Source: Candidatus Zixiibacteriota bacterium
GTDB taxonomy: Bacteria; Zixibacteria; MSB-5A5; GN15; FEB-12
Assembly (NCBI GenBank): GCA_034003725.1
Contig: JAVEYB010000011.1
Coordinates: 1 to 64,000, forward strand
Reading direction: 5' to 3'
DNA length: 64,000 nucleotides
The notes under the pieces were generated by a model. That model was not told the DNA's origin, searched no databases, and saw only the letters and a program-made list of their open reading frames with translations. Of the stretch, positions 1 through 64,000 are shown piece by piece (position 1 is the first letter of the stretch; each line of letters opens with the position of its first letter). A program made the translations under genes and the position numbers.

Positions 1-26
1 TTCCATACACGACGCTCTTCCGATCT
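1..26 (+). other. residual Illumina adapter sequence
   Basis: The first 26 bases match the 3' part of the Illumina TruSeq universal adapter (ending GACGCTCTTCCGATCT) at 25 of 26 positions; the mismatch is an A at base 5. This is sequencing artefact, not biology. It implies that position 1 is a raw contig end. Confidence 0.93.
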
Positions 27-286
27 AACCAACCCCCCAAACACAAGAACCTCGTGCCCGTGACCTTGTTCACGGTGAACCAACCTCCCAAGCACAAGAT
101 CCTCGTGCCCGTGACCTTGGTCACGGTGAACCAACCTCCCAAACACAAGATCTTCGTGCCCGTGACCTTGGTCACGGCGAACCAACCCCCAAGCACAAGA
201 TCCTCGTGCCCGTGACCTTGGTCACGGTGAACCAACCTCCCAAGCACAAGATCCTCGTGCCCGTGACCTTGGTCACGGAGATCCAA
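27..286 (+). repeat. tandem array of 51-bp palindromic repeats, left of the RAYT gene
   Basis: Five units start at about 27, 78, 129, 180 and 230 (period 51, once 50). Each unit holds the palindrome CCGTGACCTTGGTCACGG (8-bp arms, TT centre) at 58, 109, 160, 210 and 261, followed by a spacer rich in AACCAACC and CACAAGATC. The first copy has one arm mismatch. The same unit recurs right of the transposase gene, as expected of REP-type elements mobilised by a RAYT. Confidence 0.9.
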
Positions 287-318
287 CCGTGACCAAGGTC
301 ACGGGCACAAGCACGAGC
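287..318 (-). repeat. inverted copy of the REP-like palindrome next to the RAYT 3' end
   Basis: The palindrome here reads CCGTGACCAAGGTCACGG and is followed by the reverse complement of the conserved GCTCGTG flank, so this unit points against the left array. It sits just beyond the stop codon of the transposase gene. Oppositely oriented REPs beside a RAYT gene are typical of these elements. Confidence 0.75.
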
Positions 319-331
319 CACAACGAGACCG

Positions 332-886
332 TCAGTCGCTACCCAGAATGTCCGGGCGAAATTCATCCAATATGACAGTACCGTTGCCCTTCCCGATACG
401 TGCCGCGGCACTGGACCACGCCCATTCTGTGGGATTCGTGACCAATTGCCGTCTGACCGGGTTGTTCTCAATGTACTCGATTGTCCGGACTGCCGAATCG
501 TAATCGGTGATATTGCGATCGAATCCTCCCCCCGCCTGCCAGAATCGTCGTACCGACCTCTCTCCGACTTGCACGCGGATGCTCGCAATCGTGTCGGGTT
601 CAGTCTTCTCCCAGTGCGCATTCACCCGCCTGGCGAACGGCTCCTTGATGTGCCGGAGAATGTTTCCGATCGAATATACTTCGTTGATCGGATGGACCAT
701 CAAATGAACGTGCTCCGGCATGAACACGTATGCATACACGCGAATCAAACTCATCGTCCGACACCGATTGAGCCCGTCGGCCAGCCATCGGCACAGCAAC
801 GGATCGACCAGCAACTGTCTTCGCTGAAAACACGAGAAAGTGAGAAAATGCAAGTGCCCTTGGATGTTGTAGTACTTTCGCTTCAT
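332..886 (-). CDS. REP-associated tyrosine transposase (RAYT, IS200/Y1 family)
   Basis: Single-strand DNA transposase of the HUH (Y1) family, predicted to nick REP-like palindromes through a tyrosine. The protein opens MKRKYYNIQGHLHFLTFS, has the metal-binding HUH motif in MPEHVHLMV, and ends with the family block IEYIENNPVRRQLV...EWAWSSA; the tyrosine in that block is the likely nucleophile. About 184 residues is usual for a RAYT. I start at the ATG at 886, preceded by GGTGGAAGGAG; an in-frame TTG at 925 would add 13 residues that do not look conserved. The gene lies between two arrays of the same 51-bp palindromic repeat, which are probably its substrate. It appears intact. Confidence 0.9.
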   Translation of the reverse strand: MKRKYYNIQGHLHFLTFSCFQRRQLLVDPLLCRWLADGLNRCRTMSLIRVYAYVFMPEHVHLMVHPINEVYSIGNILRHIKEPFARRVNAHWEKTEPDTIASIRVQVGERSVRRFWQAGGGFDRNITDYDSAVRTIEYIENNPVRRQLVTNPTEWAWSSAAARIGKGNGTVILDEFRPDILGSD

Positions 887-990
887 CTCCTTCCACCGAT
901 TACACGCTTGCTCATGAAAACTCAATCACATGCACATCGCAAATCGCCGAACGATTGACTACTGCCAAGTCTGCACAGTCCCCTCGTTCC

Positions 991-1235
991 TCGTGCCCGT
1001 GACCTTGGTCACGGTGAACCAACCTCCCAAACACAAGATCCTCGTGCCCGTGACCTTGGTCACGGCGAACCAACCCCCCAAACACAAGATCCTCGTGCCC
1101 GTGACCTTGGTCACGGCGAACCAACCTCCCAAGCACAAGATCCTCGTGCCCGTGACCTTGGTCACGGCGAACCCACCTCCCAAACACAAGATCCTCGTGC
1201 CCGTGACCTTGGTCACGGCGAACCAACCCCTCCCC
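991..1235 (+). repeat. tandem array of 51-bp palindromic repeats, right of the RAYT gene
   Basis: Five palindromes (CCGTGACCTTGGTCACGG) start at 997, 1048, 1099, 1150 and 1201, exactly 51 bp apart, with the same spacer as the left array (AACCAACC...CACAAGATCCTCGTGC). Direction is the same as the left array. Because 51 is a multiple of three, all frames through the array stay open and give spurious 17-residue repeat peptides. Confidence 0.9.
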
Positions 1236-1237
1236 CA

Positions 1238-1490
1238 CACTTTCCCTACCACTTCGATGGAAAAAATGCCCGGCCCCCCTTGGTAAAGACTCCTCTCACA
1301 CGAGGCGCAAAAACGATGGCACTTGTGTATCGCGACAGATCGTCAAATACCCGCTCAAACATGGGTTATTCCCCTGCCGGATATCAAGATTGGAGGAAAA
1401 GAAAAAAAATGGGTCCCTATAAAAATGACAAAACAAACCCATTTCCCCGTAACTCACACGCGGTCAGGCTTGTACGATGAAAAACCTGTC
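1238..1490 (+). repeat. intergenic repeat, copy A (copy B inverted near 39.4-39.7 kb)
   Basis: Non-coding stretch whose ends resemble the reverse complement of 39400-39690. Shared blocks include ACTTTCCC-ACCA-CT-CGATGGAAAAAA at 1240-1265, AGAAAAAAAATGGG near 1398, AAAATGACAAAAC near 1421 and CTTGTAC near 1469. The middle is poorly conserved. The blocks keep the same order and similar spacing in both copies. No convincing coding sequence is seen. The element is unidentified. Confidence 0.65.
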
Positions 1491-1500
1491 TGGGACCGTT

Positions 1501-1540
1501 CTGTCGGATGCTTTCCGCCAGAGGCGGATACATCCGACAG
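1501..1540. terminator. strong hairpin downstream of the epimerase gene
   Basis: A 10-bp perfect outer stem (CTGTCGGATG with CATCCGACAG) and a 6-bp inner stem (TCCGCC-AGA-GGCGGA) lie 24 bases beyond the stop of the minus-strand epimerase gene. There is no clear U-tract on the minus strand, so the terminator role is tentative. It could be another palindromic repeat. Confidence 0.45.
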
Positions 1541-1564
1541 TGGCTTCAGCCTGGGAAAAGCTCC

Positions 1565-2590
1565 TCACCCCATCCGCGACATCAGGTACGCCGCGTCTTC
1601 GGCCCGATAGTCGAAATCCTCTTCCTTGATCGCATCCGGCGGACTCACGCGCTCCCATTCGACCGTGCGACACAATGCCTCCGCGCGGTCGATCGGCTCC
1701 GTATAGCCGAGTTCCTGTCTGATGCGACTGCTGTCGGCGTCCAGATGATGCCGATAATCGAGCGGCTGTTTGAGATGTCGTGGGAGATGCTCTTCGGGTA
1801 CACCGACAATCTCGCCGTTCCATCCGGCGGCGCGGCCGATCGCCTTGATCCAGTCGCGTTCGGTGAGCGCTTCCGGCTCGCCGACATTGTAGACACGTCC
1901 GGTCGCGCGATCATCGGTGACCGCAAGCACGATCCCCTGCGCGACATTCTCGACATACCCGCGTATCCAGCGCGCGCGTACCTGCCGTTCGTCGAGCAGG
2001 ATAAACGGCCGACGGTCGTCCATGCGCTTGAGGTAGTCGAACAATCGGTGCTGACGGTCGCTCGGACCGTACACCATCGGCAAACGGAGAACCGTCCAGC
2101 TCAGCCGGTCCTGTCCGGTCACGACGCGCTCCACGAGGATCTTGTCGTAGTCATACATCCGGTCGGACTTGTCTCTGACGTCGGCGCGATACGGATAATA
2201 ATTCCGGCGAAGCGGCGAATCCTCGGTCAGTCTCCCGGCGACGACCGGGCCTTCGTCTTTCATGCGGAGAAGGTCCATGTTGCGATAGACGTCGACACTG
2301 CTGACGACCACGTAGCGGTCGGTTCGGCCGCTCAGCGCGTTGACCGTGCGCACCGCCTCCGCCTCGGTCAACAGGATCATGTCGAGCACGACATCGGGAG
2401 CGAATCGCCCGATCTCGGACACATGCTCGCCGATTCTGCTGCGGTCGGCGTGTATGTGTTCGACACCCTCGGGCAGCCTGGTGCGGGATTCGCCCCGGTG
2501 ATAGACCATGACCCGGTGCCCCTGGGCGTGCAGTATCCGGATAACGTGCGGCCCCATGAACCGGGTGCCGCCGATCACGAAGACATTCAT
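1565..2590 (-). CDS. NAD-dependent epimerase/dehydratase (extended SDR)
   Basis: Predicted cytosolic nucleotide-sugar or related epimerase/dehydratase. The N-terminus MNVFVIGGTRFMGPHV carries the Rossmann GxxGxxG-type motif; further on are VVSSVDVY and YDYDK, a YxxxK active-site pair, then VLRLPMVYGP, characteristic of extended SDRs. The substrate cannot be read from sequence. It is 21 bases downstream of the TPR lipoprotein gene on the same strand, so the two are probably co-transcribed. Length (341 residues) is normal for the family. Function is secure at family level only. Confidence 0.88.
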   Translation of the reverse strand: MNVFVIGGTRFMGPHVIRILHAQGHRVMVYHRGESRTRLPEGVEHIHADRSRIGEHVSEIGRFAPDVVLDMILLTEAEAVRTVNALSGRTDRYVVVSSVDVYRNMDLLRMKDEGPVVAGRLTEDSPLRRNYYPYRADVRDKSDRMYDYDKILVERVVTGQDRLSWTVLRLPMVYGPSDRQHRLFDYLKRMDDRRPFILLDERQVRARWIRGYVENVAQGIVLAVTDDRATGRVYNVGEPEALTERDWIKAIGRAAGWNGEIVGVPEEHLPRHLKQPLDYRHHLDADSSRIRQELGYTEPIDRAEALCRTVEWERVSPPDAIKEEDFDYRAEDAAYLMSRMG

Positions 2591-2611
2591 GGCGGAGTCC
2601 GTCCCGGGAAG

Positions 2612-4081
2612 CTAAGACGACGACAGCGCCGCCTCGCGCGCGAGCGCTTTCTGCCGGACATACGCGTAGGCCGGACCCATCGTCTCGTTGAAGTGCGCGG
2701 CCTTATGATACCACGACCGCGCCTCGAGCATGTTGCCCAGTCCTTCGTACGCCTGCCCGAGACGGTAAAGATTGTATGGACTATAGAGGTTCGCCTGTTT
2801 CAGGTCGGTTATCGCCGCCTCATACCGCCCTTCGGCCAGCGCGATGATGGCGGACAACTCGTGCGATATCCTCGCCAGTCCGGGGTTCTGCGTCCGACGC
2901 GTCCACGTGGCGTACTCCCCCTGGAGCCTGCGGGCAGTGTCGAAGTCGCCGCGCCCGACCGCGATCCGTGCGCCGAAATAGTATCCGTTAAGCGCGCTGT
3001 TCTCCTTGACCTGGTCGGAAACGTCGGCGTTGCGAATACACTCCCCTGCCGTCTCCAGCAGCCGCGCCGCCGTGTCAAAATCGCCCATCTCGATATGCAC
3101 ACTGGTCAGAAGAAGCAGATCGCCCGCCATGGCGCTGGAATCGTGACTGGCTCTGCCGAGCTCGAGCTGTCGATCGAGATAGACCAGCGCGGAATCGAAA
3201 TTGCCTTCGTCAATGAAGCTCGCCGCCAGCGCGGTCAGCGCCTGGCGACGACGACCGTCGTTGGCCGATGCTTCCAGCATCGTGCGCAGTTGCTGCCGGG
3301 CCGAGTCCGCGTGCCCCTGCAGCAGCAGCGCGCTCGCAATCCCCAGATGCGAGAATACGAACTCAGGACTGATCTCGAGCGCCTTGCGATACGTCTCGAT
3401 CGCCCTGTCGAACTTGCCCGACTTCAACAGCAACTCGGCGTACGAATCGTACGGATTCGGATCGTCGGGAATAAGCGATGTGTACCGCTGAAAAGCCTCT
3501 TCCGCCTTGTCGTATTGCCCGAGGTAGCGGTAGGCGTAGCCCATCTGGTTGAAAATCGGCGAGTACTCCGGGTCGATCTGCTCGGCCTTCTGGTACTCCG
3601 CGACCGCACGCTCATAATCCTGCTGCCCGAAGTAGTAGTTGCCCAGAAGCGCCGCCACCCGAACGTCACGCGGATACAGCTCCACCAGGCGTTCGAACAG
3701 CTCCTTCTGTTTGCGGGAATCGCCGTTCACCCCCGCCTGCGTCGCGAGAATCACCAGTTGCTCGCCCTTACTCACGTTGTCCAGCAGCGACACCGCGCGA
3801 TTAAAACTGGCGAAGAATTCCTTTGGGGTCTGCTGCGCGTTCGCGAGCATCAAATGCGCCATCGCGAATCCGGGATCGGCCTTCACGGCACGTTCAAGGT
3901 GCGGAATCGCCTCCTGCGCTCGGAGCTTCTCCAGGAGCGCACGGCCCTCGATATACTCCCGACGGGCTGCATCCGAAGACGTCGTGATCGGCATGGTGCC
4001 GTCGTCGCGGCCCCCGCATCCCAACACCCCCAGCGTCAGACAAATGCCGATGACGACAATCAAGGTACGCTGTGGTCGCAT
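2612..4081 (-). CDS. TPR-repeat lipoprotein
   Basis: A 489-residue protein with a lipoprotein signal (MRPQRTLIVVIGICLTLGVLGCGG; Cys at residue 22) followed by many tetratricopeptide repeats, for example AIPHLERAVKADPGFAMAHLMLANA, YERAVAEYQKAEQIDPEYSPIFNQMGYAYRYLGQ and FDRAIETYRKALEISPEFVFSHLGIA. TPRs mediate protein-protein contacts, and the lipid anchor puts it in the envelope. I start at the ATG at 4081 because it is preceded by AAAGGGATG and gives a proper signal peptide; the frame is open 165 bases further upstream without signal-like sequence. It is followed by the epimerase gene. Specific role unknown. Confidence 0.85.
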   Translation of the reverse strand: MRPQRTLIVVIGICLTLGVLGCGGRDDGTMPITTSSDAARREYIEGRALLEKLRAQEAIPHLERAVKADPGFAMAHLMLANAQQTPKEFFASFNRAVSLLDNVSKGEQLVILATQAGVNGDSRKQKELFERLVELYPRDVRVAALLGNYYFGQQDYERAVAEYQKAEQIDPEYSPIFNQMGYAYRYLGQYDKAEEAFQRYTSLIPDDPNPYDSYAELLLKSGKFDRAIETYRKALEISPEFVFSHLGIASALLLQGHADSARQQLRTMLEASANDGRRRQALTALAASFIDEGNFDSALVYLDRQLELGRASHDSSAMAGDLLLLTSVHIEMGDFDTAARLLETAGECIRNADVSDQVKENSALNGYYFGARIAVGRGDFDTARRLQGEYATWTRRTQNPGLARISHELSAIIALAEGRYEAAITDLKQANLYSPYNLYRLGQAYEGLGNMLEARSWYHKAAHFNETMGPAYAYVRQKALAREAALSSS

Positions 4082-4380
4082 TCTATCATCCCTTTCCAGA
4101 CGTCCCGACAGCTGCCGGTTCCCGCCGCAACGATCCAGTCCGGATCGCGGGCAACCGTCGTCGTCGGTCGTTCGGTGCGCCCCAACATAGAACGCTGCCC
4201 CGGAATATACAAGAGCAACCTGAGCGCGCTGCTGACACAGCAACACGAAGCTATCCTATGTGGACCACACAATACAACATTAATACGGGCAATCACCTCC
4301 ATGAGTTGCAATGGATTAGCCCCGGGCGAGTTCAACCGGCGATCCGAATGTCATGGCAATGTCATCGAATCCGTGCCCGC
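4082..4380. other. intergenic region, no gene seen
   Basis: 299 bases between the TPR lipoprotein and endonuclease-family genes, both on the minus strand. It should hold the promoter of the lipoprotein operon, but I see no convincing -35/-10 pair. A small palindrome TGTGGACCACA lies near 4259. The frames that cross it lack homology-like features. Confidence 0.5.
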
Positions 4381-5355
4381 CTACTCTGTCACCGAAACCG
4401 AGATCGGGAAGTGATCGCTGTAACCATCGGGATTGTAACCCGACGACGGTCTTCCGAATCGAATCGGCGAAGGATAAGCGCCGCTTGCTGTCATCTCCGG
4501 AAATCGCTCGATGGCAACCGGATAAGAACCGTCAACCGATGCGCGAACGGTCAGGCCGCTGCCCCCGGTCAGCAACCCTTTCGAGACAAGGACCTGATCG
4601 AGCACATTCGGAAAGTTTTCAAAATAGTGCGTGCCGATCGCCTCTCCGAGAAACGGCCACATCAGATTCAGGAAACGGGGCGTTCGCGCCATCGTGACTT
4701 TTGTTCGAATGTTGCCCGAGAGCGCATAGTTCGTCATCGAACGGTTGAACGGTTCATCGTTGAAATCGCCCATGACCAGTACGGAAGCGTCGGTGCCGAC
4801 AATCTCGGTAATCCGCTCGTGCCAGTACGCGAGCGTTTCGGCCGCCATGATGCGGTACGGCTCGGATTCCCACTCCCCGCCCGATCGCGACGGCCAGTGG
4901 TTGCCGATCGCGATCAGCAGATTGCCGGCCGTCGTGCGAAAATTCACCTGGTAGAGGTCACGGGTCGCGGTGCGTTTCTGGATGACGTGAAAAAACTCCT
5001 CTTCGGCGGTAAACAACGCGCTGTCGTAAATGAAGCCGACGTCGATACCACGCAGGTCCGATGCGTCGTGGTGCGCAACACGGTAGGCGCGCCCCAGCGG
5101 GCCCAGCGACTGGACCAGCAGTTCCATCACCGTCTTGTTTTCGACCTCGCAGACGCCCAGCAGGTCCGGCCCCACGCCCCCGTTCAATCGGCAGATGATG
5201 CTCGACAGTTGACGGATTTTTCGATCCCGCACGGTCTTGGTCCACCCCTGGAGTTCGCGGTTGAGTTCCGCCTGCAGCCACGCCGGGCGGTCGGGCGCAT
5301 TGTTGACGTCGAACAGGTTCTCCAGATTCCACCATGCGACGTAATAGGTGCTCAT
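4381..5355 (-). CDS. endonuclease/exonuclease/phosphatase family protein
   Basis: 324-residue member of the Mg-dependent EEP fold (DNase I, sphingomyelinase and inositol phosphatase relatives). Visible motifs: WWNLENLFD near the N-terminus (Asn and Glu of the metal site), NHWPSRSGGEWESEPYR, VLVMGDFNDEP (the general GDFN motif) and the C-terminal YSDHFPISVSV (the SDH catalytic pair). There is no signal peptide, so it is probably cytosolic. The start ATG is preceded by GAGGTGAG. The NLENLF opening is usual for the bacterial nuclease-like branch, but the substrate is unknown. Confidence 0.88.
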   Translation of the reverse strand: MSTYYVAWWNLENLFDVNNAPDRPAWLQAELNRELQGWTKTVRDRKIRQLSSIICRLNGGVGPDLLGVCEVENKTVMELLVQSLGPLGRAYRVAHHDASDLRGIDVGFIYDSALFTAEEEFFHVIQKRTATRDLYQVNFRTTAGNLLIAIGNHWPSRSGGEWESEPYRIMAAETLAYWHERITEIVGTDASVLVMGDFNDEPFNRSMTNYALSGNIRTKVTMARTPRFLNLMWPFLGEAIGTHYFENFPNVLDQVLVSKGLLTGGSGLTVRASVDGSYPVAIERFPEMTASGAYPSPIRFGRPSSGYNPDGYSDHFPISVSVTE

Positions 5356-5527
5356 AACTCACCTCGTATGAGTCTGTCGCCACCCCAACCCGAACGCGGA
5401 ATTATCCGCAAGTGGCGTGTGATTGATGCGTGCGATGTCCTTCGGATGTTGTCCCCCGCGAAAAGCAACCTACGAGATCGTGCCGGTGGAGTCAAGTGCG
5501 GCACGAGGAGAAATCAGGTGCGAGGAC

Positions 5528-5564
5528 AAAAAGGAATGCCCGTGGCGATTACCACGGGCATTCC
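5528..5564 (-). terminator. rho-independent terminator of the 5593-6219 lipoprotein gene
   Basis: Perfect 13-bp stem (GGAATGCCCGTGG / CCACGGGCATTCC, 6-base loop) followed on the minus strand by TTTTT. It lies 29 bases beyond the stop of the lipoprotein gene. Confidence 0.92.
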
Positions 5565-5592
5565 CTCCAAAGAATATCGATTGTGGCGGAGT

Positions 5593-6219
5593 CTACATCG
5601 ACTCCTTCTGTATCGCGCGGATCATACCGAGAAACTGCGACGTCATCATCGCCGCGGTCCTGTCGGGACCGGTCAGCTTGAAGAAGACGTTCCCCTGCGG
5701 ACCCTCGAGCACGACACCGGTCATCCGGTAGTTCGGCTTTGCCACGGTGTTGCCGGACATCGGACCGCCCATCGACGCGTTGTACGAGCCGATCGCCTGC
5801 ACGACATGAGCGGTCATACCGTCGACCTCCAGCGTACTCATCGAAGGTTCGCTCCTGTCGGCGAGCTCCATCTGCCCTACCCACCGCGCGATGTTGTCCT
5901 GTACGCCGCCGCCCTGATCCGGTCCGAAATAAAACACGTTCACGGTCGCCGAGTCCATCTCACCGTCGACTGCGCTCAGGCAGAAATCCGCCGCGCGCAT
6001 ACCGGACGGACCGAGGTCGGTCCAAGTCTGGTCCGGATAAAACGTAACCCCGGCCACCGTCGTGCCGGTTGCGGCAGCAACGTACGCCGTGGTATCAGCA
6101 GCCGACGCCGCCGACTGCGATGCCGGCTTGTCGGCCGTGTTGTCCGAAGTGCAGCCGGCCAGAAACAATGCTGCGATTGCCCCGATGGCGAGCAACCGCG
6201 AGGTCACCGTGTTGTTCAT
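5593..6219 (-). CDS. putative lipoprotein of unknown function
   Basis: 208 residues with a lipoprotein signal MNNTVTSRLLAIGAIAALFLAGCTS (Cys 22), then a Thr/Ala/Ser-rich linker and a globular part including TDLGPSGMRAADFCLSAV and MTGVVLEGPQGNVFFKLTGPDRT. The second block resembles the ends of proteins that predict inner-membrane or periplasmic lipoproteins of the PsbP-like or DUF1795 type, but the match is too weak to name. The frame extends to 6342, but the ATG at 6219 gives the signal peptide. The gene is monocistronic with a strong terminator. Confidence 0.78.
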   Translation of the reverse strand: MNNTVTSRLLAIGAIAALFLAGCTSDNTADKPASQSAASAADTTAYVAAATGTTVAGVTFYPDQTWTDLGPSGMRAADFCLSAVDGEMDSATVNVFYFGPDQGGGVQDNIARWVGQMELADRSEPSMSTLEVDGMTAHVVQAIGSYNASMGGPMSGNTVAKPNYRMTGVVLEGPQGNVFFKLTGPDRTAAMMTSQFLGMIRAIQKESM

Positions 6220-6356
6220 CTTCGTCCTCTCTGTTTTCGCTCCCTCCAGAACAGACATCGCAAACACTATAAGATAGTCGGCGTGCGGCGGGGCGCAAGC
6301 ATCGAGTCTGATGGTCCACATTAAAGACACCGGCGCAAACACGAAAAAGGATTAAT

Positions 6357-6399
6357 AAAAAACGTCCCGAGCCGGGGGGGAGGGGAACGGCACGGGACG
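6357..6399 (-). terminator. orphan minus-strand terminator
   Basis: On the minus strand, CGTCCCGTGCCG pairs with CGGCTCGGGACG (12 bp, one mismatch) around a 13-base loop and is followed by TTTTTTATTAA. No minus-strand gene lies upstream of it before the sigma factor gene. It therefore may end a short transcript started in the 6400-6700 gap. Confidence 0.75.
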
Positions 6400-6703
6400 G
6401 AAGAGCAGCCAGTTGTCGGATCCCGATGCAGTGCCGGCTGCTACTTACGGTAACCAAGATAATGAGAAAGAAGTTTCAAGTCCAGACGGATTCTTCATCT
6501 TTTTTTCCGAAACTCGCTGTTTTTGCGAATAGTTCGTGAGACAACCAGTTATCAAAGACTTACTGGACCATTTCACTACGCTTTTGTCTAACTTCCGCAT
6601 AGCTTGCGGAAGGATTTGTTCAAGCGCGATGCCCGAGCGGAAACGTTTCTGCGACGATTTCTGACGACGCGGGTTTTTTGGGGTTTTCCTGAATCGGATT
6701 GGC

Positions 6704-6709
6704 TATAAT
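6704..6709 (+). promoter_or_regulatory. -10 box (TATAAT) of the ECF sigma gene, leaderless
   Basis: A perfect TATAAT ends only 8 bases before the ATG at 6718, so transcription would start at or next to the start codon. No Shine-Dalgarno sequence is present. The -35 region is weak (TTGGGG at 6679 with a 19-bp spacer). Confidence 0.65.
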
Positions 6710-6717
6710 GAAATCAA

Positions 6718-7329
6718 ATGAGTGAAATTGAAATTGTCAGGCGGGCTCAGGCCGGAGACTTTGAGGCGTTTACTGAACTGGTCAACGCGCACAAAGACAA
6801 ATTGTACGCGTTCGTTCGAAAGTTGACCGGCGACCCCGAGGATACGAACGACATCGTACAGGAGACCTTTCTCAAGGCGATTGACAAGATCGACCAGTTT
6901 CGAGGTGAGGCGTCATTTGGTACCTGGTTGACCAGTATTGCGTTAAATCAGGCACGGGCGATGTTTGCGAAACGGCGACAGGCCGACCTGAGACCGCTTG
7001 AGGAGTACCTCCCGGCAGGCACATCGAGCGGGCCGAACCCGCTGGAGAATGCAGCGTTGTTCGACTGGCGTGATCCGCATACGGAGCTCGAAGCGGCGGA
7101 GATCACCCGCCTGGTCGAAGAGGGTCTGGCAGAGATACCGTTCGTGTATCGAGAGGCATTTTTACTGCGTTATGTCGAAGAGATGTCAGTCAAAGAGGTT
7201 GCGGCCGCCATCGGCCAGTCCGAAGCCGCCACCAAGTCCCGTATCCTACGGGCTCGACTGGCGCTCCGCGACTTCCTCTCCAAACGGTTCGAGGCGAATT
7301 ATGGCGAGAAAGTGCGAAAATTTCATTAG
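6718..7329 (+). CDS. ECF RNA polymerase sigma factor (RpoE-like)
   Basis: 203-residue sigma-70 family factor. Region 2 is clear (AGDFEAFTELVNAHKDKLYAF, DIVQETFLKAIDKIDQFRGEASFGTWL, the conserved -10 recognition part), a linker follows, and region 4 has the helix-turn-helix IPFVYREAFLLRYVEEMSVKEVAAAIGQSEAATKSRILRARLALR. It directs RNA polymerase to stress or envelope promoters. The start codon directly follows a TATAAT box. The next gene, overlapping by 29 bases, encodes a zinc anti-sigma factor that should hold it inactive. The RND transport genes downstream may be its targets, which is inference. Confidence 0.94.
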   Translation: MSEIEIVRRAQAGDFEAFTELVNAHKDKLYAFVRKLTGDPEDTNDIVQETFLKAIDKIDQFRGEASFGTWLTSIALNQARAMFAKRRQADLRPLEEYLPAGTSSGPNPLENAALFDWRDPHTELEAAEITRLVEEGLAEIPFVYREAFLLRYVEEMSVKEVAAAIGQSEAATKSRILRARLALRDFLSKRFEANYGEKVRKFH

Positions 7330-7552
7330 CGGCTTGGCTGATTTTATCGACGGTGAGATGCCGTCGGAGCTTTGTGACGAGATCGAGAAGCATATCGGTC
7401 AGTGCAACAACTGCAGGATTATGGTCGACACGATGCGGCAGACGGTGCACCTTTGCCGCGAAGGGAAAGAAGAGAAGCTTCCCCCAGCCATCGAGGCAAA
7501 GCTGATTGGCCTCCTTAAGGCTCGATGGGACAAGAAGTTCGGCCACTCCTGA
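7301..7552 (+). CDS. zinc-finger (zf-HC2) anti-sigma factor
   Basis: 83-residue protein starting MARKCENFISGLADFIDGEM with the HxxxCxxC motif H31-IGQ-C35-NN-C38, the zinc-binding anti-sigma (ZAS) signature. It is expected to bind and silence the ECF sigma factor encoded directly upstream. The two reading frames overlap by 29 bases, a usual arrangement for such pairs and one that couples translation. There is no transmembrane segment, so it belongs to the soluble type of anti-sigma factor. The short C-terminal helix IEAKLIGLLKARWDKKF is amphipathic. Confidence 0.88.
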   Translation: MARKCENFISGLADFIDGEMPSELCDEIEKHIGQCNNCRIMVDTMRQTVHLCREGKEEKLPPAIEAKLIGLLKARWDKKFGHS

Positions 7553-7763
7553 GCTGTTTTTAACTCCCATTCGCATCCCGTCCCCTTCTTTTCAGCCTTG
7601 CGCCGAAGCGCGATCCCCGGTATGGAATTCGGGTTCAGGTCACTCTACGTATAGATGGCCTGGATCATGGCCGAAGTCCCGGGCGACAAATCCTGAATCA
7701 TTTTCCCGCTCGGCCTGTCTAAGTCGGCAAATGCTGGAACAAATCAGGTGAAAGGTTTCCCGA

Positions 7764-10109
7764 ATGAGACAGGCGCTCACTGAGTTTTCAATCAAACGTC
7801 CCTGGATTGTCATCGGACTCGCCGTCATCGTCACGGCGTTTTTCGCGATGCAGTTCCCCAATATCAAGATTGACACTGATCCTGAGAACATGCTTCCGAC
7901 CGAAGAGCCGGTGCGCGTGTTTTATCAGAACGTGAAGGCTGATTTCGCCCTGTACGACTTCATTGCGGTGGGCGTGGTAGCGCCAGGCGGCGCGTTCACT
8001 CCGGACCTGCTCAATCGCATTTACAGAATCACCGCAGAAATCGAAGATATCGACGGCGTGATTACGCGCGACATCATGGCGCCATCGACGGTTGACGATA
8101 TCAGGCAGGGCGAAGGCGGCGTATTGATCATAGAGCCGTTGATGGGTGAGGAAATCGAAACCCAGGCGGCCGCCGATTACATTTTCTCTCGCATTCAAGA
8201 CAACCCGATCCTTCGCGGTAAGCTGGCGTCCGATGACGGCAAGGCGATAGCCATATTTGTACCTATAGAATCAAAAGACATCAGCTACCGCGTGGCGGGC
8301 CAGATCACGGAGATTACGGGGCGTCTCGGCGGCAACTACACCTATCACATCGCCGGCCTTCCGGTCGCCCAGGATTCGTTCGGAGCCGAGATGTTCTCCC
8401 AGATGGCGTACTCGGCCCCGGCCGCCATGATCATCATCATGCTGCTGTTGTTCATCTTCTTCAGAAAACTGAAGATCATCATTGCGCCGATGATCGTGGC
8501 GATCATGTCGGTGGTGTGGGCGATGGGACTGCTCATCCTCAACGGAAACACCGTGCATATCATGTCGTCGATGATCCCGATCTTTCTGATTCCAATCTCG
8601 GTGCTCAACTCGATTCACATCATTTCCGAGTTTCACGACCATTACAAGCGCTACAAACACAAGGACGCAACCATCCGGCATTCGATCGGCGAGTTGTTCA
8701 TGCCGATGCTGTTCACGTCCTTGACGACTGTTGCCGGGTTCGCATCGCTTGCGCTCACGCCGATTCCCCCCGTGCAGGTGTTTGGCATCTATGTCGCCTT
8801 CGGCATCATCGTCGCCTGGTTCCTCTCGCTCACGTTGAACCCGGCGATCGCCATGCTCATTTCAACGAAAACCCTGCGCAACTTCGGAGCAGTCGACGAT
8901 GAACACGGGGTGCTGTCGAGGATCATGCACGGCTTCCGAGGGTTTGCGCGCAGCCACTACCGGGCGGTAGTCGCCGGCTCGGCTGTCGTCATCATTCTGG
9001 CGGCCATCGGCTTGAATATGATCGTCGTCAACGACAACCCGGTCAAGTGGTTCAAGCAGTCGCATCCGATTCGCCAGGCCGACGTGGCCATGAACGAACA
9101 CCTTGCCGGTACCTACATGAACTTTCTCGTCTTTACGGCAGACGACGACGACCGGATGAAAGACCCGGAAGTCGAACGGTACATTGAAAACATCCAGCGT
9201 GATCTCGAGAAGGAAGAGATAGTCGGCGCAACCACCGGCCTGCCGGACATCATCAAGAAGGTCCGTTACGAGTTGTATGGTGCTGACTCTTCGAAGCTCT
9301 CCTTGCCCGACAATTCCGACGAGATCGCACAGTTGCTGTTCCTGTTCGAGATGTCGGGCGGCGACCCGGACGACCTGTTCAAGTTCGTCACGCCCGAGTA
9401 CAACAAAGCCAACCTCTGGGTGCAGATGTCCGACGGTGACAACCAGGCGGTTTCGAAGGTCGTTAGGCGCGCCAACGATTACATCGCATCCAACCCGCCG
9501 CCGCCCGGCGTGGAGGTCCAATGGAGCGGCCTGCCGTATATCAACATCTTCTGGCAGGAGAAGATGGTTCACGGCATGGGTTCGTCGCTGGCCAGTTCGT
9601 TCCTGGTAGTGCTCATCATGATGATCTTCCTTTTCCGTTCCATCAAGTGGGGATTCATCTCGATGCTGCCGTTGACCATCACGATCATGGCTATCTACGC
9701 CTTTATCGGCTACATCGGAAAGCCCTACGACATGCCGGTCGCCGTGCTATCGGCGTTGACGCTGGGGCTGTCAATCGACTTTGCCATTCATTTCATCCAG
9801 CGAATGCGGATGATATACGAACGAACCAACGATTTCGACCAGTCTTATCACGAGATCTTTGAGGGTGCGGGACGGGCGATCAGCCGCAACGTGCTGGTCA
9901 TCGCAATCGGATTCGTACCCATGCTTTTCTCCGATCTCGTCCCCTATATCACGGTCGGCAGCTTCTTCCTGGCCATCATGCTCGTTTCAGGATTGGTCAC
10001 GATGCTGCTGCTGCCGTCGATTACCCTGACCTTCAAGAAGGGTCTCTTTAAACCGGGGAAGGGCTCGCCTGCCCATACGCACGCGGACACCTCGGCCCAG
10101 GTAAGCTGA
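7764..10109 (+). CDS. RND/MMPL superfamily exporter (HAE3-like)
   Basis: 781 residues, the usual size of the HAE3/MMPL group. The layout is classic: a first membrane helix (IVIGLAVIVTAFFAMQFP), a periplasmic loop starting IDTDPENMLPTEEPVR, five more helices (from MAYSAPAAMIIIMLLLFIFF), then a repeat of the same plan (helix at AVVAGSAVVIILAAIGL, loop, final five helices). LSIDFAIHFIQRMR in the second half matches the conserved helix-4 motif with an acidic residue for proton relay. Family members export hopanoids, lipids or hydrophobic compounds. LolA-like and outer-membrane barrel genes follow at 31 and 850 bases, so lipid transport across the envelope is a reasonable guess. Confidence 0.9.
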   Translation: MRQALTEFSIKRPWIVIGLAVIVTAFFAMQFPNIKIDTDPENMLPTEEPVRVFYQNVKADFALYDFIAVGVVAPGGAFTPDLLNRIYRITAEIEDIDGVITRDIMAPSTVDDIRQGEGGVLIIEPLMGEEIETQAAADYIFSRIQDNPILRGKLASDDGKAIAIFVPIESKDISYRVAGQITEITGRLGGNYTYHIAGLPVAQDSFGAEMFSQMAYSAPAAMIIIMLLLFIFFRKLKIIIAPMIVAIMSVVWAMGLLILNGNTVHIMSSMIPIFLIPISVLNSIHIISEFHDHYKRYKHKDATIRHSIGELFMPMLFTSLTTVAGFASLALTPIPPVQVFGIYVAFGIIVAWFLSLTLNPAIAMLISTKTLRNFGAVDDEHGVLSRIMHGFRGFARSHYRAVVAGSAVVIILAAIGLNMIVVNDNPVKWFKQSHPIRQADVAMNEHLAGTYMNFLVFTADDDDRMKDPEVERYIENIQRDLEKEEIVGATTGLPDIIKKVRYELYGADSSKLSLPDNSDEIAQLLFLFEMSGGDPDDLFKFVTPEYNKANLWVQMSDGDNQAVSKVVRRANDYIASNPPPPGVEVQWSGLPYINIFWQEKMVHGMGSSLASSFLVVLIMMIFLFRSIKWGFISMLPLTITIMAIYAFIGYIGKPYDMPVAVLSALTLGLSIDFAIHFIQRMRMIYERTNDFDQSYHEIFEGAGRAISRNVLVIAIGFVPMLFSDLVPYITVGSFFLAIMLVSGLVTMLLLPSITLTFKKGLFKPGKGSPAHTHADTSAQVS

Positions 10110-10140
10110 AAACGTGAATACGAATAGAAAGGAACCAACG

Positions 10141-10941
10141 ATGAAAGGCATGACAAAATCCATAGTCCTCGTGATGGCTGGACTCTTCTGGCTGGGATCA
10201 ACCGCCTCGGCGCAGCATACCGCCGATGACATCATGAAGAAGTCCCACATGGCATATTACTATGCCGGCGATGACGGTGTTGCCGAGGTCACCATGACCC
10301 TGGTCAGCAAGTCGGGTAAAGAACGCGAGCGCGAATTCACCATGCTTCGTCTCGACAACGAGGATGGCGGTAATCAGATGTATTACACATACTTCAAAAA
10401 GCCGTCGGATGTCGCGCGCACAACTTTCATGGTGCACAAGAATGCCGAAGGTAACGATCTGCGCTGGATCTACGTTCCGACGGTGGACCTGGGGCGTCCG
10501 ATTTCCGCCGATGACAAGAGTTCAAGTTTCGTCGGGTCTGACTTCTCCTATGAGGACGTGTCCGGGCGTCACTGGAGCGTCGACACCCACACGCTGACCG
10601 GCGAGAGCGAACTTGACGGCAAGAAGGTCTGGGTCGTGGAATCGGTTCCAAAACAGGAGGACAGTTTCTCCAAGAAAGTATCTTACATCGATCAAGCTAC
10701 CTACCTTCCGCTGCAGGAGGAATACTTCAGTAAGAAGGCAGAGTTGGTTCGCCGTTTCACCTCCGTCGCAATTGAAGAGGTCGACGGATTCACGACCATG
10801 ACGACGCGCAAAATGGAGAACCTCGAAAAGGGAAGCCATACTATCGTAACGTTTTCGTCAATTGACTACAACGTCGGGTTGAACGCGGACCTGTTTACCG
10901 AACGTTACCTGAAGAACCCTCCGCGCGAGTTTATCAAGTAG
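10141..10941 (+). CDS. outer membrane lipoprotein-sorting (LolA-like) protein
   Basis: 266-residue periplasmic protein with signal peptide MKGMTKSIVLVMAGLFWLGSTASAQ. The mature part (ADDIMKKSHMAYYYAGDDGVAEVTMTLVSKSGKEREREFTMLR...YYTYFKKPSDVARTTFMV) fits the LolA-fold 'outer membrane lipoprotein-sorting' family, which regularly accompanies MMPL-type RND exporters. It may shuttle a lipid or hydrophobic molecule handed over by the exporter. I chose the ATG at 10141 because AAAGGAACC lies ahead of it; a GTG at 10114 would put 9 polar residues before the signal. Confidence 0.85.
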   Translation: MKGMTKSIVLVMAGLFWLGSTASAQHTADDIMKKSHMAYYYAGDDGVAEVTMTLVSKSGKEREREFTMLRLDNEDGGNQMYYTYFKKPSDVARTTFMVHKNAEGNDLRWIYVPTVDLGRPISADDKSSSFVGSDFSYEDVSGRHWSVDTHTLTGESELDGKKVWVVESVPKQEDSFSKKVSYIDQATYLPLQEEYFSKKAELVRRFTSVAIEEVDGFTTMTTRKMENLEKGSHTIVTFSSIDYNVGLNADLFTERYLKNPPREFIK

Positions 10942-10960
10942 TTTGCCGGGGAGGGTACTC

Positions 10961-12262
10961 ATGAAACGTATCGTGAAGACTACGGCATTCGGGCTGCTGC
11001 TGCTCGCAGCGGCAGCCTCCCCGGGGCAGGCCGACGTCAGCCTGCACGGATTCCTGCAGGGACTGTGGGGTGGACGACTCGATCAGAACAATCCGACCGC
11101 CACGGAGCAAACCGCCTCGGAGACCCGAATGCAACTCCGGGTCGAGCATTTCGGTGACAACGCCGAGGTTTTCGGGCGATTGGATTTTTTCTGGGATGGC
11201 GCCGATACGGCCGACTACGATTGGGAACTCCGTGAAGGCTACCTCAAATTCCGTATCGGCAGCAATATCGACGTCAAGGCGGGCCGCCAGATCCTGACCT
11301 GGGGGACCGGCGACCTCATTTTTATCAACGACGTCTTCGCCAAGGACTACCGGTCATTTTTTGTGGGCCGTGACGACCAGTATCTCAAGGCGCCTCAGAA
11401 CGCCTTGCGCGCGGAATACTACAATTCTCTGGGCAGTTTCTCGGTCGTGTGGACTCCACGCTTCGAGCCGAACCGGCTGCCGACCGGAGACCGTTTGAGC
11501 TACTACAGCCCGTTTGACCGGAGAATCGTCGGCACCGGATTGAGCCCGGCCTACTATTTCGACCCGCCGACTCCGGAGCCGAAGTTCGAAAACGGCGAGA
11601 TTGCGACCCGATTCCAGCGCACCATGGGCCCGTTTTCGGCAGCCCTGTACTTCTACAAGGGCTTCTATAAGAACCCGCTCGGAGTACGGATGGTGATGAT
11701 TGATACTACCGTATTCCCCATGCCCGTCTATCCAAAGTTGAATCTCTGGGGAGCGTCGCTCCGGGGCACCGCCATAGGCGGTATCCTCTGGGTCGAAGCC
11801 GGATACTATGATTCGCGGCAGGACAAGGACGACGACAATCCGCTGATGCCAAATTCGTCGGTTGTTGGCCTGGCCGGGTATGAACGACAGGTAGCCACGA
11901 ACCTGACAATCAACCTGCAGTGGCAGGTCGACTACATGTTCGACTATGACAAGTACCTCGACGGGTTCAGGGACCAGTCGAGCGGCGAAGTCATTGGCTG
12001 GGTACGCGATGAAGCGCGGCACCTGTTGACCACCCGTATTCGCAAACTGGTAAACTCCGAACTGATATTGCTGGAAGCGTTTTTGTTCTACTCGCCCACC
12101 GACGAAGATGCGTACCTGCGGCTGCTGACTGAATACAAATACACGGACGAAGTGACGTTGGCGATAGGCGCGAATATCTTTGATGGACAGTATGAAGCCA
12201 GCGAATTCGGTCAGTTCCAGCGAAACGACAACATATATGCCAAATTGACGTACGGATTCTAA
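10961..12262 (+). CDS. outer-membrane beta-barrel protein (DUF1302/porin-like)
   Basis: 433 residues with a signal peptide (MKRIVKTTAFGLLLLAAAASPGQAD) and a barrel pattern of alternating residues that ends in the outer-membrane signature YAKLTYGF with C-terminal Phe. The segment GRQILTWGTGDLIFINDVFAKDYRSFF resembles the DUF1302 and alginate-export-type porins found next to RND and LolA-like genes. It probably provides the outer-membrane step of the same transport module. The ATG at 10961 follows GGGGAGGG; the frame is open from 10943 but that start lacks a signal. Substrate unknown. Confidence 0.82.
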   Translation: MKRIVKTTAFGLLLLAAAASPGQADVSLHGFLQGLWGGRLDQNNPTATEQTASETRMQLRVEHFGDNAEVFGRLDFFWDGADTADYDWELREGYLKFRIGSNIDVKAGRQILTWGTGDLIFINDVFAKDYRSFFVGRDDQYLKAPQNALRAEYYNSLGSFSVVWTPRFEPNRLPTGDRLSYYSPFDRRIVGTGLSPAYYFDPPTPEPKFENGEIATRFQRTMGPFSAALYFYKGFYKNPLGVRMVMIDTTVFPMPVYPKLNLWGASLRGTAIGGILWVEAGYYDSRQDKDDDNPLMPNSSVVGLAGYERQVATNLTINLQWQVDYMFDYDKYLDGFRDQSSGEVIGWVRDEARHLLTTRIRKLVNSELILLEAFLFYSPTDEDAYLRLLTEYKYTDEVTLAIGANIFDGQYEASEFGQFQRNDNIYAKLTYGF

Positions 12263-12287
12263 CGTGAAACCGAAGGAAAGCCTGTAT

Positions 12288-12518
12288 ATGTCGCTCGAAA
12301 ACTCTATTCGCCTCTTGGCAGGCACGCTGGTGTTGCTCTCATTGGCGCTGTACTACTTTGTTTCCCCCTGGTGGCTTCTGCTGACAGCATTCGTCGGATT
12401 CAATCTGGTGCAGTCGTCGCTGACGGGGTTCTGTCCGGCCGAAATCATCCTGAAGAAGCTGTTTTTCGGGTCGAATCGCGGGACTGGTTCCAAGTCCAGT
12501 CCCGAGCCGAGCCGATAA
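12288..12518 (+). CDS. DUF2892 family inner-membrane protein
   Basis: 76-residue protein with two hydrophobic segments (SIRLLAGTLVLLSLALYYFV and WWLLLTAFVGFNLVQSSL) followed by TGFCPAEIILKKLF, the typical plan of the DUF2892 (YgaP-type) family with its conserved Cys-Pro. It closes the sigma/RND operon, 25 bases after the barrel gene. The start at 12288 is supported by AAGGAAAG seven bases ahead; a GTG at 12264 is also possible. The family function is unclear, though some members carry a rhodanese domain, which this one lacks. Confidence 0.82.
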   Translation: MSLENSIRLLAGTLVLLSLALYYFVSPWWLLLTAFVGFNLVQSSLTGFCPAEIILKKLFFGSNRGTGSKSSPEPSR

Positions 12519-12618
12519 CGGCGGCAAGCAGCACGAATCTTGTATGGTCCCGGCCGATTCGTAGAGGAACCGCCGGAAACCTGTAAATCGGAGGCCTTGT
12601 TTATCCGATACAGGGAAT

Positions 12619-13416
12619 ATGGTTACAAGTTCCATTATGAAACGGTCGGCCGGCCTTCTTCTGTTGGCGGCGCTGACCATCTTATCCGGCTGTAACAGCC
12701 GGGGTACGGGGCCGACGATCAGTGCGTATCGGCTCACCGGTGCCATGGTGGTCGACCTCGACCGCGACTCTACGATTGTCGTCGTGCGCATCGAGCGCAA
12801 CGACAGCATCTACACCGGCGCAACGATAAAAATCGATAACACGACGCTGCCCTACGCCGACATGAGTCTCGGCCTGGACTCCATTTATTCGTTTGTCGAC
12901 GACACCGTGCAGGGGTACGTCAACGAGGTGCTGTCGGTCATTCTTCAGGATAGCAGCGCGTTTGCAGATACGCTGCTGGTGCAGTCGGCAGACAGTTTCT
13001 CGATCCTGATTACGGACCCGGCGCTTCGGCTGCTGCAACCGATCGGTAACGTGCAGCTCGAATGGACAGGCGCCGCCAATGCCGGTGGGTACGTTCTTTC
13101 GGCGGTTCATCGCGATTCCACCTACGCCGGATGGGGATACAGCATCCTGGCGGCCAGCGCGCAGGCAAACGCCGGGACTATACCTTCCGAGGCGTTTGTG
13201 CTCAGTGATGGTCTTAACCCGGACACCGGCTGGTATCACCTGTTCGTGTATGCGATGACCGGTTCGCCGGATTCGGCGCTCACGTCGGCGCTGCTGCCGG
13301 CTCCGATTCCTTCCCAGTTCGGCGACAATATCGCGGTCAGCGATGATCTTACCGGCCGGTTTGGCGTGCTGATTGTCAGCCGGCGCGATAGCGTGCGGTC
13401 CGCAGTCCAGCCGTAA
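12619..13416 (+). CDS. putative lipoprotein of unknown function
   Basis: 265-residue secreted protein with lipoprotein signal MVTSSIMKRSAGLLLLAALTILSGCNS (Cys 25). The rest is Ser/Asp/Thr-rich with beta-strand-like patterns (AYRLTGAMVVDLDRDSTIVVVRIERND; LQPIGNVQLEWTGAANAGGYVLSAVHRDS), the second block reminiscent of a fibronectin-like or Ig-like domain. No enzyme motif is visible. The ATG at 12619 has a short AGGG; the ATG at 12637 would also give a working signal. A rho-independent terminator follows. Confidence 0.75.
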   Translation: MVTSSIMKRSAGLLLLAALTILSGCNSRGTGPTISAYRLTGAMVVDLDRDSTIVVVRIERNDSIYTGATIKIDNTTLPYADMSLGLDSIYSFVDDTVQGYVNEVLSVILQDSSAFADTLLVQSADSFSILITDPALRLLQPIGNVQLEWTGAANAGGYVLSAVHRDSTYAGWGYSILAASAQANAGTIPSEAFVLSDGLNPDTGWYHLFVYAMTGSPDSALTSALLPAPIPSQFGDNIAVSDDLTGRFGVLIVSRRDSVRSAVQP

Positions 13417-13438
13417 CGGAAACGAATGCGTGAAAAGG

Positions 13439-13470
13439 CCCATCCGCGGCACGACGCGGGTGGGTTTTTT
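13439..13470 (+). terminator. rho-independent terminator of the 12619-13416 lipoprotein gene
   Basis: Stem CCCATCCGCG / CGCGGGTGGG (one G-U pair, 6-base loop) followed by TTTTTT on the plus strand, 22 bases after the stop codon. Confidence 0.92.
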
Positions 13471-13496
13471 GTTGGCTGAATCGCGGCGAGTATCTA
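13469..13496 (+). promoter_or_regulatory. promoter of murQ, near-leaderless
   Basis: TTGTTG (13469) and TATCTA (13491) separated by 16 bases. The -10 box ends 10 bases before the murQ ATG, leaving at most a few bases of leader and no Shine-Dalgarno site. The -35 box overlaps the U-tract of the preceding terminator. Confidence 0.55.
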
Positions 13497-13506
13497 GTTT
13501 CCCTCT

Positions 13507-14421
13507 ATGTCTGATTTCGAAAAACTGATCGAACATCTCGGCCGTCTATCCACCGAGCAGTCCAATCCGATGACGGTCGATATCGATACTCTCTCGGCCC
13601 AACAGATCGTCAGGATAATCAACGACGAAGACAAAAAAGTCGCGGGCATCGTGGAGCAGGCACTTCCGAGTATCGCCCGGGCGGCGGAGCTTTTCGCCGA
13701 AACTCTCAGCCGAGGCGGACGCGTCATCTATATCGGCGCAGGAACATCGGGTCGGCTGGGCGTTCTCGACGCCGCCGAGTGTCCCCCCACGTTCGGCACC
13801 GATCCATCGCAGATTATGGGCATAATCTCCGGAGGATACTCGACTCTGGTGCTGTCGATGGAAGGTGTGGAGGACCGGCAGGATGCCGCCGTACTCGACC
13901 TGCAGCAAAACCGTCTGGGGTCACAAGATTTCGTCATCGGACTGGCGGCCTCCTCGCGCACACCATATACGCTGGCAGGGCTGGCGTACGCGAAGGAGAT
14001 CGGATGCCGGACGGCATTCATTATCTGCAACAAAAGCGAACGGTTGGAGATTACGCCTGACGTTCTGATCGAACTGCCGGTCGGCCCCGAAGTCATAACC
14101 GGATCGACTAGAATGAAGTCGGGGACGGCCCAGAAGATGGCGCTCAACATGATCTCTACCACCGCGATGGTCCTGCTGGGGAAAACCCTCGGCAACCTGA
14201 TGGTCGATTTGCAGGTGCGGTCGGAAAAACTCGCCGCCCGGTCCCGAAAGATACTGATGGATTTATTCGACATCTCGCTCCCTGATGCCAACGACCTTCT
14301 GGCGCAGGCGGGGGGATCGGTCAAAACCGCGATAGTGATGAAGCAATACGGTTGCGCCAAAGAGGTCGCGGAGCGTAAGCTTTCCGATGCGGGTGGTTTC
14401 GTCCGTCGCGTTTCGCGGTAA
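13507..14421 (+). CDS. murQ: N-acetylmuramic acid 6-phosphate etherase
   Basis: MurQ cleaves the lactyl ether of MurNAc-6-phosphate to give GlcNAc-6-phosphate and D-lactate, a cytosolic step of cell-wall recycling. The protein opens with LSTEQSNPMTVDIDTLS, a family hallmark, and has the SIS domain with GRVIYIGAGTSGRLGVLDAAECPPTFGT, IGLAASSRTPYTLAGL, and the signature GPEVITGSTRMKSGTAQKMALNMISTTAM. Its 304 residues match known MurQ proteins. It stands alone between a terminator and a convergent gene; no MurNAc transporter or AnmK is seen nearby. Confidence 0.96.
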   Translation: MSDFEKLIEHLGRLSTEQSNPMTVDIDTLSAQQIVRIINDEDKKVAGIVEQALPSIARAAELFAETLSRGGRVIYIGAGTSGRLGVLDAAECPPTFGTDPSQIMGIISGGYSTLVLSMEGVEDRQDAAVLDLQQNRLGSQDFVIGLAASSRTPYTLAGLAYAKEIGCRTAFIICNKSERLEITPDVLIELPVGPEVITGSTRMKSGTAQKMALNMISTTAMVLLGKTLGNLMVDLQVRSEKLAARSRKILMDLFDISLPDANDLLAQAGGSVKTAIVMKQYGCAKEVAERKLSDAGGFVRRVSR

Positions 14422-14432
14422 CAACATGACAT

Positions 14433-14469
14433 AAAAGAGGCGGCTGTTCCCTGGCACAGAACAGCCGCC
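14433..14469 (-). terminator. terminator hairpin between murQ and the dockerin-like gene
   Basis: Perfect 11-bp stem GGCGGCTGTTC / GAACAGCCGCC with a 9-base loop. On the minus strand it is followed by TCTTTTATG, so it best fits the convergent minus-strand gene ending at 14498; it may also stop murQ transcription. Confidence 0.8.
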
Positions 14470-14497
14470 CCATCGCACACGACTTCCTCTTGCCGTG

Positions 14498-15409
14498 TCA
14501 ATAACACTGCACGCCCGGCCCGCCAAGGAACAGGTGATTCACGAAGTGCGTGAGGTCCGACAGGTCAATCGCCTGATCCGGCGATCCGTTGACGTTGGCT
14601 GCCCATGCCGAATGCGGCGGATCGCCGCTGAGAAACAGAAATCCCACGAGAGCGATGAGATCCGAGAGATCGACCAGGTCATCTCCGTTGATGTCGCCGC
14701 ACGGCAACTCGTCAACATCGATATTCCCGCCTGCGATGTGAACTTCGGAGGTGTCGAGTACGCTGGTGATGCGGTCCACGTATTCAACCGAATCGTACGG
14801 CGGAAGCGAGACCTGCTGCCAGTCAACACACTCGTCGCCGTCCCAGACAGTGCACCGGTAGAGATTCGAATCCGGAACTGTGTCGTGAGTTACCCCTATG
14901 GATTGACCCGTCTGATCCCAGACCCCGAACCACTGCGAGAAAGAAGAGATCAACTCGACATCCACGTTGTCAAGCTGGAAGAAGAGCGATGGTTCCTTCA
15001 CGTCAAACACAAGATACACGAGCGGGGCGCCCTGGCTCTGCGGCGCAATCCCGTTTTCGAATCCCATCGGAGCAGACGTGCCACTGACCCGGACGTCGGT
15101 TCCATTTCCGACCACGCTCTGACACGTCAGCGCCGGCCAGGATTCGACGAGCGTGCCAAGCGACACGACTTCCGTTCTGAGCGAACAAAGATCCGGACTG
15201 GCGAGCCGGAACCAAAACGTAAATCCTGCAACCGTATCCTCGAAATTGTCCAGATACACAGGTAGCAGCACGCTGGTCTGACCGATATCGGCAATCACGG
15301 AATCGACGCGAATATCGAGCCTGAGCGTTTGAGAAGTCGGGCTCGCGACAAAGACGACAAAACACGCGATCACGATCACGCCGATGCGCAAGAAGGCATA
15401 TGAACCCAT
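14498..15409 (-). CDS. secreted dockerin-type repeat protein with cohesin-like domain
   Basis: 303 residues with signal MGSYAFLRIGVIVIACFVVFVAS. The middle (LRLDIRVDSVIADIGQTSVLLPVYLDNFEDTVAGFTFWFRL) resembles the opening strands of cohesin-like domains. The C-terminus carries two dockerin-type calcium loops: GDINGDDLVDLSDLIALVGFLFLSGD and ANVNGSPDQAIDLSDLTHFVNHLFLGG. Such pairs are very common in secreted proteins of Zixibacteria and related phyla and do not by themselves mean a cellulosome. Start at the ATG at 15409, preceded by AAGGGGA; the frame extends to 15568 without a signal. A terminator hairpin follows. Confidence 0.85.
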   Translation of the reverse strand: MGSYAFLRIGVIVIACFVVFVASPTSQTLRLDIRVDSVIADIGQTSVLLPVYLDNFEDTVAGFTFWFRLASPDLCSLRTEVVSLGTLVESWPALTCQSVVGNGTDVRVSGTSAPMGFENGIAPQSQGAPLVYLVFDVKEPSLFFQLDNVDVELISSFSQWFGVWDQTGQSIGVTHDTVPDSNLYRCTVWDGDECVDWQQVSLPPYDSVEYVDRITSVLDTSEVHIAGGNIDVDELPCGDINGDDLVDLSDLIALVGFLFLSGDPPHSAWAANVNGSPDQAIDLSDLTHFVNHLFLGGPGVQCY

Positions 15410-15780
15410 ACGCAGATTCCCCTTACGATAAGCGGTTGTGCTCGATTCAGAGACTCGTGAGCGAGAGTCGTATACGCAGAGGCTCCAATTAGGATAAGTA
15501 CATAGATTCGGCGAGAAGTCGTCCTCGTGGGATTCATAACAATATACGGCGTTACGATCTGCTGTCAAGGCCGGTACCCGCTTTCAGATGTTCCCACCGG
15601 TCCACAGTGTACCAAATCGTACGTTTTCCCCCGTGTTCGAACCGTTATAGAGACTCTGTATTCAGCTGAACAACAGGGAGTTATGGCGATTTCGCGCCCT
15701 TGGCACGGGGATTGATCTCTCCATCCCGTGACCGATACTTCGATCCTGATATCAAAAACCGGAGAAGCTGAAGGAGAGAT
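15410..15780. other. divergent intergenic region with a sigma-54-like site
   Basis: 371 bases between divergent genes. Apart from a possible sigma-54-type element at 15699-15716 I see no gene or strong structure. The Shine-Dalgarno sequence GAAGGAGAG ends just before the plus-strand start at 15781. Confidence 0.5.
15699..15716 (+). promoter_or_regulatory. possible sigma-54 promoter of the 15781 lipoprotein gene
   Basis: CTTGGCACGGGGATTGAT compares with the -24/-12 consensus TTGGCACG-N4-TTGCW. The -24 half is perfect and the GG-to-GA spacing is the required 10 bases, but the critical C at -12 is A. Predicted start about 50 bases before the gene. Confidence 0.35.
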
Positions 15781-16938
15781 ATGATGGTCCGCAAAGTCCT
15801 GTTCCCGCTGTTTGCCGCATTCCTGCTTGTCTGGGCCATAGGTTGTTCGGAGAAAGGCACCGACTCCGAAGCCGCCCCGACCACCAGCATAGATGAAGAC
15901 TTCGGAGGCTTCACCGCGACGTCTGAATCGCCCGCTTTTGGAGATCCCGCCCTGATGGCGAGTGAGACCGAAGAGCAGGAGATCGACGATGCGCTGGCGT
16001 ACAGCCCCGAGGTGCGAGCGCTCGAGTCCGACCCCTCGGCCGGCGTATTTCGTTTTCGCGCCGTCTGGGGCCATCTCCGGCTCGATACTTCGGAGACGGA
16101 CATGACAGACTGGACGGGCTCCCTCACGATCTCGCGGGGCGCCGTGCTGATCCGGCGCGCGATCCGCTTTGAGCTTGCCCAGGACTATATTGTCCCGCGC
16201 ACCGACCGCACATTACTCGAGTGGGTGTCCATGACGACCGTACACAATGACGGTATCGACGCTGATCTGCTGGTCCCACGACTGTCCCCGGTGATTGATA
16301 CCACGATTGACTACGTAGTTGACACGTTGGGAGATACGACCGAGGTCATAGTGATCGATACGATTATGCCCGATCCGGAACCGGTAACGGTCACATTCAC
16401 GACCGGCCCGTACAGCCGGACGTTTACGCTTAACGAACTTGTGGCGCTCGATACGGTGGTTGACCTCGACGACGGCAATCAGGTCGCATTCAGCGCCTTC
16501 CGGTACGAATGGTGCCCCAAGGGAGCGCTGGCCGGCGTGTGGGGGCACGATGACCAGGGCAACGGCGTTTTCCGCGGTCGCTGGATCTCGCAGGCCGGCC
16601 GTGTGGTGGGCTGGCTCAACGGCATGTACGGTGTGAATGCCAATGGTGAGCGGGTCTTCTACGGCAAATGGATAAGCCGTGACGGTTCCTTTGAAGGGCT
16701 CCTGGCCGGCACCTATCAGCCGCACCCCAATGAAAATGCGTCTGATGTAGCTCGCGGGCGCGCCGGAGGAAAATTCGAGGGCACTATATACTCCGCCGGA
16801 CAAGTCCCTATCGGCGAGCTGAAAGGTCACTACAAAAGCTCTCAGCGTCTCGACGGAGGCTGGTTCCAGGGACGCTGGAAACTCGACTGTCGGGATGATG
16901 GCAGCGACGACGGGTCCGACGATGACGACGACGAGTAA
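15781..16938 (+). CDS. putative lipoprotein with Gly/Trp strand repeats
   Basis: 385 residues with lipoprotein signal (MMVRKVLFPLFAAFLLVWAIGCSEKG; Cys 22). The C-terminal third repeats a G-x-F/W-x-G-x-W-like pattern: AGVWGHDDQGNGVFRGRW, VVGWLNGMYGVNANGERVFYGKWISRDGSFEGLLAGTY, GGKFEGTI and GELKGHYKSSQRLDGGWFQGRW, somewhat like MORN-type beta-hairpins. It ends in an Asp/Glu-only tail. The middle contains PVIDTTIDYVVDTLGDTTEVIVIDT. Clear GAAGGAGAG before the start. No enzyme motif; a surface or periplasmic role is inferred. Confidence 0.78.
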   Translation: MMVRKVLFPLFAAFLLVWAIGCSEKGTDSEAAPTTSIDEDFGGFTATSESPAFGDPALMASETEEQEIDDALAYSPEVRALESDPSAGVFRFRAVWGHLRLDTSETDMTDWTGSLTISRGAVLIRRAIRFELAQDYIVPRTDRTLLEWVSMTTVHNDGIDADLLVPRLSPVIDTTIDYVVDTLGDTTEVIVIDTIMPDPEPVTVTFTTGPYSRTFTLNELVALDTVVDLDDGNQVAFSAFRYEWCPKGALAGVWGHDDQGNGVFRGRWISQAGRVVGWLNGMYGVNANGERVFYGKWISRDGSFEGLLAGTYQPHPNENASDVARGRAGGKFEGTIYSAGQVPIGELKGHYKSSQRLDGGWFQGRWKLDCRDDGSDDGSDDDDDE

Positions 16939-17021
16939 GATAACCTGACATTGTCCGCTCAGATCCCATGGCCCACGCCAGTATCCGGTTCATCACCCGC
17001 GGCTCGAACCGGATATGCCAA

Positions 17022-17049
17022 AGGCCGATCATCTTCGGATGATCGGCCT
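17022..17049. terminator. UUCG-capped hairpin between convergent genes
   Basis: Perfect 12-bp stem AGGCCGATCATC / GATGATCGGCCT closed by TTCG as C(UUCG)G, an exceptionally stable tetraloop. It lies between the stops of two convergent genes. There is no clear U-tract on either side, so it may act as a transcript-end stabiliser rather than a classic terminator. Confidence 0.6.
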
Positions 17050-17072
17050 GCATATTTCGTGGAGAATTGCCG

Positions 17073-17942
17073 TCAATTGGACAATGAGTCAACCCGGCGT
17101 TTTGTCAATGCGATCAGGGAATCGACAGGGTACGCACCGGCAACGAGCGATTGGACCGATTCGTACAGACGCAGGGCCTCCTGCTGCTTCTGGAGGTTTA
17201 TCTGCTGTGAAAGCATGTTGGCCAGATTGATTTTCAGATCAACAGAAGCCGTATCCTCCGCAACGAGTCGCCTGAGAATCCGCTCTGCCCGGTTATACTG
17301 GCCCCCTGCGCCATACAACACGGCCTTGGCCGCAAGCAGTATCGGCCGGTCGCCGAATCGCGCAATAGCAGTGTCCAGATAGCGCTGGCCCACGTCAAGC
17401 GAGTCTACGGTCACGGCTACGTTGGCGAACGGTATATACTGCATGGAATCCTCGGGGTGTGAATCAAGGTACAGCTTGAGGAAGAGATACTCGTTGATGG
17501 GCCACCCTTCGTTTCGCCATAACTGCGCCTGCGTGAGATAGTGCTGTTCCGGTGGGTCGCCGGTATCAATCAGGGTCCGTGTGCATGAAAGTGCGATATC
17601 CCACAATTCCAGCGCCATCGCCACCTCAAGGCGCTGCTTCGCCACTTCGCGATCCCCTTGGTGCAGCACGGCGGCACGGTTCAAGTACACCAGTGCGGAA
17701 TCATAGCGGAAATCCCGCTTGAACGCGGCCCCGGTGAAATACAGCAGGTCACGATCTGACGGCGCCCGCTGCAGGCCACGCTGAAGATACTCTCTGGCCT
17801 GAGCATAGTCGCCCTGCACGAAGGCGTCGATGCCCTTTTGTTTGAGGTCGGCGACCGAATCCGGTCCACCGCCGCATGCGGTCATCAGAACAGAAAGCAG
17901 CAAGCCCCCCAGAAACAGGCGTAGTGTCATCGTATCATGCAT
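17073..17942 (-). CDS. TPR-repeat lipoprotein
   Basis: 289 residues with lipoprotein signal ending LLLSVLMTACGGG. TPR-like units include GIDAFVQGDYAQAREYLQRGLQRAPSDRDLLYFTGAAF and YDSALVYLNRAAVLHQGDREVAKQRLEVAMALELWDIAL, with a later LLAAKAVLYGAGGQYNRAERILRRLVAEDTASVDLKINLANML. Probably an envelope scaffold. AAGGGAG directly abuts the ATG at 17942, so the ATG at 17930 (MTLRLFLGG) may be the true start. Monocistronic as far as seen. Confidence 0.82.
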   Translation of the reverse strand: MHDTMTLRLFLGGLLLSVLMTACGGGPDSVADLKQKGIDAFVQGDYAQAREYLQRGLQRAPSDRDLLYFTGAAFKRDFRYDSALVYLNRAAVLHQGDREVAKQRLEVAMALELWDIALSCTRTLIDTGDPPEQHYLTQAQLWRNEGWPINEYLFLKLYLDSHPEDSMQYIPFANVAVTVDSLDVGQRYLDTAIARFGDRPILLAAKAVLYGAGGQYNRAERILRRLVAEDTASVDLKINLANMLSQQINLQKQQEALRLYESVQSLVAGAYPVDSLIALTKRRVDSLSN

Positions 17943-18022
17943 CTCCCTTCACCGGCGAAGTATACACTCAACTCGCTGGAAAACCAAGCGTCCGGCGACG
18001 AGTCTGCCCGCAGCGGGACTAC

Positions 18023-18050
18023 TTGACAGACTCCGGGGCATCCGTACATT
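18023..18050 (+). promoter_or_regulatory. promoter of the dprA-like operon, leaderless
   Basis: Perfect TTGACA (18023) and TACATT (18045) with a 16-base spacer. The -10 box ends 5 bases before the ATG at 18056, so transcription would begin at the start codon. No Shine-Dalgarno site is present. Confidence 0.7.
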
Positions 18051-18055
18051 GCGTC

Positions 18056-18961
18056 ATGCCAACTATTAGCGAGTACTCCCCCCGGGTCCATCTCGTGGCC
18101 CTGTGCACGCTGACAGGAGTCAGCCCGCGCCTGTTCGAATTGCTGTTCGCCCGGTTCGGCGATACCGAACGGATACTGAGGGCCGATGTTTCGGCCCTGA
18201 CGGCGATAGGCGGAATGAGCGCTCCCCAGATCAAACGCATCGCCTCCGCCCGTGACCGGCTCGAAGACGCCCAGCGGTTCGTCAATCGATTGACCGAGCG
18301 GGAAATCCGCGTGATCTCATTCTTCGACGATGATTACGGCGAGTTGCTGACGGAACTGAACGACCCGCCTCCGATTCTCTACATACGGGGCGTTATGCCG
18401 GATCGCAGCCGAAAATCCGTAACGGTCGCAGGCGCGCACAACGCCACCGCAGAGGGGATCGAACTAACGACCAATCTCGCCCGCCGGTTCGGTCAGGCCG
18501 GGGTGCAGGTGATATCCAGTCTTCGGGGCGGGATCGACTCTGCGGCGCATCTCGGCGCCAAATCCGGCGGCGCCCCTTCGTTTGCCGTGATCGACACCGG
18601 CTTCGACCAGTTGACTGCACCATCGGCCATGCCGCTCGCCATTGACATCGTCGAACACGGCGGGGTGATCAGCGAGTACGCCCCGGAACAGATTTCCACG
18701 CACGAGACGCTGGAGCAGTCCAATCGGCTTCTGGCGGGCCTGGCGCAGGCGGTTGTCGTGACCGAGGTGTACTCGGATTCGGAAGCTACGCTCGATTTGC
18801 TGGCGTTCTGCAGGATGATCGGCAAGCTCGTGTTTGTCATGGCTGATCCTCACAAGGGCGCGCTGGCCGATGAGTCCGCGATGGCAAAAGCGCTCGAGGC
18901 GGGGGCTATTCCGATGAAAGGGCTGGAACACACCGACGATATCGTGCGTGCTCTCGTGTGA
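18056..18961 (+). CDS. divergent DprA/Smf-family protein
   Basis: 301 residues with the DprA plan: an N-terminal helix-hairpin-helix-like part (LLFARFGDTERILRADVSALTAIGGMSAPQIKRI), then DDDYGELLTELNDPPPILYIRG and a Rossmann-like domain (GIDSAAHLGAKSG, VIDTGFDQLTAPSAM, GGVISEYAP). DprA loads RecA on incoming single-stranded DNA. Several normally invariant motifs are altered: VGTR/VGSR is VAGAH, SGLARGID is SSLRGGID, and FPxRNRIIAGL is TLEQSNRLLAGL. It may thus have a changed ligand-binding role. First gene of a five-gene operon; the start is set by the promoter 5 bases upstream. Confidence 0.82.
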   Translation: MPTISEYSPRVHLVALCTLTGVSPRLFELLFARFGDTERILRADVSALTAIGGMSAPQIKRIASARDRLEDAQRFVNRLTEREIRVISFFDDDYGELLTELNDPPPILYIRGVMPDRSRKSVTVAGAHNATAEGIELTTNLARRFGQAGVQVISSLRGGIDSAAHLGAKSGGAPSFAVIDTGFDQLTAPSAMPLAIDIVEHGGVISEYAPEQISTHETLEQSNRLLAGLAQAVVVTEVYSDSEATLDLLAFCRMIGKLVFVMADPHKGALADESAMAKALEAGAIPMKGLEHTDDIVRALV

Positions 18962-18973
18962 GGGTATCGCGAC

Positions 18974-19600
18974 GTGGTTGATACATACCAAACCATAGCG
19001 CGCGAAGCACGCATCGAGTTCAAGGTCAAAGGCTCGCGGTTTATCGGAGAGTCTCGACTGACCGATGACGTAGAAGATGCGATTGGAAAGCTCGACGCCA
19101 TCCGTCGGCGTGAGTTCGCCGCCACCCACCATTGCTGGGCTTATCGAATCGGCGCCGACGGCACGCCCGTTTTCAAGTACTCCGACGACGGCGAGCCGGG
19201 CGGCACGGCGGGCAGACCGATTTTCGATGCGCTGGAGGGTAATGCGATCACCAACTGCCTGCTTGTGGTTACACGGTACTTCGGTGGAACGAAACTGGGA
19301 ACCGGGGGCCTCGCGCGAGCCTACAGCGAAACCGCCCGCCAGACATTGGATGCATCGGGCGTCAAGACCTGCTACCATGCCGTAGACTACGAACTGGCAA
19401 TGGAGTTCCCTTTCTACAATCCGGTTCACCAACTGCTCGCCCGACTGCAGGCGGAGATTACTGAGTCGCACTTCACCGACCGCGTTCGGCTCAGAATCGC
19501 GGTGCGCCGCTCACTCGCAGAGAGACTGGAACAGGAGTATGCCGAGTCAACACAGGGCAAAGCCACGATCATCCGCCTCGGCCCGACCAGCGCGGGTTGA
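18974..19600 (+). CDS. yigZ: IMPACT/YigZ family protein
   Basis: 208 residues matching the YigZ/IMPACT (UPF0029) family: KVKGSRFIGE near the N-terminus, THHCWAYRIG, the signature YSDDGEPGGTAGRPIFDALEGN, and VVTRYFGGTKLGTGGLARAYSETA, then the C-terminal ferredoxin-like domain. The family is linked to translation control in eukaryotes; the bacterial role is not settled. The start is GTG at 18974, 12 bases after the dprA-like gene. The 3' end overlaps the kinase gene by 62 bases. Confidence 0.92.
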   Translation: MVDTYQTIAREARIEFKVKGSRFIGESRLTDDVEDAIGKLDAIRRREFAATHHCWAYRIGADGTPVFKYSDDGEPGGTAGRPIFDALEGNAITNCLLVVTRYFGGTKLGTGGLARAYSETARQTLDASGVKTCYHAVDYELAMEFPFYNPVHQLLARLQAEITESHFTDRVRLRIAVRRSLAERLEQEYAESTQGKATIIRLGPTSAG

Positions 19601-20495
19601 CTGCCTTGGCCTGGGTATCATGCCGCTCGATCTGCTGATGGAGGTTCCCAGCTACCCCAGAGCCGGCAGCAAGCTCAACGCGATGCGCATGATCATACAG
19701 GGAGGCGGCCCGGCCCCAAACTGTATGGCCGGTCTGAAACGGCTTGGGCTCCGCGCGGCAATCGTCGCTGCGGTCGGCAACGACGTTATTGCCCGGCTTA
19801 CGCGCGAAGAACTTCAGCGTGACGGTATCAGCGATCGATACCTGGTCGTCAGGAAATCCTCCTCCGATCTTGCCGTGGGCTTCATCGAACACACTACCGG
19901 TGATCGCACCCTCGTTTTGCACCGTGGCGTATCATTGCAGCCGCGCGACATCAACACCGCCAGACTCCCGATTCCCAAAGTTGTTCATCTCGATGGCCGC
20001 GATCTGCCGGCGTGTATCAAACTGGCCAGATGGGCCAGGAGAATAGGGGCACAGGTCTCGTTTGACATAGGATCATTGCGAAATGATGTCTCGGCCATAT
20101 TTCCGCTGGTCGATCACCTGGTTGTCGCTGACGCCTTTGCGTTACCCTTCACGAAAAGCCGATCGATAAGCGCCGCGTGCCGCAAGCTGGCGGAGCGCTG
20201 CCCCGGCACCATCGTCGTGACTAACGGCATTCACGGTCAGATGGCGTATGAAAACGGCAGCGTTCACCGGCAGCGCGCTTTCGTGGTGAAGGCTGTCGAT
20301 ACGACCGGAGCGGGCGACGCGTTTCATGCCGGATATCTCTACGGGCTAATCAGAGGGGAATCACTGCCGGTTCGGCTGCTGTTGGGATCGGCGGTCGCGG
20401 CGCTGAATTGCACAAAACTCGGCGCCCGCGAGGGGTTGCCGACTCGGGCTCAACTGCGGAAGTTCCTGACGGGAAAGCCGAGGCTGTATGCTTGA
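19539..20495 (+). CDS. PfkB-family sugar kinase
   Basis: 318-residue ribokinase-fold kinase. Motifs: GLGIMPLDLLMEVPSYPRAGSK (N-terminal strand and lid), MIIQGGGPAPNCMAGLKRLGL (PfkB signature 1 region) and VKAVDTTGAGDAFHAGYLYGLI (signature 2 with the DTTGAGD anion hole and catalytic Asp). It phosphorylates a sugar or nucleoside not identifiable here. The only usable start is the ATG at 19539, which lies within the end of yigZ and overlaps it by 62 bases. The first 19 residues are Arg/Ser-rich and poorly conserved. Confidence 0.9.
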   Translation: MPSQHRAKPRSSASARPARVDCLGLGIMPLDLLMEVPSYPRAGSKLNAMRMIIQGGGPAPNCMAGLKRLGLRAAIVAAVGNDVIARLTREELQRDGISDRYLVVRKSSSDLAVGFIEHTTGDRTLVLHRGVSLQPRDINTARLPIPKVVHLDGRDLPACIKLARWARRIGAQVSFDIGSLRNDVSAIFPLVDHLVVADAFALPFTKSRSISAACRKLAERCPGTIVVTNGIHGQMAYENGSVHRQRAFVVKAVDTTGAGDAFHAGYLYGLIRGESLPVRLLLGSAVAALNCTKLGAREGLPTRAQLRKFLTGKPRLYA

Positions 20496-21093
20496 GTGGC
20501 TTATCGAGATCGACCGTGCGGTGTTCTTTTTCCTGAACGTCACGATCGCCAATCCGGTGACCGATGCCGTCATGCCGATTGTCACCAGCGATAACATCCT
20601 GCGAATCTTGTACGGATTGGCCATGTTGTTGTGTCTGTGGCGCGGCGATGCGCGCTTGCGATGGCTGGTGCTGTTTTCCGGGATCGCGCTGGCTCTCACC
20701 GACCAATCGGCGGCCAACTTCCTCAAACACGCGATCGAACGACCCCGCCCGTGCCACGACGGCCAGTTTCTGACACCCATAAACCTGCTGGTGCACTGCG
20801 GTGGTGGTTATTCGATGCCGTCGGCACACGCCGCTAATTCGTTTGGTCAGGCGCTCCTGTTCGGGCTTGCATATCATCGCGTCAGGTGGTATCTGATCGG
20901 CTTCGCCGCTATCGTCTCGCTGAGCCGGGTGTCGGTCGGCGTTCACTATCCGGGTGATGTCCTGGTCGGCGCCGCTGTCGGCTCGCTTGTGGGGTCGGTC
21001 GTATTCGTCGTTTTTCAGCGGGTGCGCCCATTTCTTCCGCCCCGTTCGCGGGTCGTCGAATCGTCGTTACCACACGAGAGAGGAGACTCCTGA
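20488..21093 (+). CDS. PAP2-family membrane phosphatase
   Basis: 201-residue integral membrane phosphatase with the three PAP2 motifs: KHAIERPRP, SMPSAHAAN (catalytic His) and SRVSVGVHYPGDVLVGA. About five to six hydrophobic helices are visible, and the active site would face the periplasm. Substrates in the family include phosphatidic acid, undecaprenyl pyrophosphate and lipid phosphates. The start overlaps the kinase gene by 8 bases, and the stop overlaps the macro-domain gene by 1 base (TGATG). Confidence 0.92.
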   Translation: MLEWLIEIDRAVFFFLNVTIANPVTDAVMPIVTSDNILRILYGLAMLLCLWRGDARLRWLVLFSGIALALTDQSAANFLKHAIERPRPCHDGQFLTPINLLVHCGGGYSMPSAHAANSFGQALLFGLAYHRVRWYLIGFAAIVSLSRVSVGVHYPGDVLVGAAVGSLVGSVVFVVFQRVRPFLPPRSRVVESSLPHERGDS

Positions 21094-21593
21094 TGGCCGT
21101 CATTCTGGAGGTGGTCCGAGGGGACATTACATCAACGAACACCGATGCAATTGTCAACGCCGCCAACAATGAGTTCTGGATGGGCTCAGGAGTCGCCGGA
21201 GCCATCAAGAAAGCCGGTGGTGAGGTCATCGAACAGGAGGCCATGGCCAAAGGTCCGGTAATCCCGGGGGAAGCGGTGTTTACGAGCGCTGGCCGTCTGC
21301 GCTTTCGCTACGTTATCCATGCGGCGGTCATGGGGCAGAACCTCCGCACGAGCGACAAGCTGATCAGGCAGAGTACGATTGCGGCGCTGCGACTGGCGGA
21401 CGAACTGAAATGCGAGTCGATTGCCCTGCCGGCCTTTGGAACCGGCGTGGGAGGTTTCCCGATGAAAGCCTGCGCTAACATCATGGTCACCTCCGCCCGG
21501 GCGTTCGGTGACCGTGCGACTCACCTGGCACGAGTCCAGTTCTGCCTGTTCGATGATGTCGGGTATAAGCTGTTTCGCGATGCAGTGGGATGA
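21093..21593 (+). CDS. macro domain protein (ADP-ribose/O-acetyl-ADP-ribose hydrolase type)
   Basis: 166 residues, a stand-alone macro domain: VVRGDITSTNTDAIVNAANNEFWMGSGVAGAIKKAGG (ADP-ribose-binding loop), YVIHAAVMG, and SIALPAFGTGVGGFPMKACANIMV. MacroD-type enzymes remove mono-ADP-ribose or O-acetyl groups; the NAAN and GVAGAI motifs are intact, so activity is plausible. Last gene of the dprA-like operon, preceded by GAGAGGAGACTCC. Its stop codon directly abuts that of the convergent lipoprotein gene. Confidence 0.92.
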   Translation: MAVILEVVRGDITSTNTDAIVNAANNEFWMGSGVAGAIKKAGGEVIEQEAMAKGPVIPGEAVFTSAGRLRFRYVIHAAVMGQNLRTSDKLIRQSTIAALRLADELKCESIALPAFGTGVGGFPMKACANIMVTSARAFGDRATHLARVQFCLFDDVGYKLFRDAVG

Positions 21594-22139
21594 TCAGTAT
21601 ATCCGCGCCCGAAACTCGCCGTCATATGAAACGTGTGAACCGGCGCGATTAGTGAACAGGCCCCGCAGGGTCGCATACAGGTAGCCATCCGCCAGAGAAT
21701 CAACAATCAGCCGCCCGGTCTCATCGGCCAGAAATACCTTATCTTCCACGCTCAGTTCATACCGACCGCGAATTTGAACCATGCCGTTTCCCTCAAGCAC
21801 GATCGTATCGGCCCTCGGAACCGCCGGCAGTTGCAGGTAGATCTGGCACATGAGGTTCTCGTCGAATTGCACGAATTCCTGCAGAAACCTGGTATTTACC
21901 GTTTTCCCCCGTGTCTGAGTCGTTAATACCAGGCAGCTGCCCGCTCCGGGCGATACCTTGGGATCGCCGTAAGGGTTGTCCAGTCGCACGCCCTGCAGAT
22001 ACTCGGTTGTGACGACCTTGACTTTGCGACGGTCCTCCCCGCTGGTGAAATACAGATCTTTGCGGTAACGGCTGGTGCAGCCGATCGTCACGCAAAGGGC
22101 GAGGAACATGGTAACCACGATCAAAACAATACGGCTCAT
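21594..22139 (-). CDS. putative lipoprotein of unknown function
   Basis: 181 residues with lipoprotein signal MSRIVLIVVTMFLALCVTIGCTS (Cys 21). No known domain is recognised; the body is beta-rich (LPAVPRADTIVLEGNGMVQIRGRYELSV). It is the third gene after the serine-palmitoyltransferase-like and acyltransferase genes on the same strand, 69 bases downstream of the latter, so may be co-transcribed with them. The frame extends to 22208, but the ATG at 22139 gives the signal peptide. Confidence 0.75.
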   Translation of the reverse strand: MSRIVLIVVTMFLALCVTIGCTSRYRKDLYFTSGEDRRKVKVVTTEYLQGVRLDNPYGDPKVSPGAGSCLVLTTQTRGKTVNTRFLQEFVQFDENLMCQIYLQLPAVPRADTIVLEGNGMVQIRGRYELSVEDKVFLADETGRLIVDSLADGYLYATLRGLFTNRAGSHVSYDGEFRARIY

Positions 22140-22208
22140 ACTGGAAGATACGACCGGACAGCGGTATTTGTCCAATATCAAACGGTGTGGCGGTGTGCGG
22201 AGGGGCAA

Positions 22209-23336
22209 TCAGATGGGCATTTCTACGATACGATAGCGCTTATAAACCTGGGCGCCCATTTGCGTAACGGCGCTGATAACCAGGTGGTTAGACTCCAGAA
22301 TCCAGGACAGCTCGGCCCATGTATAGCCTTTCTCGACGCCCTTCTTGAACATTGCAACGTACATCATGGAGTCAATCGCGCGCTTCTGGAATTCGGGGAC
22401 GACTCCCATGGTGATCATGCGCAATCCGGTGATCTTATTGCGTATCTTGGTATGCCAGAGAAGCTTGATCAGTCCCAGCGGAAACAGATGGCCGTTGAGA
22501 TGGATCAGCGCCTGGTTGATATCGGGCAGGGCAAGCAGGAAGGCGACCGGGCGGCCGTTATGCTCGGCCATGAACACCAGATCGGGATCTACGATCTGCT
22601 TCATGTTACGTGCAATATACGAGAATTCATCGTCCTCCAGCGGCACGAAGCCCCAATTGTACTGCCAGGCCTGATTGTACACGTCTTTGACCAACCTGAT
22701 TTCGTTTTCGAAATCGTTCATCCGTATGTTGCGAAGGGTGATACTCGACCGCTTTTGCAGTTTATCCACGACCCGAACCACGCGCGGTGCGAGATCGGCT
22801 TCCTTCACCAGCTTGAACGCCAGAAGGTCCATGACCTTTTTCATTCCAAACTGCTCGGCGAGGCGCGGTTGGTACGGATGGTTATAGGGCATCATAACAA
22901 CCGGCGGCAAATCAAACCCGTCGATCAAGAACCCGATCTCGTGGTTCGTGGAGAAATTCATCGGACCGCGCATTTTCTCCATACCGGCCTTCTTCAACGT
23001 GATCATGGCCACCTTGAGCAGCGGGCGGGCCACTTCCATGTCGTCGATGGTGTCGAAGAAACCGAAGAAACCGGTTTTCTCCATGTGGAAGTTGTTATGA
23101 GCGAAGTTGATACAGGTGGCACAGCGTCCCACCACCTCCCCCTCTCTCAGGGCCAAAAACAGTGTGGCGGTAGCGCTCTTATAGAATGGATTCTTGTCTC
23201 TATCAAAAAAATCGAGACGTTCGGATACCAACGGCGCAACGTAATTCCGTTCGTTTGCATACAAACGATTGGGAAGGGTGATGAATTGCTTAAGCTGAGC
23301 CCGCGACTCAACTTCGATGACGTCCACCGCTGCCAT
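22209..23336 (-). CDS. GNAT-like N-acyltransferase, candidate ceramide synthase partner
   Basis: 375 residues. The N-terminal half (FITLPNRLYANERNYVAPLVSERLDFFDRDKNPFYKSATATLFLALREGEVVGRCATCIN) and KMRGPMNFSTNHEIGFLIDGFDLPPVVMMPYNHPYQPRLAEQFGMKK match a widespread conserved family whose genes often sit beside alpha-oxoamine synthases. The C-terminal half has a GNAT-like fold pattern (MGVVPEFQKRAIDSMMY). Bacterial ceramide synthase (bCerS) of Caulobacter is also GNAT-like, so N-acylation of a sphingoid base is a reasonable guess. It starts 3 bases after the upstream stop codon without its own Shine-Dalgarno site, which suggests translational coupling. Confidence 0.75.
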   Translation of the reverse strand: MAAVDVIEVESRAQLKQFITLPNRLYANERNYVAPLVSERLDFFDRDKNPFYKSATATLFLALREGEVVGRCATCINFAHNNFHMEKTGFFGFFDTIDDMEVARPLLKVAMITLKKAGMEKMRGPMNFSTNHEIGFLIDGFDLPPVVMMPYNHPYQPRLAEQFGMKKVMDLLAFKLVKEADLAPRVVRVVDKLQKRSSITLRNIRMNDFENEIRLVKDVYNQAWQYNWGFVPLEDDEFSYIARNMKQIVDPDLVFMAEHNGRPVAFLLALPDINQALIHLNGHLFPLGLIKLLWHTKIRNKITGLRMITMGVVPEFQKRAIDSMMYVAMFKKGVEKGYTWAELSWILESNHLVISAVTQMGAQVYKRYRIVEMPI

Positions 23337-23339
23337 GTG

Positions 23340-24566
23340 TTATGAGATCAGACCTTTTTCGCGCGCGACCGTACCAACGACCTCAACCACCCGATCGAGC
23401 TGCTGATCGGTCATAGTCGCAGTGTACGATGTGCGGATCATGGCCCGCCCCGGCTGGACTGCCGGCGAGATCACCGGATTGGTAAACACACCGCGATCAT
23501 AGAGGGCCTTCCAGAATGCGAAGCACTCCAGGTCCTGTCCCACAACAATAGGTACGATCGGCGTCTCGGTCTCCCCGATGTCGAGACCGAGCGCCCGGAA
23601 TTCGCGTTGCATTCGTCGAGCGTTTCGCCACAGGTGATCGCGGCGCTCGGGCTCCGCCTCGATGATCTCGAGTGCGGCCAGCACGGCGGCTGCCGACGAC
23701 GGCGTGATGGAGGCGGAGAAAATGAGAGACCGCGCGGTGTGCTGAATGTATTCGATGACATCGGCGTCCCCGGCCACAAAGCCGCCCAGGGCGGCAAACG
23801 ACTTCGAGAACGTACCGACAATGAGATCAGTCTGTTCTGTCACTCCGAAATGTTCGGCGGTTCCGGCGCCGGTTTTCCCCAGGACCCCTACCGCATGCGC
23901 ATCATCAACCATCACTCGCGCGTTGAACTTGCGCGCCAGCTTGATCAATTCCGGAAGCTTGCAGATGTCGCCTTCCATTGAAAAAACGCCGTCGACCACG
24001 ACCAGCAGCCCGCCGCGAAGGCCGTTGTTGCGGATATTGGTAAGCACTCGCTCCAGGTCGGCCATATCATTGTGTGCGAATTTGTGCAACTTGCCGTACG
24101 ACAGCCGGGCGCCGTCGACAATACACGCGTGGTCCTGCCGGTCGATGAGAACGGCATCGTTCTTGCCAACGAGGCAGGAAATCGTCCCCAGGTTGGTTTG
24201 GAAACCGGTCGAAAAGACCAACGCGCGCTCCTTGCCGATAAAACGCGCGAGGCGGTGTTCAAGCTCCAGGTGCAAATCGAGCGTGCCGTTGAGGAAGCGG
24301 GATCCGGTACAGCCGGATCCGAATTCCATCGCGGCCTTTGCGGCCGCCTCTTTTACTTTCGGGTGGTTGACCAGACCCAGGTAGTTATTTGATCCGGCCA
24401 TGATGCAGGGCTTCCCGTCGACCACAACTTCATCGCCCGGCGCCGATTGTATCGGGTGGAAGTAGGGATAAATCCCCATGGCTCGAACATCGCGCGGCGC
24501 GGTATACGACCGGCACTTCTCGAGCAGGTCAACGAACGTGACCTCAGCATTGTCTTTGGCCTGCAA
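23340..24566 (-). CDS. serine palmitoyltransferase-like alpha-oxoamine synthase
   Basis: 408-residue PLP enzyme of the SPT/KBL/AONS family, which condenses an amino acid with an acyl-CoA. It has AMGIYPYFHPI, IMAGSNNYLGLVNHPKV, GCTGSRFLNGTLDLHLELE, FSTGFQTNLG, VMVDDAHAVGVLGKTGAGT and the PLP lysine in GTFSKSFAALGGF. The YPYF and TGSRFLNGTLDLH blocks fit bacterial SPT better than biotin synthesis or threonine catabolism, and a GNAT-like acyltransferase follows. I start at the TTG at 24566, which has GAGGAG five bases ahead and gives the family length; the open frame reaches 24785 but has no supported start. Confidence 0.85.
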   Translation of the reverse strand: MQAKDNAEVTFVDLLEKCRSYTAPRDVRAMGIYPYFHPIQSAPGDEVVVDGKPCIMAGSNNYLGLVNHPKVKEAAAKAAMEFGSGCTGSRFLNGTLDLHLELEHRLARFIGKERALVFSTGFQTNLGTISCLVGKNDAVLIDRQDHACIVDGARLSYGKLHKFAHNDMADLERVLTNIRNNGLRGGLLVVVDGVFSMEGDICKLPELIKLARKFNARVMVDDAHAVGVLGKTGAGTAEHFGVTEQTDLIVGTFSKSFAALGGFVAGDADVIEYIQHTARSLIFSASITPSSAAAVLAALEIIEAEPERRDHLWRNARRMQREFRALGLDIGETETPIVPIVVGQDLECFAFWKALYDRGVFTNPVISPAVQPGRAMIRTSYTATMTDQQLDRVVEVVGTVAREKGLIS

Positions 24567-24608
24567 AGTGGCTCCTCTTAAACGGGGTCCGATTTCATCC
24601 AAACGCTC

Positions 24609-24637
24609 AGTGAACACTCCCCGGCCCATTTTGTCAA
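24609..24637 (-). promoter_or_regulatory. putative promoter of the SPT-like operon
   Basis: Minus-strand TTGACA (24632-24637) and TTCACT (24609-24614) with a 17-base spacer. Predicted start near 24602 leaves about 35 bases before the TTG start codon at 24566 and supports that choice. The -10 box is weak. Confidence 0.45.
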
Positions 24638-24830
24638 GAAATTCGCCGTAAGTCCAACGAAAAATATCAGGTTCCGGGAGGCGGATAGCTCGCTGACTAA
24701 GGGCACTCGCTATGTCGGGAACTCCGGGCCGCCGGGCCGCGGTGTTAAGACGCTCGAAGATAACGGGCTTCACCGCTGAAAACAACTATTATGTCGTTTC
24801 CTGTCACCGGGATATCGAGCGCCCTTCCCG

Positions 24831-24866
24831 AAAAAAAACCGGCGTCACACACCCGCGACGCCGGTT
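24831..24866 (-). terminator. rho-independent terminator of the serine operon
   Basis: Perfect 10-bp stem AACCGGCGTC / GACGCCGGTT, 10-base loop, followed by a run of T on the minus strand. It lies 20 bases after the serC stop codon. Confidence 0.94.
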
Positions 24867-24885
24867 GCCATATGGAATTTGCGGC

Positions 24886-25971
24886 CTAGTTCTTCTTCCT
24901 GAACGCGTCCATAAAGGCGGCCAGCTTCTCGGCCCCCTCCAAAGGCAGCGCGTTGTACAGAGACACCCGGACTCCTCCCACCGATCGGTGACCCTTCAGG
25001 CCGACAAAGCCGGCTTCCTTGGCCTCGGCGATGAACTTCTTCTCGAGGTCCTCACTCGGCAGGCGCAACGTGATGTTCATCCACGAGCGGCTGTCCTTGT
25101 CGACTGTACCCCGGTAGTAGTCCGGGAACAGATCCATCATCTGGTAGATCCGTTCCTTCTTGGCGGTATTGAGCTTGTCCATGCCGGCCAGCCCGCCATT
25201 GCGCTTGATCCACTCCAGGATCAGCTTCATGACGTATATGCCGAACGCCGGTGGCGTGTTATACAGCGACTTCTCCTTCGCGTGCGTTTTGTAGCTGAGC
25301 ATGGTCGGCAAACCGTCCTTGCACTGCTGCAACATGTCGTCGTGCATACACACGAGAGTGACGCCTGACGGTCCGAGGTTTTTCTGGGCCCCGGCGTAAA
25401 ACATCACAAACTGGGTGTAGTCGAGTTTGCGGGACGCGATATCGGACGACATGTCGGCCACCAGCGGCACCTGACCCGTCTTCGGAAACGTGTGGTACTG
25501 CGTTCCCTTGATCGTGTTATTCGTGGTGATATGCAGGTAGCGCGAGTTGGTGGTGAATTTGATGTCGCTCATCTTCGGGATGAACCGGTAGTTCTCGTCC
25601 TTTGATGATGCGGCAAGATTCACCTCCCCAAACAGCTTTGCCTCTTTGATCGCCTTCGACGACCAGGCGCCGGTATCGACATAGGCGACCACGTCGCCGG
25701 GATTCAGCAGGTTCATCGGCAGCATAAAAAACTGCGACGATGCCCCGCCGGTCAGAAACAACACGTGATATTTGTCCGACAGTCCGAACAGCTCGCGCAC
25801 CAGCGCTATGGTCGTGTCGTTGATCTCCTCGAATTCCTTCGATCGATGCGAGCTTTCCATGATAGACATGCCGGTGCCCCGGTAGTCGAGCAGTTCGTTC
25901 TGCACCTGCTGCAGGACCTCGAGCGGCAGGATCGACGGCCCGGGATTGAAATTGAATACGCGTTTAGCCAT
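24886..25971 (-). CDS. serC: phosphoserine aminotransferase
   Basis: 361-residue PLP aminotransferase that converts 3-phosphohydroxypyruvate to phosphoserine. It opens MAKRVFNFNPGPSILPLEVLQQVQNE and has GMSIMESSHRSKEFEE, LTGGASSQFFMLPMNLL, VADMSSDIASRK, the PLP lysine in FYAGAQKNLGPSGVTLV, and GLKGHRSVGGVRVSLYNALP near the C-terminus, all SerC hallmarks. Start at the ATG at 25971, preceded by AAGAGG. It follows serA by 52 bases, and a strong terminator follows. Confidence 0.97.
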   Translation of the reverse strand: MAKRVFNFNPGPSILPLEVLQQVQNELLDYRGTGMSIMESSHRSKEFEEINDTTIALVRELFGLSDKYHVLFLTGGASSQFFMLPMNLLNPGDVVAYVDTGAWSSKAIKEAKLFGEVNLAASSKDENYRFIPKMSDIKFTTNSRYLHITTNNTIKGTQYHTFPKTGQVPLVADMSSDIASRKLDYTQFVMFYAGAQKNLGPSGVTLVCMHDDMLQQCKDGLPTMLSYKTHAKEKSLYNTPPAFGIYVMKLILEWIKRNGGLAGMDKLNTAKKERIYQMMDLFPDYYRGTVDKDSRSWMNITLRLPSEDLEKKFIAEAKEAGFVGLKGHRSVGGVRVSLYNALPLEGAEKLAAFMDAFRKKN

Positions 25972-26023
25972 GATATGCCTCTTCGTACGGCAGCCTGCGG
26001 ACCCGATGGTCCGCATCGGCCGG

Positions 26024-26902
26024 TTATCTATTCTCGACGTAGTCGGCGATCAGACGTTCCACGATGATGCCGATACGAGTCATGTTCTCCTTGGTCGAAG
26101 CGCCGATATGCGGCAGGAACAGCGTATTGGGAGCGTCGAACAGCGGAGACTTCTCGGGCGGGTCCGAATACCAGACGTCGGTCGCGAACCCGGCGAGTTT
26201 GCCGCTCTTGAGCGCTTCCGCCACATCCTCCTCGACACAGATCTGACCGCGGGCCGTATTCACCAAATACGCACCGTCCCTGAACTGCTTGAGCGTCTCC
26301 TTGTTGATCATACCCCGGGTGTCAGGTAACAGCGGCATGTGCAGCGATACATAGTCCGACTGCCGCAAAACGTCTTCAACCGAGTCGCATATCTCTGCCC
26401 AATCCGTGAAGTAGACGTCGGGATGCCATCCCAGGACGCGCATCCTGAACGCCTGCGCCCGGTAGGCAAGCGCCAATCCGATACGACCCAGTCCCAGAAT
26501 ACCCAGCGTTTTGCCATGGAGTTCGGTGCGCTCCAATTCCTTCTTGAGCCACTTGCCTTCGCGCATCGATGAGTCCGCCGGTGCCACGTTACACGCGAGT
26601 GAGATCATCATCGCAAACGCCAATTCCGCGACCGCCGTGGTCGACGCATCCGCCGTGTTGCGCACCATGATTCCCTTCTCCTGGGCATAGATGCGGTCGA
26701 TATTGTCCAGACCGACCCCGCCCCGGATGACCAGCTTCATCTTCTTGGCAAGATCGATATACTCGCGGTTGACTTTGGTCTTGGAGCGAACAACAACGAT
26801 CTCCGCTTCGCCCATCCGGCCCTTGTCATCGGTCACGTCGCCGTATCTGGCCAACTTCTTGGGAAGTTCGGCGTCGAACGCATCGGAAATCAAAATTAAC
26901 AT
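26024..26902 (-). CDS. serA: D-3-phosphoglycerate dehydrogenase-type 2-hydroxyacid dehydrogenase
   Basis: 292-residue NAD-dependent enzyme for the first step of serine synthesis. Visible: IRGGVGLDNID (catalytic Arg region), VRNTADASTTAVAELAF, the NAD-binding GKTLGILGLGRIGLALAYRA, VNTARGQICVEEDVAEAL and the catalytic His in LPHIGASTKENMTRIG. It is the short form without C-terminal ACT domains, so no serine feedback by that route. The context between DUF1015 and serC supports a PGDH role over a generic hydroxyacid dehydrogenase. It begins 18 bases after the DUF1015 stop. Confidence 0.9.
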   Translation of the reverse strand: MLILISDAFDAELPKKLARYGDVTDDKGRMGEAEIVVVRSKTKVNREYIDLAKKMKLVIRGGVGLDNIDRIYAQEKGIMVRNTADASTTAVAELAFAMMISLACNVAPADSSMREGKWLKKELERTELHGKTLGILGLGRIGLALAYRAQAFRMRVLGWHPDVYFTDWAEICDSVEDVLRQSDYVSLHMPLLPDTRGMINKETLKQFRDGAYLVNTARGQICVEEDVAEALKSGKLAGFATDVWYSDPPEKSPLFDAPNTLFLPHIGASTKENMTRIGIIVERLIADYVENR

Positions 26903-26920
26903 GTCACCATCTCCACTCGG

Positions 26921-28165
26921 TTAATCAGTTAGCAGACTCACGACCAAGCCGCTGAACAATTTCGGCTCGAACCAGGTCGACTTGGGCGGCATTACTTCGC
27001 CGGCATCGGCCACAGCCAGTAATTGTTGAACAGAGGTCGGATATAGTGAGAATGCGGCCTTGTACTTGCCTGAATCCACCAGCCTCACCAGCTCTCCAGT
27101 ACCCCGGATGCCGCCGACGAAGTCAATCCGCTTGTCGGTCTTTGGGTCCGTAATCCCCAGCAGCGGCGCGAGGAAGTTGTCCGCCAGTACCGACGCATCG
27201 ATCGACTTCGTGGGACTGGCTGCATCGAAACTCCCGTTTCTGGCCCTCAGCAGATACCAGGACCCGCCACTGTAGAGCCCGAATTCATGGGCACGCTGCG
27301 GGGCGATCTCTCCCCCGTGCCGGCTGACCTCGAACTTCGCCGAGGCCTGTTCCAGCAACGTTTCGAGCGTGTGTCCGTTGAGATCCTTCACGACCCGATT
27401 GTACGGCAGGATGCGGAGTTCCTCAGCCGGGAACAGAACATTCAGAAAGAAATTGAACGGCTCGTTGCCGGTGTAGCCCGGGGTCTTTTCACGCATGCGA
27501 CGGCAGACCTCCGACGCGGCGGCCGAGCGATGGTGTCCGTCCGCGATATAGAGCACCGGCAGCTTCGCGAACGCATCGACAAGCATGGTGATATCGTCTT
27601 CACGGCTGACCACCCACAACTCCTGACGAACGCTGCCGGGCGTCTCAAAATCGACAACGGGAGGTGTCGACGTAACCTTTTTGATCGCCGCCGAAGTCGC
27701 GGCGGACGCCTTGTAGGTGGAGAACACCAGCCCGACCTGCGCCTCAAGTGTCATGATATGGTTGGCGCGGTCGACCATCTTCTCCGGGCGGATATGCTCG
27801 TGTTTCCTGATCAATCCCCGGTCGTACTCATCGACTGAGGACAAGGCGGCAAGTCCCGTCTGGCTTCGCCCCTGCCAGCTCAGCCGGTAGATATAGAAGC
27901 ACGGTGTCGGGTCCTGAATCAGCACACCCTCACGGAACAACTTGAACAGGTTGTCTCGTCCGCGTTTGTACACGTCCCGGGAGTACGGATCAAAATCGGG
28001 TGGAAACTCAAGTTCTGCCTTGTCGACGCGCAGAAACGTGATGGGGTTTCCCTCGGCCATGGCCCGGGCTTCTTCGCTGCTGAGCACATCGTAAGGGGGG
28101 CAAGCCACCTTCGCGGCCCTGTCTGGGGTCGGCCGCAGGCCACGGAACGGTCGAACGATCGCCAC
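26921..28165 (-). CDS. DUF1015 family protein in the serine operon
   Basis: 414 residues opening MAIVRPFRGLRPTPDRAAKVACPPYDVLSSEEAR, the DUF1015 signature, with GNPITFLRVDKAELEFP, RKHEHIRPEKMVDRANHIMTLEAQVGLVFSTYK and VLYIADGHHRSAAASEVCRRM. Biochemical function not established as far as I know. It heads the operon DUF1015-serA-serC, while no phosphoserine phosphatase (serB) gene is present nearby, so a role at the phosphoserine or serine step is an attractive inference. Start is GTG at 28165 with GAGGTG before it. Confidence 0.9.
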   Translation of the reverse strand: MAIVRPFRGLRPTPDRAAKVACPPYDVLSSEEARAMAEGNPITFLRVDKAELEFPPDFDPYSRDVYKRGRDNLFKLFREGVLIQDPTPCFYIYRLSWQGRSQTGLAALSSVDEYDRGLIRKHEHIRPEKMVDRANHIMTLEAQVGLVFSTYKASAATSAAIKKVTSTPPVVDFETPGSVRQELWVVSREDDITMLVDAFAKLPVLYIADGHHRSAAASEVCRRMREKTPGYTGNEPFNFFLNVLFPAEELRILPYNRVVKDLNGHTLETLLEQASAKFEVSRHGGEIAPQRAHEFGLYSGGSWYLLRARNGSFDAASPTKSIDASVLADNFLAPLLGITDPKTDKRIDFVGGIRGTGELVRLVDSGKYKAAFSLYPTSVQQLLAVADAGEVMPPKSTWFEPKLFSGLVVSLLTD

Positions 28166-28193
28166 AATTCACCTCGCTAGTACAATCGGCCAT

Positions 28194-28209
28194 TGTGAAC
28201 CATTTCACA
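28194..28209. promoter_or_regulatory. CRP-type palindromic operator
   Basis: TGTGAACCATTTCACA is a perfect TGTGA-N6-TCACA palindrome, the consensus of CRP-family sites. It lies just downstream of the predicted start of the serine operon transcript, where binding would be expected to block transcription. Confidence 0.6.
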
Positions 28210-28217
28210 GGTGCGCC

Positions 28218-28245
28218 AATATACTAGACCTCCCCCGAAACACAA
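28218..28245 (-). promoter_or_regulatory. promoter of the serine operon
   Basis: Minus-strand TTGTGT (28240-28245) and TATATT (28218-28223), 16-base spacer. Predicted start near 28211, about 45 bases before the GTG start of the DUF1015 gene. Confidence 0.55.
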
Positions 28246-28294
28246 CCGAAAACGGACTCGGCCTGCCGTTCACAGGCGTCGCCCGGCACCGGGT

Positions 28295-30412
28295 TCAGTT
28301 TGACGCGTCTAGCGAAAGTCCAAGCGCCTTAAACAGAAAGCACCATTCATCGACGGTTTCCTCTATCTGCCGACTGATCGGCTTTCCCTGCCCGTGACCC
28401 GCTTTAGACTCAATCCTCAGAAGCACGGGCGTGTCCGGACCGACTGCCGCCTGCATCCTCGCTGCAAATTTCCGCGCGTGCAGCGGGTCAACCCGGGAGT
28501 CCGATTCGGCGGCCGTGAGCAGGAGCGCGGGGTAGTTCTCCCCCGGTCTGATGTGATGATACGGCGAATAGCGATGGAGGAAGGCGAATTGCGCGGAGTC
28601 CTCGGCCGAACCGTACTCCGGCACCCAGAGCCGCGCGATAAGAAACAGGTGGTAGCGGAGCATGTCCAGCAGCGGCACGCCGCAGATCGCGGCGCGGCAC
28701 AAATCGGGGCGCTGCGTAATCACCGCCCCGATCAGCAGACCGCCATTGGATCCGCCCTCGATCGCGAGGCGCTCCGGTGATGTCAACCCCTCGCGGAACA
28801 GATACTCGGCGGCCGCGATGAAATCGTCGAACGTGTTTTGCTTTTGCTCGAGCATTCCGGCCCGGTGCCATCGTTCTCCATACTCACCCCCGCCACGGAG
28901 GTGGGGGTATGCAAACAGTCCGCCGCGTTTGAACCACAGGGAGAGAGTCTTGGAGAAATACGGTTTCTGGGAAACGTTGAAGCCGCCGTATCCGTAGAGG
29001 AGGACCGGATTGGCGCTGTCGCGCGGCGCATCACGCCGCCCAACCAGAAACATGGAGATTGGCGTCTTATCGAGTGACTCGTACCAGACCATCCGAACGT
29101 CGATATCGCTCAAATCGATGTCGATATCGAGCCGATCGTAGAGGCTCAGCAGTTTGGCGGCAAACTCGTAGCGAAACACGGTGGGTGGAAAGTTGAACGA
29201 TTCGAACAGAAAAAACATCTCGGAGCCGCCAGGCTCGCCGTATATCGATGTGACTGAGCCCAATGTTGGAAGAGTAATGCTCTCCTCCAGAATACCATCA
29301 TACGAATAGATGTCGAGCCGGCCGGCAGCGTTCTCAAGTGAGTGGACCACCAGACGATGGGCGATAACCTGCACCGACTGGATCGTCCGGTTCTCTTCCG
29401 GAATGATCTCCGCCCACGCCGTCCGTTCGGGATGATCATAGGAGCCGGAAAGCACCCGGTTACCCGGTGCATCAAGATCAGTCAATACGAAGAAACGACC
29501 GTCATCGGGAATAATCTCGAAATACGCATCGGCGTCTTCGGTCAGCAGTCGGATGCCGTTCTCGTCCCGGTAATAAAGATCCGTTTGTCGGGAACCGGTA
29601 TACGCGCCAAAAAACACATGGTCGCCGTTTGGCGACATCGTCACCCACGGCCAGTCCGTCTTGGTCAATTGATCGCCAAACACGAGTGGGTCATTCCGCC
29701 AGTCCGAGCCGAGTTCGTGGTAGTAGACGCGACGATAGTAATTCTCATCGCCGGACGGCACCGTCCCGGGTTCGGGGAATCGGGTGTAGTAAAAGCCGGC
29801 ATTGTCGGCTTCCCACGCGAGTGCAGCCGCCCGGGTGAAGGGAATGGAATCGGGCAGCAACGTCAGGGACTTCGTTTCCAATACGTACAGTGTCGAGAGT
29901 TCCGACCCGGATGATGATAGACCATAGGCGATCAGCGCGCCGTCGGGTGAGACAAAATACCAGTCGAGCGCTACCGTGTTGTCGCCCGTGATGGCGTTCG
30001 GATCCATGAGCTTTTCCCGCGACCCGGCCGGGCCGCGCTTCATGTACAGCACCGCATGGTCCTGACCGGCCTCACGTTCGGTCCAGAAGTACATATCCCC
30101 GCAGGGTTGAGGCGGGGTGATGGCGCCGACATGCATCAGGTCGCGGATCTCCCCTTCCAGAGTCTCGCGGCCCGGATACGAGTCCACATAGTCTCTGAAG
30201 TGCCGATACTGGGCTTCGGTCCAGGCATGAACCTGGGGATCACCGCCGTCCTCGAGCCACCGATAGGGATCGGCGACAGCGACGCCGAAGAGGGTGTCCG
30301 TCACCGTATCAACTGGAGTCGGCGGAGGGGCCGTGAGGACTGTCGTGCAGAGACACATAGGGGCCAGGACACCGGCCATGGCCATAGGGACGAGGGATCG
30401 CCAACGGATCAT
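28295..30412 (-). CDS. prolyl oligopeptidase family serine peptidase (S9A)
   Basis: 705 residues: signal peptide (MIRWRSLVPMAMAGVLAPMCLCTTVLTAP), then PVDTVTDTLFGVAVADPYRWLEDGGDPQVHAWTEAQ typical of S9A, a seven-bladed propeller region, and a C-terminal alpha/beta hydrolase. Catalytic triad candidates: Ser in AIEGGSNGGLLIGAVITQRPDLCRAAICGVPLLDMLRY, Asp in ESDSRVDPLHA, His in SKAGHGQGK. It cleaves short peptides after proline and is likely periplasmic. Start at 30412 is supported by AGGAGGTG. Length is normal for S9A. Confidence 0.94.
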   Translation of the reverse strand: MIRWRSLVPMAMAGVLAPMCLCTTVLTAPPPTPVDTVTDTLFGVAVADPYRWLEDGGDPQVHAWTEAQYRHFRDYVDSYPGRETLEGEIRDLMHVGAITPPQPCGDMYFWTEREAGQDHAVLYMKRGPAGSREKLMDPNAITGDNTVALDWYFVSPDGALIAYGLSSSGSELSTLYVLETKSLTLLPDSIPFTRAAALAWEADNAGFYYTRFPEPGTVPSGDENYYRRVYYHELGSDWRNDPLVFGDQLTKTDWPWVTMSPNGDHVFFGAYTGSRQTDLYYRDENGIRLLTEDADAYFEIIPDDGRFFVLTDLDAPGNRVLSGSYDHPERTAWAEIIPEENRTIQSVQVIAHRLVVHSLENAAGRLDIYSYDGILEESITLPTLGSVTSIYGEPGGSEMFFLFESFNFPPTVFRYEFAAKLLSLYDRLDIDIDLSDIDVRMVWYESLDKTPISMFLVGRRDAPRDSANPVLLYGYGGFNVSQKPYFSKTLSLWFKRGGLFAYPHLRGGGEYGERWHRAGMLEQKQNTFDDFIAAAEYLFREGLTSPERLAIEGGSNGGLLIGAVITQRPDLCRAAICGVPLLDMLRYHLFLIARLWVPEYGSAEDSAQFAFLHRYSPYHHIRPGENYPALLLTAAESDSRVDPLHARKFAARMQAAVGPDTPVLLRIESKAGHGQGKPISRQIEETVDEWCFLFKALGLSLDASN

Positions 30413-30451
30413 CAATACACCTCCTGGAGCGCACGCGCGCGTCTTTCGGCG

Positions 30452-30479
30452 AATATATGGCCCGGGCGAGTGGACGCAA
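30452..30479 (-). promoter_or_regulatory. promoter of the prolyl oligopeptidase gene
   Basis: Minus-strand TTGCGT (30474-30479) and TATATT (30452-30457) with a 16-base spacer, about 40 bases before the start codon. Confidence 0.55.
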
Positions 30480-30486
30480 AGCAATA

Positions 30487-30516
30487 GAAAACGGGCCGCC
30501 CGAAAGAGCGGCCCGT
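30487..30516 (-). terminator. terminator of the SWIB-domain gene
   Basis: Perfect 9-bp stem ACGGGCCGC / GCGGCCCGT, 8-base loop, followed on the minus strand by TTTTC. It lies 27 bases beyond the SWIB gene stop. Confidence 0.8.
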
Positions 30517-30542
30517 CGAGAAGTCACTGACGTCTGGAAGGA

Positions 30543-31040
30543 CTACTTCATGTGCTTGCTGACCAGCTTGGTCATCTCGAACATGGAGACCTTCTTCTTG
30601 CCGCCGAAGACCGCTTTGAGCTTGTCGTCGGCGTTGATCATCCGCTTGTTAACCGAATCCTGCAGGCCGTTCTTCTTGATGTAGGCCCAGAGCTTCTTGG
30701 TCACCTCAGTACGCGGCATGGCCTTCCCGCCGACCACAGCACTCAGGTCGGTCGAGAGTTCCATCGGGCGCATGAAGGCAGGATTCGGTTTCCGCTTAGC
30801 GGCTTTTTTCTTCGGCGCCTTCTTAGCGGCTTTCTTTTTGGCTGTTTTCTTTTTGGCGGTTTTCTTCTTCGCCGGCTTCTTAGTCGCTTTCTTCTTTGCG
30901 GTTTTCTTCTTCGCCGGCTTCTTCGTCGCCTTCTTCGCGACTTTCTTCTTCGTGGCCTTCTTCGTCGCTTTCTTCTTCGTTGCCTTCTTCGCGACTTTCT
31001 TCGCCGGCTTCTTTGCGGTTTTCTTCTTTGCGACTGCCAT
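30543..31040 (-). CDS. SWIB/MDM2 domain protein with histone H1-like lysine tail
   Basis: 165 residues. The first 85 are almost only Lys, Ala, Thr and Pro in KKKTAKKPAKK-type repeats, like eukaryotic H1 tails and bacterial nucleoid proteins such as AlgP or Hc1. The rest is a SWIB domain (FMRPMELSTDLSAVVGGKAMPRTEVTKKLWAYIKKNGLQDSVNKRMINADDKLKAVFGG). SWIB is best known from chromatin remodellers and Chlamydia. Probably a DNA-binding nucleoid protein. The start at 31040 is fixed by AAGGAG. It has its own terminator. Confidence 0.92.
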   Translation of the reverse strand: MAVAKKKTAKKPAKKVAKKATKKKATKKATKKKVAKKATKKPAKKKTAKKKATKKPAKKKTAKKKTAKKKAAKKAPKKKAAKRKPNPAFMRPMELSTDLSAVVGGKAMPRTEVTKKLWAYIKKNGLQDSVNKRMINADDKLKAVFGGKKKVSMFEMTKLVSKHMK

Positions 31041-31273
31041 GTGTTGCTCCTTCAGCATTGAGGGTTGCTTATGAACATTGCGTCAGTGTTGCTTCCTCAC
31101 CGACGGACGGTACCGACTGCACTGGTTGTCGCGGTTGTCTCGGTAACATCCAAGCGAAAAGTACCATAGTGCTAAAAATTTTTGCAAGGAAAAATATGAG
31201 GGGGGAAGAAAAAAGTTGACTGCGTTTCACCGCACACGTGACCCCATTCCGAGCCCGGCGCGCGTCGGAATCA

Positions 31274-32470
31274 TCACGCGCGGGTCAGTTCGATCACCGG
31301 CGCCTCCGGTGGACACCCCAGTCGAAAGGGGAACCAGTGTCCCACACCGGACGACGTATACAACTGAGAACCGTTCTTGCGATAGTGCCCCCAGAGATAC
31401 CGGTCGGGCCAGTAGGGCTCGAACAGCGATCGACCAAACAGTCCGATCTGCCCCCCATGAGTGTGACCGGCCAGAGTCAATTCTATCCCGCGCCGGGCCG
31501 CGTGGTCGAACGCGTCGGGGCGATGACTCATCAGAACGGTGAACGCCTGCCCCGAGGAGCGCTCCAGAGTTGTGTCGATGGCGCGCTCGAAGAAGGTTGT
31601 TTGTTTCGTTCCCATGCGACGCGGGTCGTCGATCCCCGCTACCCGCAGGCTGGCCGTACCCGTGGCAATCGTCACGGCGCGATCGACCAGCAGAGGAACG
31701 GTTGAGGCGTCGTGGATGCGCCGCACGGCGTCGACGCCCCGGAAGTACTCGTGATTACCGAGCGACGCAAACGCCCCGTACGGAGCGCGAAGCTCGTCGA
31801 TAAGGCGCAGGGCGTCTGGGAGCTGCCGCAGATCATCGGCCACATCGCCCGTCACCAGCACCAGGTCCGGACGAAGTGACTCTGCTTTCGTCAGGACGTC
31901 CTCCAGATCGGCCACCGTGACGTACTCCCTGAGATGAAGATCCGACAGATGCAGGATCCGGAAGCCTTCCAGCTCCGTCGGCAGCGACGAAAAGCGAAAT
32001 CGTTGGAGTTCCACGTTCACGCCGCTGAACGACCGAGCCATCCCGGAGACCCCCATCGACGCGACAATCACGGGGGCTGCAGCGGCGGCGCGCTTGAGTA
32101 GCAGGCGACGCTCAGGCTGGGGCGGTTCGTCGCGCGGGTGCAGCAGACGACGAATGTACCTGATCAGCCGGGCAGTCAAAAACACGACGCCCGAGACGAA
32201 GAGCGCCAGAACCATACCCACCTCGAGAACAAACACGAGTGACGTGAAAAGGGCGAAGGCGTAGGAGAGACGATCGATACCTGCCCACTCTGCAGCGCCC
32301 CAGAACAGCAGTAGAACGATCCCCGTAACGGGCAGGGACCAGGCCAGACGTCTGATCCAGCGATATGCCCACCACTCCCGGTTAAGCAGCCGGAGCAATA
32401 GCATATCGAGTAACCCGAAAAAGCCGATGACGAGGGTGAGAAATATGCCGAAGTAAAGGACTCTGCTCAT
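31274..32470 (-). CDS. membrane-anchored metallophosphoesterase
   Basis: 398 residues: about four N-terminal hydrophobic segments (for example VLYFGIFLTLVIGFFGLLDMLLL and ALFTSLVFVLEVGMVLALFVSGVVFL), then a calcineurin-like phosphoesterase domain with ILHLSDLHL, VLVTGDVADDL, SLGNHEYF, MSHRPDAF and LAGHTHGGQIGL, i.e. the complete two-metal site. The plan matches the YaeI/YkuE-like membrane phosphoesterases, some of which act on lipid A precursors or cell-wall lipids. Start at 32470; no good Shine-Dalgarno sequence is seen. Runs in the same direction as trkH but 123 bases away. Confidence 0.9.
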   Translation of the reverse strand: MSRVLYFGIFLTLVIGFFGLLDMLLLRLLNREWWAYRWIRRLAWSLPVTGIVLLLFWGAAEWAGIDRLSYAFALFTSLVFVLEVGMVLALFVSGVVFLTARLIRYIRRLLHPRDEPPQPERRLLLKRAAAAAPVIVASMGVSGMARSFSGVNVELQRFRFSSLPTELEGFRILHLSDLHLREYVTVADLEDVLTKAESLRPDLVLVTGDVADDLRQLPDALRLIDELRAPYGAFASLGNHEYFRGVDAVRRIHDASTVPLLVDRAVTIATGTASLRVAGIDDPRRMGTKQTTFFERAIDTTLERSSGQAFTVLMSHRPDAFDHAARRGIELTLAGHTHGGQIGLFGRSLFEPYWPDRYLWGHYRKNGSQLYTSSGVGHWFPFRLGCPPEAPVIELTRA

Positions 32471-32593
32471 GGGCGTACACAATCCGGTTTCACGAGGTTA
32501 TACGCAGGCCACTGCCGGACGGTCACTATTTTGCTAACGGATATTCGGTGATATGGTTCCGTAGCGACGCACTCCGACTCGGGGTCTCCAGAG

Positions 32594-34192
32594 CTACTTC
32601 CGCCAGACAGACGGGCGCAGACACACCAGAACAGTGAAGATCTCAAGCCTTCCGAGGAGCATGGATGCGACCAGGATCCACTTCCCCGGTACCGGAATCC
32701 AGCCGTAATGCTCGATGACCCCGATCCCGGCGAGACCCGGTCCGACATTTCCGATCGTCGCGATTGATACGGAAATGGCTGTGACAAAATCAGGAACGAA
32801 AAGCGTCATGAGAAGGGCAGTCAGCACGAAGAGGCTGGTAAAAAGCGCAAAAAAGGCAAGGACGCTGTTGACCTGAGCCTCGTCCACCACCTGCTTGCCG
32901 ACCTTCACCGGCATCACCAGTCGCGGCTGAGTCCGTTTCCGGATGGCATTGTAACTCGCCTTGGCGGCAATCATGATTCGTACCATTTTCATGCCGCCTG
33001 CGGTCGATCCCGCGCAGCCCCCGAAAAACATGAGCAAGAGAAGCGAGAAGCGGAGAAAGTCGGGCCACAGGTCGAAGTCAGCGGTGACGAAACCGGTCGT
33101 CGTCACGATCGAAACCGTTTGGAATGCCGCCATGCGAAAACAGCGATACAGAGACGTGACATAGTCGGCTTGCTGGGCATAATGGGCCGCAAAGGAAGCT
33201 TCCGACGGCTGGCTGTGCCGCCACGATCGCATGGCGTCATCAAGCGGCGCGAGCCCCTTCAGGTACAACAGCGCCGTGCCCACGATGACGGCCGCGATAA
33301 TCACCCCGTTGTAGAACTTGAACTCCGGGTCGCGGAACACCGGGCCAAGCTTGCCCCGGAGCGCTCGATAATGCAGAAGGAAATTGACGCCCCCAAGCCA
33401 CATGAAGACAATGATCACCCACCGTATAAAATCGGAATCGTAGGCGGCGATAGATGAATTCTGGGTGGAAAAACCGCCGGTAGCAAGCGTCGCAAACGCG
33501 TGGCAAACGGCCTCGAACAGCGACATCCCTCCCAGCCAGAGCGCCGCTGTCAGAATACCGGTCAACAGGCCGTAAACACTCCAGAGGATCGTGGTCGTTT
33601 GCGAGAGACGAGGCGACAACTTATCCTTGCTGGGACCGGGAACTTCGCTTTTGAACATCTGGTAAGCCGTCACACCCAGACCCGGGAAGACCACGATAGC
33701 CAGGGTGATTATCCCCATGCCGCCGAGCCATTGCGTGAGTGCCCTTAGAAAGAGAATACTGCGGGGGGCAGCTTCGATATCCGCCAGTATGGTCGCCCCG
33801 GTGGTAGTGAATCCGGACATTATCTCGAAATAAGCGTCTGTAAAGGCGGCAAACCAGGTATACGACGGCGTGCCCCCGCCGAATTTCAGCCAGATGAACA
33901 TCGGGAGGCAACTGAAAAGTGTCAGGATAACCCAGCCGATACAGACGATCGCCAGGCCCTCCTTGATCCCCTGCAGACTGCGTCCTCCCCGGAACAGACG
34001 GACGGCAATCGAGCCGAGACCAACCAGCAGCACTACCGCGAGAACGAACCCGTATACGTCGGGGTGGCCCGCTGCGGCGAACCAGCCGCCGGCCCGATTA
34101 TCGTACACACCGATCGCCAGCGGCGCCAGCAGCGCCAGCCCCATGATTTGCATGAGCTTGCCGACTGAAAACGCTATCGCGGTTTTATGCAT
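32594..34192 (-). CDS. trkH: Trk potassium uptake system membrane protein
   Basis: 532-residue ion channel subunit with four pore loops: FTTTGATILAD, FATLATGGFSTQNSS, SIVTTTGFVTADF and ATIGNVGPGLAG. The Gly residues of the four selectivity filters are all present. Ten or more hydrophobic helices are visible, as in TrkH/KtrB. It imports K+ under control of the cytosolic TrkA ring, whose gene ends 8 bases upstream. Length is normal. Confidence 0.95.
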   Translation of the reverse strand: MHKTAIAFSVGKLMQIMGLALLAPLAIGVYDNRAGGWFAAAGHPDVYGFVLAVVLLVGLGSIAVRLFRGGRSLQGIKEGLAIVCIGWVILTLFSCLPMFIWLKFGGGTPSYTWFAAFTDAYFEIMSGFTTTGATILADIEAAPRSILFLRALTQWLGGMGIITLAIVVFPGLGVTAYQMFKSEVPGPSKDKLSPRLSQTTTILWSVYGLLTGILTAALWLGGMSLFEAVCHAFATLATGGFSTQNSSIAAYDSDFIRWVIIVFMWLGGVNFLLHYRALRGKLGPVFRDPEFKFYNGVIIAAVIVGTALLYLKGLAPLDDAMRSWRHSQPSEASFAAHYAQQADYVTSLYRCFRMAAFQTVSIVTTTGFVTADFDLWPDFLRFSLLLLMFFGGCAGSTAGGMKMVRIMIAAKASYNAIRKRTQPRLVMPVKVGKQVVDEAQVNSVLAFFALFTSLFVLTALLMTLFVPDFVTAISVSIATIGNVGPGLAGIGVIEHYGWIPVPGKWILVASMLLGRLEIFTVLVCLRPSVWRK

Positions 34193-34200
34193 CGGAACTC

Positions 34201-35568
34201 CTACCCGAACAAACCGCGCGGCTTGAACAATTTGGCGAAGGTCGGCAGGTGACGGTGGTGCGTGATAACGATGATGTGGTCGCCCGTCTGGATCTCCGTC
34301 TCACCGTCGGGCAGAACAATGCGCTCGTCGCGGACGATTATCCCGATGATCGCCCCCGCTTTGAACTGCCGAGCGATGCGCTTGACTTTCTGACCGGCAA
34401 TTTCGCTCTCCGGTTCGACGATATATCGCGCAGCCTCGATATCGATATTCGATAGCTCGACTACCGCCCCGATGTGCCCACGCGCGATGATATCGAGGAT
34501 CGCCCGGGCTGCGGTCAGACGAGGATTGATGACATGGTCGATTCCGATCGAATTGAACAGGCGGTCGTGCCTCGTCTCGGTCGAAGTCGCCACGACCTCG
34601 TGCGCCCCCTCCGCCTTGGCGAGCAATGTCGAGAGGATATTGTAGTCCGAGGAGTCGGACACGGATATGAAAAAGGACGCCGAGTTGACGTTAAGTTCGC
34701 GCAGCAGATCGGCGTTGGTGCAATCCCCGTGGATAACGCTGATCTTGTCGTACCGACCGGCTATGGTCTCGGCAAGGCTGTAATTCGGGGTTATCAGCGT
34801 AGAGTGGTGTTCCGCCCGGCTCAACGCCCATCCCATTTGCTCGAATGCAAATGAATCCCCGCTCACCAGAATCTTGCGGTTCTTCTTTCGCTCGATCCCT
34901 ACCAGGTCCAGAAAGACGTCGAGCGACTCACGAGGGAACAGCGTGTAGACGATGTCTCCCGGTTCGAAGCGTGTGTTACCGGTCGGAATCATTCCCTTGC
35001 CGCCGCGGCTGATGGCGGCAAAGAGGACCACTGACGGGCTGATTTCCTGCCTGACCTCCATCGGAGTCTTCCCCGCCAGCTTCATATTGTCGCGGAGCCG
35101 GTATCCGCGCAGCAGGATTCGTCCCTCCTCGAAGTTCGCCGCGTCGATCGCATGGGGCGTCTCGACATACTGCATGACTTGATCGACGATTACCTGTTCG
35201 GGATGGATCACCGAAGTAATGCCCAGCCGGCCGAGATCGACTATTGATTGCGCACTGATGAACTCAGGAGAGCGAAGCCGTGCGATGCGGCGTTTCACTT
35301 CGTATTGCGACGCCAGGGCACAGACAACCATGTTGACTTCGTCGATCGGCGTTACCGCCAGGACCATATCGGCCTCGTCGATGCCGGCCCGACGAAGCAT
35401 CTCGGGCGAGGAACCCGAGCCCTGGATAATCTGCACATCGAGCTTCTGTGCGATTGACTCGCACAAGTCGGCGTTCAATTCGATTACCGACAGCTGATGT
35501 TTCTCTTTCAGCAGGTGCTCGGCCAGCGACGAGCCGACCACGCCGCCGCCGACTATAACAATACGCAT
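34201..35568 (-). CDS. trkA: Trk potassium uptake regulator with two RCK repeats
   Basis: 455 residues with tandem RCK_N/RCK_C units. The first Rossmann motif is MRIVIVGGGVVGSSLAEHLLKEKHQLSVIELN; the second begins RKILVSGDSFAFEQMGWALSR, in which the GxGxxG loop is degenerate, suggesting that only the first half binds NAD(H) normally. TrkA-C parts include GMIPTGNTRFEPGDIVYTL and ERIVLPDGETEIQTGDHIIVI. It gates TrkH. Start at the ATG at 35568; the frame extends to 35610. Confidence 0.95.
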   Translation of the reverse strand: MRIVIVGGGVVGSSLAEHLLKEKHQLSVIELNADLCESIAQKLDVQIIQGSGSSPEMLRRAGIDEADMVLAVTPIDEVNMVVCALASQYEVKRRIARLRSPEFISAQSIVDLGRLGITSVIHPEQVIVDQVMQYVETPHAIDAANFEEGRILLRGYRLRDNMKLAGKTPMEVRQEISPSVVLFAAISRGGKGMIPTGNTRFEPGDIVYTLFPRESLDVFLDLVGIERKKNRKILVSGDSFAFEQMGWALSRAEHHSTLITPNYSLAETIAGRYDKISVIHGDCTNADLLRELNVNSASFFISVSDSSDYNILSTLLAKAEGAHEVVATSTETRHDRLFNSIGIDHVINPRLTAARAILDIIARGHIGAVVELSNIDIEAARYIVEPESEIAGQKVKRIARQFKAGAIIGIIVRDERIVLPDGETEIQTGDHIIVITHHRHLPTFAKLFKPRGLFG

Positions 35569-35769
35569 AATGGAGTCTGCCTCTAAGTACTCGTCGGCCT
35601 CTTGTTCCACCGACCCGCCTGAAACAGGTCGGACGCGCTGGTCGTGCTAAATGACGGCCCTCATACAGACGAGCGCAAACTAATATTTCGACCGACCGGG
35701 CGGGAACCGACGGCGGCGATCGGCGCTTTCACAAATAGCGCGCTGCGCACAACGACAATGAAGGAAATC

Positions 35770-36021
35770 ATGACCGATCAGACGTTTGACCACTCCGTAT
35801 CGCCCGACAGCGGCAAGCCGACTGAGACCGTTGCGGCCACCCCACAGACTCCCGCAGCCGGCAAGCGGAAGGGATTTCTGAAGTTTCCCCGAAGCTGGCG
35901 GGAGGTGAAGCAACTGGGCTGGAAGTTTGTTGTCGGGTTCATCCTGTTCTACCTCGTCCGCGACCTGATCCTGTACGTGCTCATTCCGTACCTGATTATC
36001 AAAGGCGTTATCAGCCTGTAG
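35770..36021 (+). CDS. small single-pass membrane protein
   Basis: 83 residues: a Thr/Pro-rich, weakly charged N-terminal half (MTDQTFDHSVSPDSGKPTETV), a basic patch GKRKGFLKFPRSWREVKQLGWK and one hydrophobic helix FVVGFILFYLVRDLILYVLIPYLIIKGV. The ATG at 35770 is preceded by AAGGAA; ATG 35758 is less well placed. Function unknown. It is followed by a strong terminator. Confidence 0.65.
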   Translation: MTDQTFDHSVSPDSGKPTETVAATPQTPAAGKRKGFLKFPRSWREVKQLGWKFVVGFILFYLVRDLILYVLIPYLIIKGVISL

Positions 36022-36061
36022 TCATCGGCACATCTCGTGGACTCCGGGAGCCGCATAAAGG

Positions 36062-36092
36062 AAAAAAACCGGCTCCGTTGAGCCGGTTTTTT
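36062..36092. terminator. bidirectional rho-independent terminator
   Basis: AACCGGCTC / GAGCCGGTT stem with a CGTT loop, A7 before it and T6 after it. It serves the plus-strand small membrane protein gene and the minus-strand carboxypeptidase gene, which converge here. Confidence 0.94.
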
Positions 36093-36112
36093 CACGCCCG
36101 ATGACCCGAAGG

Positions 36113-37627
36113 TCAGAGCCCGTAAATCTCGCCGTACTTGGCTTTCATGTACGACATGAGGGGCTCATGCGAGAGCGGTTTGCCGGTGACTTTTTCGCAC
36201 AGCACGTTGGCCCGGTATCGCTGGCCGTGCCGGTGAATGTTTTTGCGCAACCAGCCGAGCAGTCTGCTGAAATCTCCCCGCCGGAAGTCATCTTCGAGAC
36301 CCGGCATATCGGCTTTCGCCTTCGCGAAGAACTGGGCGGAATACAGATTGCCGAGGGCGTAGGTCGGGAAGTACCCGATCAGTCCCGATGACCAGTGCAC
36401 GTCCTGCAGGCAGCCGTTGGCGTCCTTGTCGACCTCGATACCGAGGTATTCCTTGAACCGCTTGTTCCACTCCCCGTTCATGTCTTTTGGCCTGATCTCG
36501 CGTTTCGTCATGGCGCGTTCCAGTTCGAACCGCAGCATGATGTGCAGGTTGTAGGTGGCTTCGTCGGCCTCAACGCGTATGTACGACGGTTTCACGAAGT
36601 TCACGGCCCCGTAGAAATCGTCGAGCGAAACGTCGGCCAGCGAATCCCTGAAGATCCGTTTGGCCTGCGGCAGGAAGTACTCCCAGAAGGCTTTCGAGCG
36701 TCCCACCTGGTTCTCCCACATCCGCGATTGCGACTCGTGTATACCCAGCGAGCAGGACTCGCCCATCGGGGTACCGAAGTGCTTCTGCTTTTCGAGGCCC
36801 ATCTCGTAGAGGGCGTGGCCGGCCTCATGCATGGTGCCGAACAGGGCGTCGTTCAGGCGGTTGGGATTGTAGCGGGTCAGGATACGGGTGTCGCCGGGGC
36901 CGATCCCGGTACAAAACGGGTGCGTGGTGATATCCAGGCGACCGGCCTGGAAGTCGTACCCCATGGCGGCAGCCACGGACTCTCCGAAGATTCTTTGTTT
37001 GTCGACATCGTAGGCCCGGTGGACGATCGATTCGTCGGGTTTCTTCTTCGCCGATTTGATCGCCCCCACCAGCGGTACGAGCTCCTTGCGGAGCCCGGCA
37101 AAAGCCGACTCCACCTGTGCGACGGTGGCACCCGGCTCGTATCCGTCGAGCAACGCGTTGTACGGCTCTCCCTCATACCCGAATGCCTCGGCCTTCTTCA
37201 GAATCAGATCGAGGACCTTTTCGAGCCAGGGGACGAACATGGCAAAGTCGGATTTCTTCCGGGCTTCGGCCCACACCGGAGTGGCCTGCGCCGTGGTTTT
37301 GGCCAGCGCCTCCACCAGGTCATTGGGCAGTTTGGTCTGTTTATCGTACTCGTGGCGAAGCTCGCGGAGGTTCGCGGCCGCTTCCGACTCGGGGTCTTTG
37401 ACGAGGTCGGAGCTTTCGGCGGTTGCGATCAACTCGCCAATTCTGGGATTAACAAACTGTTCGTGGCACATGCGCGCTATCAAACCGATTTGTTCGGAGC
37501 GGTGCGCCACGCCGTTTTTCGGCATGTAGGTTTCCTGATCCCAGTGTAGAACCGACACGGTCGACGCCAGTGTCGATATCTCTTTGCATTTCCTGAGAAG
37601 CTCGTCGTATGCAGTCTGTGGTGTCAT
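36113..37627 (-). CDS. M32 family metallocarboxypeptidase (Taq carboxypeptidase type), copy 1
   Basis: 504-residue zinc carboxypeptidase with HEAGHALYEMGL (HExxH), LGIHESQSRMWENQVGRS (third ligand and substrate site), IRVEADEATYNLHIMLRFELE and the conserved N-terminal LHWDQETYMP. Cytosolic, no signal peptide. The start at 37627 has GAAGGAGATAG ahead of it. The adjacent gene upstream encodes a clear paralogue of the same length; the pair probably arose by tandem duplication. Confidence 0.95.
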   Translation of the reverse strand: MTPQTAYDELLRKCKEISTLASTVSVLHWDQETYMPKNGVAHRSEQIGLIARMCHEQFVNPRIGELIATAESSDLVKDPESEAAANLRELRHEYDKQTKLPNDLVEALAKTTAQATPVWAEARKKSDFAMFVPWLEKVLDLILKKAEAFGYEGEPYNALLDGYEPGATVAQVESAFAGLRKELVPLVGAIKSAKKKPDESIVHRAYDVDKQRIFGESVAAAMGYDFQAGRLDITTHPFCTGIGPGDTRILTRYNPNRLNDALFGTMHEAGHALYEMGLEKQKHFGTPMGESCSLGIHESQSRMWENQVGRSKAFWEYFLPQAKRIFRDSLADVSLDDFYGAVNFVKPSYIRVEADEATYNLHIMLRFELERAMTKREIRPKDMNGEWNKRFKEYLGIEVDKDANGCLQDVHWSSGLIGYFPTYALGNLYSAQFFAKAKADMPGLEDDFRRGDFSRLLGWLRKNIHRHGQRYRANVLCEKVTGKPLSHEPLMSYMKAKYGEIYGL

Positions 37628-37751
37628 GACTATCTCCTTCGCCCCAGCGGGCGCATCTGCGGACCTGACGTGAGTGTGCAAAGTACGTAAAACGTCCGGG
37701 TTCCGCCAGTATTTCCGGGATTTCCACCCCGGTATGAGCCGTGCCGTGCCG

Positions 37752-39269
37752 TCACCGCGTGATGCCGTAGATCGGTTCGTACTTCGCGTAGAGGTAGTCG
37801 ATCAGCGGCCGGTGCGACAGCGGCTGCCCGGTCACTTCCTTCACCAGTTCGGTCGCGCGGTAGCGGCGTCCCTGCCGGTGGATGTTTTTCCGAAGCCACT
37901 CCAGCAGCCCGGAGAAGTCTCCACGGGCGAAGTCATCCTGCAGGCCGGGCATCGCCTTGTTCGCCGCAGCGTAGAACTGCGCGGCGTAGAGGTTGCCCAG
38001 CGCATAGGTCGGGAAATAGCCCATGTAGCCGGCCGACCAGTGCACATCCTGCAGGCAGCCGTTGGAGTCCCTGTCGACCTCGATACCGAGGTAGTCTTTG
38101 AACCGCTTGTTCCACTCACCCGCGACGTCTTTCGCTTTCAACTCGCCGTGCACCAGAGCGACCTCGAGTTCAAACCGAAGCATGATGTGCAGGTTGTACG
38201 TGGCTTCGTCGGCTTCGACGCGAATATACGACGGGGTCACGTAGTTCATGGCAGCATACATGTCATCGAGCGAGACGTCGCTCATTTCGTCGTGGAAGAC
38301 GCCTTTCGCGATCGGGAAGAAATATTCCCAGAAACCCCGGGAGCGGCCGACCTGGTTTTCCCACATCCGCGACTGCGATTCGTGAATCCCCGATGAGACC
38401 GAGTCTCCCATCGGCGTACCGTAGTGGTCGCGGTCGAGGCCCATGTCGTAGAGGGCGTGGCCGGTTTCGTGCGTCGTGCCGGTGAGTCCTTCGGCGAGAT
38501 CGTCGGGATACCAGCGGGTGCAGATGCGGGTATCGCTGGGGCCGAGTCCGGCGCAGAACGGGTGGGTCGTGATATCGAGCCGACCCGAGTTGAAGTCATA
38601 GCCGATTCGCTGCGAGACCATCTCGGCGAAGATGGCCTGCTTTTTGACGTCGTACGGGCGCTTGATGACGCCGATATCGGGGCGGCGCGGGGCATCCTTG
38701 AGTTTCGCGACTAGCGGGACGAGGTCCTTGCGGAGGCCTTCGAATACTTTCACAACTTCGGCGGTTTTGGCGTGCGGCTCGAAGCCGTCGAGGAGGGCGT
38801 CGTAGCGCTCGCCATCGTAGCCGAGGGCGTCGGCTTTGCGAAGGTTCAACTCGACGTTTTTCTCGAGCCAGGGAGCGAACATGGCGAAGTCGGATTTCTT
38901 GCGGGCCTCCATCCACACCTGCCGCGCTTTGGTGGTGGTGCGGATGATTTCCTCGACCAGTTCGGAGGGCAGTTTGGTTTCGAGGTCGTACATGCGCCGC
39001 CATTCGCGGACGTTGACCGCCTCGACCGAGAGCGGGTTTTTGACGAGCTCGGAGCTTTCGCAGGCCGAGAGCCAGTCGTTGATGCGCGGGTCGGTGTCGC
39101 GTTCGTGGACCATGCGACCGATCAGCGACATCTGTTCCGAGCGATGGTCGACGCCGGCGCCTGGCATGTAGGTATCCTGATCCCATTCGAGGACCGAGTT
39201 GACGGAGGCGAGGGTGGTGTTTTCTTTGAAGTGGTTGATCAGGTTTCTGTACGCGTCTTGGGCGGTCAT
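37752..39269 (-). CDS. M32 family metallocarboxypeptidase, copy 2
   Basis: 505 residues, similar to copy 1 along its whole length. The zinc site is HETGHALYDMGL and the second motif SGIHESQSRMWENQVGRSRGF; LEWDQDTYMPGAGVDHRSEQ opens the enzyme. Both copies keep all metal ligands and so both are likely active, perhaps with different C-terminal residue preference. The gap between the two genes is 124 bases. Confidence 0.95.
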   Translation of the reverse strand: MTAQDAYRNLINHFKENTTLASVNSVLEWDQDTYMPGAGVDHRSEQMSLIGRMVHERDTDPRINDWLSACESSELVKNPLSVEAVNVREWRRMYDLETKLPSELVEEIIRTTTKARQVWMEARKKSDFAMFAPWLEKNVELNLRKADALGYDGERYDALLDGFEPHAKTAEVVKVFEGLRKDLVPLVAKLKDAPRRPDIGVIKRPYDVKKQAIFAEMVSQRIGYDFNSGRLDITTHPFCAGLGPSDTRICTRWYPDDLAEGLTGTTHETGHALYDMGLDRDHYGTPMGDSVSSGIHESQSRMWENQVGRSRGFWEYFFPIAKGVFHDEMSDVSLDDMYAAMNYVTPSYIRVEADEATYNLHIMLRFELEVALVHGELKAKDVAGEWNKRFKDYLGIEVDRDSNGCLQDVHWSAGYMGYFPTYALGNLYAAQFYAAANKAMPGLQDDFARGDFSGLLEWLRKNIHRQGRRYRATELVKEVTGQPLSHRPLIDYLYAKYEPIYGITR

Positions 39270-39736
39270 ATCTTATCCCCTTTGGACACAGTATGTTTCG
39301 TCGTACGGTGGTCTAATAAACGGTAGTACGAGGCGAAACGCAACGGGTTGCGGGTCGGGGACGGAGTTGGACCGCACGGTGGCGCTAGTTTGTCATGCTG
39401 TGGACCTCACAAAAACAAAAAAGTCGTTGTACAAGTGTGTGTGCGAGCCGGTTATCGAGAAATAGGTTCGTTTTGTCATTTTAAGGGGGCCCCCATTTTT
39501 TCTTCTCCCCTTCTGAGGGGACGTAGCGCGCTGACAGGGAGGATTTTGGCGAAACGCGACGGGATGGAAAGCGGTCGATGTTCGGGTGCGATTTCGGCAT
39601 GTCTGGAGGCTCCTTTGTTTACTTCTGTGTACTAAAGGGGCCGGCTCCGTTTTTTCCATCGAGTTGGTGGGGAAAGTGAAGAGGAAGAACTGGAGGCAAA
39701 GCCAGCCATCAGTACAGAGGCACCCTCCAGCAGCTT
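39270..39736. other. intergenic region at the border of the island
   Basis: 467 bases with no convincing gene. Most of it is occupied by the inverted copy of the intergenic repeat also found at 1238-1490. It separates the carboxypeptidase genes from the lower-G+C island. Confidence 0.6.
39400..39690 (-). repeat. intergenic repeat, copy B
   Basis: The reverse complement shares ordered blocks with 1238-1490: ACTTTCCCCACCA-CTCGATGGAAAAAA near 39655-39680, CCGGCCCC, GAAAAAATGGG near 39500, AAAATGACAAAAC near 39475 and CTTGTAC near 39430. The middle differs. It lies at the edge of the 39.7-43.4 kb island as copy A lies beside the RAYT element. Confidence 0.65.
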
Positions 39737-40399
39737 TCATGGTTTGAAGATGAGTTCTTCGGGTTTGCCCGGAACCACCCGGCGCACCTCCAAGACGAAA
39801 TCCAGTATGTCCGATACACCGTATTTGACGGCTACCTCTCCGAGCTGTATCCTCACGGAACCATCTCTTCGGCGTGAGACATGCGGATACTGGAAGAGTG
39901 TACTAAAAGTGGTTGATCCCCTTGGAGTTGGACCGTAGGGAATTGCACCAGAGTTGATCTTCGAAAGGCGGATGCTGTCCTGGTACCTCTCTATTAGCTT
40001 CTGCGAATCCACAACAATGACACAATGCGCTCGCTTCTTATAGGCTCTTCCAGAAAGCAGGCGCTGAAGTCTATCTGCTGACGGCCAGAAGAAGACCATG
40101 CCGTTTAGCAGACGATACCACTCCTGCGGACTCATATCTGTCAGACTCGCAGAGAGCTTCTTCTCGTTGAGAGGCTTCTGGTCGCGAATGACAGCGTAAC
40201 CGAGCTCGGGATGTTCGATTCTGACCGATTCTGGTCGACGATTTGACTCTATAGAGTGGCGTTGGTTCCCTACTATCTCAAACTTGTCCAAAAGCGCAGT
40301 TGTGCTAAGAAGTCCGTACTCGCGAATGTTGTCCCAAGAAGAGAGCTCTGCCATATGGAACAATCGAGGGAACTCTTGCACGAAAGCGTCCACCGTCAT
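39737..40399 (-). CDS. DUF7002-like protein, candidate DarT-like ADP-ribosyltransferase
   Basis: 220 residues. The N-terminus EFPRLFHMAELSSWDNIREYGLLSTTALLDKF has the layout of ART-fold starts (FH...W..I...GLLS) and fits the uncharacterised DUF7002 group. Later come MVFFWPSADRLQRLLSGR, INSGAIPYGPTPRGSTTF, and VRIQLGEVAVKYGVSDIL; the last, with Glu188, resembles the catalytic-Glu segment of DarT (xAEVLV...V...I). These are pattern resemblances only. Start at the ATG at 40399, 7 bases after the upstream gene; a GTG at 40417 overlaps it. Last gene of a three-gene operon with a macro-domain protein, which would fit an ADP-ribosylating toxin. Confidence 0.7.
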   Translation of the reverse strand: MTVDAFVQEFPRLFHMAELSSWDNIREYGLLSTTALLDKFEIVGNQRHSIESNRRPESVRIEHPELGYAVIRDQKPLNEKKLSASLTDMSPQEWYRLLNGMVFFWPSADRLQRLLSGRAYKKRAHCVIVVDSQKLIERYQDSIRLSKINSGAIPYGPTPRGSTTFSTLFQYPHVSRRRDGSVRIQLGEVAVKYGVSDILDFVLEVRRVVPGKPEELIFKP

Positions 40400-40406
40400 T
40401 ACTGGC

Positions 40407-42011
40407 TTACCACGCACGTCTGTCTATGATACTCCTCTCGTGGAATCTGGTGGATATTAGTGTAACTGGCGCACAGGCGACACGCTCAATCTCCTCTATG
40501 AATCGGATGGTATCAGATTTTAGCTGTTCGAATCGCCTTGCCCTTTTGTTCGTACCGGCCAAATAATCGACAAAGGTGAGGGCAATGTCCGTAGGCGCGT
40601 TCAGCGATGCTGCTTTGCGCAAGAGATACCAGTCAAACTCAGCAACGCGCCTCTGCCTCCCAGTAGTTGAGGTGACTTCTGCTTTTTTCAGTTCGTCTTC
40701 AGGAATACCGCTTCTTTCGGCGACAGTTGCCCAGGTAACTTCGCGGCTCATCGGTCCCGAGGTCAGGCCATCCGCAGCCGGGTCCTGAACACGAATTGGG
40801 TAGCTGCGACAAACCATGACGACCTTTCTCACGCGACTGGAAGAGATACCTGATTCAGCCAGACAGCCCGTCACTGTAGTATCGCGAGATGTCACATGAG
40901 GGTATTGCCCGTGAAATAGGCTCAACCCTGTCCCCTGGGTGCCTTCAAGAAAAATACTATCCCCCCTCGCGTAGGCGTCGTCCAGAACCGCGCAGCTCTC
41001 TTTGATGAAAGGTCTCAGAGCCTTCTCGTCTTTGGCCAATTTGACACTCTTGGATCGGCCCATGATTCTCCTAGCCTGAGCAGCGCCTGCTCCCGAAGCT
41101 GTGCTGGCTATGGTATCACGCAGGACCGACTCCTTGCGTATGTCTTGGTTCGTAATCAACATCACCTGTGGATCAATCGACAGTCGGTTCTTGTCGACGT
41201 GGCAATCAGCAATCTCCCTGAGCAACGTTGGAACAAAAACCACTGCTCCCGGACCGATCAACAAACGAGAAGATGGTGAACATCCGGTACCGGACGGGAG
41301 CGAGTGAAACGTATATCTCGGGCTGTACACAGTATGCCCCGCGTTTGGTCCACCGACGCGTATTAGGAGCTGATACTCGGGAGCTAGGTAGTGTGCAATG
41401 TGTCCCTTGCCCTCACTCCCATATTGTCCGCCGACGAGCACGTCTACTGAACGTTGGAAATTTCGACCGTAGAAACCAATGTGGGCTGCGGCCCGTACGA
41501 ACACATCGGCCGGACTACACATGTTCGTGTCAATCACGACGTCTGCATTCTGGGCAAGCTTGCTTATGTTTCGCTCTGTCTTGTTGGCTTGTAGCTGGTC
41601 GTAGTGCCGCACTTCCCGATAACGCGCGGAAGCCCGAGTTTGATACCTCGAAGCGAGGACTTCTTTGGGGGCTGAAAGGTGGATATGTATAACGCGCCTG
41701 CCGTAGGCGTTTCGAATCTCGTCTATTTGTCGCTGGATTCTCACAGAATCCACAACGATAATGCAGCCGTCCGGCGCATTTCTCTCAACCTTCTCCAAAT
41801 CGGCGAGCACCCAATTTACGCCCTTACGTCGGTCGAGCCTATCTCCTAGCTTCTGATACTCCTCACGGACGCGATTAGCCTTAGGAAATCGCTGCCGGAT
41901 TCCTTCGCCCGTGATCACGGGAAACACGTCAAAACGTTCCTTGAGTGACTGCCTTAGACTGGTTTTGCCTGAAGCGATAGGACCCGAAAGCAGCACCACT
42001 TTCTCTACCAT
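40407..42011 (-). CDS. P-loop NMP-kinase-like domain fused to a PurZ-like adenylosuccinate synthetase
   Basis: 534 residues in two domains. Residues 1-185: a nucleotide-kinase-like P-loop fold with LLSGPIASGKTS (10-18), IIVVDSVR and IHIHLSAPKEVLASRY. Residues 188-534: an adenylosuccinate synthetase fold with GGQYGSEGKG (194-203), GGPNAGHT (220-227, catalytic His226), LEGTQGT (355-361), YPHVTSRDTT and TSTTGRQRR (447-455). The Asp of GDEGKG, the base that activates IMP, is Ser199 here, as described for phage PurZ, which acts on dGMP. The C-terminal part is shorter than in housekeeping PurA. Good Shine-Dalgarno (GGGGAG). Middle gene of the operon; clearly not the housekeeping purA. Confidence 0.85.
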   Translation of the reverse strand: MVEKVVLLSGPIASGKTSLRQSLKERFDVFPVITGEGIRQRFPKANRVREEYQKLGDRLDRRKGVNWVLADLEKVERNAPDGCIIVVDSVRIQRQIDEIRNAYGRRVIHIHLSAPKEVLASRYQTRASARYREVRHYDQLQANKTERNISKLAQNADVVIDTNMCSPADVFVRAAAHIGFYGRNFQRSVDVLVGGQYGSEGKGHIAHYLAPEYQLLIRVGGPNAGHTVYSPRYTFHSLPSGTGCSPSSRLLIGPGAVVFVPTLLREIADCHVDKNRLSIDPQVMLITNQDIRKESVLRDTIASTASGAGAAQARRIMGRSKSVKLAKDEKALRPFIKESCAVLDDAYARGDSIFLEGTQGTGLSLFHGQYPHVTSRDTTVTGCLAESGISSSRVRKVVMVCRSYPIRVQDPAADGLTSGPMSREVTWATVAERSGIPEDELKKAEVTSTTGRQRRVAEFDWYLLRKAASLNAPTDIALTFVDYLAGTNKRARRFEQLKSDTIRFIEEIERVACAPVTLISTRFHERSIIDRRAW

Positions 42012-42020
42012 TATCTCCCC

Positions 42021-43379
42021 CTATCCTCCAAATAGACTTCCTTGTGTAGGCTGACGTGGCCGCGTTCTTTCGGGCAAGTCGTAGATTGTTACGGAAATGC
42101 CTCTCTTGCAGAGGGCTTCTTCAACCAGTTCCGAGATGATCTGCCAGTCTCCACCACCTTCACCGCACCCGATTCTCGGCATATGTACGGACGCACTCAA
42201 TTTAAGTGCTGATGCAGACAAGTTATCTAAGCATTTTAGGAGCGCTCCGTATCGGACACGCGTCCGACGTTCCGGGCCATAGCCCTTCTGAGCGATCAAC
42301 TGCGCCACATGGAGTGAATCACTAACCTTCGTCAATCTTGTGTTCCCCAATTGCAGTTCGGACCTGTTTGACATCACCCAGTCTCGAAAAGACGCGTGGA
42401 CATCTGGAAATGTCTGCTGTATTGAGCGACCAAAACCCGCTCCCCAATTGAGTGCCTTATCGTTGACAACGTGAGCGATTACTCGAACACCTTGTCCCCT
42501 CGGCTTGAGTGCATTCCCCACAAGGTAGTTGATACCCCAAGAGGCTTTTGGCCTTTGAGACGGTGAAGAGACGATTCCTACGACTCTTGGGAGAGAGTCT
42601 CCGGGATAAGACGGAATCGCCGTGCACTCCACATGCAAAGTAGGTGCGGACTTCAGCCAGCGTTCGTCTCCTTTCGCCGTATAGCCAATGGCTGTACACT
42701 CTGCAACGATACTACTGGAAGGCAGTTGAAGCCCCTGGGGAATCGATAAAGAGAAGGCCCTCGACGGACGCGAGTAGTCCAAAGCATAACGGTATCCCTT
42801 CTCACTGTGAATTCTCGGCGAGGCACAGAATACAGCACAGGAAGCATGACTTATTCTCGAAACTCTGAGAAGGATCGACTCCATCGACACATCGAACCGA
42901 CGTCGAACATCTAGCAGACTATCGATGGAAGTATCCTTATCCAAGAGATTCCTGAAGCTGCCTACCGGCATAAGTAGTTCCGCAGCTCCGATGTTGCAGA
43001 GCATCTCCAGTTGCCAGTCATCTCCACTCATTTCCTCTTTGTGCAGTCGATTCCTTCGGTGCTCGCGAAAATCAGGGAAGAGAGTATGTGCCAGTTCGTG
43101 CGCGATCGAGTATTTTATTCTCGAAGCGGGTCTATTGGGATTGAATTGAATCTCAGCGCCTTTCTCGCCTAGCGAAATCAAACACGCATCCATGACGTCT
43201 TCGGAAGGTCGCAAGGTAACTCCCAAGATTCCTGCCAACTCAAACGGATCATAGGGTGGTCCAGTCCACCCTTTTTGAATCGCTGTTAGAACAAGTGATC
43301 GTGCCTTGGCCTCTACCAGAGCGCTAGGATCGCCCAACTTGCCAAGTTCCTTCACAGAAGGGTGTGTCCAATGGAACAT
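42021..43379 (-). CDS. ImmA/IrrE-type metallopeptidase fused to TARG1/DarG-like macro domain
   Basis: 452 residues. Residues 22-180: ImmA/IrrE fold with SIAHELAHTLF (zinc motif 91-101) and a helix EMLCNIGAAELLMP carrying the likely third ligand. Residues 285-437: a macro domain of the TARG1/Poa1p/DarG kind with YLVGNALKPRGQGVRVIAHVVNDKALNWGAGFG and MPRIGCGEGGGDW; Asp411 is the candidate catalytic residue. A 100-residue linker joins them. ImmA-type peptidases cleave repressors, and DarG-type macro domains remove ADP-ribose from DNA. First gene of the operon, 9 bases ahead of the PurZ-like gene. Lower G+C than the flanks. Confidence 0.88.
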   Translation of the reverse strand: MFHWTHPSVKELGKLGDPSALVEAKARSLVLTAIQKGWTGPPYDPFELAGILGVTLRPSEDVMDACLISLGEKGAEIQFNPNRPASRIKYSIAHELAHTLFPDFREHRRNRLHKEEMSGDDWQLEMLCNIGAAELLMPVGSFRNLLDKDTSIDSLLDVRRRFDVSMESILLRVSRISHASCAVFCASPRIHSEKGYRYALDYSRPSRAFSLSIPQGLQLPSSSIVAECTAIGYTAKGDERWLKSAPTLHVECTAIPSYPGDSLPRVVGIVSSPSQRPKASWGINYLVGNALKPRGQGVRVIAHVVNDKALNWGAGFGRSIQQTFPDVHASFRDWVMSNRSELQLGNTRLTKVSDSLHVAQLIAQKGYGPERRTRVRYGALLKCLDNLSASALKLSASVHMPRIGCGEGGGDWQIISELVEEALCKRGISVTIYDLPERTRPRQPTQGSLFGG

Positions 43380-43449
43380 AGTTCATTCCCCCGCTTCATT
43401 CTTCCAGACTGACATATATGATACCTATTCGAAATTGTGAAGACAACCT

Positions 43450-43479
43450 AGATAAACTGACTCGATTGACACATGTCAA
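43450..43479 (-). promoter_or_regulatory. promoter of the island operon with palindromic operator
   Basis: Minus-strand TTGACA (43474-43479) and TTTATC (43451-43456), 17-base spacer, about 70 bases before the IrrE-macro gene. The -35 box is one arm of the palindrome TTGACATGTGTCAA (43466-43479), a likely repressor site. Confidence 0.65.
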
Positions 43480-43504
43480 ACACTTCTTTGAGCACTTTCT
43501 CCCC

Positions 43505-43533
43505 TTGCCCCTCCCCTCCGCACGCCCTATATT
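43505..43533 (+). promoter_or_regulatory. promoter of thyX
   Basis: TTGCCC (43505) and TATATT (43528) with a 17-base spacer, 36 bases before the thyX ATG. It diverges from the island promoter 26 bases away. Confidence 0.6.
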
Positions 43534-43569
43534 CTCAGCCACACCAGAAGCACAAAGGAATTACCCCGC

Positions 43570-44439
43570 ATGGCGCATGTGTCTGTCCCCGAAGCGGATG
43601 CCATTCTCGATAAGCAGTTCGACGTCCTCGATCACGGGTTCGTGCGACTGATCGATTACATGGGTTCCGATGAGTCGATCGTCCAGGCCGCACGCGTCTC
43701 CTACGGCAAAGGCACCAAGAAGGTCTCCGAGGACCGGGGATTGATCCGCTATCTCATGCGCCACCACCACACCACGCCGTTCGAGATGGTGGAGTTGAAA
43801 TTTCATGTCAAGCTGCCGATTTTTGTCGCCCGGCAGTGGATCCGTCACCGCACGGCCAACGTCAACGAGTACTCCGGCCGCTATTCCGTCATGAAAGAAG
43901 AATTCTACCTTCCGCCGCCCGACGCGCTCCAATACCAGTCCACGGTGAACAAGCAGGGACGCGAGGAGGAGAAAGAACTGCCCGATGCGGTCAAGGATGC
44001 GTTCCGGGAGCATGCGGAGTCCACGCAGAAGGCTCTGTATGAGCGGTACGTTCAGTTCGTGGACGAGGGTCTCGCACGGGAGCTGGCGCGGATCAATCTT
44101 CCCCTCTCGCTGTACACCGAGTGGTACTGGAAGATCGATCTGCATAACCTCTTTCATTTCCTTCGGTTACGGCTCGATCCACACGCCCAGAAGGAGATCA
44201 GGGCGTATGCGGCGGTGATGGCCGAGATCACGCGTGCGGTGTGTCCGATGGCGTATGAGGCGTTTGAGGACTATGCGCTGAACGCCCTGTACTTCTCCGG
44301 CCCGGAGCTCAGAGTGATCGGTCACCTGCTGGAAAAATTTTCCGACACGGCAGAGACGCTGGTGGAAAAGGGTCTTTCGAAGCGCGAGGCCCGGGAGTTT
44401 TTGTCTAAGTTGGCGGCGATCAGGAAATTAGAATCCTGA
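43570..44439 (+). CDS. thyX: FAD-dependent thymidylate synthase
   Basis: 289-residue flavin-dependent enzyme making dTMP from dUMP with methylene-tetrahydrofolate. It has the ThyX signature RHRTANVNEYSGRY (RHRx7S) after WIRHRT, plus DESIVQAARVSYGKG, RYLMRHHHTTPFEMVELKFHVKLPIFVARQ and NLPLSLYTEWYWKIDLHNLFHFLRLRLDPHAQKEIR. Longer than the Thermotoga enzyme because of an insert around FYLPPPDALQYQSTVNKQGREEEKELPD, common in several phyla. It is high in G+C like the general background, unlike the island next to it. Confidence 0.96.
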   Translation: MAHVSVPEADAILDKQFDVLDHGFVRLIDYMGSDESIVQAARVSYGKGTKKVSEDRGLIRYLMRHHHTTPFEMVELKFHVKLPIFVARQWIRHRTANVNEYSGRYSVMKEEFYLPPPDALQYQSTVNKQGREEEKELPDAVKDAFREHAESTQKALYERYVQFVDEGLARELARINLPLSLYTEWYWKIDLHNLFHFLRLRLDPHAQKEIRAYAAVMAEITRAVCPMAYEAFEDYALNALYFSGPELRVIGHLLEKFSDTAETLVEKGLSKREAREFLSKLAAIRKLES

Positions 44440-44774
44440 TCGAGGTGTAAACAGTCCATAAACAGTCATTCGAAATCGTCATAAGTGACGGTCCTGATTA
44501 CACTTTCGCGATCTTTTCCCTTGACAATTCCGCATCTATCCTCTAATGTGTGATTGTCGGGTTGTCACACCGCCCGGCAGGACGACATTCAAGGTAATTT
44601 TCAGAGGGTAACGCGCCGATGGACGATTGCTCAAGGTTATCCTTCCATTTCATTTCCTATTGTTCGACTGTGCCTCAAGGTACAATCCACACCTGTGCCC
44701 GTTCGTTATTGGCGCATGAACCCTCGTTACCTGCACTGAGGTTTTATCGCACCATTAACTAACGGGGTCGGGAG
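44440..44774. other. intergenic region and leader of the giant secreted protein gene
   Basis: 335 bases. It contains a promoter at 44521-44549 and then a leader of about 220 bases in which CAAGGT occurs three times (near 44591, 44631 and 44676). GGTCGGGAG precedes the start codon. No small gene is convincing. Confidence 0.5.
44521..44549 (+). promoter_or_regulatory. putative promoter of the giant secreted protein gene
   Basis: Perfect TTGACA (44521) and TAATGT (44544) with a 17-base spacer. The -10 box matches consensus at only half its positions. Confidence 0.45.
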
Positions 44775-47700
44775 ATGAAGCAGCTTCGCGTGGGGCGCGC
44801 CATGGCAATGGCGCTCACATTCGCCCTGTGTCTTTCAGCCACCGCTCAGGCCGACGAGTGGTGGGCCGATTCACTCGCTACGTACAAACTCACCAAGGCT
44901 CCACAGGAGCGCTCGCTGCAGTTCCTGCTCGATTCGCTGGGGTACGAGATCGACGTTGACGACGACGAACTCGGGGTAGAGGTTTTGTGCGGTCAGCCGG
45001 GGACGAACACCGCGACCTTGACGCTGGAAGTGGCCGGTTCGGCGGTCTACGCGACATCGGGCTTCTACGAGGCCGGGGACACATCGGTCTTCTACCAGTT
45101 GTTCGGACCGTCCAATGTGCCGGGTGATTCCGTGCAGTTTACGGTTGGTTCGTTCGACGCGGTGGGGTTCTGGATGCGGCCGAATCTGTCGGGCAACAAC
45201 GCGCGGTGGCTCACGGAGCAGGACTTCAACGAAGACGATTTCGACCACGCATGGATATTCGCGACCGGCAATCCCCACGAGTACCTGATCGCGTTCGAGG
45301 ATCTGCCTGACGGCGGCGACGCCGACTACCAGGACCTGGTTATCAAGGTGCGGTTCGCCAACGACGTGCCGTACCTGACGCTTCCGGGCGACACGACGAT
45401 CGTACAATGCGGGAGCGACTCGATTTGTTTTGCGGTCGGCGCGTACGACGACAACTGCCAGGGGGATTCGATCTGGCTGACGATGCTTTCGGGCGACGGT
45501 GTGTTTACGCCCGAAGCGGGGGTGTCGTCGATTTCATCGCAGCACTGTTTTCTGCCGGTCGGCCCCGGCACGTACGAGTTTATTTTCGAGGTGGAAGACA
45601 TCCTTGGTGCGATAGATGTCGACACCCTGACAATCACGGTGGCGGCCGGATCCTCGCCGCTGGTTTCGGTGCCCGACACGACGGTGGACTGGTGCGATCT
45701 GCAGACCATATGTCTTCCGTTGTCGATACTGGATCCCGACTGTGATGTGGTGTCGGTGACGACCAGTCTGGGCAGCTACGGCGGCAACGCCCTGAGTTTC
45801 GATCAGATCATGCGATATACGGAGTTGGGGGCGACGATTACGCAGGTTGGCGGCGGGGCGCCGGGGACGCTTCTGACGGAGTCATCGGATTTCGTGGGGC
45901 CGGTCAACTCGCAGTCGGGGGTGAGTTTCTCGCTGCCGAATTTCGCGTTTGCGACGATCGTCCATTCGACCGGCTCGTTCCCGGTCGGGCCGGGCCTGTA
46001 CAATTCATCGGACAACCTGCTGGGCGCGCCGACCGATTTGACCTTTACGCTTCCGGGCCCGGGCGGTCCGGATGGCGGGGCCGGGGACGGGTCGATTGAC
46101 TTTTCTTCGGGCAACAATGTCACGATTGGATTCGGGCAGGATATCACGTCGTGTAACGGCGCGGAAGTGGATTTCATATTGTTCACCAACACGGCGTCGG
46201 CCGGCAACGGCACGATCCGGTTCCGCGACGGCGGGACGACGGTATACACGTATACCGGGCCGATCCCGGGCGCATCGGCAGGTACCGGCACCGGCGGGTT
46301 GACGATCGATTTGCCGGACGGGGTCACGTTCGACCGGGTGCGGATATCGAACAACAGCGGCAGTTTCGAAGTTGACGCCGTTGCGGCCCGCACCGCGGCA
46401 TCGCCCAGTGCAACGGATATCTGCTTCACACCCGACACGGCGGGCGTCTACGAAGTGATCGTGACGGCCACGGACGCGTGCGGGAATATCGGGCAGGATA
46501 TCGCGTACGTGACGGTGAATCTCAACGAGGCTCCCGTGGCCGATGCGGGGCCCAACCAATCGGTGTTCCAGTGCGCGCCGGCACAGATCTGTTTGCCGGT
46601 CGGTTTTACCGATCCCGACAATAATCTCGAGATTACGGAGCTTGTCCAGGGACCCGGCACGCTGGCCGGCAACCAGATCTGCTTCACCCCCGCTTCGTCG
46701 GGGACGTTCACCTTCGTCATTCGTGCTGTTGATTCGTGCGGGGTGTCGGATCGGGATACGGTTGTCGTTTCCGTGACGCGCAACGCGTCGCCGGTGGCGG
46801 CGCAGCCGGCGGGAGTCAGCCTGTTTTTGTGCGGTCCCCAGCAGGTTTGTCAGACGTTCACCGCAACCGATCCCAACGGCGGTTCGTTGACCTGGACGCT
46901 GCTGAGCGGACCGGGGTCGATCTCCGCAGCGGGAGAGTATTGTTTCACGCCGACGACGGGCGGCGTGTTTGACGCGTCGGCGGTGGTCGCCGACTCATGC
47001 GGCGCTGCCGATACGGTCACGGCGAGTTTTACGATCACGATGAATGCCGCGCCGGTGGCGGACGACCCGACGTCGCCGGTTGATGTCGCGCAGTGCGACC
47101 CGCAGGAAATATGTTACCAGTTTACTGCGACCGACGCCGACGGCGGCCCGCTTGCCTGGACGATGTTGTCGGGGGACGGCGCGCTATCGGCATCGGGCGA
47201 GTGGTGCTTCACGCCGGCCGGCAGCGGGAGCTACACGGCTCAGGCGGTGGTTGCCGATACGTGCGGTGCGGCCGATACGACGACGCTGACGTACGACGTG
47301 ACGGTGAACGAAGCGCCATCGATCGCGCTCGGCCCGGATACGTCGCTGAGCCTCTGCGCGCCGCAGCCGATTTGCCTGTCGTATGTCGTTGACGACGCCC
47401 AGGGAGCGGCGGGGCTGATCGAGGCGATGGTATCGGGTTTTGGGACGCTCGACACAGCGGCGAACCAGATCTGTTTTACCCCGGTGTCGTCCGGAAGCTA
47501 CGAATTCATAGTGAGTGTGACCGACCCGTGTGGGGCAGTTGATCGTGACACTATTGAGGTAAGTGTTGCGTTTGGCGTGAGCGCAGCCATAGGCTGCCCG
47601 ACCGGGTCCATAGATGTGTTTTTGTGCGGACCCGATTCCATCCATTACATGCTCGATATCACACCGGCTTCGGCTGCGGTGACGGTCATGGGTGGCAAGT

Positions 47701-50700
47701 ACGAAAACGACAAGCTCGATATCTATGCGGATACGTCCGGTACTTACATCGTCCAGGTCATCGCCACGGAGGCCTGCGGCGCCGACACGTGTCAGCTGGT
47801 ATTTGAAGTCGAGATCGGCGAGTCGCCGCAGATCACCTGTCCGCCGCAGGCGTCGCAGTTTATCTGTGACGCCGGCGCCAGCGTGTGCGTGCCGGTGGGT
47901 ATCGTGGGAGCCGACACGAATGTGACGGTCAGTCCGATCGGGAGCTACTCCGGCGGGAATGTTTGCTTCACGGCGGATACGTCGGGTCTCTACACGCTCA
48001 CGATGGTGGCGGCGACGCCGTGCGGCAGCGACACGTGTGAGTTGCTGGTCGATGTGTCGGTCAACAGCGCGCCGGTTGCGGTCGACCCGGCCACGCCGGT
48101 CGACACGTTCCTGTGCGCCCCGGACGCCATTTGTTATGATTTCGCGGCGTCCGACGCCGACAGCCAGACCCTGACGTGGGCCAAGCTGTCGGGCGACGGG
48201 TCCGTGAGCGCATCGGGCCAGTGGTGCTTCACGGCCTCGGCCTCGGGCACCTATACGGTGGTGGTGGTCGTAAGCGATCCGTGCGGGGATGCGGATACGA
48301 CCACGCTGACGTACACGGTGACGCTCAATGGCCCGCCGACGGTCACGCTGGGTACGGACAAGTCGCTGGTTGTGTGCGCGGGTCAGCAGGCGTGTTTCCC
48401 GTATACGGTGAGCGACCCCGACAACAACCTGGCGTCGGTCGCACTCACGTCCGGTCCGGGCACGCTCGACGAAATGGCCCAGACCGTGTGCGTGACGCCG
48501 GCGACATCGGGAACGTATCAGTTTGTCATTACCGCTACGGACAGCTGCGGCCTGCAGGATGTCGACACCCTCCGGATAACGATCCAGGTCAATCGTCCGC
48601 CGGTGGCGAATGCGGGTCCGGACCAGACGGTCGGGCAGTGCTCGGTGGGCCAGATTTGTCTGCCGGCGACATGCACTGATCCCGACGGTAATCTGGTGAC
48701 GTGCGAGCTCGTGACCGGGCCCCCGGGGGCCGGTTACGACGGCACCACCATTTGTTTCACACCTACCGGCACCTGGGATTACGAATTTGTACTCAAGGCG
48801 ACGGACGCGTGCGGATCGGTTGATTACGATACAGTCGTAGTCTACTACACGCTTAATTCGGCGCCGGTGGCCGATGCGGGCGCCGACCAGGCGGTGTTCC
48901 AGTGCGCGCCGCAGCAGATATGCTGGCCGGCGGGTTGCAGCGATCCGAACGGGCCGGCCGACCTCGCTGAGTGCAATCTGATCAGCGGTCCCGGCACGTA
49001 TGACGGCGCCAAGATATGCTTCACGCCGTCCGGTACGGGCGTGTACGAGTTCGTACTCGAGGCGGTCGACAACTGCGGGCGGACCGATCGGGACACGGTG
49101 ACGATCGACGTCACGATAAACTCGGCCCCCGTGTGCGAGATTCCCAACGATACAACCATATTCCAGTGCACGCCGACCCAGGTGTGCCTCCCCGCGTTCT
49201 CGACCGATGTCGACGGCAATCTCGATAATTGCCAGGTGAATGTGGGGACGCTGGTCGGTTCCACCTGGTGCTACACACCGTCGTCGAGCCAGACCGTCAC
49301 GGTCACGATGACGTGTGTCGACGAGTGCGGCGCGCAGTGCCAGTCGCAGTTCGCGGTGGAATTTCTGATCAACGGTGATCCGACGATTGCATTCGGCGCC
49401 GACACGAGTCTCTTCCTCTGTTCGATGGAGGAGGTGTGTCTGCCGTACATAGCCGACGATCCCAACGATCCTCGGCCGACGACGGTCACGCTGGTTTCCG
49501 GACCGGGCACGCTTGACGAGATCAACTCGCAGGTGTGTTTCACGCCGTCGGGCGCCGGTGTATTCGAGTTTGTCATTCGTATCGAGGACGAATGCGGCAA
49601 ATTCGATCAGGATACAATAAACGTAACGGCTGGACTCAATTCGACGCCGGTCGCCGATGCCGGGGCCGACCAGACGTTGTTCCTCTGTGATATCGGACAG
49701 CCAATGTGCTGGCCGGTGTCGTGCAGTGACGTCGACGGCAATCTGAGTGATTGCCTGTTCAACGGACCGGGCACGTACGACGGCTCGACAATTTGCTTCA
49801 CCCCCGCCGGTCCCGGGGTGTTTACGTTCACCCTCCGTGCCGAAGATGACTGCGGCGCCGCGATGGTCGATACGGTTGTCGTCAGTGTCGCGGTCAACAG
49901 CGCGCCGGTGGTGACGCTCCCGGATGATTTCCCGGTCTTCCAGTGCACGCCGGAGGAGATCTGCGTGGATTACACGGTTGCGGACGCGGACGGCCTGTCG
50001 CTGATCATCGAGAGCATGTCTTCGGGATACGGCACCATAGACACTTCGGCCAACCAAATCTGCTTTACGCCTGGCGCCGCCGGCGCGTACGAGATTATCG
50101 TGAGTGCGGTTGATTCCTGCGGCGCGGCGGGCGCGGACACCGTGACGGTTACGGTCTCGTTCGGCCAGTTTGCCCTCATAAGTTGTCCGGCTGCTCCTAT
50201 AGACGTATTCCTTTGCGGCCCCGATTCGATCTGCCAGAGCATGAGCATCACGCCGTCCGACGCGAGCGTAACGGTCTCGCAGGGCGTGTACGACGGCGGC
50301 CAGCTGTGCTTCTATGCCGACACGGCGGGCACATACGTGATTGACGTGATAGCCGAGTCCAGCTGCGGCGCGGACACCTGTCAGCTGGTGTTCAATGTCG
50401 ATATCGGCCAGGCGCCGCAGATCGCCTGTCCTGACCCGGTGGTGCGGTTTGTCTGCGACGCCGGATCATCGGTGTGTATCCCGGTCGGCGTCATGGGAGG
50501 GGGCGCGACGGTGACGGTATCGCCGTTTGCCACGTACTCGGGCGGTTCGGTTTGTTTCAACGCGGATACATCGGGTCATTACGAAATCACCATGATTGCC
50601 GCGACCGCATGCGGCAGCGATACCTGCCTGATCGTCGCCGACATCACGTTGAACGGCGCGCCGGTCGCCGACGATCCGGCCGGCCCGGTGGACACGGCGC

Positions 50701-53678
50701 TGTGCGATCCGGGACAGATCTGTTACCAGTTTACTGCTGTGGACCCTGACGGAGGGGCGCTCATCTGGACCAAAACAACGGGGAACGGTTCAGTGTCGGC
50801 CGCTGGCCTCTGGTGCTTCAGCGCCACCGCCAGCGGCAGCTACTCCGTAACGGCCACGGTCAGTGATTCCTGTGGAGCATCGGATCAGGTCACCCTGACG
50901 TACAATGTCGATCTGAACGATGCCCCCGTGGTCAGTCTGGGGCCGGATGTCACGCGGTTCGTGTGCGCGAGCGAGCAGATCTGCCTGCCGTACACGGTCA
51001 CCGACAGCGACAACAATGTCGAGCTCGAGACGCTGGTTTCCGGCGCCGGTTTGCTCGACACGGCAGCCAACGAGTTGTGTTTCGCCGCCGATACCGCCGG
51101 TGTTTATCGTTTCATCGTACAGGTGACGGACGCCTGCGGCGACAACGACAGCGATACGATTAATGTCACGGTCGGAATCAACAGACCGCCGGTTGCAGGC
51201 GCGGGCGCCGACCAGACCATATTCCAGTGCGCGCCGGTCCAGGTCTGCTGGAGCGCGACAGCGACCGATCCCGACGCCAACCTCGACAGCGCCTATGTGG
51301 CAGACGGGCCGGGGACGTTCGCGAGCGGCCAGATCTGCTTCACGCCGGATACGGCCGGCGTGTACCGGTTCATCCTGAGAGCGGTTGATGACTGCGGCGT
51401 GAGCGATCAGGATACGGTGCTGATAACGATCGACTTGAATGCCGGACCGGTGTGCAGCGTCCCGGCCGATACAAGCGTGTTCCAGTGCACGCCGACGCAG
51501 ATATCGCTGCCGGTGGGCGCGGCCGATCCGGACGGCAATTTCGATCATTGCGAGATTGTCTCCGGTCCCGGTTCACTGGTGGGCGGCAACTGGGTCTTTA
51601 CTCCGTCCGGGGATCAGAGTGTCACCGTTGCGGTCATGTGTATCGACCAGTGCGGCGCGACGTGCACCGACACGTTCCACGTGACGATCGACATCAACAA
51701 CCGACCGGTCGTCAGCGCGGGTGCGGACAGCACGGTAATCACCTGCGACGGCGGCACGATCTGCCGGACGATCGTGTCCAGTGATCCAAACGGCAATCTG
51801 GATTCGGTGTGGATCGCCTCGGGGGCGGGACATTATAACGCCGTCACCGGCCAGTACTGCGTGACGGTCCCGTACGGCGACGGCAACGATCGCCAGTACA
51901 CGACCATCTTCGCCGCCGTGGATTCGTGCGGGCTGGAATCCCGCGATACGCTCCGCATCACGATCGACTTCAACGAGCCGCCGGTGATCGAGCTGCCGCC
52001 TGATTTTGTGGCGTATCTCGATCAGGTCGGTGAACTCTGTATCGATGTCGAGATCAGCGACGCCGACGACAATCTCGCCGGCTACAGTGTCGCGCCGATC
52101 GGCGACTGGGATCCGTTTACCGGGGAGTTGTGTTTCGACGCCGATACCGCCGGCACGTACGAGATTATCGTCACCGCCTTTGATATGTGCGGCGACTCGA
52201 CATCGGACACGGTGGAGATCGAGGTACAGGTCGACGAGTGCATCCATGTCCAGATCGAACAGCGAACCAACGTGTTCCAGGGGCAGGTAACCACGCTCGA
52301 CATCCTGCTTACCGGTTCCGGCAAGGAACTGGGCGGGTTTGACCTGTTGATCCAGTACGATGCCAGCGCGCTGACGGCGACGGCTGCGCACCTCGGCGCT
52401 CTGCCGCTCAACTGCGGCTGGGAGTACTTCCAGTACCGTCACGGAGCGTCCGGCAACTGCGGCAGCGGCTGTCCGTCGGGGCTGATCCAGCTGGTCGCGA
52501 TTGCCGAGACCAATAACGGCGCCTATCATCCCGGCTGTTATCTCGACGCGGATGTCGGCGTTTTGGCGTCGATAGATTTCCTGGTCACGAATGACCGGAC
52601 GCTCGAGTGTCTCTGGATCCCGGTGAACTTCTTCTGGGTCTCGTGCGCGGACAACTCGTTCTCGTCACGGGGCGGCGACACACTCTGGGTCGCCCGCAGC
52701 ATTTTCGATCCGGGTTATAACAACATCACCAACCACAATTTCGGTCTGCCGGGTGCGCTGGGGCTTCCGGATTACTGTCTGGAGGGACAGGGTCCCGACA
52801 AGCCGCGGCCGATTCGCTGTGTCGATTTCACGAACGGCGGGATCAAGATCATCTGCGCGGACGAGATCGACGATCGCGGCGATATCAACCTTGACGGTCT
52901 GGCGTACACGATCGCCGACGTGGTGATGTTCACCAACTACTTCATCTACGGAACGTCGGCGTTCGGTTCGGGTCTGGCGGTTGAGGCGGCGACGGCGGCG
53001 TCGGACGTTAACGTCGACGGCCTGCCGTTGACGGTCGCGGACCTCGTTTACCTGATCCGTGTGGTGGTCGGCGACGCATCGCCGGTTCCGAAGCCGAATC
53101 CGGACGCCGCGTACGAGGCTGATATCGCATTGCGCGAGGGCGTGGTGACGATCGAGCACGCGGGCGCCAGGATCGGCGCCATGTACGTGGTGCTCGAGGG
53201 CGAGGTCGAGCCGGAGTTACACCCGAACGCGGCGGACATGCAGATCGAGTTCAACTACGACGGCATGTACACGCGGGTGCTGGTGTTCACGAACGACGCA
53301 TCGGCCTCGCTGGAAACCGGCGAAGTGCTTCTGGTCGGCACGAAGACGTCGATCAAAGAAATCGAGCTCGGATCGTATGATGGCTTAGTGATGGCGGCGA
53401 ATATGCAGGTGCTGCCGACAACCTATTCTCTGTCGCAGAACTATCCGAATCCGTTCAACCCGAACACGACAATCGAGTTCTCTCTCCCGGTGAAGTCGGA
53501 GTACCGATTGACCATTTACAACATTCTCGGTCAGCAGGTCGAGCAGTTCTCCGATGAGCTTGACGCCGGGTACCACAAGATAGAGTGGGATGCCGGTAGA
53601 TACGCTTCAGGTGTCTACTTCTATCGTCTGACGGCTGGTGAATTCAGCGCCACCAAGAAGATGGTTTTGCTGAAGTAA
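44775..53678 (+). CDS. giant secreted repeat protein with cohesin/dockerin-like region and C-terminal sorting domain
   Basis: 2967 residues. Signal peptide (MKQLRVGRAMAMALTFALCLSATAQA); DUF4114-like domain around 120-200 (VGFWMRPNLSGNN, YQDLVIKVRF). From 200 to 2490 there are about 24 Ig/cadherin-like units of 85-100 residues, most opening like NSAPVADAGADQ-VFQCAPQQICWP with a conserved Cys pair and ending CG--DRDTV-V-V. Then a cohesin-like domain (from 2488), dockerin-like loops RGDINLDGLAYTIADVV and SDVNVDGLPLTVADLV (near 2700-2745), and at 2889-2967 a sorting/FlgD-like domain YPNPFNPNTTIEFSLPV...GVYFYRLTAGEF. Presumably a surface adhesin or stalk. Clear terminator after it. Confidence 0.92.
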   Translation: MKQLRVGRAMAMALTFALCLSATAQADEWWADSLATYKLTKAPQERSLQFLLDSLGYEIDVDDDELGVEVLCGQPGTNTATLTLEVAGSAVYATSGFYEAGDTSVFYQLFGPSNVPGDSVQFTVGSFDAVGFWMRPNLSGNNARWLTEQDFNEDDFDHAWIFATGNPHEYLIAFEDLPDGGDADYQDLVIKVRFANDVPYLTLPGDTTIVQCGSDSICFAVGAYDDNCQGDSIWLTMLSGDGVFTPEAGVSSISSQHCFLPVGPGTYEFIFEVEDILGAIDVDTLTITVAAGSSPLVSVPDTTVDWCDLQTICLPLSILDPDCDVVSVTTSLGSYGGNALSFDQIMRYTELGATITQVGGGAPGTLLTESSDFVGPVNSQSGVSFSLPNFAFATIVHSTGSFPVGPGLYNSSDNLLGAPTDLTFTLPGPGGPDGGAGDGSIDFSSGNNVTIGFGQDITSCNGAEVDFILFTNTASAGNGTIRFRDGGTTVYTYTGPIPGASAGTGTGGLTIDLPDGVTFDRVRISNNSGSFEVDAVAARTAASPSATDICFTPDTAGVYEVIVTATDACGNIGQDIAYVTVNLNEAPVADAGPNQSVFQCAPAQICLPVGFTDPDNNLEITELVQGPGTLAGNQICFTPASSGTFTFVIRAVDSCGVSDRDTVVVSVTRNASPVAAQPAGVSLFLCGPQQVCQTFTATDPNGGSLTWTLLSGPGSISAAGEYCFTPTTGGVFDASAVVADSCGAADTVTASFTITMNAAPVADDPTSPVDVAQCDPQEICYQFTATDADGGPLAWTMLSGDGALSASGEWCFTPAGSGSYTAQAVVADTCGAADTTTLTYDVTVNEAPSIALGPDTSLSLCAPQPICLSYVVDDAQGAAGLIEAMVSGFGTLDTAANQICFTPVSSGSYEFIVSVTDPCGAVDRDTIEVSVAFGVSAAIGCPTGSIDVFLCGPDSIHYMLDITPASAAVTVMGGKYENDKLDIYADTSGTYIVQVIATEACGADTCQLVFEVEIGESPQITCPPQASQFICDAGASVCVPVGIVGADTNVTVSPIGSYSGGNVCFTADTSGLYTLTMVAATPCGSDTCELLVDVSVNSAPVAVDPATPVDTFLCAPDAICYDFAASDADSQTLTWAKLSGDGSVSASGQWCFTASASGTYTVVVVVSDPCGDADTTTLTYTVTLNGPPTVTLGTDKSLVVCAGQQACFPYTVSDPDNNLASVALTSGPGTLDEMAQTVCVTPATSGTYQFVITATDSCGLQDVDTLRITIQVNRPPVANAGPDQTVGQCSVGQICLPATCTDPDGNLVTCELVTGPPGAGYDGTTICFTPTGTWDYEFVLKATDACGSVDYDTVVVYYTLNSAPVADAGADQAVFQCAPQQICWPAGCSDPNGPADLAECNLISGPGTYDGAKICFTPSGTGVYEFVLEAVDNCGRTDRDTVTIDVTINSAPVCEIPNDTTIFQCTPTQVCLPAFSTDVDGNLDNCQVNVGTLVGSTWCYTPSSSQTVTVTMTCVDECGAQCQSQFAVEFLINGDPTIAFGADTSLFLCSMEEVCLPYIADDPNDPRPTTVTLVSGPGTLDEINSQVCFTPSGAGVFEFVIRIEDECGKFDQDTINVTAGLNSTPVADAGADQTLFLCDIGQPMCWPVSCSDVDGNLSDCLFNGPGTYDGSTICFTPAGPGVFTFTLRAEDDCGAAMVDTVVVSVAVNSAPVVTLPDDFPVFQCTPEEICVDYTVADADGLSLIIESMSSGYGTIDTSANQICFTPGAAGAYEIIVSAVDSCGAAGADTVTVTVSFGQFALISCPAAPIDVFLCGPDSICQSMSITPSDASVTVSQGVYDGGQLCFYADTAGTYVIDVIAESSCGADTCQLVFNVDIGQAPQIACPDPVVRFVCDAGSSVCIPVGVMGGGATVTVSPFATYSGGSVCFNADTSGHYEITMIAATACGSDTCLIVADITLNGAPVADDPAGPVDTALCDPGQICYQFTAVDPDGGALIWTKTTGNGSVSAAGLWCFSATASGSYSVTATVSDSCGASDQVTLTYNVDLNDAPVVSLGPDVTRFVCASEQICLPYTVTDSDNNVELETLVSGAGLLDTAANELCFAADTAGVYRFIVQVTDACGDNDSDTINVTVGINRPPVAGAGADQTIFQCAPVQVCWSATATDPDANLDSAYVADGPGTFASGQICFTPDTAGVYRFILRAVDDCGVSDQDTVLITIDLNAGPVCSVPADTSVFQCTPTQISLPVGAADPDGNFDHCEIVSGPGSLVGGNWVFTPSGDQSVTVAVMCIDQCGATCTDTFHVTIDINNRPVVSAGADSTVITCDGGTICRTIVSSDPNGNLDSVWIASGAGHYNAVTGQYCVTVPYGDGNDRQYTTIFAAVDSCGLESRDTLRITIDFNEPPVIELPPDFVAYLDQVGELCIDVEISDADDNLAGYSVAPIGDWDPFTGELCFDADTAGTYEIIVTAFDMCGDSTSDTVEIEVQVDECIHVQIEQRTNVFQGQVTTLDILLTGSGKELGGFDLLIQYDASALTATAAHLGALPLNCGWEYFQYRHGASGNCGSGCPSGLIQLVAIAETNNGAYHPGCYLDADVGVLASIDFLVTNDRTLECLWIPVNFFWVSCADNSFSSRGGDTLWVARSIFDPGYNNITNHNFGLPGALGLPDYCLEGQGPDKPRPIRCVDFTNGGIKIICADEIDDRGDINLDGLAYTIADVVMFTNYFIYGTSAFGSGLAVEAATAASDVNVDGLPLTVADLVYLIRVVVGDASPVPKPNPDAAYEADIALREGVVTIEHAGARIGAMYVVLEGEVEPELHPNAADMQIEFNYDGMYTRVLVFTNDASASLETGEVLLVGTKTSIKEIELGSYDGLVMAANMQVLPTTYSLSQNYPNPFNPNTTIEFSLPVKSEYRLTIYNILGQQVEQFSDELDAGYHKIEWDAGRYASGVYFYRLTAGEFSATKKMVLLK

Positions 53679-53697
53679 CGCCATCGTCCTTCAAGTG

Positions 53698-53724
53698 AAA
53701 GGCCCCGGGCAACCGGGGCCTTTT
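53698..53724. terminator. rho-independent terminator of the giant gene
   Basis: Perfect 10-bp stem AAGGCCCCGG / CCGGGGCCTT, GCAA loop, followed by T on the plus strand. It may also stop the convergent Smr gene. Confidence 0.9.
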
Positions 53725-53766
53725 GCGTTTCTGGTTGTGGGTGATGCGCTCACGGGGAAGATCGGG

Positions 53767-54060
53767 CTAGTCGGCAGGCTTCAGGTCCACGACCGTCGCT
53801 CCCCATGAGCCGCCGGAGCCGCCTTCATGCCGGTATGAGACGACATCCGGATGTTCGGCCAGAAGGGACTGCACGATTCGCCGCTGAACGCCCTTGCCTT
53901 TGCCGTGTACGATGCGGAGTTGGTGGATTCCCCGATCGCGGCAGACCCGAATGTATTCGGTCACTACTTCGCGGGTTTCGTCGGGGGCAAACTGGTGCAG
54001 ATCGAGCGTACCGTCGATAGGATAGTCGATCGGCGCATCTTCGTTTTCGGGTCGGGTCAC
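53767..54060 (-). CDS. Smr domain protein
   Basis: 97-residue stand-alone Smr (small MutS-related) domain: IDGTLDLHQFAPDETREVVTEYIRVCRDRGIHQLRIVHGKGKGVQRRIVQSLLAEHPDVVSYRHEG. LDLH and HGKGKG are the nuclease-associated motifs. The domain can nick DNA or RNA in MutS2, and stand-alone forms are linked to ribosome rescue. Start chosen at the GTG at 54060 because AAAGGGA lies 7 bases ahead; the open frame reaches 54174 with only a TTG. Confidence 0.88.
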   Translation of the reverse strand: MTRPENEDAPIDYPIDGTLDLHQFAPDETREVVTEYIRVCRDRGIHQLRIVHGKGKGVQRRIVQSLLAEHPDVVSYRHEGGSGGSWGATVVDLKPAD

Positions 54061-54191
54061 GTTCCATTCCCTTTGCAGGCAGGCTGTTAGCAGTGTCACA
54101 ATATAGCCGGTCCGGGCTTGCCTGAAACCGGATTTTTGCCTATTTTGCGCCACTGTTCCATAACCTACCACCAAGAAAGCGGAGTCAGTAA

Positions 54192-56009
54192 ATGACTACT
54201 ACCACCACACAAATGCCGCCCGCCCCGACCTGGGATCTCGACAGCATTTTCCCCGGCGGCTCGTCATCGGCCGAGCTTGCGGCGTACCGTGACAAAGTCA
54301 AAAAAGACTTCATGTCGTTCGAGAAAGATATCAAGAACCTTCCGGTTACGCTCGATGACAGCACGGCGCCGGTGTGGAGCAGGACAATTCTGGCACTGGC
54401 CGATCTTGTAGACCGCCTGGGCCTGATCTCATCATTTTCGCACTGCCTCGTGTCACAAAACGTCAAAGACAGCAAGGCGCATGCGATCGAGGGGGAGTCG
54501 GACGCTCTGATCGCCGAGTGGCAGAAGTGCAAGACGATTCTGCAGATCATGGCCGGCAAGCAGTCTGACGCCGCGTGGGAGAAGCTGGTCAGTTCCGATG
54601 CGCTCAAAGAACAGCGCTTTTATCTGGACGAGATGCGCAACCAGGCCAAAGAGAAGATGTCGCCCGAGATGGAGTCGTTGGCGCTGGAACTGGCGGTGAA
54701 CGGCTACCATGCCTGGAACAAGCTGTATGACAAGATGGCCGGCGATTTGTCGGTCGAATTCGAGCAGAACGGCTCGACCCGGACGATTTCACTGGGGCAG
54801 CTTGCCACGAAGATGGCCGATCCGGACCGCGCCATTCGCAAGCAGGCATTCGCAAAACTGACCGCAGCGTGGGAGTCACGCGAGGAGCTCGCGGCCATGA
54901 CCTTAAACGCCCTCGGCGGGTTCCGGCTGTCGGTCTACAAAAACCGCGGCTGGGAGAACAACCTGCACGAGGCGCTGCAGATGGCGCGGATCAAGCAGCG
55001 CACGCTCGACGCCATGTGGGCGGTCGTGGCGCGCGAAAAGGACCGTCTCATCCCCTATGTCGATGCCAAGAAGAAGCTGCTCGGGATAGAGAAGTACGCC
55101 TGGTACGATCAGTTTGCCCCGTGTGGTGCGGTCGACAAGCTGTACAGCTACGATCAGGCGGCGGAGTTCATCTACAAAAACGAACGAGACTTCTCGAAGG
55201 ACATGGCCGAGTTCGCGAAGATGGCGGTGGAGAAGCGGTGGATCGAGGCCGAGGATCGGGGCGGCAAGGCCGGCGGCGGTTATTGCACGCGGTTCGGTCC
55301 GTTCAAGCAGTCCCGGATATTCATGACCTACGCCAACACGTATGAAAACCTGCTGACGCTGGCGCACGAGCTTGGACACGCCTATCACGGCTGGGTGCTC
55401 AGAGACAAGCCGATATTCGCGCAGGACTACCCGATGACGCTTGCGGAGACGGCGTCGATATTCGCCGAGCTTCTGGTTACCGATGCGGCGCTGCAGGCAT
55501 GCGACGATCCGCAGGAGAAACTGATGCTGCTCGACCAGAAGCTGCAGCAACCGTACACGCTTTTCTGCGACATCCGCACCCGCTTCCTGTTTGAGACGTC
55601 GTATTACGCCGAACGCAGGAACGGCATAGTCGGCGCCGAGCGGCTTCGCGAGTTGATGATCGCGGCGCAGAAGGAGGCGTTTGGTCCGATGCTGGATCAG
55701 TCGGGATACCATCCGTTATTCTGGTGCTCGAAGCTGCACTTTTACATCAGCGACGTGCCGTTTTACAACTTCCCGTATACGTTCGGATTTTTGTTTGCGA
55801 TCGGCGTCTACGACCGGGCGAAAAAGGAAGGGTCGGCGTTCGCGGACAAGTACCGCGCCCTGCTGGCCGACACCGGTTCGATGACGACCGAGCAGGTCGC
55901 CATGAAGCATCTCGGAGTCGATTTGACGAAGGAAGACTTCTGGACGGACGCGGCACGGCGCGCGACTGCCGATGTCGACGAGTTTGTCCGGCTGGCGGCG
56001 GGGAAGTAG
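54192..56009 (+). CDS. pepF: M3 family oligoendopeptidase F-type metallopeptidase
   Basis: 605 residues with the zinc motif HELGHAYHGW at about 392-401 and downstream Glu in MTLAETASIFAELLV. The N-terminus WDLDSIFPGGSSSAELAAY and the C-terminal region WCSKLHFYISDVPFYNFPYTFGFLFAIGVYDRAK are characteristic of oligoendopeptidase F and its relatives. It hydrolyses short peptides in the cytosol. GCGGAG precedes the ATG. The AlkC/AlkD-like gene begins 3 bases after its stop, so the two are likely co-transcribed. Confidence 0.95.
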   Translation: MTTTTTQMPPAPTWDLDSIFPGGSSSAELAAYRDKVKKDFMSFEKDIKNLPVTLDDSTAPVWSRTILALADLVDRLGLISSFSHCLVSQNVKDSKAHAIEGESDALIAEWQKCKTILQIMAGKQSDAAWEKLVSSDALKEQRFYLDEMRNQAKEKMSPEMESLALELAVNGYHAWNKLYDKMAGDLSVEFEQNGSTRTISLGQLATKMADPDRAIRKQAFAKLTAAWESREELAAMTLNALGGFRLSVYKNRGWENNLHEALQMARIKQRTLDAMWAVVAREKDRLIPYVDAKKKLLGIEKYAWYDQFAPCGAVDKLYSYDQAAEFIYKNERDFSKDMAEFAKMAVEKRWIEAEDRGGKAGGGYCTRFGPFKQSRIFMTYANTYENLLTLAHELGHAYHGWVLRDKPIFAQDYPMTLAETASIFAELLVTDAALQACDDPQEKLMLLDQKLQQPYTLFCDIRTRFLFETSYYAERRNGIVGAERLRELMIAAQKEAFGPMLDQSGYHPLFWCSKLHFYISDVPFYNFPYTFGFLFAIGVYDRAKKEGSAFADKYRALLADTGSMTTEQVAMKHLGVDLTKEDFWTDAARRATADVDEFVRLAAGK

Positions 56010-56012
56010 ACG

Positions 56013-57128
56013 ATGCCGTCGGGCGAAGCGATCCGGCCCGAAGGCGGGCTGTGGAAGGACTCGCTGGGTGAGCGGGCGGTTGTCGAGCTCGGGCTGGCAA
56101 TCGCCCGGGTACACAAGCGATTCGACGCGGAGGGGTTTGCCCTGCGGGTAATCGGGGACGATTACCTCGGTCGCGAACTCAAAGACCGCACGCGCACGAT
56201 TGCGCGCCACCTTCGGGACTTCCTTCCGAAGGACTACGCCCGGGCGGTGGGTGTGCTGGTCAAGACGGCGCCGCATGTCGACACGTTCCAAAACTGGGCG
56301 CTGACGTCATACGTCGAGCAGTTCGGACTGGACTACTTCGAGGAGTCCGTGGCCGCGATGAAGGCGCTGACCCCGTTTTCCACCTGCGAATTTGCGATTC
56401 GTCCTTACATGAATCGGTACACGGAGAGGATGCTTCCCGTGCTGCACGACTGGGCGGCCGACACGAACGAGCACGTACGGCGACTGGCGGCCGAGGGCTC
56501 TCGACCGCGCGGCGTCTGGACCGAACATATCACGGCATTTCGAAAGAACCCCGGACCCGTACTGGAGCTTCTGGAAAAGCTGAAAGCGGACCCGTCGCTG
56601 TACGTGCGCAAAGCGGTCGCCAACAATCTCAACGACATTTCGAAGGACCATCCGGATCTCGTCATAAAAACGGCGCTTCGCTGGCAAAAAGACAAACACA
56701 AGGACACCAACTGGATTGTCCGACACGCCTGCCGTTCGCTGATCAGACGGGGACACCCGGAGGTCTTCCCCGTGTTTGGATTCAGTTATCCTCCGAAGGT
56801 CGAGGTGCGGAACCTGACGATTACTCCGAAGCGGGTGAAAGTCGGTGGGGAGATGGCATTCAGTTTTGTCGTGAAGGCGGCCGGGTCGAAAAGCCAGAAG
56901 CTGGCGATTGACTATTCCGTCCATTACGTGAAGGCCAACGGCAAGACAGCGCCGAAGCTGTTCAAACTGACGGAGAAATCGCTCAAACCGGGCGAGGCGA
57001 TCGAGGTGCGTTCCAGGCATTCATTTCTCGATCGTTCCACCCGCACGCATCGGCCGGGCGGGCACGCGATCGACATTATCATTAATGGTATCCGGCAGGC
57101 CGGCGGCACTTTCACGGTGACCGAATAG
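56013..57128 (+). CDS. DNA alkylation repair protein (AlkC/AlkD-like HEAT repeat)
   Basis: 371 residues. HEAT-like helices (RELKDRTRTIARHLRDFLPKDYARAVGVLVKTAP, HVRRLAAEGSRPRGVW, LYVRKAVANNLNDISKDHPDLVIKTALRW, WIVRHACRSLIRRGHPEVFPVFGF) match the AlkC/AlkD family of glycosylases that remove N3- and N7-alkyl purines. The RKAVANNLNDISKDHPD block is typical of the AlkC-like branch. The last 100 residues form a beta-rich domain (VEVRNLTITPKRVKVGGEMAFSFVVKAAG), also usual there. It follows pepF closely. Confidence 0.88.
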   Translation: MPSGEAIRPEGGLWKDSLGERAVVELGLAIARVHKRFDAEGFALRVIGDDYLGRELKDRTRTIARHLRDFLPKDYARAVGVLVKTAPHVDTFQNWALTSYVEQFGLDYFEESVAAMKALTPFSTCEFAIRPYMNRYTERMLPVLHDWAADTNEHVRRLAAEGSRPRGVWTEHITAFRKNPGPVLELLEKLKADPSLYVRKAVANNLNDISKDHPDLVIKTALRWQKDKHKDTNWIVRHACRSLIRRGHPEVFPVFGFSYPPKVEVRNLTITPKRVKVGGEMAFSFVVKAAGSKSQKLAIDYSVHYVKANGKTAPKLFKLTEKSLKPGEAIEVRSRHSFLDRSTRTHRPGGHAIDIIINGIRQAGGTFTVTE

Positions 57129-57348
57129 GGCCGCCGCGTCACCCGATAACCTTCCGTTTTTTAAGGCGTTACCGGCTCGGTTCGACTCTTCGGAGGTGGC
57201 CGTCGGCGCCGGTCATGCCTGTTCACCGATCTCCTATCTATTTAGGAATCGCGTGAAACAATAACTTCGTCCATCCCGTAGACTTCTGTAGCCAACAGCA
57301 GATTCGTCTTAAACAGCAGATTCACACTGGTCGGGAGAGCAGTCTTAC

Positions 57349-58446
57349 ATGAAGAAAATCATTCTGATCGCTATTGTACTGGTCGTGGTGGTGGCGGCCG
57401 TGGCGTTTTTCGCCAATGACGGGTCGGCCAAGAAAGAGGACGAAGTCAAGACGGTCGAGGTGACCCGCGGGTCGATCGTAGACAAGGCCCTCGCGATCGG
57501 GCAGATCGAGCCGGAGTACGAAATTGCGGTGAAGTCCAAGGTGGCCGGAATAGTCCGGACCGTCTATGTCGAGATCGGCGACCAGGTCAAGGTGGGGGAT
57601 CCGCTGTTCGACGTCAAGCCGGATCCGACGCCGGTGGAATATGCGAATGCCAAGCGTGAAGTGGAGCTGTTCCAGGTCGCTTTCGATCAGACCGCCCGCG
57701 AGCACGACCGCGCTTCACAGCTCCGCGACAAACAGTTGATCTCGAAGCAGGAATTCGAAACCAGCCTCGCTGCCTACGAGGACGCGGAACTTCGACTCAA
57801 ACTATCCCGTGAAAAGCTCGCCCTGATCGAGTCGGGCAGTACGGAAATCGCCGATCGCACCATCGACAACATCATCAAGTCTCCGATCACCGGAACGGTG
57901 TTGTCGCTGCTGGTTGAGGAGGGGGATCCCGTCGTCCCGTTGACGTCGTATCAGGCCGGAACGGAGCTCGCGACGCTGGCGAAGATGGACGATCTCATTT
58001 TCAAGGGTACGGTGGACGAGATCGATGTCGGCAAGCTGCGCGAGGGGATGAGGGTTGACGTTGAGATCGGCGCCCTGCCAAACGAGAAGTTGACGGGCGT
58101 GTTGGAGAAGATTTCGCCGAAAGCGCGCAAGGCCGACGGCGCGACGCTGTTTGACGTGGAGATCGTGTTCGATGAAGTCAGCCGCGGGTTCCTTCGCGCC
58201 GGCTACAGCGCCAACGCCGACGTCATTATCAACAAGGCCGAGGATATCCTTCTGGTACCGGAGCGGCTGGTTGCGTTCACGGACTCGGTTCCGTCGGTGG
58301 AGGTACGCGACACGCTCGGCAACATCGAAAAGCGGGACATCGAGACCGGTCTTTCCGACGGCATCAATATCCAGGTCGTTGCCGGACTCTCCGAGGGCGA
58401 GCTGGTGGTGGAACGTCCGCCCAAAGAAATCAAGCCCTGGGATTAA
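57349..58446 (+). CDS. periplasmic adaptor (MacA/HlyD family)
   Basis: 365 residues anchored by one N-terminal helix (IILIAIVLVVVVAAVAFFA). It has a biotinyl-lipoyl-like domain (EIAVKSKVAGIVRTVYVEIGDQVKVGDPLFDV), a coiled-coil hairpin (residues 100-170, LISKQEFETSLAAYEDAELRLKLSREKLA), IIKSPITGTVLSLLVEEGDPVVP, and a beta-barrel domain. It should link the ABC permeases encoded next to an outer-membrane channel not present here. First gene of a four-gene exporter operon. Confidence 0.93.
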   Translation: MKKIILIAIVLVVVVAAVAFFANDGSAKKEDEVKTVEVTRGSIVDKALAIGQIEPEYEIAVKSKVAGIVRTVYVEIGDQVKVGDPLFDVKPDPTPVEYANAKREVELFQVAFDQTAREHDRASQLRDKQLISKQEFETSLAAYEDAELRLKLSREKLALIESGSTEIADRTIDNIIKSPITGTVLSLLVEEGDPVVPLTSYQAGTELATLAKMDDLIFKGTVDEIDVGKLREGMRVDVEIGALPNEKLTGVLEKISPKARKADGATLFDVEIVFDEVSRGFLRAGYSANADVIINKAEDILLVPERLVAFTDSVPSVEVRDTLGNIEKRDIETGLSDGINIQVVAGLSEGELVVERPPKEIKPWD

Positions 58447-58470
58447 TCTCGAGTCCGAATCGAAGCCGCT

Positions 58471-59706
58471 ATGTTGCCACTTATCACACTCAAGCAATTC
58501 TGGAACGACCTTCGTCGGCAGAAGCTTCGCAGCGCCCTGACCATGTTCGGCATTTTCTGGGGCACGTGTTCGATCGTCCTGCTGTTCGCGTTCGGCAAGG
58601 GGATCGGAGACGCGCAGCTCAAGAGTCAGAAGGGGATGGGCGACAATATCGCCATTTTCTGGCCGGGCATTACGGCCAAGGAGTTTCGCGGGTTGCCGAA
58701 GGGACGGCATATCCAGCCGACCGAGGACGACGTTACGTTGATCAGGGAGAAGTCGGTGACGATCGGCCGGATATCGCCGGAGTTTCGCCGCTGGAACCAG
58801 ACGATCAAGCGCGGCCGCAACTCCAGCCTTCGCATGCTGGTCGGATGCTGGCCCGAATTCGGCGATATGCGCAACCTGATCCCGCAGGCCGGGTCGCGAT
58901 TTATTAATGAAATGGACCTGAAGGAACGGCGCCGGGTCGTTTTTATCGGCAATCTGCTGAAGGAGGACCTGTTCGGCCAGAACGAGGCGGTCGGCGAGCA
59001 GATCGAGATCAACGGCATGCCGTTTACGGTTATCGGGGTCATGAAGGACAAAAAGCAGAATTCCTCGTACGGCAGTCGAGACAGCCGGGTGGCGTTTATC
59101 CCGGCGTCGACATTCGGCACGATGTACTCCGCGCGCTGGATGAGCAATTTCGTGGTCCAGGCCAAAAAAGAGTACAGCATGGCGCAGGCCCGGCAGGAGA
59201 TCTACGACATACTCGGCGCCCGGTACAAGTTTGATCCCGAGGACCGCGAGGCGCTCGCGGTCTGGGATACCACGCGCGGATTCGAATTCCTCAAGACATT
59301 CTTCACAGCCTTCCAGTGGTTTCTGGTCGGTATCGGGATCTCCACGCTCATCACCGGCGGGATCGGCGTATCGAACATCATGAATGTCGTACTGGAGGAG
59401 CGCACGAAAGAGATCGGAATCAAGATGGCGCTGGGCGCCCGCAAGGGATACATCCTGCTGCAGTTCGTGCTCGAGACCCTGTTGATTACGGCGGTCGGGG
59501 GCGTTTTGGGGTTTCTGTTCGCGTGGCTGCTGGTCTCCCTTGTTCCGAGTTTCGGATTAACGGATTTCATCGGCGTTCCCCAGGTTAATCTCAACATCGG
59601 CGTGCTGGTGATCCTGCTGCTTGGAGTGGTGGGCTTTTTTGCGGGGATTTTCCCGGCCCGCCGCGCCGCGAACCTCCAGCCGGTACAGGCTCTCAAGCTT
59701 TTCTAG
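58471..59706 (+). CDS. MacB-like ABC transporter permease 1
   Basis: 411 residues: one N-terminal helix (SALTMFGIFWGTCSIVLLFAFG), a periplasmic MacB core domain (about 50-270) and three C-terminal helices ending in FFAGIFPARRAANLQPVQAL. The cytosolic coupling segment VVLEERTKEIGIKMALGARKGYILLQFVLE is the usual MacB/FtsX/LolCE motif. No ATPase domain is fused; the ATPase is the fourth gene of the operon. A second, related permease follows, so a LolCDE-like heterodimer is likely. Confidence 0.93.
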   Translation: MLPLITLKQFWNDLRRQKLRSALTMFGIFWGTCSIVLLFAFGKGIGDAQLKSQKGMGDNIAIFWPGITAKEFRGLPKGRHIQPTEDDVTLIREKSVTIGRISPEFRRWNQTIKRGRNSSLRMLVGCWPEFGDMRNLIPQAGSRFINEMDLKERRRVVFIGNLLKEDLFGQNEAVGEQIEINGMPFTVIGVMKDKKQNSSYGSRDSRVAFIPASTFGTMYSARWMSNFVVQAKKEYSMAQARQEIYDILGARYKFDPEDREALAVWDTTRGFEFLKTFFTAFQWFLVGIGISTLITGGIGVSNIMNVVLEERTKEIGIKMALGARKGYILLQFVLETLLITAVGGVLGFLFAWLLVSLVPSFGLTDFIGVPQVNLNIGVLVILLLGVVGFFAGIFPARRAANLQPVQALKLF

Positions 59707-59713
59707 GTGGCGC

Positions 59714-60970
59714 ATGAATTTCACGATGATGTACAACCTGTTCGTCCGCGACTTCCGCAAGCAAAAGAAGCGCATCACGCTGACCCTGGTGGCGCTCGCC
59801 TGGGGGACGATGTCGATCATGTTGCTGTTGGCGTTCGGCGAGGGGCTGCACCGGCAGATGGCGCTCAACGAGCGCGGTCTCGGCAACAATATCGGTGTGT
59901 TGTGGGGCGGTCAGACGACAAAAGCATTCAAGGGGCTGGGCAAGGGTCGGCCGATCCGATTTGTCGCTGAAGACCCGGAGTACATTGCCGCTCGTATCCC
60001 GGAGATCAAGCAGATTGCGGGAGAGTATCACCGGTGGGGCGTGCAGATCCGTCACGGCGAGATGATCGTCAGCGAACACATCACGGGAATCCACCCGAGT
60101 TACGAAGACATGCGTTTTCATATCCCGCAGTCCGGGGGTCGCATGATCAATCAGATCGACATGGACAAACGTCGTCGCGTGGCGTTCCTCGGTTGGGATC
60201 TGAAGGAGCGGTTGTTCGGGGAGAGCGACGCTATCGGCAAACAGATACTGGTCAACTCCATTCCGTTCACCGTGATCGGGGTCATGGCGGAGAAGATGCA
60301 GATGAGCAGCTACGAAGGAATGGATGAAGACTTGCTCGCGATGCCGTCGACCACGTTCAAGGCGATTTTCGGCGATCCGTGGCTGGACAATATCGTCTAC
60401 CAGCCGCACGATCCCGGCGACATGCCGGCGATCGAGAAGAAACTTTACGAGATACTCGGCGCCAAATACAAGTTCGACCCGACCGACGATCGCGCGCTCT
60501 CTATCTGGGACGTGGTTGCGGGACAGCAGGAGTTTGCAAACATCATGATCGGCATCAAGATGTTTCTTGGGATAATCGGATCGCTGACGCTGCTCATCGC
60601 CGGCGTCGGGGTGGCCAATATCATGTATGTATCGATCAAAGAGCGCACGCGCGAGATCGGCATCAAGATGGCGGTCGGCGCCAAGAGGAAGCTCATCCTG
60701 TCGCAATTCCTGACTGAAGCCGTGATGATTACGTTCACCGGGGGAGCGGTCGGCATGACGATCAGCTACCTGCTGACGGAGGGTTTCAAGCGCGTGCCGC
60801 TCGGTCCGGAGGCGGCCGATGTGATAGATTTTATGGGTCGGCCGACCGTATCGTTCGAAATCGGCCTGATCGTTGTGGGGATACTCGGTCTTATGGGGCT
60901 TTTGTCGGGCCTGTTCCCCGCCATGCGAGCGGCGTCGGTGAACCCGGTGGAGTCGCTTCGTTATGAGTAA
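59714..60970 (+). CDS. MacB-like ABC transporter permease 2
   Basis: 418 residues, clearly paralogous to permease 1: helix RITLTLVALAWGTMSIMLLLAFGEG, core domain with FRFVAED and MRFHIPQSGGRMINQIDMDKRRRVAFLG, coupling segment VSIKERTREIGIKMAVGAKRKLILSQFLTEAV and three C-terminal helices ending [20 protein letters not shown]. Start at the ATG at 59714 with AGGTGG before it; an earlier in-frame start at 59621 lies inside permease 1. It probably pairs with permease 1. Confidence 0.93.
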   Translation: MNFTMMYNLFVRDFRKQKKRITLTLVALAWGTMSIMLLLAFGEGLHRQMALNERGLGNNIGVLWGGQTTKAFKGLGKGRPIRFVAEDPEYIAARIPEIKQIAGEYHRWGVQIRHGEMIVSEHITGIHPSYEDMRFHIPQSGGRMINQIDMDKRRRVAFLGWDLKERLFGESDAIGKQILVNSIPFTVIGVMAEKMQMSSYEGMDEDLLAMPSTTFKAIFGDPWLDNIVYQPHDPGDMPAIEKKLYEILGAKYKFDPTDDRALSIWDVVAGQQEFANIMIGIKMFLGIIGSLTLLIAGVGVANIMYVSIKERTREIGIKMAVGAKRKLILSQFLTEAVMITFTGGAVGMTISYLLTEGFKRVPLGPEAADVIDFMGRPTVSFEIGLIVVGILGLMGLLSGLFPAMRAASVNPVESLRYE

Positions 60971-61709
60971 TAGTATGTCAACCCGTTACGTCGAAAACGC
61001 CACAGGGGTAAATGAGACCATGACTGAGACGATTATCGATATGCGCAGCGTGCGCAAAGCATACAAGACGGGCCGGGTGACGTTCGAGGCCCTCAAGGGT
61101 GTTGACTGTCACATCAAGCGGGGCGAGTTTGTCGGCGTGGTCGGCCCATCGGGTTCGGGCAAATCGACGCTGATGAACATTATGGGATGTCTTGATGTCC
61201 CGACCGACGGCGAGTACCGTCTCGAGGGACAGATGGTCAATACCATGTCGGCGAACCAGCTGGCCGACATCCGCAACCGCACGGTCGGGTTTGTTTTTCA
61301 GGCCTTCAACCTGTTGCCATACGCAACGGCGTTCGAGAATGTCGAAGTCCCGCTGCTCTTCGCCAAAGTGGGCGGAAGAAAACGTCGCGAGCGCGTGGTG
61401 GAGCTGCTGTCTCGTGTCGGCCTCGCCGACAAGCTCAGCAACCGGCCGACCGAGATGTCGGGCGGTGAGATGCAGCGGGTGGCTATCGCCCGTGCGCTTG
61501 CCAACGAGCCGGACATCATTCTCGCCGACGAGCCGACGGGGAATCTGGATTCTAAATCCGGGGAAGCGATCGTCAGGTTGTTCGATGAACTTCACGAGTC
61601 GGGGAAGACAATCGTCATCATCACGCACGACGCCAATATCGCCAAACACGGTCAGCGGATAATCCGCATCAAAGACGGCCTGATCGAAACCAACGGCAAT
61701 CTGAAGTAA
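60963..61709 (+). CDS. ABC transporter ATPase (MacB/LolD type)
   Basis: 248 residues: Walker [11 protein letters not shown]-loop [17 protein letters not shown], signature [15 protein letters not shown], Walker [17 protein letters not shown] and H-loop [13 protein letters not shown] is specific to the LolD/MacB group. It powers the two permeases. The frame starts at 60963, overlapping permease 2 by 8 bases; [18 protein letters not shown] at 61020 is an alternative start that fits the family better. Confidence 0.94.
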
Positions 61710-61744
61710 GCTGCGCGGGCCGGCGTTCGGCGGGCTGCCGGTGG

Positions 61745-62917
61745 CTAGTCCGGCTGCGGTTTGAAGCGATAGAGTTTGCCGTCGAATGCCAGAACGTACA
61801 ACTCGTTGTTCTGGTCGGTTCCAAACGACGATATTGACAGGCCGGAATCCAGCAATCGAGTCACGCTCGCGTTCCCGGATTCGTAGGAGAGTCCCCACAT
61901 CCGCCCGGAGAGAAAGTCCGCGTAAATATAGATGCCTGCCAGCGACCCAACGAGGTTCCCTCGATACACGTACCCGCCGGTGATGGATTTGCCTTCGTTG
62001 TGGGAGTATTCGGCTATCGGAAGGATCAGCCCGGCGGTATCGCATTCTTGAGCATTGTAGCACCGGGATCCTTCCATGATGTTCCAGCCGTAGTTGCCTC
62101 CGGCGACGATAAGGTCCACTTCCTCGATCTGGTTCTGCCCGACATCGGCCGCCCACAGTTGCCCGGTGGGCGGGTCAAACGAGAACCTCCAGGGGTTACG
62201 CAGCCCCCACGCATAGATTTCCTCGGCAAAGCCTTCGGTATTTCCCGCATACGGATTGTCCCGAGGAATGCCGTACGCTTTTCCGCCTGACGGGTTGTCG
62301 ATATCGATGCGGAGAATGCTACCAAGCAGGGTTCGCCGGTCCTGACCGTTGTCCTGCGGGTCCCCGGCGCTGCCGCCGTCGCCGACGCCGATGTAGAGGT
62401 ATCCGTCGGGCCCGAACTTGAGGCAACCGCCGTTGTGATTGGAATAGGGTTGCCGAAAGGAGAGAATCTCAAACTCGCTGGCGGCATCGGCGCTGTCGGG
62501 ATTGGAGGCGCTGACCGAAAAGCGGCTGATCACGGTACGGTCCGGGCCGGCGGCAGTATAGTTCACGTAGAAATAACCGTTGGCGGCATACTCGGGATGA
62601 AACGCGAGTCCCAGCAGCCCCTCCTCCCAGCCCGCATCGTCGACCCGCGACGTAATGTCAAGAAAGAGCGTTCGCACGTTCGTTGCGGAGTCGTTTTCAA
62701 TCACCCAGATTCGTCCGGGCTGCTCGACGACGAAGAGACGGTTCGTACCGTCATCGGGCCACGCCAGATCCAAAGGCTGCTCGAACGTCAGGTTGGGGAA
62801 AGCGGGTTCCAGCCGCACGGCGGCTGTGATGTGTGTGCCGTTCTCGGTAGTGCTTTCGGACGAGCAGCCGGCGAACAGGACCACAGACCACAACATCAGG
62901 CATATCTTCCGAATCAT
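61745..62917 (-). CDS. PQQ-dependent sugar dehydrogenase (glucose/sorbosone type) lipoprotein
   Basis: 390 residues with lipoprotein signal MIRKICLMLWSVVLFAGCSS (Cys 18) and a six-bladed propeller: FEQPLDLAWPDDGTNRLFVVEQPGRIWVI, EEGLLGLAFHPEYAANGYFYVNYTA, FRQPYSNHNGGCLKFGPDGYLYIGVGDGGSAGDPQDNGQ, EIYAWGLRNPWRFSFDPPTGQLWAADVGQNQIEEVD and ITGGYVYRG. These are the motifs of soluble glucose dehydrogenase and aldose sugar dehydrogenases; the His in NHNGG is the likely catalytic base. Start at 62917 is supported by GAGGA; longer upstream frames are not coding. Confidence 0.92.
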   Translation of the reverse strand: MIRKICLMLWSVVLFAGCSSESTTENGTHITAAVRLEPAFPNLTFEQPLDLAWPDDGTNRLFVVEQPGRIWVIENDSATNVRTLFLDITSRVDDAGWEEGLLGLAFHPEYAANGYFYVNYTAAGPDRTVISRFSVSASNPDSADAASEFEILSFRQPYSNHNGGCLKFGPDGYLYIGVGDGGSAGDPQDNGQDRRTLLGSILRIDIDNPSGGKAYGIPRDNPYAGNTEGFAEEIYAWGLRNPWRFSFDPPTGQLWAADVGQNQIEEVDLIVAGGNYGWNIMEGSRCYNAQECDTAGLILPIAEYSHNEGKSITGGYVYRGNLVGSLAGIYIYADFLSGRMWGLSYESGNASVTRLLDSGLSISSFGTDQNNELYVLAFDGKLYRFKPQPD

Positions 62918-62963
62918 ATTGTCCTCGCGGGTGCAGAATGACCGATCCGTTTTCCGTACAACA

Positions 62964-63443
62964 CTACCGGTGCGTGGCCGGTTCGGCAGTTTCGGAACGG
63001 GAGGTCCAGCTGATTGCCCGGAAGCCGCCCGTGACGGTATAGGCGAGGATAATGATCGATATCCATCGGATAGCGCCGGAGCGTACGTCGAAGCGGTGCA
63101 GGAGAAACTGCGTGAGGGTGACGGAGCCGGTCTGACGCGAATGCTTTCGCAGCCGTTCGGCGAGAACGAACCAGTTGAACAGGTATCCGGCGGCGATACC
63201 GGGCACGATCCAGAAGGCGGCCATGCCCGTGGCAAACGCCTCACCCACCAGTCCCAGCATGACCCAGCCGGATTCCGACGATGCCGACGCCGAAAGGGCG
63301 GCCGCCCAGGGGCCGAGTTCGCGGTTGGCCAGGACAAAGTCGTCCTCGGTTTTCTTGCGCAGCCTGGTGGAATACAGCCCCACCCCGATGAAAAACAGGG
63401 AGTACACGACGAACGATGCGATGAGTAAGGTCTGATTGTCCAC
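62964..63443 (-). pseudogene. truncated sodium:solute symporter (SSS/PutP-like) with internal deletion
   Basis: 159 residues, against about 500 in the family. The first part is a normal SSS N-terminus: TLLIASFVVYSLFFIGVGLYSTRLRKKTEDDFVLANRELGPWAAALSASASSESGWVMLGLVGEAF, WIVPGIAAGYLFNWFVLAERLR and QFLLHRF. Then IRWISIIILA runs straight into YTVTGGFRAISWT, which in PutP lies some 45 residues later, and the frame ends 11 codons beyond. So an internal in-frame deletion and loss of the last 300 residues are evident. Start GTG at 63443 with AAGGAGG. Unlikely to transport. Confidence 0.85.
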
Positions 63444-63659
63444 AGCGGTCCCTCCTTCGCTCACCCGATCCGGTCGACCGGGGCGTGCGCGTTCCGACAA
63501 ATTCCGGAGCATGTCGGTGGCGGTCAACTATTTTCTGAGATTGACGACTGTATCGATCTATGCCATCGTATTCAGTGGCCGGGCGGAGTGTTATTCTGCA
63601 TCCGTGTGAATAGAGGATACGAAATCTCCGTGAATGGGAAAAACTTTCCGGATGTTTCG

Positions 63660-63687
63660 TTGACAAAACCGAAAAATGGTGTATCTT
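63660..63687 (+). promoter_or_regulatory. promoter of the gene at 63940
   Basis: Perfect TTGACA (63660) and TATCTT (63682) with a 16-base spacer. Predicted start near 63694, which leaves a leader of about 245 bases. Confidence 0.65.
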
Positions 63688-63693
63688 GTCCTC

Positions 63694-63939
63694 GCTCACA
63701 TCATTTCCCCCCTGGAAACCCTGTCTGTCAACCCCTCCTTGTGTGCTCAAACCCCAGACAGGGTTTCTGCTGTCTGGAACGGTCGCGAGAGTGACGCTGC
63801 AGTCTGAGCGAGCCCGGAGGTGAACGGATTGCCCACGGAGGGCCGTTATCCGGCATTACCGGAGGGCTGTCGGTCAGCCAGCAACACCTCCGTGCAGGAT
63901 TCCCTTGAGAGTACAGGACCAAGCACAGGGAGCTCTCAC
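63694..63939 (+). promoter_or_regulatory. structured 5' leader with mutually exclusive hairpins
   Basis: AAACCCTGTCTG (63716-63727) can pair perfectly with CAGACAGGGTTT (63755-63766), while CCAGACAG (63754-63761) can instead pair with CTGTCTGG (63770-63777). Further down, CGGAGGTG near 63811 pairs with CACCTCCG near 63888 around an inner hairpin GGCTG-TCGGT-CAGCC. No known riboswitch class is recognised. Confidence 0.5.
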
Positions 63940-64000
63940 ATGCGACACGCCTGTTTTCGGTTTTTCATTGCCGCACTGTGTGGATGCGTCGCCACCGCGA
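63940..64000 (+). CDS. start of a secreted protein, cut by the window end
   Basis: Only the first 20 residues are present: MRHACFRFFIAALCGCVATA, which looks like a signal peptide, possibly of a lipoprotein if the Cys is processed. GGGAG lies 8 bases before the ATG. The rest is outside the window, so no function can be given. Confidence 0.7.
   Translation, partial: MRHACFRFFIAALCGCVATA

Follow-up and report, generated by a model that had tools for sequence, protein, structure and literature searches.

Three adjacent genes of a Candidatus Zixiibacteriota bacterium, designated A, B, and C, look like an undescribed bacterial conflict system. The conserved core of the system is the pair of B and C. 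Two accessory modules alternate beside this pair, and A is one of them. Judging from sequence comparison and a predicted structure, we assign a probability of about 0.4 to the reading that A-B-C is a mobile conflict module in which PurZ chemistry and reversible ADP-ribosylation are coupled. B would join a guanine-type nucleotide, GMP or dGMP, to aspartate, and the kinase half of B would sense or phosphorylate nucleotides. C, produced together with B from genes that adjoin or overlap, would spend NAD+ to ADP-ribosylate a base, either in a nucleic acid or in the nucleotide product of B, and its action would harm or arrest the cell once a phage or stress upsets the nucleotide pool. The macrodomain of A may erase or sense ADP-ribose, and its peptidase may release or shut off the response. 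Since other bacteria have an ATP-grasp protein with an HD phosphohydrolase instead of A, B and C would act as the effector, with the accessory module (A, or ATP-grasp with HD) as its safety or processing unit. The features in the window, which is the whole 64,000-nucleotide stretch of DNA analysed, are as follows.

39483..43497, no strand: stretch without a counterpart in the same-genus genome G001 (comparison with G001)
39737..40417, minus strand: gene C, DUF7002, predicted DarT-fold ADP-ribosyltransferase (ORF, profile match, model)
40407..42011, minus strand: gene B, P-loop kinase and PurZ-type adenylosuccinate synthetase, 534 aa (ORF and profile matches)
40422..41453, minus strand: PurZ/AdSS domain of B, residues about 187-530 (profile match and alignment)
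41415..41417, minus strand: Ser199 codon of B, at the place of the PurA catalytic Asp13 (alignment)
41517..42005, minus strand: kinase domain of B, residues about 3-165, P-loop GPIASGKT (profile match and alignment)
42021..43379, minus strand: gene A, IrrE/ImmA-type zinc peptidase and ALC1/SCO6735-like macrodomain, 452 aa (ORF and profile matches)
42072..42530, minus strand: macrodomain of A, about residues 284-436 (Gln364 aligned to SCO6735 Gln85)
42858..43151, minus strand: Peptidase_M78 (IrrE) domain of A, residues 77-174 (profile match and HExxH)
43418..43446, minus strand: promoter-like site upstream of A, TTGTCT-17-TATCAT (9/12 match; weak)

The island consists of three minus-strand ORFs within 39737-43479, as a sequence-only reading of this DNA had described. 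A gap of 9 bases separates A and B. C stands 7 bases from B when it starts at the ATG at 40399 (220 aa; the likely start, where homologues begin) and overlaps B by 11 bases when it starts at the GTG (226 aa). The same reading had placed the genes behind one promoter; a site does lie ahead of A, but five sites of that quality occur in the scanned region against a shuffle mean of 2.6, and the evidence for a single promoter is weak. It had also suggested transfer. In 500-base windows, the G+C content of the island is 47-54%. Further to the left the values are about 56-62%, and further to the right 59-67%; in between, the thyX-like gene lies at 56-58% and a noncoding window at 44250 at 50%. Acquisition of the island by transfer is supported because DUF7002 was found in none of the 97 relatives searched and because, in G001, the flanks are syntenic while 1.5 kb of different DNA replaces window 39483-43497. 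The island thus looks acquired. A search for repeats at its ends found nothing convincing, and an Rfam search of window 38000-46000 gave no leads.

Full-length B adjoins DUF7002 in 63 of 93 distinct loci from at least seven named phyla, where the genome-scan loci are the best 80 of 119 and duplicates have been dropped (L051, equal to plasmid L011; L099 and L101, equal to L095 and L096). Three of the remaining loci carry a partial B, four are cut upstream, and 23 have no B despite at least 1.6 kb of upstream sequence. Starting from B, C was found in 16 of 22 loci: all eight plasmid loci, five of seven genomes of one order (seed included), and three of seven viral contigs. The six without C are two genomes of that order and four viral contigs (L097, L098, L100, L103). 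The refuting evidence named in advance, homologues with unrelated neighbours, is seen in part, in these 23 DUF7002 and six B loci. With the longest starts, the ORFs overlap or stand at most 20 bases apart in 55 of 58 B-C pair loci. The distances of B and C correlate (r 0.72, equalled by 0 of 2000 permutations), to which shared ancestry also contributes. We reject a chance association of the genes, since B and C recur across loci in many unrelated bacteria.

Recurrence of the whole trio, as first proposed, is narrower. A precedes the B-C pair in 21 loci, window included, and a predicted ATP-grasp protein stands in its place in 33 loci, in 30 of them along with an HD phosphohydrolase. The two modules never occur together: A or a fragment of it is present in 22 loci and the ATP-grasp protein in 33, with no locus in common. 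In the clustering, 41 of the 63 B-C loci lack IrrE-macro, one of which, L046, has a cut piece. Six loci have B and C with neither module (L026, L028, L029, L060, L079, L096). In L060, a MazG/HisE-type PRA-PH gene separates B from C, and in L079, C is followed by a NUDIX gene. The ATP-grasp partner gave no leads against the PDB by sequence, and its fold search returned ATP-grasp enzymes with partial cover. The HD partner is weakly YfbR-like, and its closest match is Atu1052 (2gz4, hypothetical).

Gene C matches DUF7002 in Pfam (5.5e-61) and no other Pfam family, including the DarT family PF14487. Its predicted model (pLDDT 94.8) is consistent with the ART fold supposed at first sight. The top PDB match is DarT1-NAD+ 8baq (Foldseek 5.8e-5; Z 10.6, 164 residues, 3.7 A), and DarTG 7omu gives Z 10.1; on this model, a DarT/ART fold is predicted for C. 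Sequence profiles are less telling. The DUF7002 profile had no match to four DarT rows; against 29 DarT rows, P is 0.0015 for that one pair, at a probability of only 17%. By sequence, DUF7002 gave just talin-like PDB matches at E 0.1 and above, and C had no match at E 1 in PADLOC, NCBIfam, or PHROG. All 75 DUF7002 members match DUF7002, and DarT is absent among the 20 families listed. H21 and E194 are present in 83/83 homologues, and hhalign aligns E194 to the DarT Glu motif at low probability. The invariant Asn155 sits two columns from a DarT His in the alignment. We infer that this is the base-coordinating His119 of DarT2, for which the DarT1 counterpart is the guanine-coordinating Asn104; the nearness of Asn155 to this place would fit a 2-aminopurine substrate.

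Gene A matches Peptidase_M78 in Pfam (9.3e-9) and Macro below threshold (0.0031). Its conservation was assessed over 21 homologues, omitting from the 22 clustered IrrE-macro loci L020, which has just an IrrE-like fragment of 259 aa on the opposite strand. The HExxH zinc site is present, with H94 and H98 in 21/21 and E95 in 20/21. A also matches CapP (PADLOC 9.7e-21) and IrrE 3dte and is a zincin like CapP and IrrE/ImmA. Unlike CapP-CapH and IrrE-DdrO, A has a C-terminal macrodomain and no HTH partner in the operon (none of the three proteins has an HTH match), although a distant repressor is possible. As a profile of the 21 homologues, the macrodomain finds PDB 2fg1 (4.7e-45) and 5e3b (7.3e-44), and its closest relatives are Bt_1257 and SCO6735 (E about 1e-44). 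According to PMC9411070, SCO6735 removes thymidine-linked ADP-ribose, Gln85 is essential, mutants of Gln85 and Gly128 lose activity or have it reduced, and Val25 and Asn27 are also marked. The A homologues have the same Gln (21/21) and Gly (21/21); the Val25 place is V in 15, I in three, M in two, and L in one, and the Asn27 place is N in only 15/21, with S in four and P in two. The window's own residues are Q364, G406, V304, and N306. The macrodomain of A is predicted to belong with those that strip ADP-ribose from DNA or thymidine; it differs from SCO6735 and Bt_1257 in being joined to an IrrE peptidase and in sharing an operon with an ART-fold protein. The DarG-type label given to it earlier was dropped in favour of SCO6735/ALC1-like, since all 21 homologues have Gln (Gln364 in the window) in place of the catalytic lysine of DarG (Lys80) and TARG1.

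These features recall DarTG, and a toxin-antitoxin system of that type is the best surviving alternative, albeit an unlikely one. C would modify DNA, A would be the antitoxin, and B would be a metabolic add-on, for example for pool repair or dGTP limitation. The predicted DarT fold of C, a macrodomain within the ALC1-like class that contains DarG and nearest a protein reversing the DarT modification, and the shared operon of the ART-fold protein and macro fusion in the 21 loci all speak for it. C nevertheless belongs to another Pfam family, and A is fused to a peptidase and lacks the lysine. The commonest partner of C is the kinase-PurZ enzyme rather than A, given the 41 B-C loci without IrrE-macro. 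The six loci with neither module would be awkward if C were toxic and A the antitoxin.

PurZ chemistry is known as a phage trait associated with 2-aminoadenine DNA. Gene B matches Adenylsucc_synt in Pfam (8.3e-49), with AAA_18 and AAA_33 both just below the cut-off; the domain names first given to A, B, and C are thereby borne out. Ser occupies the place of the catalytic Asp of PurA in 66/66 B proteins. For 62 of these, the searches were blind to this residue; one of two viral-scan patterns requires GSE, so that Ser is little proof in rows found only there, namely the viral rows of the tree and the other four proteins (L097, L098, L100, L102; L103, L104, and L124 lie outside the 66). The replacement of Asp13 by Ser is described as a PurZ hallmark in PMC12884076. 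The Ser of B aligns with that of the phiVC8 PurZ structure 6fm1, and the host PurA has Asp. The host's separate Asp-type PurA, together with the Ser of B, leads us to reject ordinary purine biosynthesis, and a PurZ-like rather than PurA-like B, as first suggested, is supported by the alignments. B resembles the PurZ of Z-genome phages in this Ser, in its kinship to short archaeal-type AdSS, and in the HD or MazG-like nucleotide hydrolases that adjoin it in some loci. It differs in its fused kinase, its occurrence mostly in bacterial genomes and plasmids, its score of 192.1 bits against NCBIfam PurZ NF038379 (cut-off 300), and its separate clade, which unites the 27 sampled B rows with support 100/100 (the viral rows of the tree are 32 of the 46 picked from 80 viral loci).

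The Ser signature also suits a modified purine pathway of the 2-aminoadenine type or a derivative, which we consider somewhat less likely than the DarTG-like reading. B would make and phosphorylate a succino-2-aminopurine nucleotide, HD and MazG-like partners would trim rival nucleotides like DatZ and MazZ in Z-phages, and C would add an NAD+-derived group. The PurZ/DatZ/MazZ triad of S-2L is a precedent (PMC8342488). The HD enzyme of the 30 loci, the PRA-PH and NUDIX genes, and the viral contigs with B alone would fit such a pathway. The operon of the window, however, has no HD or MazG-like partner, and the closest match of the HD family is a hypothetical protein.

In AvcD, a P-loop kinase-like domain is fused to a deaminase. 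B likewise joins a related N-terminal domain to a nucleotide enzyme, but that enzyme is PurZ-like rather than a deaminase. Nucleotide-depletion defence similar to dCTP deaminases or dGTPases, in which the kinase senses infection and the synthetase drains dGMP or GMP, draws on matches of the kinase to PADLOC dCTPase (8.1e-8) and, weakly, to NCBIfam anti-phage dCTP deaminase (1.4e-4), and on a dGTPase-profile protein near one locus of the PADLOC test set, but it is improbable, leaving C, the commonest partner, without a role.

Defence genes in the neighbourhoods were compared as tallies of families. At 1e-10, PADLOC families, counted as families and not as proteins, numbered 167 in 120 genes near 20 loci versus 60 in 120 control genes taken from the same contigs at a distance of 50 kb or more (20 of 23 genomes used). 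Among the 25 families listed per set, those for type I restriction, dGTPase, and PifA occur only near the loci. Control stretches match PADLOC too, for example, mad3, AriA, HEC-01A, and DndA.

The mobile conflict module is thus supported by the B-C pairing, the Ser, the DarT-like model, the macrodomain residues, the exclusivity of the modules, and the PADLOC tally. It is weakened by the weak DUF7002-DarT profiles, the loci with B or C alone, the six B-C loci with neither module, the PADLOC matches of controls, and the variable Asn27 place. A more specific proposal, which we hold to be less likely again than the purine pathway, is that a cellular PurZ-type B makes a 2-aminopurine nucleotide and a DarT-fold C ADP-ribosylates this product to give a toxin or alarm signal, which the macrodomain-protease A would read and erase, or the ATP-grasp/HD module would process elsewhere.

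The sequence-only reading knew of no system with these parts, and our searches agree. No paper was found on DUF7002, nor on adenylosuccinate synthetase together with macro domain, kinase, and anti-phage, or together with ADP-ribosyl and phage defense, in a search of mainly open-access journal papers. Broader lists hold no description of the A-B-C set among the titles and abstract starts listed, and adenylosuccinate is absent from the main text of PMC9503650 and PMC7159879.

If the conflict-module reading is true, it would join nucleotide-pool chemistry to ADP-ribosylation, branches of bacterial conflict biology that have so far stood apart. The reading would also offer a tentative fold and function for Pfam DUF7002 and the IrrE-macrodomain fusion, and point to a cellular, kinase-fused PurZ-type enzyme that usually lies directly against a gene of predicted DarT fold in many phyla and on plasmids.

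The core of the system is the pair of genes B (a P-loop kinase fused to a PurZ-type AdSS) and C (DUF7002). In the window, the pair lies in an island with gene A, an IrrE peptidase-macrodomain fusion.

42021-43379, minus strand, gene A, ORF in the island
40407-42011, minus strand, gene B, ORF in the island
39737-40417, minus strand, gene C, ORF in the island, counted from GTG

The gap between A and B is 9 bases. Counted from GTG, the ORF of C overlaps B by 11 bases. Its homologues begin at the ATG equivalent to 40399, which leaves a gap of 7 bases, and with this start the 9- and 7-base spacings given by the sequence-only reading hold. The G+C content of the island is 47-54%. To the right is a gene divergent from A, which we take from its translation to be thyX-like, and to the left are two tandem genes, presumably for M32-like carboxypeptidases, as judged from their translations. 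These paralogues span 36113-39269, and their cross-match between the window and the same-genus genome G001 is ~74-75% in DNA identity. Positions 44775-53678 encode a predicted secreted repeat protein of 2967 aa which, by eye, seems to have a dockerin and a sorting tail.

The island appears to be an insertion or a replacement. A search for DUF7002 found it in the window's genome and in 0 of 97 relatives. The left and right flanks of G001 align with the window at 75-88% DNA identity, including the thyX-like gene (89% protein identity), and window positions 39483-43497 have no counterpart there. Instead, G001 carries 1.5 kb of other DNA including a 267-aa ORF (7821-8624 of the G001 locus), predicted to encode a secreted protein with a dockerin-like start. 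Since G001 has this gene there, the position may be variable. No convincing terminal repeats were found at the island ends. The nearest tree neighbours of the window's B are from Planctomycetota and Verrucomicrobiota.

A scan of a genome collection found 119 DUF7002 loci, of which the best 80 were kept. The 93 distinct loci comprise 79 from genomes, 10 from plasmids, three from viral contigs, and the window. Full-length B is present at 63 of them and partial B at three; it is absent from 23 loci with at least 1.6 kb upstream, and four loci are cut. By genome titles, the pairs occur in Planctomycetota, Verrucomicrobiota, Acidobacteriota, Myxococcota, Actinomycetota, Chloroflexota, and Pseudomonadota. 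When the search begins with B, C accompanies it in 16 of 22 loci: it adjoins B in 8/8 plasmid loci; within one order (297 genomes), B is found in seven, with C adjacent in five (seed genome included) and not in two; and among seven viral contigs with full-length B, C is present in three and absent from four within the flanks examined. Of the trio, B with C recur in unrelated genomes, and A precedes the pair in 21 loci, window included. Protein distances correlate for B-C (r 0.72, 58 loci), A-B (r 0.88, 21 loci), A-C (r 0.76, 21 loci), and the ATP-grasp-like protein with B (r 0.66, 29 loci); in each case 0 of 2000 permutations was as high, and common ancestry contributes to these values. The viral contigs L097, L098, L100, and L103 carry kinase-PurZ fusions with no DUF7002 within the flanks examined. 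A possible second DUF7002 setting is seen in L073, L078, L090, and L091 (Chloroflexota/Dehalococcoidia titles), which lack kinase-PurZ and share neighbours of their own (clusters 22, 23, and 30-35).

B matches Pfam Adenylsucc_synt (8.3e-49) and, in the PDB, Pyrococcus-type AdSS (2e-72) and PurZ (6fm1, 1.6e-45). Its N-terminus is an AAA_18/AAA_33 kinase-like domain, with both matches slightly below the Pfam cut-off, and resembles AdkA-like 3lw7 (1.4e-8). All 66 full-length B proteins have Ser at the position of the PurA catalytic residue Asp13 and retain the catalytic His. In the Arg-Arg of the aspartate loop, the first Arg is kept in 66/66 and the second in 65/66, with a single Lys. The P-loop GK is kept in 65/66, the remaining row lacking that part. 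Phage PurZ is reported to have Ser for Asp in all 147 sequences, and the PurA group to conserve Asp at 99% (PMC12884076); the PurZ Ser is described as adjoining the 2-amino group of dGMP (PMC8342488). The 27 sampled B proteins form a single clade (100/100), separate from host PurA and one archaeal PurA. Seven loci (L060, L071, L079, L085, L096, L232, and L233) have an extra separate kinase of ~180-195 aa, related to the kinase half of B, beside the pair or B. On S. medicae plasmid pMl5 (L177, 5016-7078), a stand-alone Ser-type (PurZ-like) AdSS groups with viral rows in the tree; the gene after it encodes an unknown protein of 340 aa, and a gene for a PemK-like toxin is close by. On R. leguminosarum plasmid pCC283b_4 (L178, 4372-10626), an Asp-type AdSS lies beside folE, purB, queE, queC, and genes for IMP dehydrogenase and for a subunit of nitrile hydratase; this set looks like a 7-deazapurine nucleoside pathway.

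C belongs to DUF7002 (5.5e-61). Structure prediction agreed with the ART fold proposed for it: its AlphaFold2 model (75 sequences; pLDDT 94.8, pTM 0.91) has as top Foldseek matches DarT1-NAD+ (8baq, 5.8e-5) and DarTG (7omu, 1.8e-4), followed by other ADP-ribosyltransferases. In VIA-align, Z is 10.6 to 8baq, 10.1 to 7omu, 8.4-8.6 to other DarTs, 7.8 to Tpt1, and 6-7 to other ART toxins. H21, R61, N155, G157, R166, and E194 are present in 83/83 proteins. DarT1 is reported to require E152, N104, M71, and R52 (PMC11543638). Aligned as profiles, C and 29 DarT homologues are collinear, with H21 falling on a DarT His and E194 on the Glu motif of DarT, at a probability of only 17% (P 0.0015 for a single comparison); a profile comparison with four DarT rows gave no match. 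Because the DarT alignment is of low probability, C is called a protein of predicted ART fold, outside the DarT family.

The N-terminal half of A is IrrE-like (3dte, 2.1e-11; CapP 7t5t, 1.2e-7), and its macrodomain matches 2fg1 (4.7e-45) and 5e3b (7.3e-44). The latter, SCO6735, is reported to reverse thymidine ADP-ribosylation by DarT through an unusual mechanism requiring Gln85 instead of the TARG1/DarG lysine (PMC9411070). In A, the counterparts Gln364 and Gly406 are present in 21/21 proteins, and Asn occupies the place of SCO6735 Asn27 in 15/21. The macrodomain assignment therefore stands, but not its DarG type. In another phylum sample (387 genomes), full-length A occurs once, in the seed genome, and three other genomes match only one half.

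Accessory modules were searched in the surroundings of DUF7002. Pieces of A are found in L020 and L046, the latter cut by the contig end. A 450-aa protein is present in 33 loci and an HD phosphohydrolase in 30, mostly on the opposite strand, and no locus combines A with either of them. The model of the 450-aa protein (pLDDT 90.2) has partial-cover matches to ATP-grasp enzymes (3e-5), and the HD family matches Atu1052 (2gz4, 4e-26) and, weakly, YfbR. A PRA-PH (MazG/HisE-type) gene lies between B and C in L060, and a NUDIX gene after C in L079. Upstream of the pair in L011, positions 4555-7089 encode a protein of 844 aa that contains an adenosine deaminase domain.

Rhizobial plasmid loci have AbiE, SIR2, UvrD/AAA, VapBC, and, weakly, KwaB-like genes nearby. 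In a matched comparison at 1e-10, the 120 genes flanking 20 loci gave matches to 167 PADLOC families, against 60 for 120 control genes taken from the same contigs at a distance of at least 50 kb. Since families rather than proteins are tallied, many models overlap, and controls also match some, the difference is only suggestive.

In the simplest mechanism that fits the parts, B would perform PurZ chemistry on a guanine-type nucleotide and C an NAD+-dependent ADP-ribosylation, with A as an eraser or sensor. C may act on DNA, as in DarTG, or on the product of B. A small-molecule or B-controlled reaction is favoured because some loci have no eraser. Some viral contigs carry B but not C, which suggests an additional, independent use for B. 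The system may work like DarTG and PurZ, but it falls short in one defining sequence test for each, so it is classed under neither. From its parts, mobility, and neighbours, we infer that the system would serve in defence.

Follow-up and report, generated by a model that had tools for sequence, protein, structure and literature searches.

The 64,000-nucleotide stretch of Candidatus Zixiibacteriota DNA analysed here (the window) contains a probably mobile cassette of three genes. These encode a zinc protease joined to a macrodomain, an NMP-kinase-like domain fused to a PurZ-type adenylosuccinate synthetase, and a DUF7002 protein that is predicted to be a DarT-like ADP-ribosyltransferase (ART). 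The cassette points to an undescribed system of bacteria and archaea that is probably directed against viruses. The parts are individually familiar; what appears new is their combination, the occurrence of a PurZ-type enzyme across cellular genomes and the association with a DarT-like protein. A literature search of incomplete coverage found no paper on the kinase-PurZ fusion or the cassette, in line with the initial annotation of this DNA, which had regarded such a fusion as uncharacterised; the PADLOC collection used dates from 2023, and a recent description may be missed.

RESULTS

A kinase-synthetase fusion lies in a three-gene cassette

The initial annotation described a kinase-like domain fused to an adenylosuccinate synthetase whose catalytic Asp had become Ser, and the gene is exactly so (Table 1). 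Residues 325 to 488 of the fusion match the Pfam family Adenylsucc_synt (E = 8e-49), with a second matching stretch more N-terminal, and residues 3 to 132 match the P-loop kinase families AAA_18 and AAA_33 slightly below the Pfam cut-offs. Homologues were drawn from rhizobial plasmids and from the best 79 loci of 415 genome stretches. Since at least 79 genome loci encode full-length homologues (45 to 60% identity) and Ser is fixed in all 91 of the 91 homologues with a readable motif (GSEGKG), the fusion ORF is neither an artefact nor a product of chance.

Table 1. Features of the cassette, in window coordinates
Feature	Coordinates	Strand	Basis
Three-gene cassette (protease-macrodomain, fusion, DUF7002)	39737..43379	-	Gene order
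Protease-macrodomain gene, 452 aa; first gene of the cassette, ends 9 nt before the fusion	42021..43379	-	Domain matches
ImmA/IrrE (M78) zinc-peptidase domain, HExxH (H94, E95, H98)	42858..43151	-	Domain match, conservation
Macrodomain, nearest BT1257 and SCO6735	42072..42533	-	Alignment
Whole fusion gene, NMP-kinase-like + PurZ-type adenylosuccinate synthetase, 534 aa	40407..42011	-	ORF + domain matches
N-terminal NMP-kinase-like domain, residues 1-180	41472..42011	-	Predicted structure, conserved residues
PurZ-type adenylosuccinate synthetase domain, residues 189-532	40416..41447	-	Pfam match, alignment, tree
Ser199 (GSEGKG), replacing catalytic Asp of PurA	41415..41417	-	Alignment
His226 of GPNAGHT, as in PurA and PurZ	41334..41336	-	Alignment
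DUF7002 gene, 220 aa, predicted DarT-like ART fold	39737..40399	-	Pfam match + predicted structure

The distribution of the fusion is wide and patchy. Carriers belong to at least 10 phyla (Planctomycetota, Verrucomicrobiota, Acidobacteriota, Pseudomonadota, Myxococcota, Actinomycetota, Chloroflexota, Synergistota, Thermoplasmatota and others), and the fusion was absent from all 60 related genomes examined. The cassette was probably acquired, because its G+C content (0.521) lies below that of the rest of the window (0.587; lowest other 3.6-kb stretch, 0.548). The ATG of the DUF7002 gene is at 40399, 7 nt past the fusion stop, and an alternative GTG at 40417 would overlap the fusion. A promoter scan upstream of the cassette gave a signal no better than chance. 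One archaeal locus holds two converging copies of the fusion (L060:8001-9608, plus strand, and 10381-11985, minus strand).

The synthetase domain belongs with PurZ and PurZ0

In the window fusion the motif reads GGQYGSEGKG, with Ser199 in place of the Asp, and both His226 of NAGHT and the STTGRQRR loop are retained; the alignment confirmed all of these features as first annotated. The corresponding motif is GSTGKG in PurZ, GSEAKG or GSEGKG in PurZ0 and GDEGKG or GDEAKG in PurA. The initial annotation had proposed a tree of PurA, PurZ and PurZ0, with a Ser scattered within PurA as the result that would speak against it. In a maximum-likelihood tree, the bootstrap of which had not fully settled, the fusions, phage PurZ and PurZ0 form one clade (support 100/99), which also takes in further viral sequences and a single stand-alone enzyme from rhizobia. 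The domain thus joins PurZ and PurZ0 outside housekeeping PurA, and the Ser is fixed in this one clade. PurA, a short archaeal PurA and enzymes of deazapurine clusters, all with Asp, fall outside it. A larger quick tree agrees, and a single Asp-to-Ser change would suffice to explain the topology.

The fusion carries the PurZ loop (PIRV-QDPAADGLT-SGPM; the insertion after PIRV is merely short in the rhizobial members) and, by alignment, also has the shortened GPNAGH motif and has lost the Lys of TKLD. In S-2L PurZ, dGMP has the equivalent Ser next to its 2-amino group, and Val241 is displaced toward C2' by the inserted loop (PMC8342488). Sequence counterparts of both the conserved Val and the inserted loop (V241, 2'-OH exclusion) are present in the window fusion. 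Asp482 is retained at the position of the guanine-binding Asp of PurA, so that either ATP or GTP may be the preferred cosubstrate. The fusion scores 192.1 bits against the NCBIfam PurZ model NF038379, below its threshold of 300 bits, which is a curated naming cut-off and not a functional test.

The fusion might instead be a diverged PurA of housekeeping type, with IMP still as its substrate and a regulatory kinase domain attached, and the retained His226 and TTGRxRR loop would suit such an enzyme. However, a separate full-length PurA is encoded on another contig of the host genome (G000:C13), so that the fusion is a second copy, and 19 of the 20 other fusion-carrying hosts tested have a PurA of their own. 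With the Ser fixed and the clade of PurZ type, this reading is highly improbable. An ordinary PurA with a scattered Ser is ruled out by the tree and the separate host PurA.

Two Rhizobium leguminosarum plasmids (L022:5372-12934 and L023) carry an Asp-type synthetase paralogue in a cluster with folE, purB, QueE, IMP dehydrogenase, nitrile hydratase, QueC and HAD genes; the cluster looks like one for deazapurine (toyocamycin-like) biosynthesis. By analogy, the cassette could make a secreted purine-type antibiotic or cofactor, with the ART-like protein as an unusual tailoring enzyme, and the PEP-synthase-like protein added in one subtype (below) would agree with this. We consider such a role very unlikely. 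The deazapurine paralogues keep the Asp and lie outside the Ser clade, by which the fusion was also rejected as a deazapurine-antibiotic cluster enzyme, and the cassette has neither a transporter nor more tailoring genes and, in most of the ten loci sampled, has a defence-like neighbour (below). A Sinorhizobium medicae plasmid (L021:5317-9958) encodes a stand-alone Ser-type synthetase without DUF7002, a second cellular context for a PurZ-type enzyme; its companions are dCTP-deaminase/dUTPase-like, divergent HD YfbR-like and ThiF-like proteins.

The N-terminal domain is a likely NMP kinase

The nearest solved structure to the model of the N-terminal domain (pLDDT 94.3) is 3lw7, an AMP-bound adenylate-kinase-related protein (Z 18.8, 165 residues, 2.6 Å), and adenylate and UMP/CMP kinases are also structurally close. 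The P-loop reads GPIASGKT, and R49, G56, D60, Q95, H109, H111, R122 and E146 are invariant in 49 aligned rows. Within the NMP-binding motif DSxRxxxQ, D88 is kept in 47 of the 49 rows and R91 in 48; R126 is kept in 45. The NMP-kinase fold, the P-loop and the D-x-x-R-x3-Q motif are thus all present, and the domain is likely an active NMP kinase as predicted from its modelled structure. The initial description of this domain as NMP-kinase-like is borne out by the 3lw7 match and the motif. Further matches of the domain are to the P-loop portion of the dCTPase model in PADLOC and, weakly, to an anti-phage dCTP deaminase. In four loci (L091, L093, L096 and L111), an extra stand-alone kinase-like ORF lies immediately upstream of the fusion, and L091 has a peptidase-like gene where DUF7002 would stand.

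DUF7002 is a predicted DarT-like ADP-ribosyltransferase coupled to the fusion

The DUF7002 model (pLDDT 94.5; best Foldseek E, 4e-5) resembles DarT1 (8baq; Z 11.0, 163 residues, 3.6 Å) and Thermosipho DarTG (7omu; Z 10.6). Both rank above all other structures among Foldseek's own matches after realignment, a set outside which other ART families may lie. A Tpt1 fold was rejected (Z about 9, about 95 residues), the DarT matches being higher and longer. Ten residues are invariant in 72 homologues: H15, R55, R72, D73, F103, Y120, N149, G151, F165 and E188. H15, R55 and E188 occur in the same order as the catalytic H17, R52 and E152 of DarT1 (PMC11543638), a putative equivalence drawn from order and fold. 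Pfam returns DUF7002 alone and NCBIfam and PADLOC return nothing, so that no DarT sequence model matches the protein. From its modelled fold, DUF7002 is predicted to be a DarT-like ADP-ribosyltransferase. The literature search, whose coverage was incomplete, found no paper on DUF7002.

DUF7002 is present in 90 of 95 fusion loci and the protease-macrodomain gene in 67 of 95. Because all 95 loci were picked for carrying the fusion, the converse was examined by sampling two taxa (794 genomes) with DUF7002 as the anchor. This yielded four strong new matches, each with the fusion adjacent (4/4), and four divergent matches without it. In the divergent loci L242, L243, L244 and L245, no fusion lies nearby, and in L242 the DUF7002 region is C-terminal in a longer ORF. 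The initial annotation had pictured an isolated enzyme of a nucleotide pathway. Its PurZ-type and kinase-like character stands; its isolation does not, as the predicted ART adjoins the fusion almost always in cells. Because that gene nearly always, and the protease-macrodomain gene usually, accompany the fusion there, the cassette probably does more than run a simple biosynthetic pathway.

The third protein joins an M78 peptidase to an SCO6735-like macrodomain

The M78 domain also matches the PADLOC model capP. CapP-type proteases regulate defence operons. The macrodomain aligns with SCO6735 and BT1257 at E values of about 1e-28 to 1e-30, with Q364 and N306 opposite Gln85 and Asn27 of SCO6735 (the catalytic Gln and the supporting Asn), and Q364 is present in 62 of 63 protease-macrodomain homologues. 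The catalytic Lys of the DarG type is absent, an SCO6735-like Gln standing there, and the match to DarG is weak. SCO6735 strips thymidine-linked ADP-ribose from DNA (PMC9411070). No paper on an M78-macrodomain pairing was found in the same incomplete literature search. The protein is no universal antitoxin, because about 30% of fusion loci are without its gene and none is adjacent in the HD/PEP-synthase-like subtype.

Companion genes and neighbourhoods suggest a possible link to nucleotide pools and defence

Among the companions counted, the protease-macrodomain gene occurs alone in 59 loci and with a MazG-like gene in 7. HD and PEP-synthase-like genes accompany the fusion in 11 loci, a subtype that forms a single clade (support 99), and one more locus has both companion sets. 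MazG is alone in 4 loci, and the remaining loci are without counted companions. In total, dNTP-pool partners comprise 12 HD, 11 MazG-like and 1 deoxynucleoside kinase (dNK) genes. Judged by sequence, these appear to belong to the enzyme classes with which Z-phages manage their dNTP pools. The rhizobial HD protein was rejected as a close DatZ relative (E just 3e-4, across the HD motif), and the MazG-like neighbour gave no alignment with the candidate MazG gene of phage SH-Ab 15497; therefore, only the same enzyme classes are claimed.

At a threshold of 1e-8, the nearest large neighbour matched a PADLOC model in 8 of 10 random chromosomal loci, a small sample, compared with 1 of 10 control proteins, and some PADLOC models are generic. 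The neighbour matches include DISARM DrmD, type IIG restriction (RM) and AbiU. Rhizobial fusion loci adjoin AbiEii, SIR2, VapBC, RelA/SpoT-domain and recombinase genes. The flanks of the cassette in the window are ordinary (thyX and two M32 carboxypeptidases), with no defence genes. The two carboxypeptidases are tandem paralogues beside the cassette (36113-37681 and 37752-39269, minus strand). Elsewhere in the window, 44775-53678 (plus strand) encodes a giant protein of 2967 aa that has PKD/Ig-like repeats and, at its C terminus, a sorting-like motif of the NYPNPFNP type. The product of 17876-18961 (plus strand) matches PADLOC ShosA models (E = 2e-35) but may simply be DprA-like and of the ordinary kind.

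Viral contigs carry the fusion without DUF7002

Four viral contigs (L107, L108, L110 and L113) carry the fusion without DUF7002. A DNA polymerase A gene lies upstream of the fusion in L108 and L110, and deoxyribosyltransferase-like and MazG-like genes lie near it in L107 and L113. In PurZ0 phages, the NDT-like DmtZ adjoins PurZ0 (PMC12884076). In the tree, L107 and L110 are nested within the fusion clade, and L108 and L113 diverge close to its base. These contigs are candidates for new Z-genome phages. Because phages use the same fusion without an ART, they argue for nucleotide synthesis as its core function.

This bears on the idea that the kinase-synthetase protein is a sensor, which would detect dGMP or some other NMP set free by infection and respond with a nucleotide signal that activates the ART or the M78 protease. 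An NMP-binding kinase joined to a synthetase and a CapP-like M78 domain could serve such signalling. However, no nucleotide-sensor domain of a known kind was found in the ART, and viral contigs with the fusion beside a DNA polymerase and without ART or protease suit synthesis better. We regard signalling as quite unlikely.

DISCUSSION

The best explanation of these data is a conflict module resembling DarTG in which one arm, of PurZ type, makes nucleotides; we give it about an even chance of being correct. The PurZ-type domain would probably combine (d)GMP with aspartate to form N6-succino-2-amino-(d)AMP, and the kinase domain would phosphorylate this succino-nucleotide, or the Z nucleotide that host PurB makes from it, to the diphosphate. 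DUF7002 would be the toxic effector, ADP-ribosylating a nucleobase in DNA or a nucleotide, and the protease-macrodomain protein would restrain the ART or, through its macrodomain, reverse it. The analysis itself establishes which domains are present, the place of the synthetase in the Ser clade, the modelled ART fold, the conservation of catalytic residues, the operon coupling and the wide but patchy distribution; from these we infer the substrates, the target, this order of steps and an antiviral role in conflict with phages.

The connection between the two arms is the weakest step of this mechanism. DarT1 modifies the exocyclic N2 amino group of guanine, and 2-aminoadenine (Z) has the same group. 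Since Z carries that group and the two arms are inseparable in cells, we prefer a link in which the PurZ-kinase arm would supply a nucleotide or base that is the target or trigger of the ART. Against the module as a whole are the retained Asp482, the loci that lack the protease-macrodomain gene and the non-defence flanks in the window. By analogy with SCO6735, the closest macrodomain that has been characterised, a thymidine preference would fit poorly with a simple guanine- or Z-directed ART. The fullest version is a new class of prokaryotic immune system in which 2-aminoadenine, or its succino-nucleotide, is made and then becomes ADP-ribosylated, either itself or in the DNA that contains it, while the protease-macrodomain protein shields the host; this version is doubtful.

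The main rival has the two arms acting in parallel. A DarTG-like toxin-antitoxin would work beside an independent drain on dGMP, or beside toxic dZTP, during infection, and the ART would leave the PurZ product untouched. In E. coli, expressing the Z-cluster of S-2L is toxic (PMC8342488). The MazG, HD and dNK neighbours fit manipulation of dNTP pools, and the matches of the kinase domain to the dCTPase P-loop and, weakly, to an anti-phage dCTP deaminase agree with it. Yet the predicted ART and the PurZ-kinase protein are almost never apart in cells, suggesting one pathway, and we judge parallel action to be rather unlikely.

PurZ chemistry has been described as a phage means of replacing adenine in viral DNA, and in one survey PurZ-type sequences were viral apart from a few archaeal relatives (PMC12884076). 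In the present data, an enzyme of PurZ type occurs in bacteria and archaea from many phyla, with a kinase domain attached and its gene coupled to that of a predicted DarT-like toxin. If Z nucleotides are its product, the "alien base" is also in use by cells, most likely in their conflicts with viruses, and the question of where phage PurZ came from is reopened. DUF7002, a family without a known role, gains a testable function. Should 2-aminoadenine prove to be what is ADP-ribosylated, a viral genome-modification enzyme would have been turned into a weapon.

Comparison with known systems

The fusion shares with PurZ and PurZ0 (phiVC8, S-2L and SH-Ab 15497; Ghobes and Wayne) the Asp-to-Ser change, the PIRV-insertion-SGP loop, the shortened GPNAGH and the clade. 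It differs from them in its NMP kinase domain, its coupling to a predicted ART and its wide spread in bacterial and archaeal genomes, and from housekeeping PurA in having Ser199 instead of the Asp of GDEGKG and in lying outside the PurA clade. Like Z-genome phages, the viral contigs that bear it have DNA polymerase A, deoxyribosyltransferase-like or MazG neighbours. Anti-phage dCTP deaminases have a similar P-loop kinase-like N terminus joined to a nucleotide-altering enzyme, whereas the second domain of the fusion is an adenylosuccinate synthetase and not a deaminase.

As in DarTG, a protein with a predicted DarT-like fold, and with invariant H, R and E residues in the order seen in DarT1, has a macrodomain partner in most loci. 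Unlike in DarTG, DUF7002 is without a sequence match to DarT, and the PurZ-kinase gene sits between the ART and macrodomain genes. The macrodomain differs from DarG in being SCO6735-like, with Gln instead of Lys, and in having a zinc-protease domain attached. It retains the catalytic Gln and Asn of the SCO6735 and BT1257 hydrolases; in contrast to those enzymes, it is fused to an M78 peptidase and encoded within a PurZ-kinase operon.
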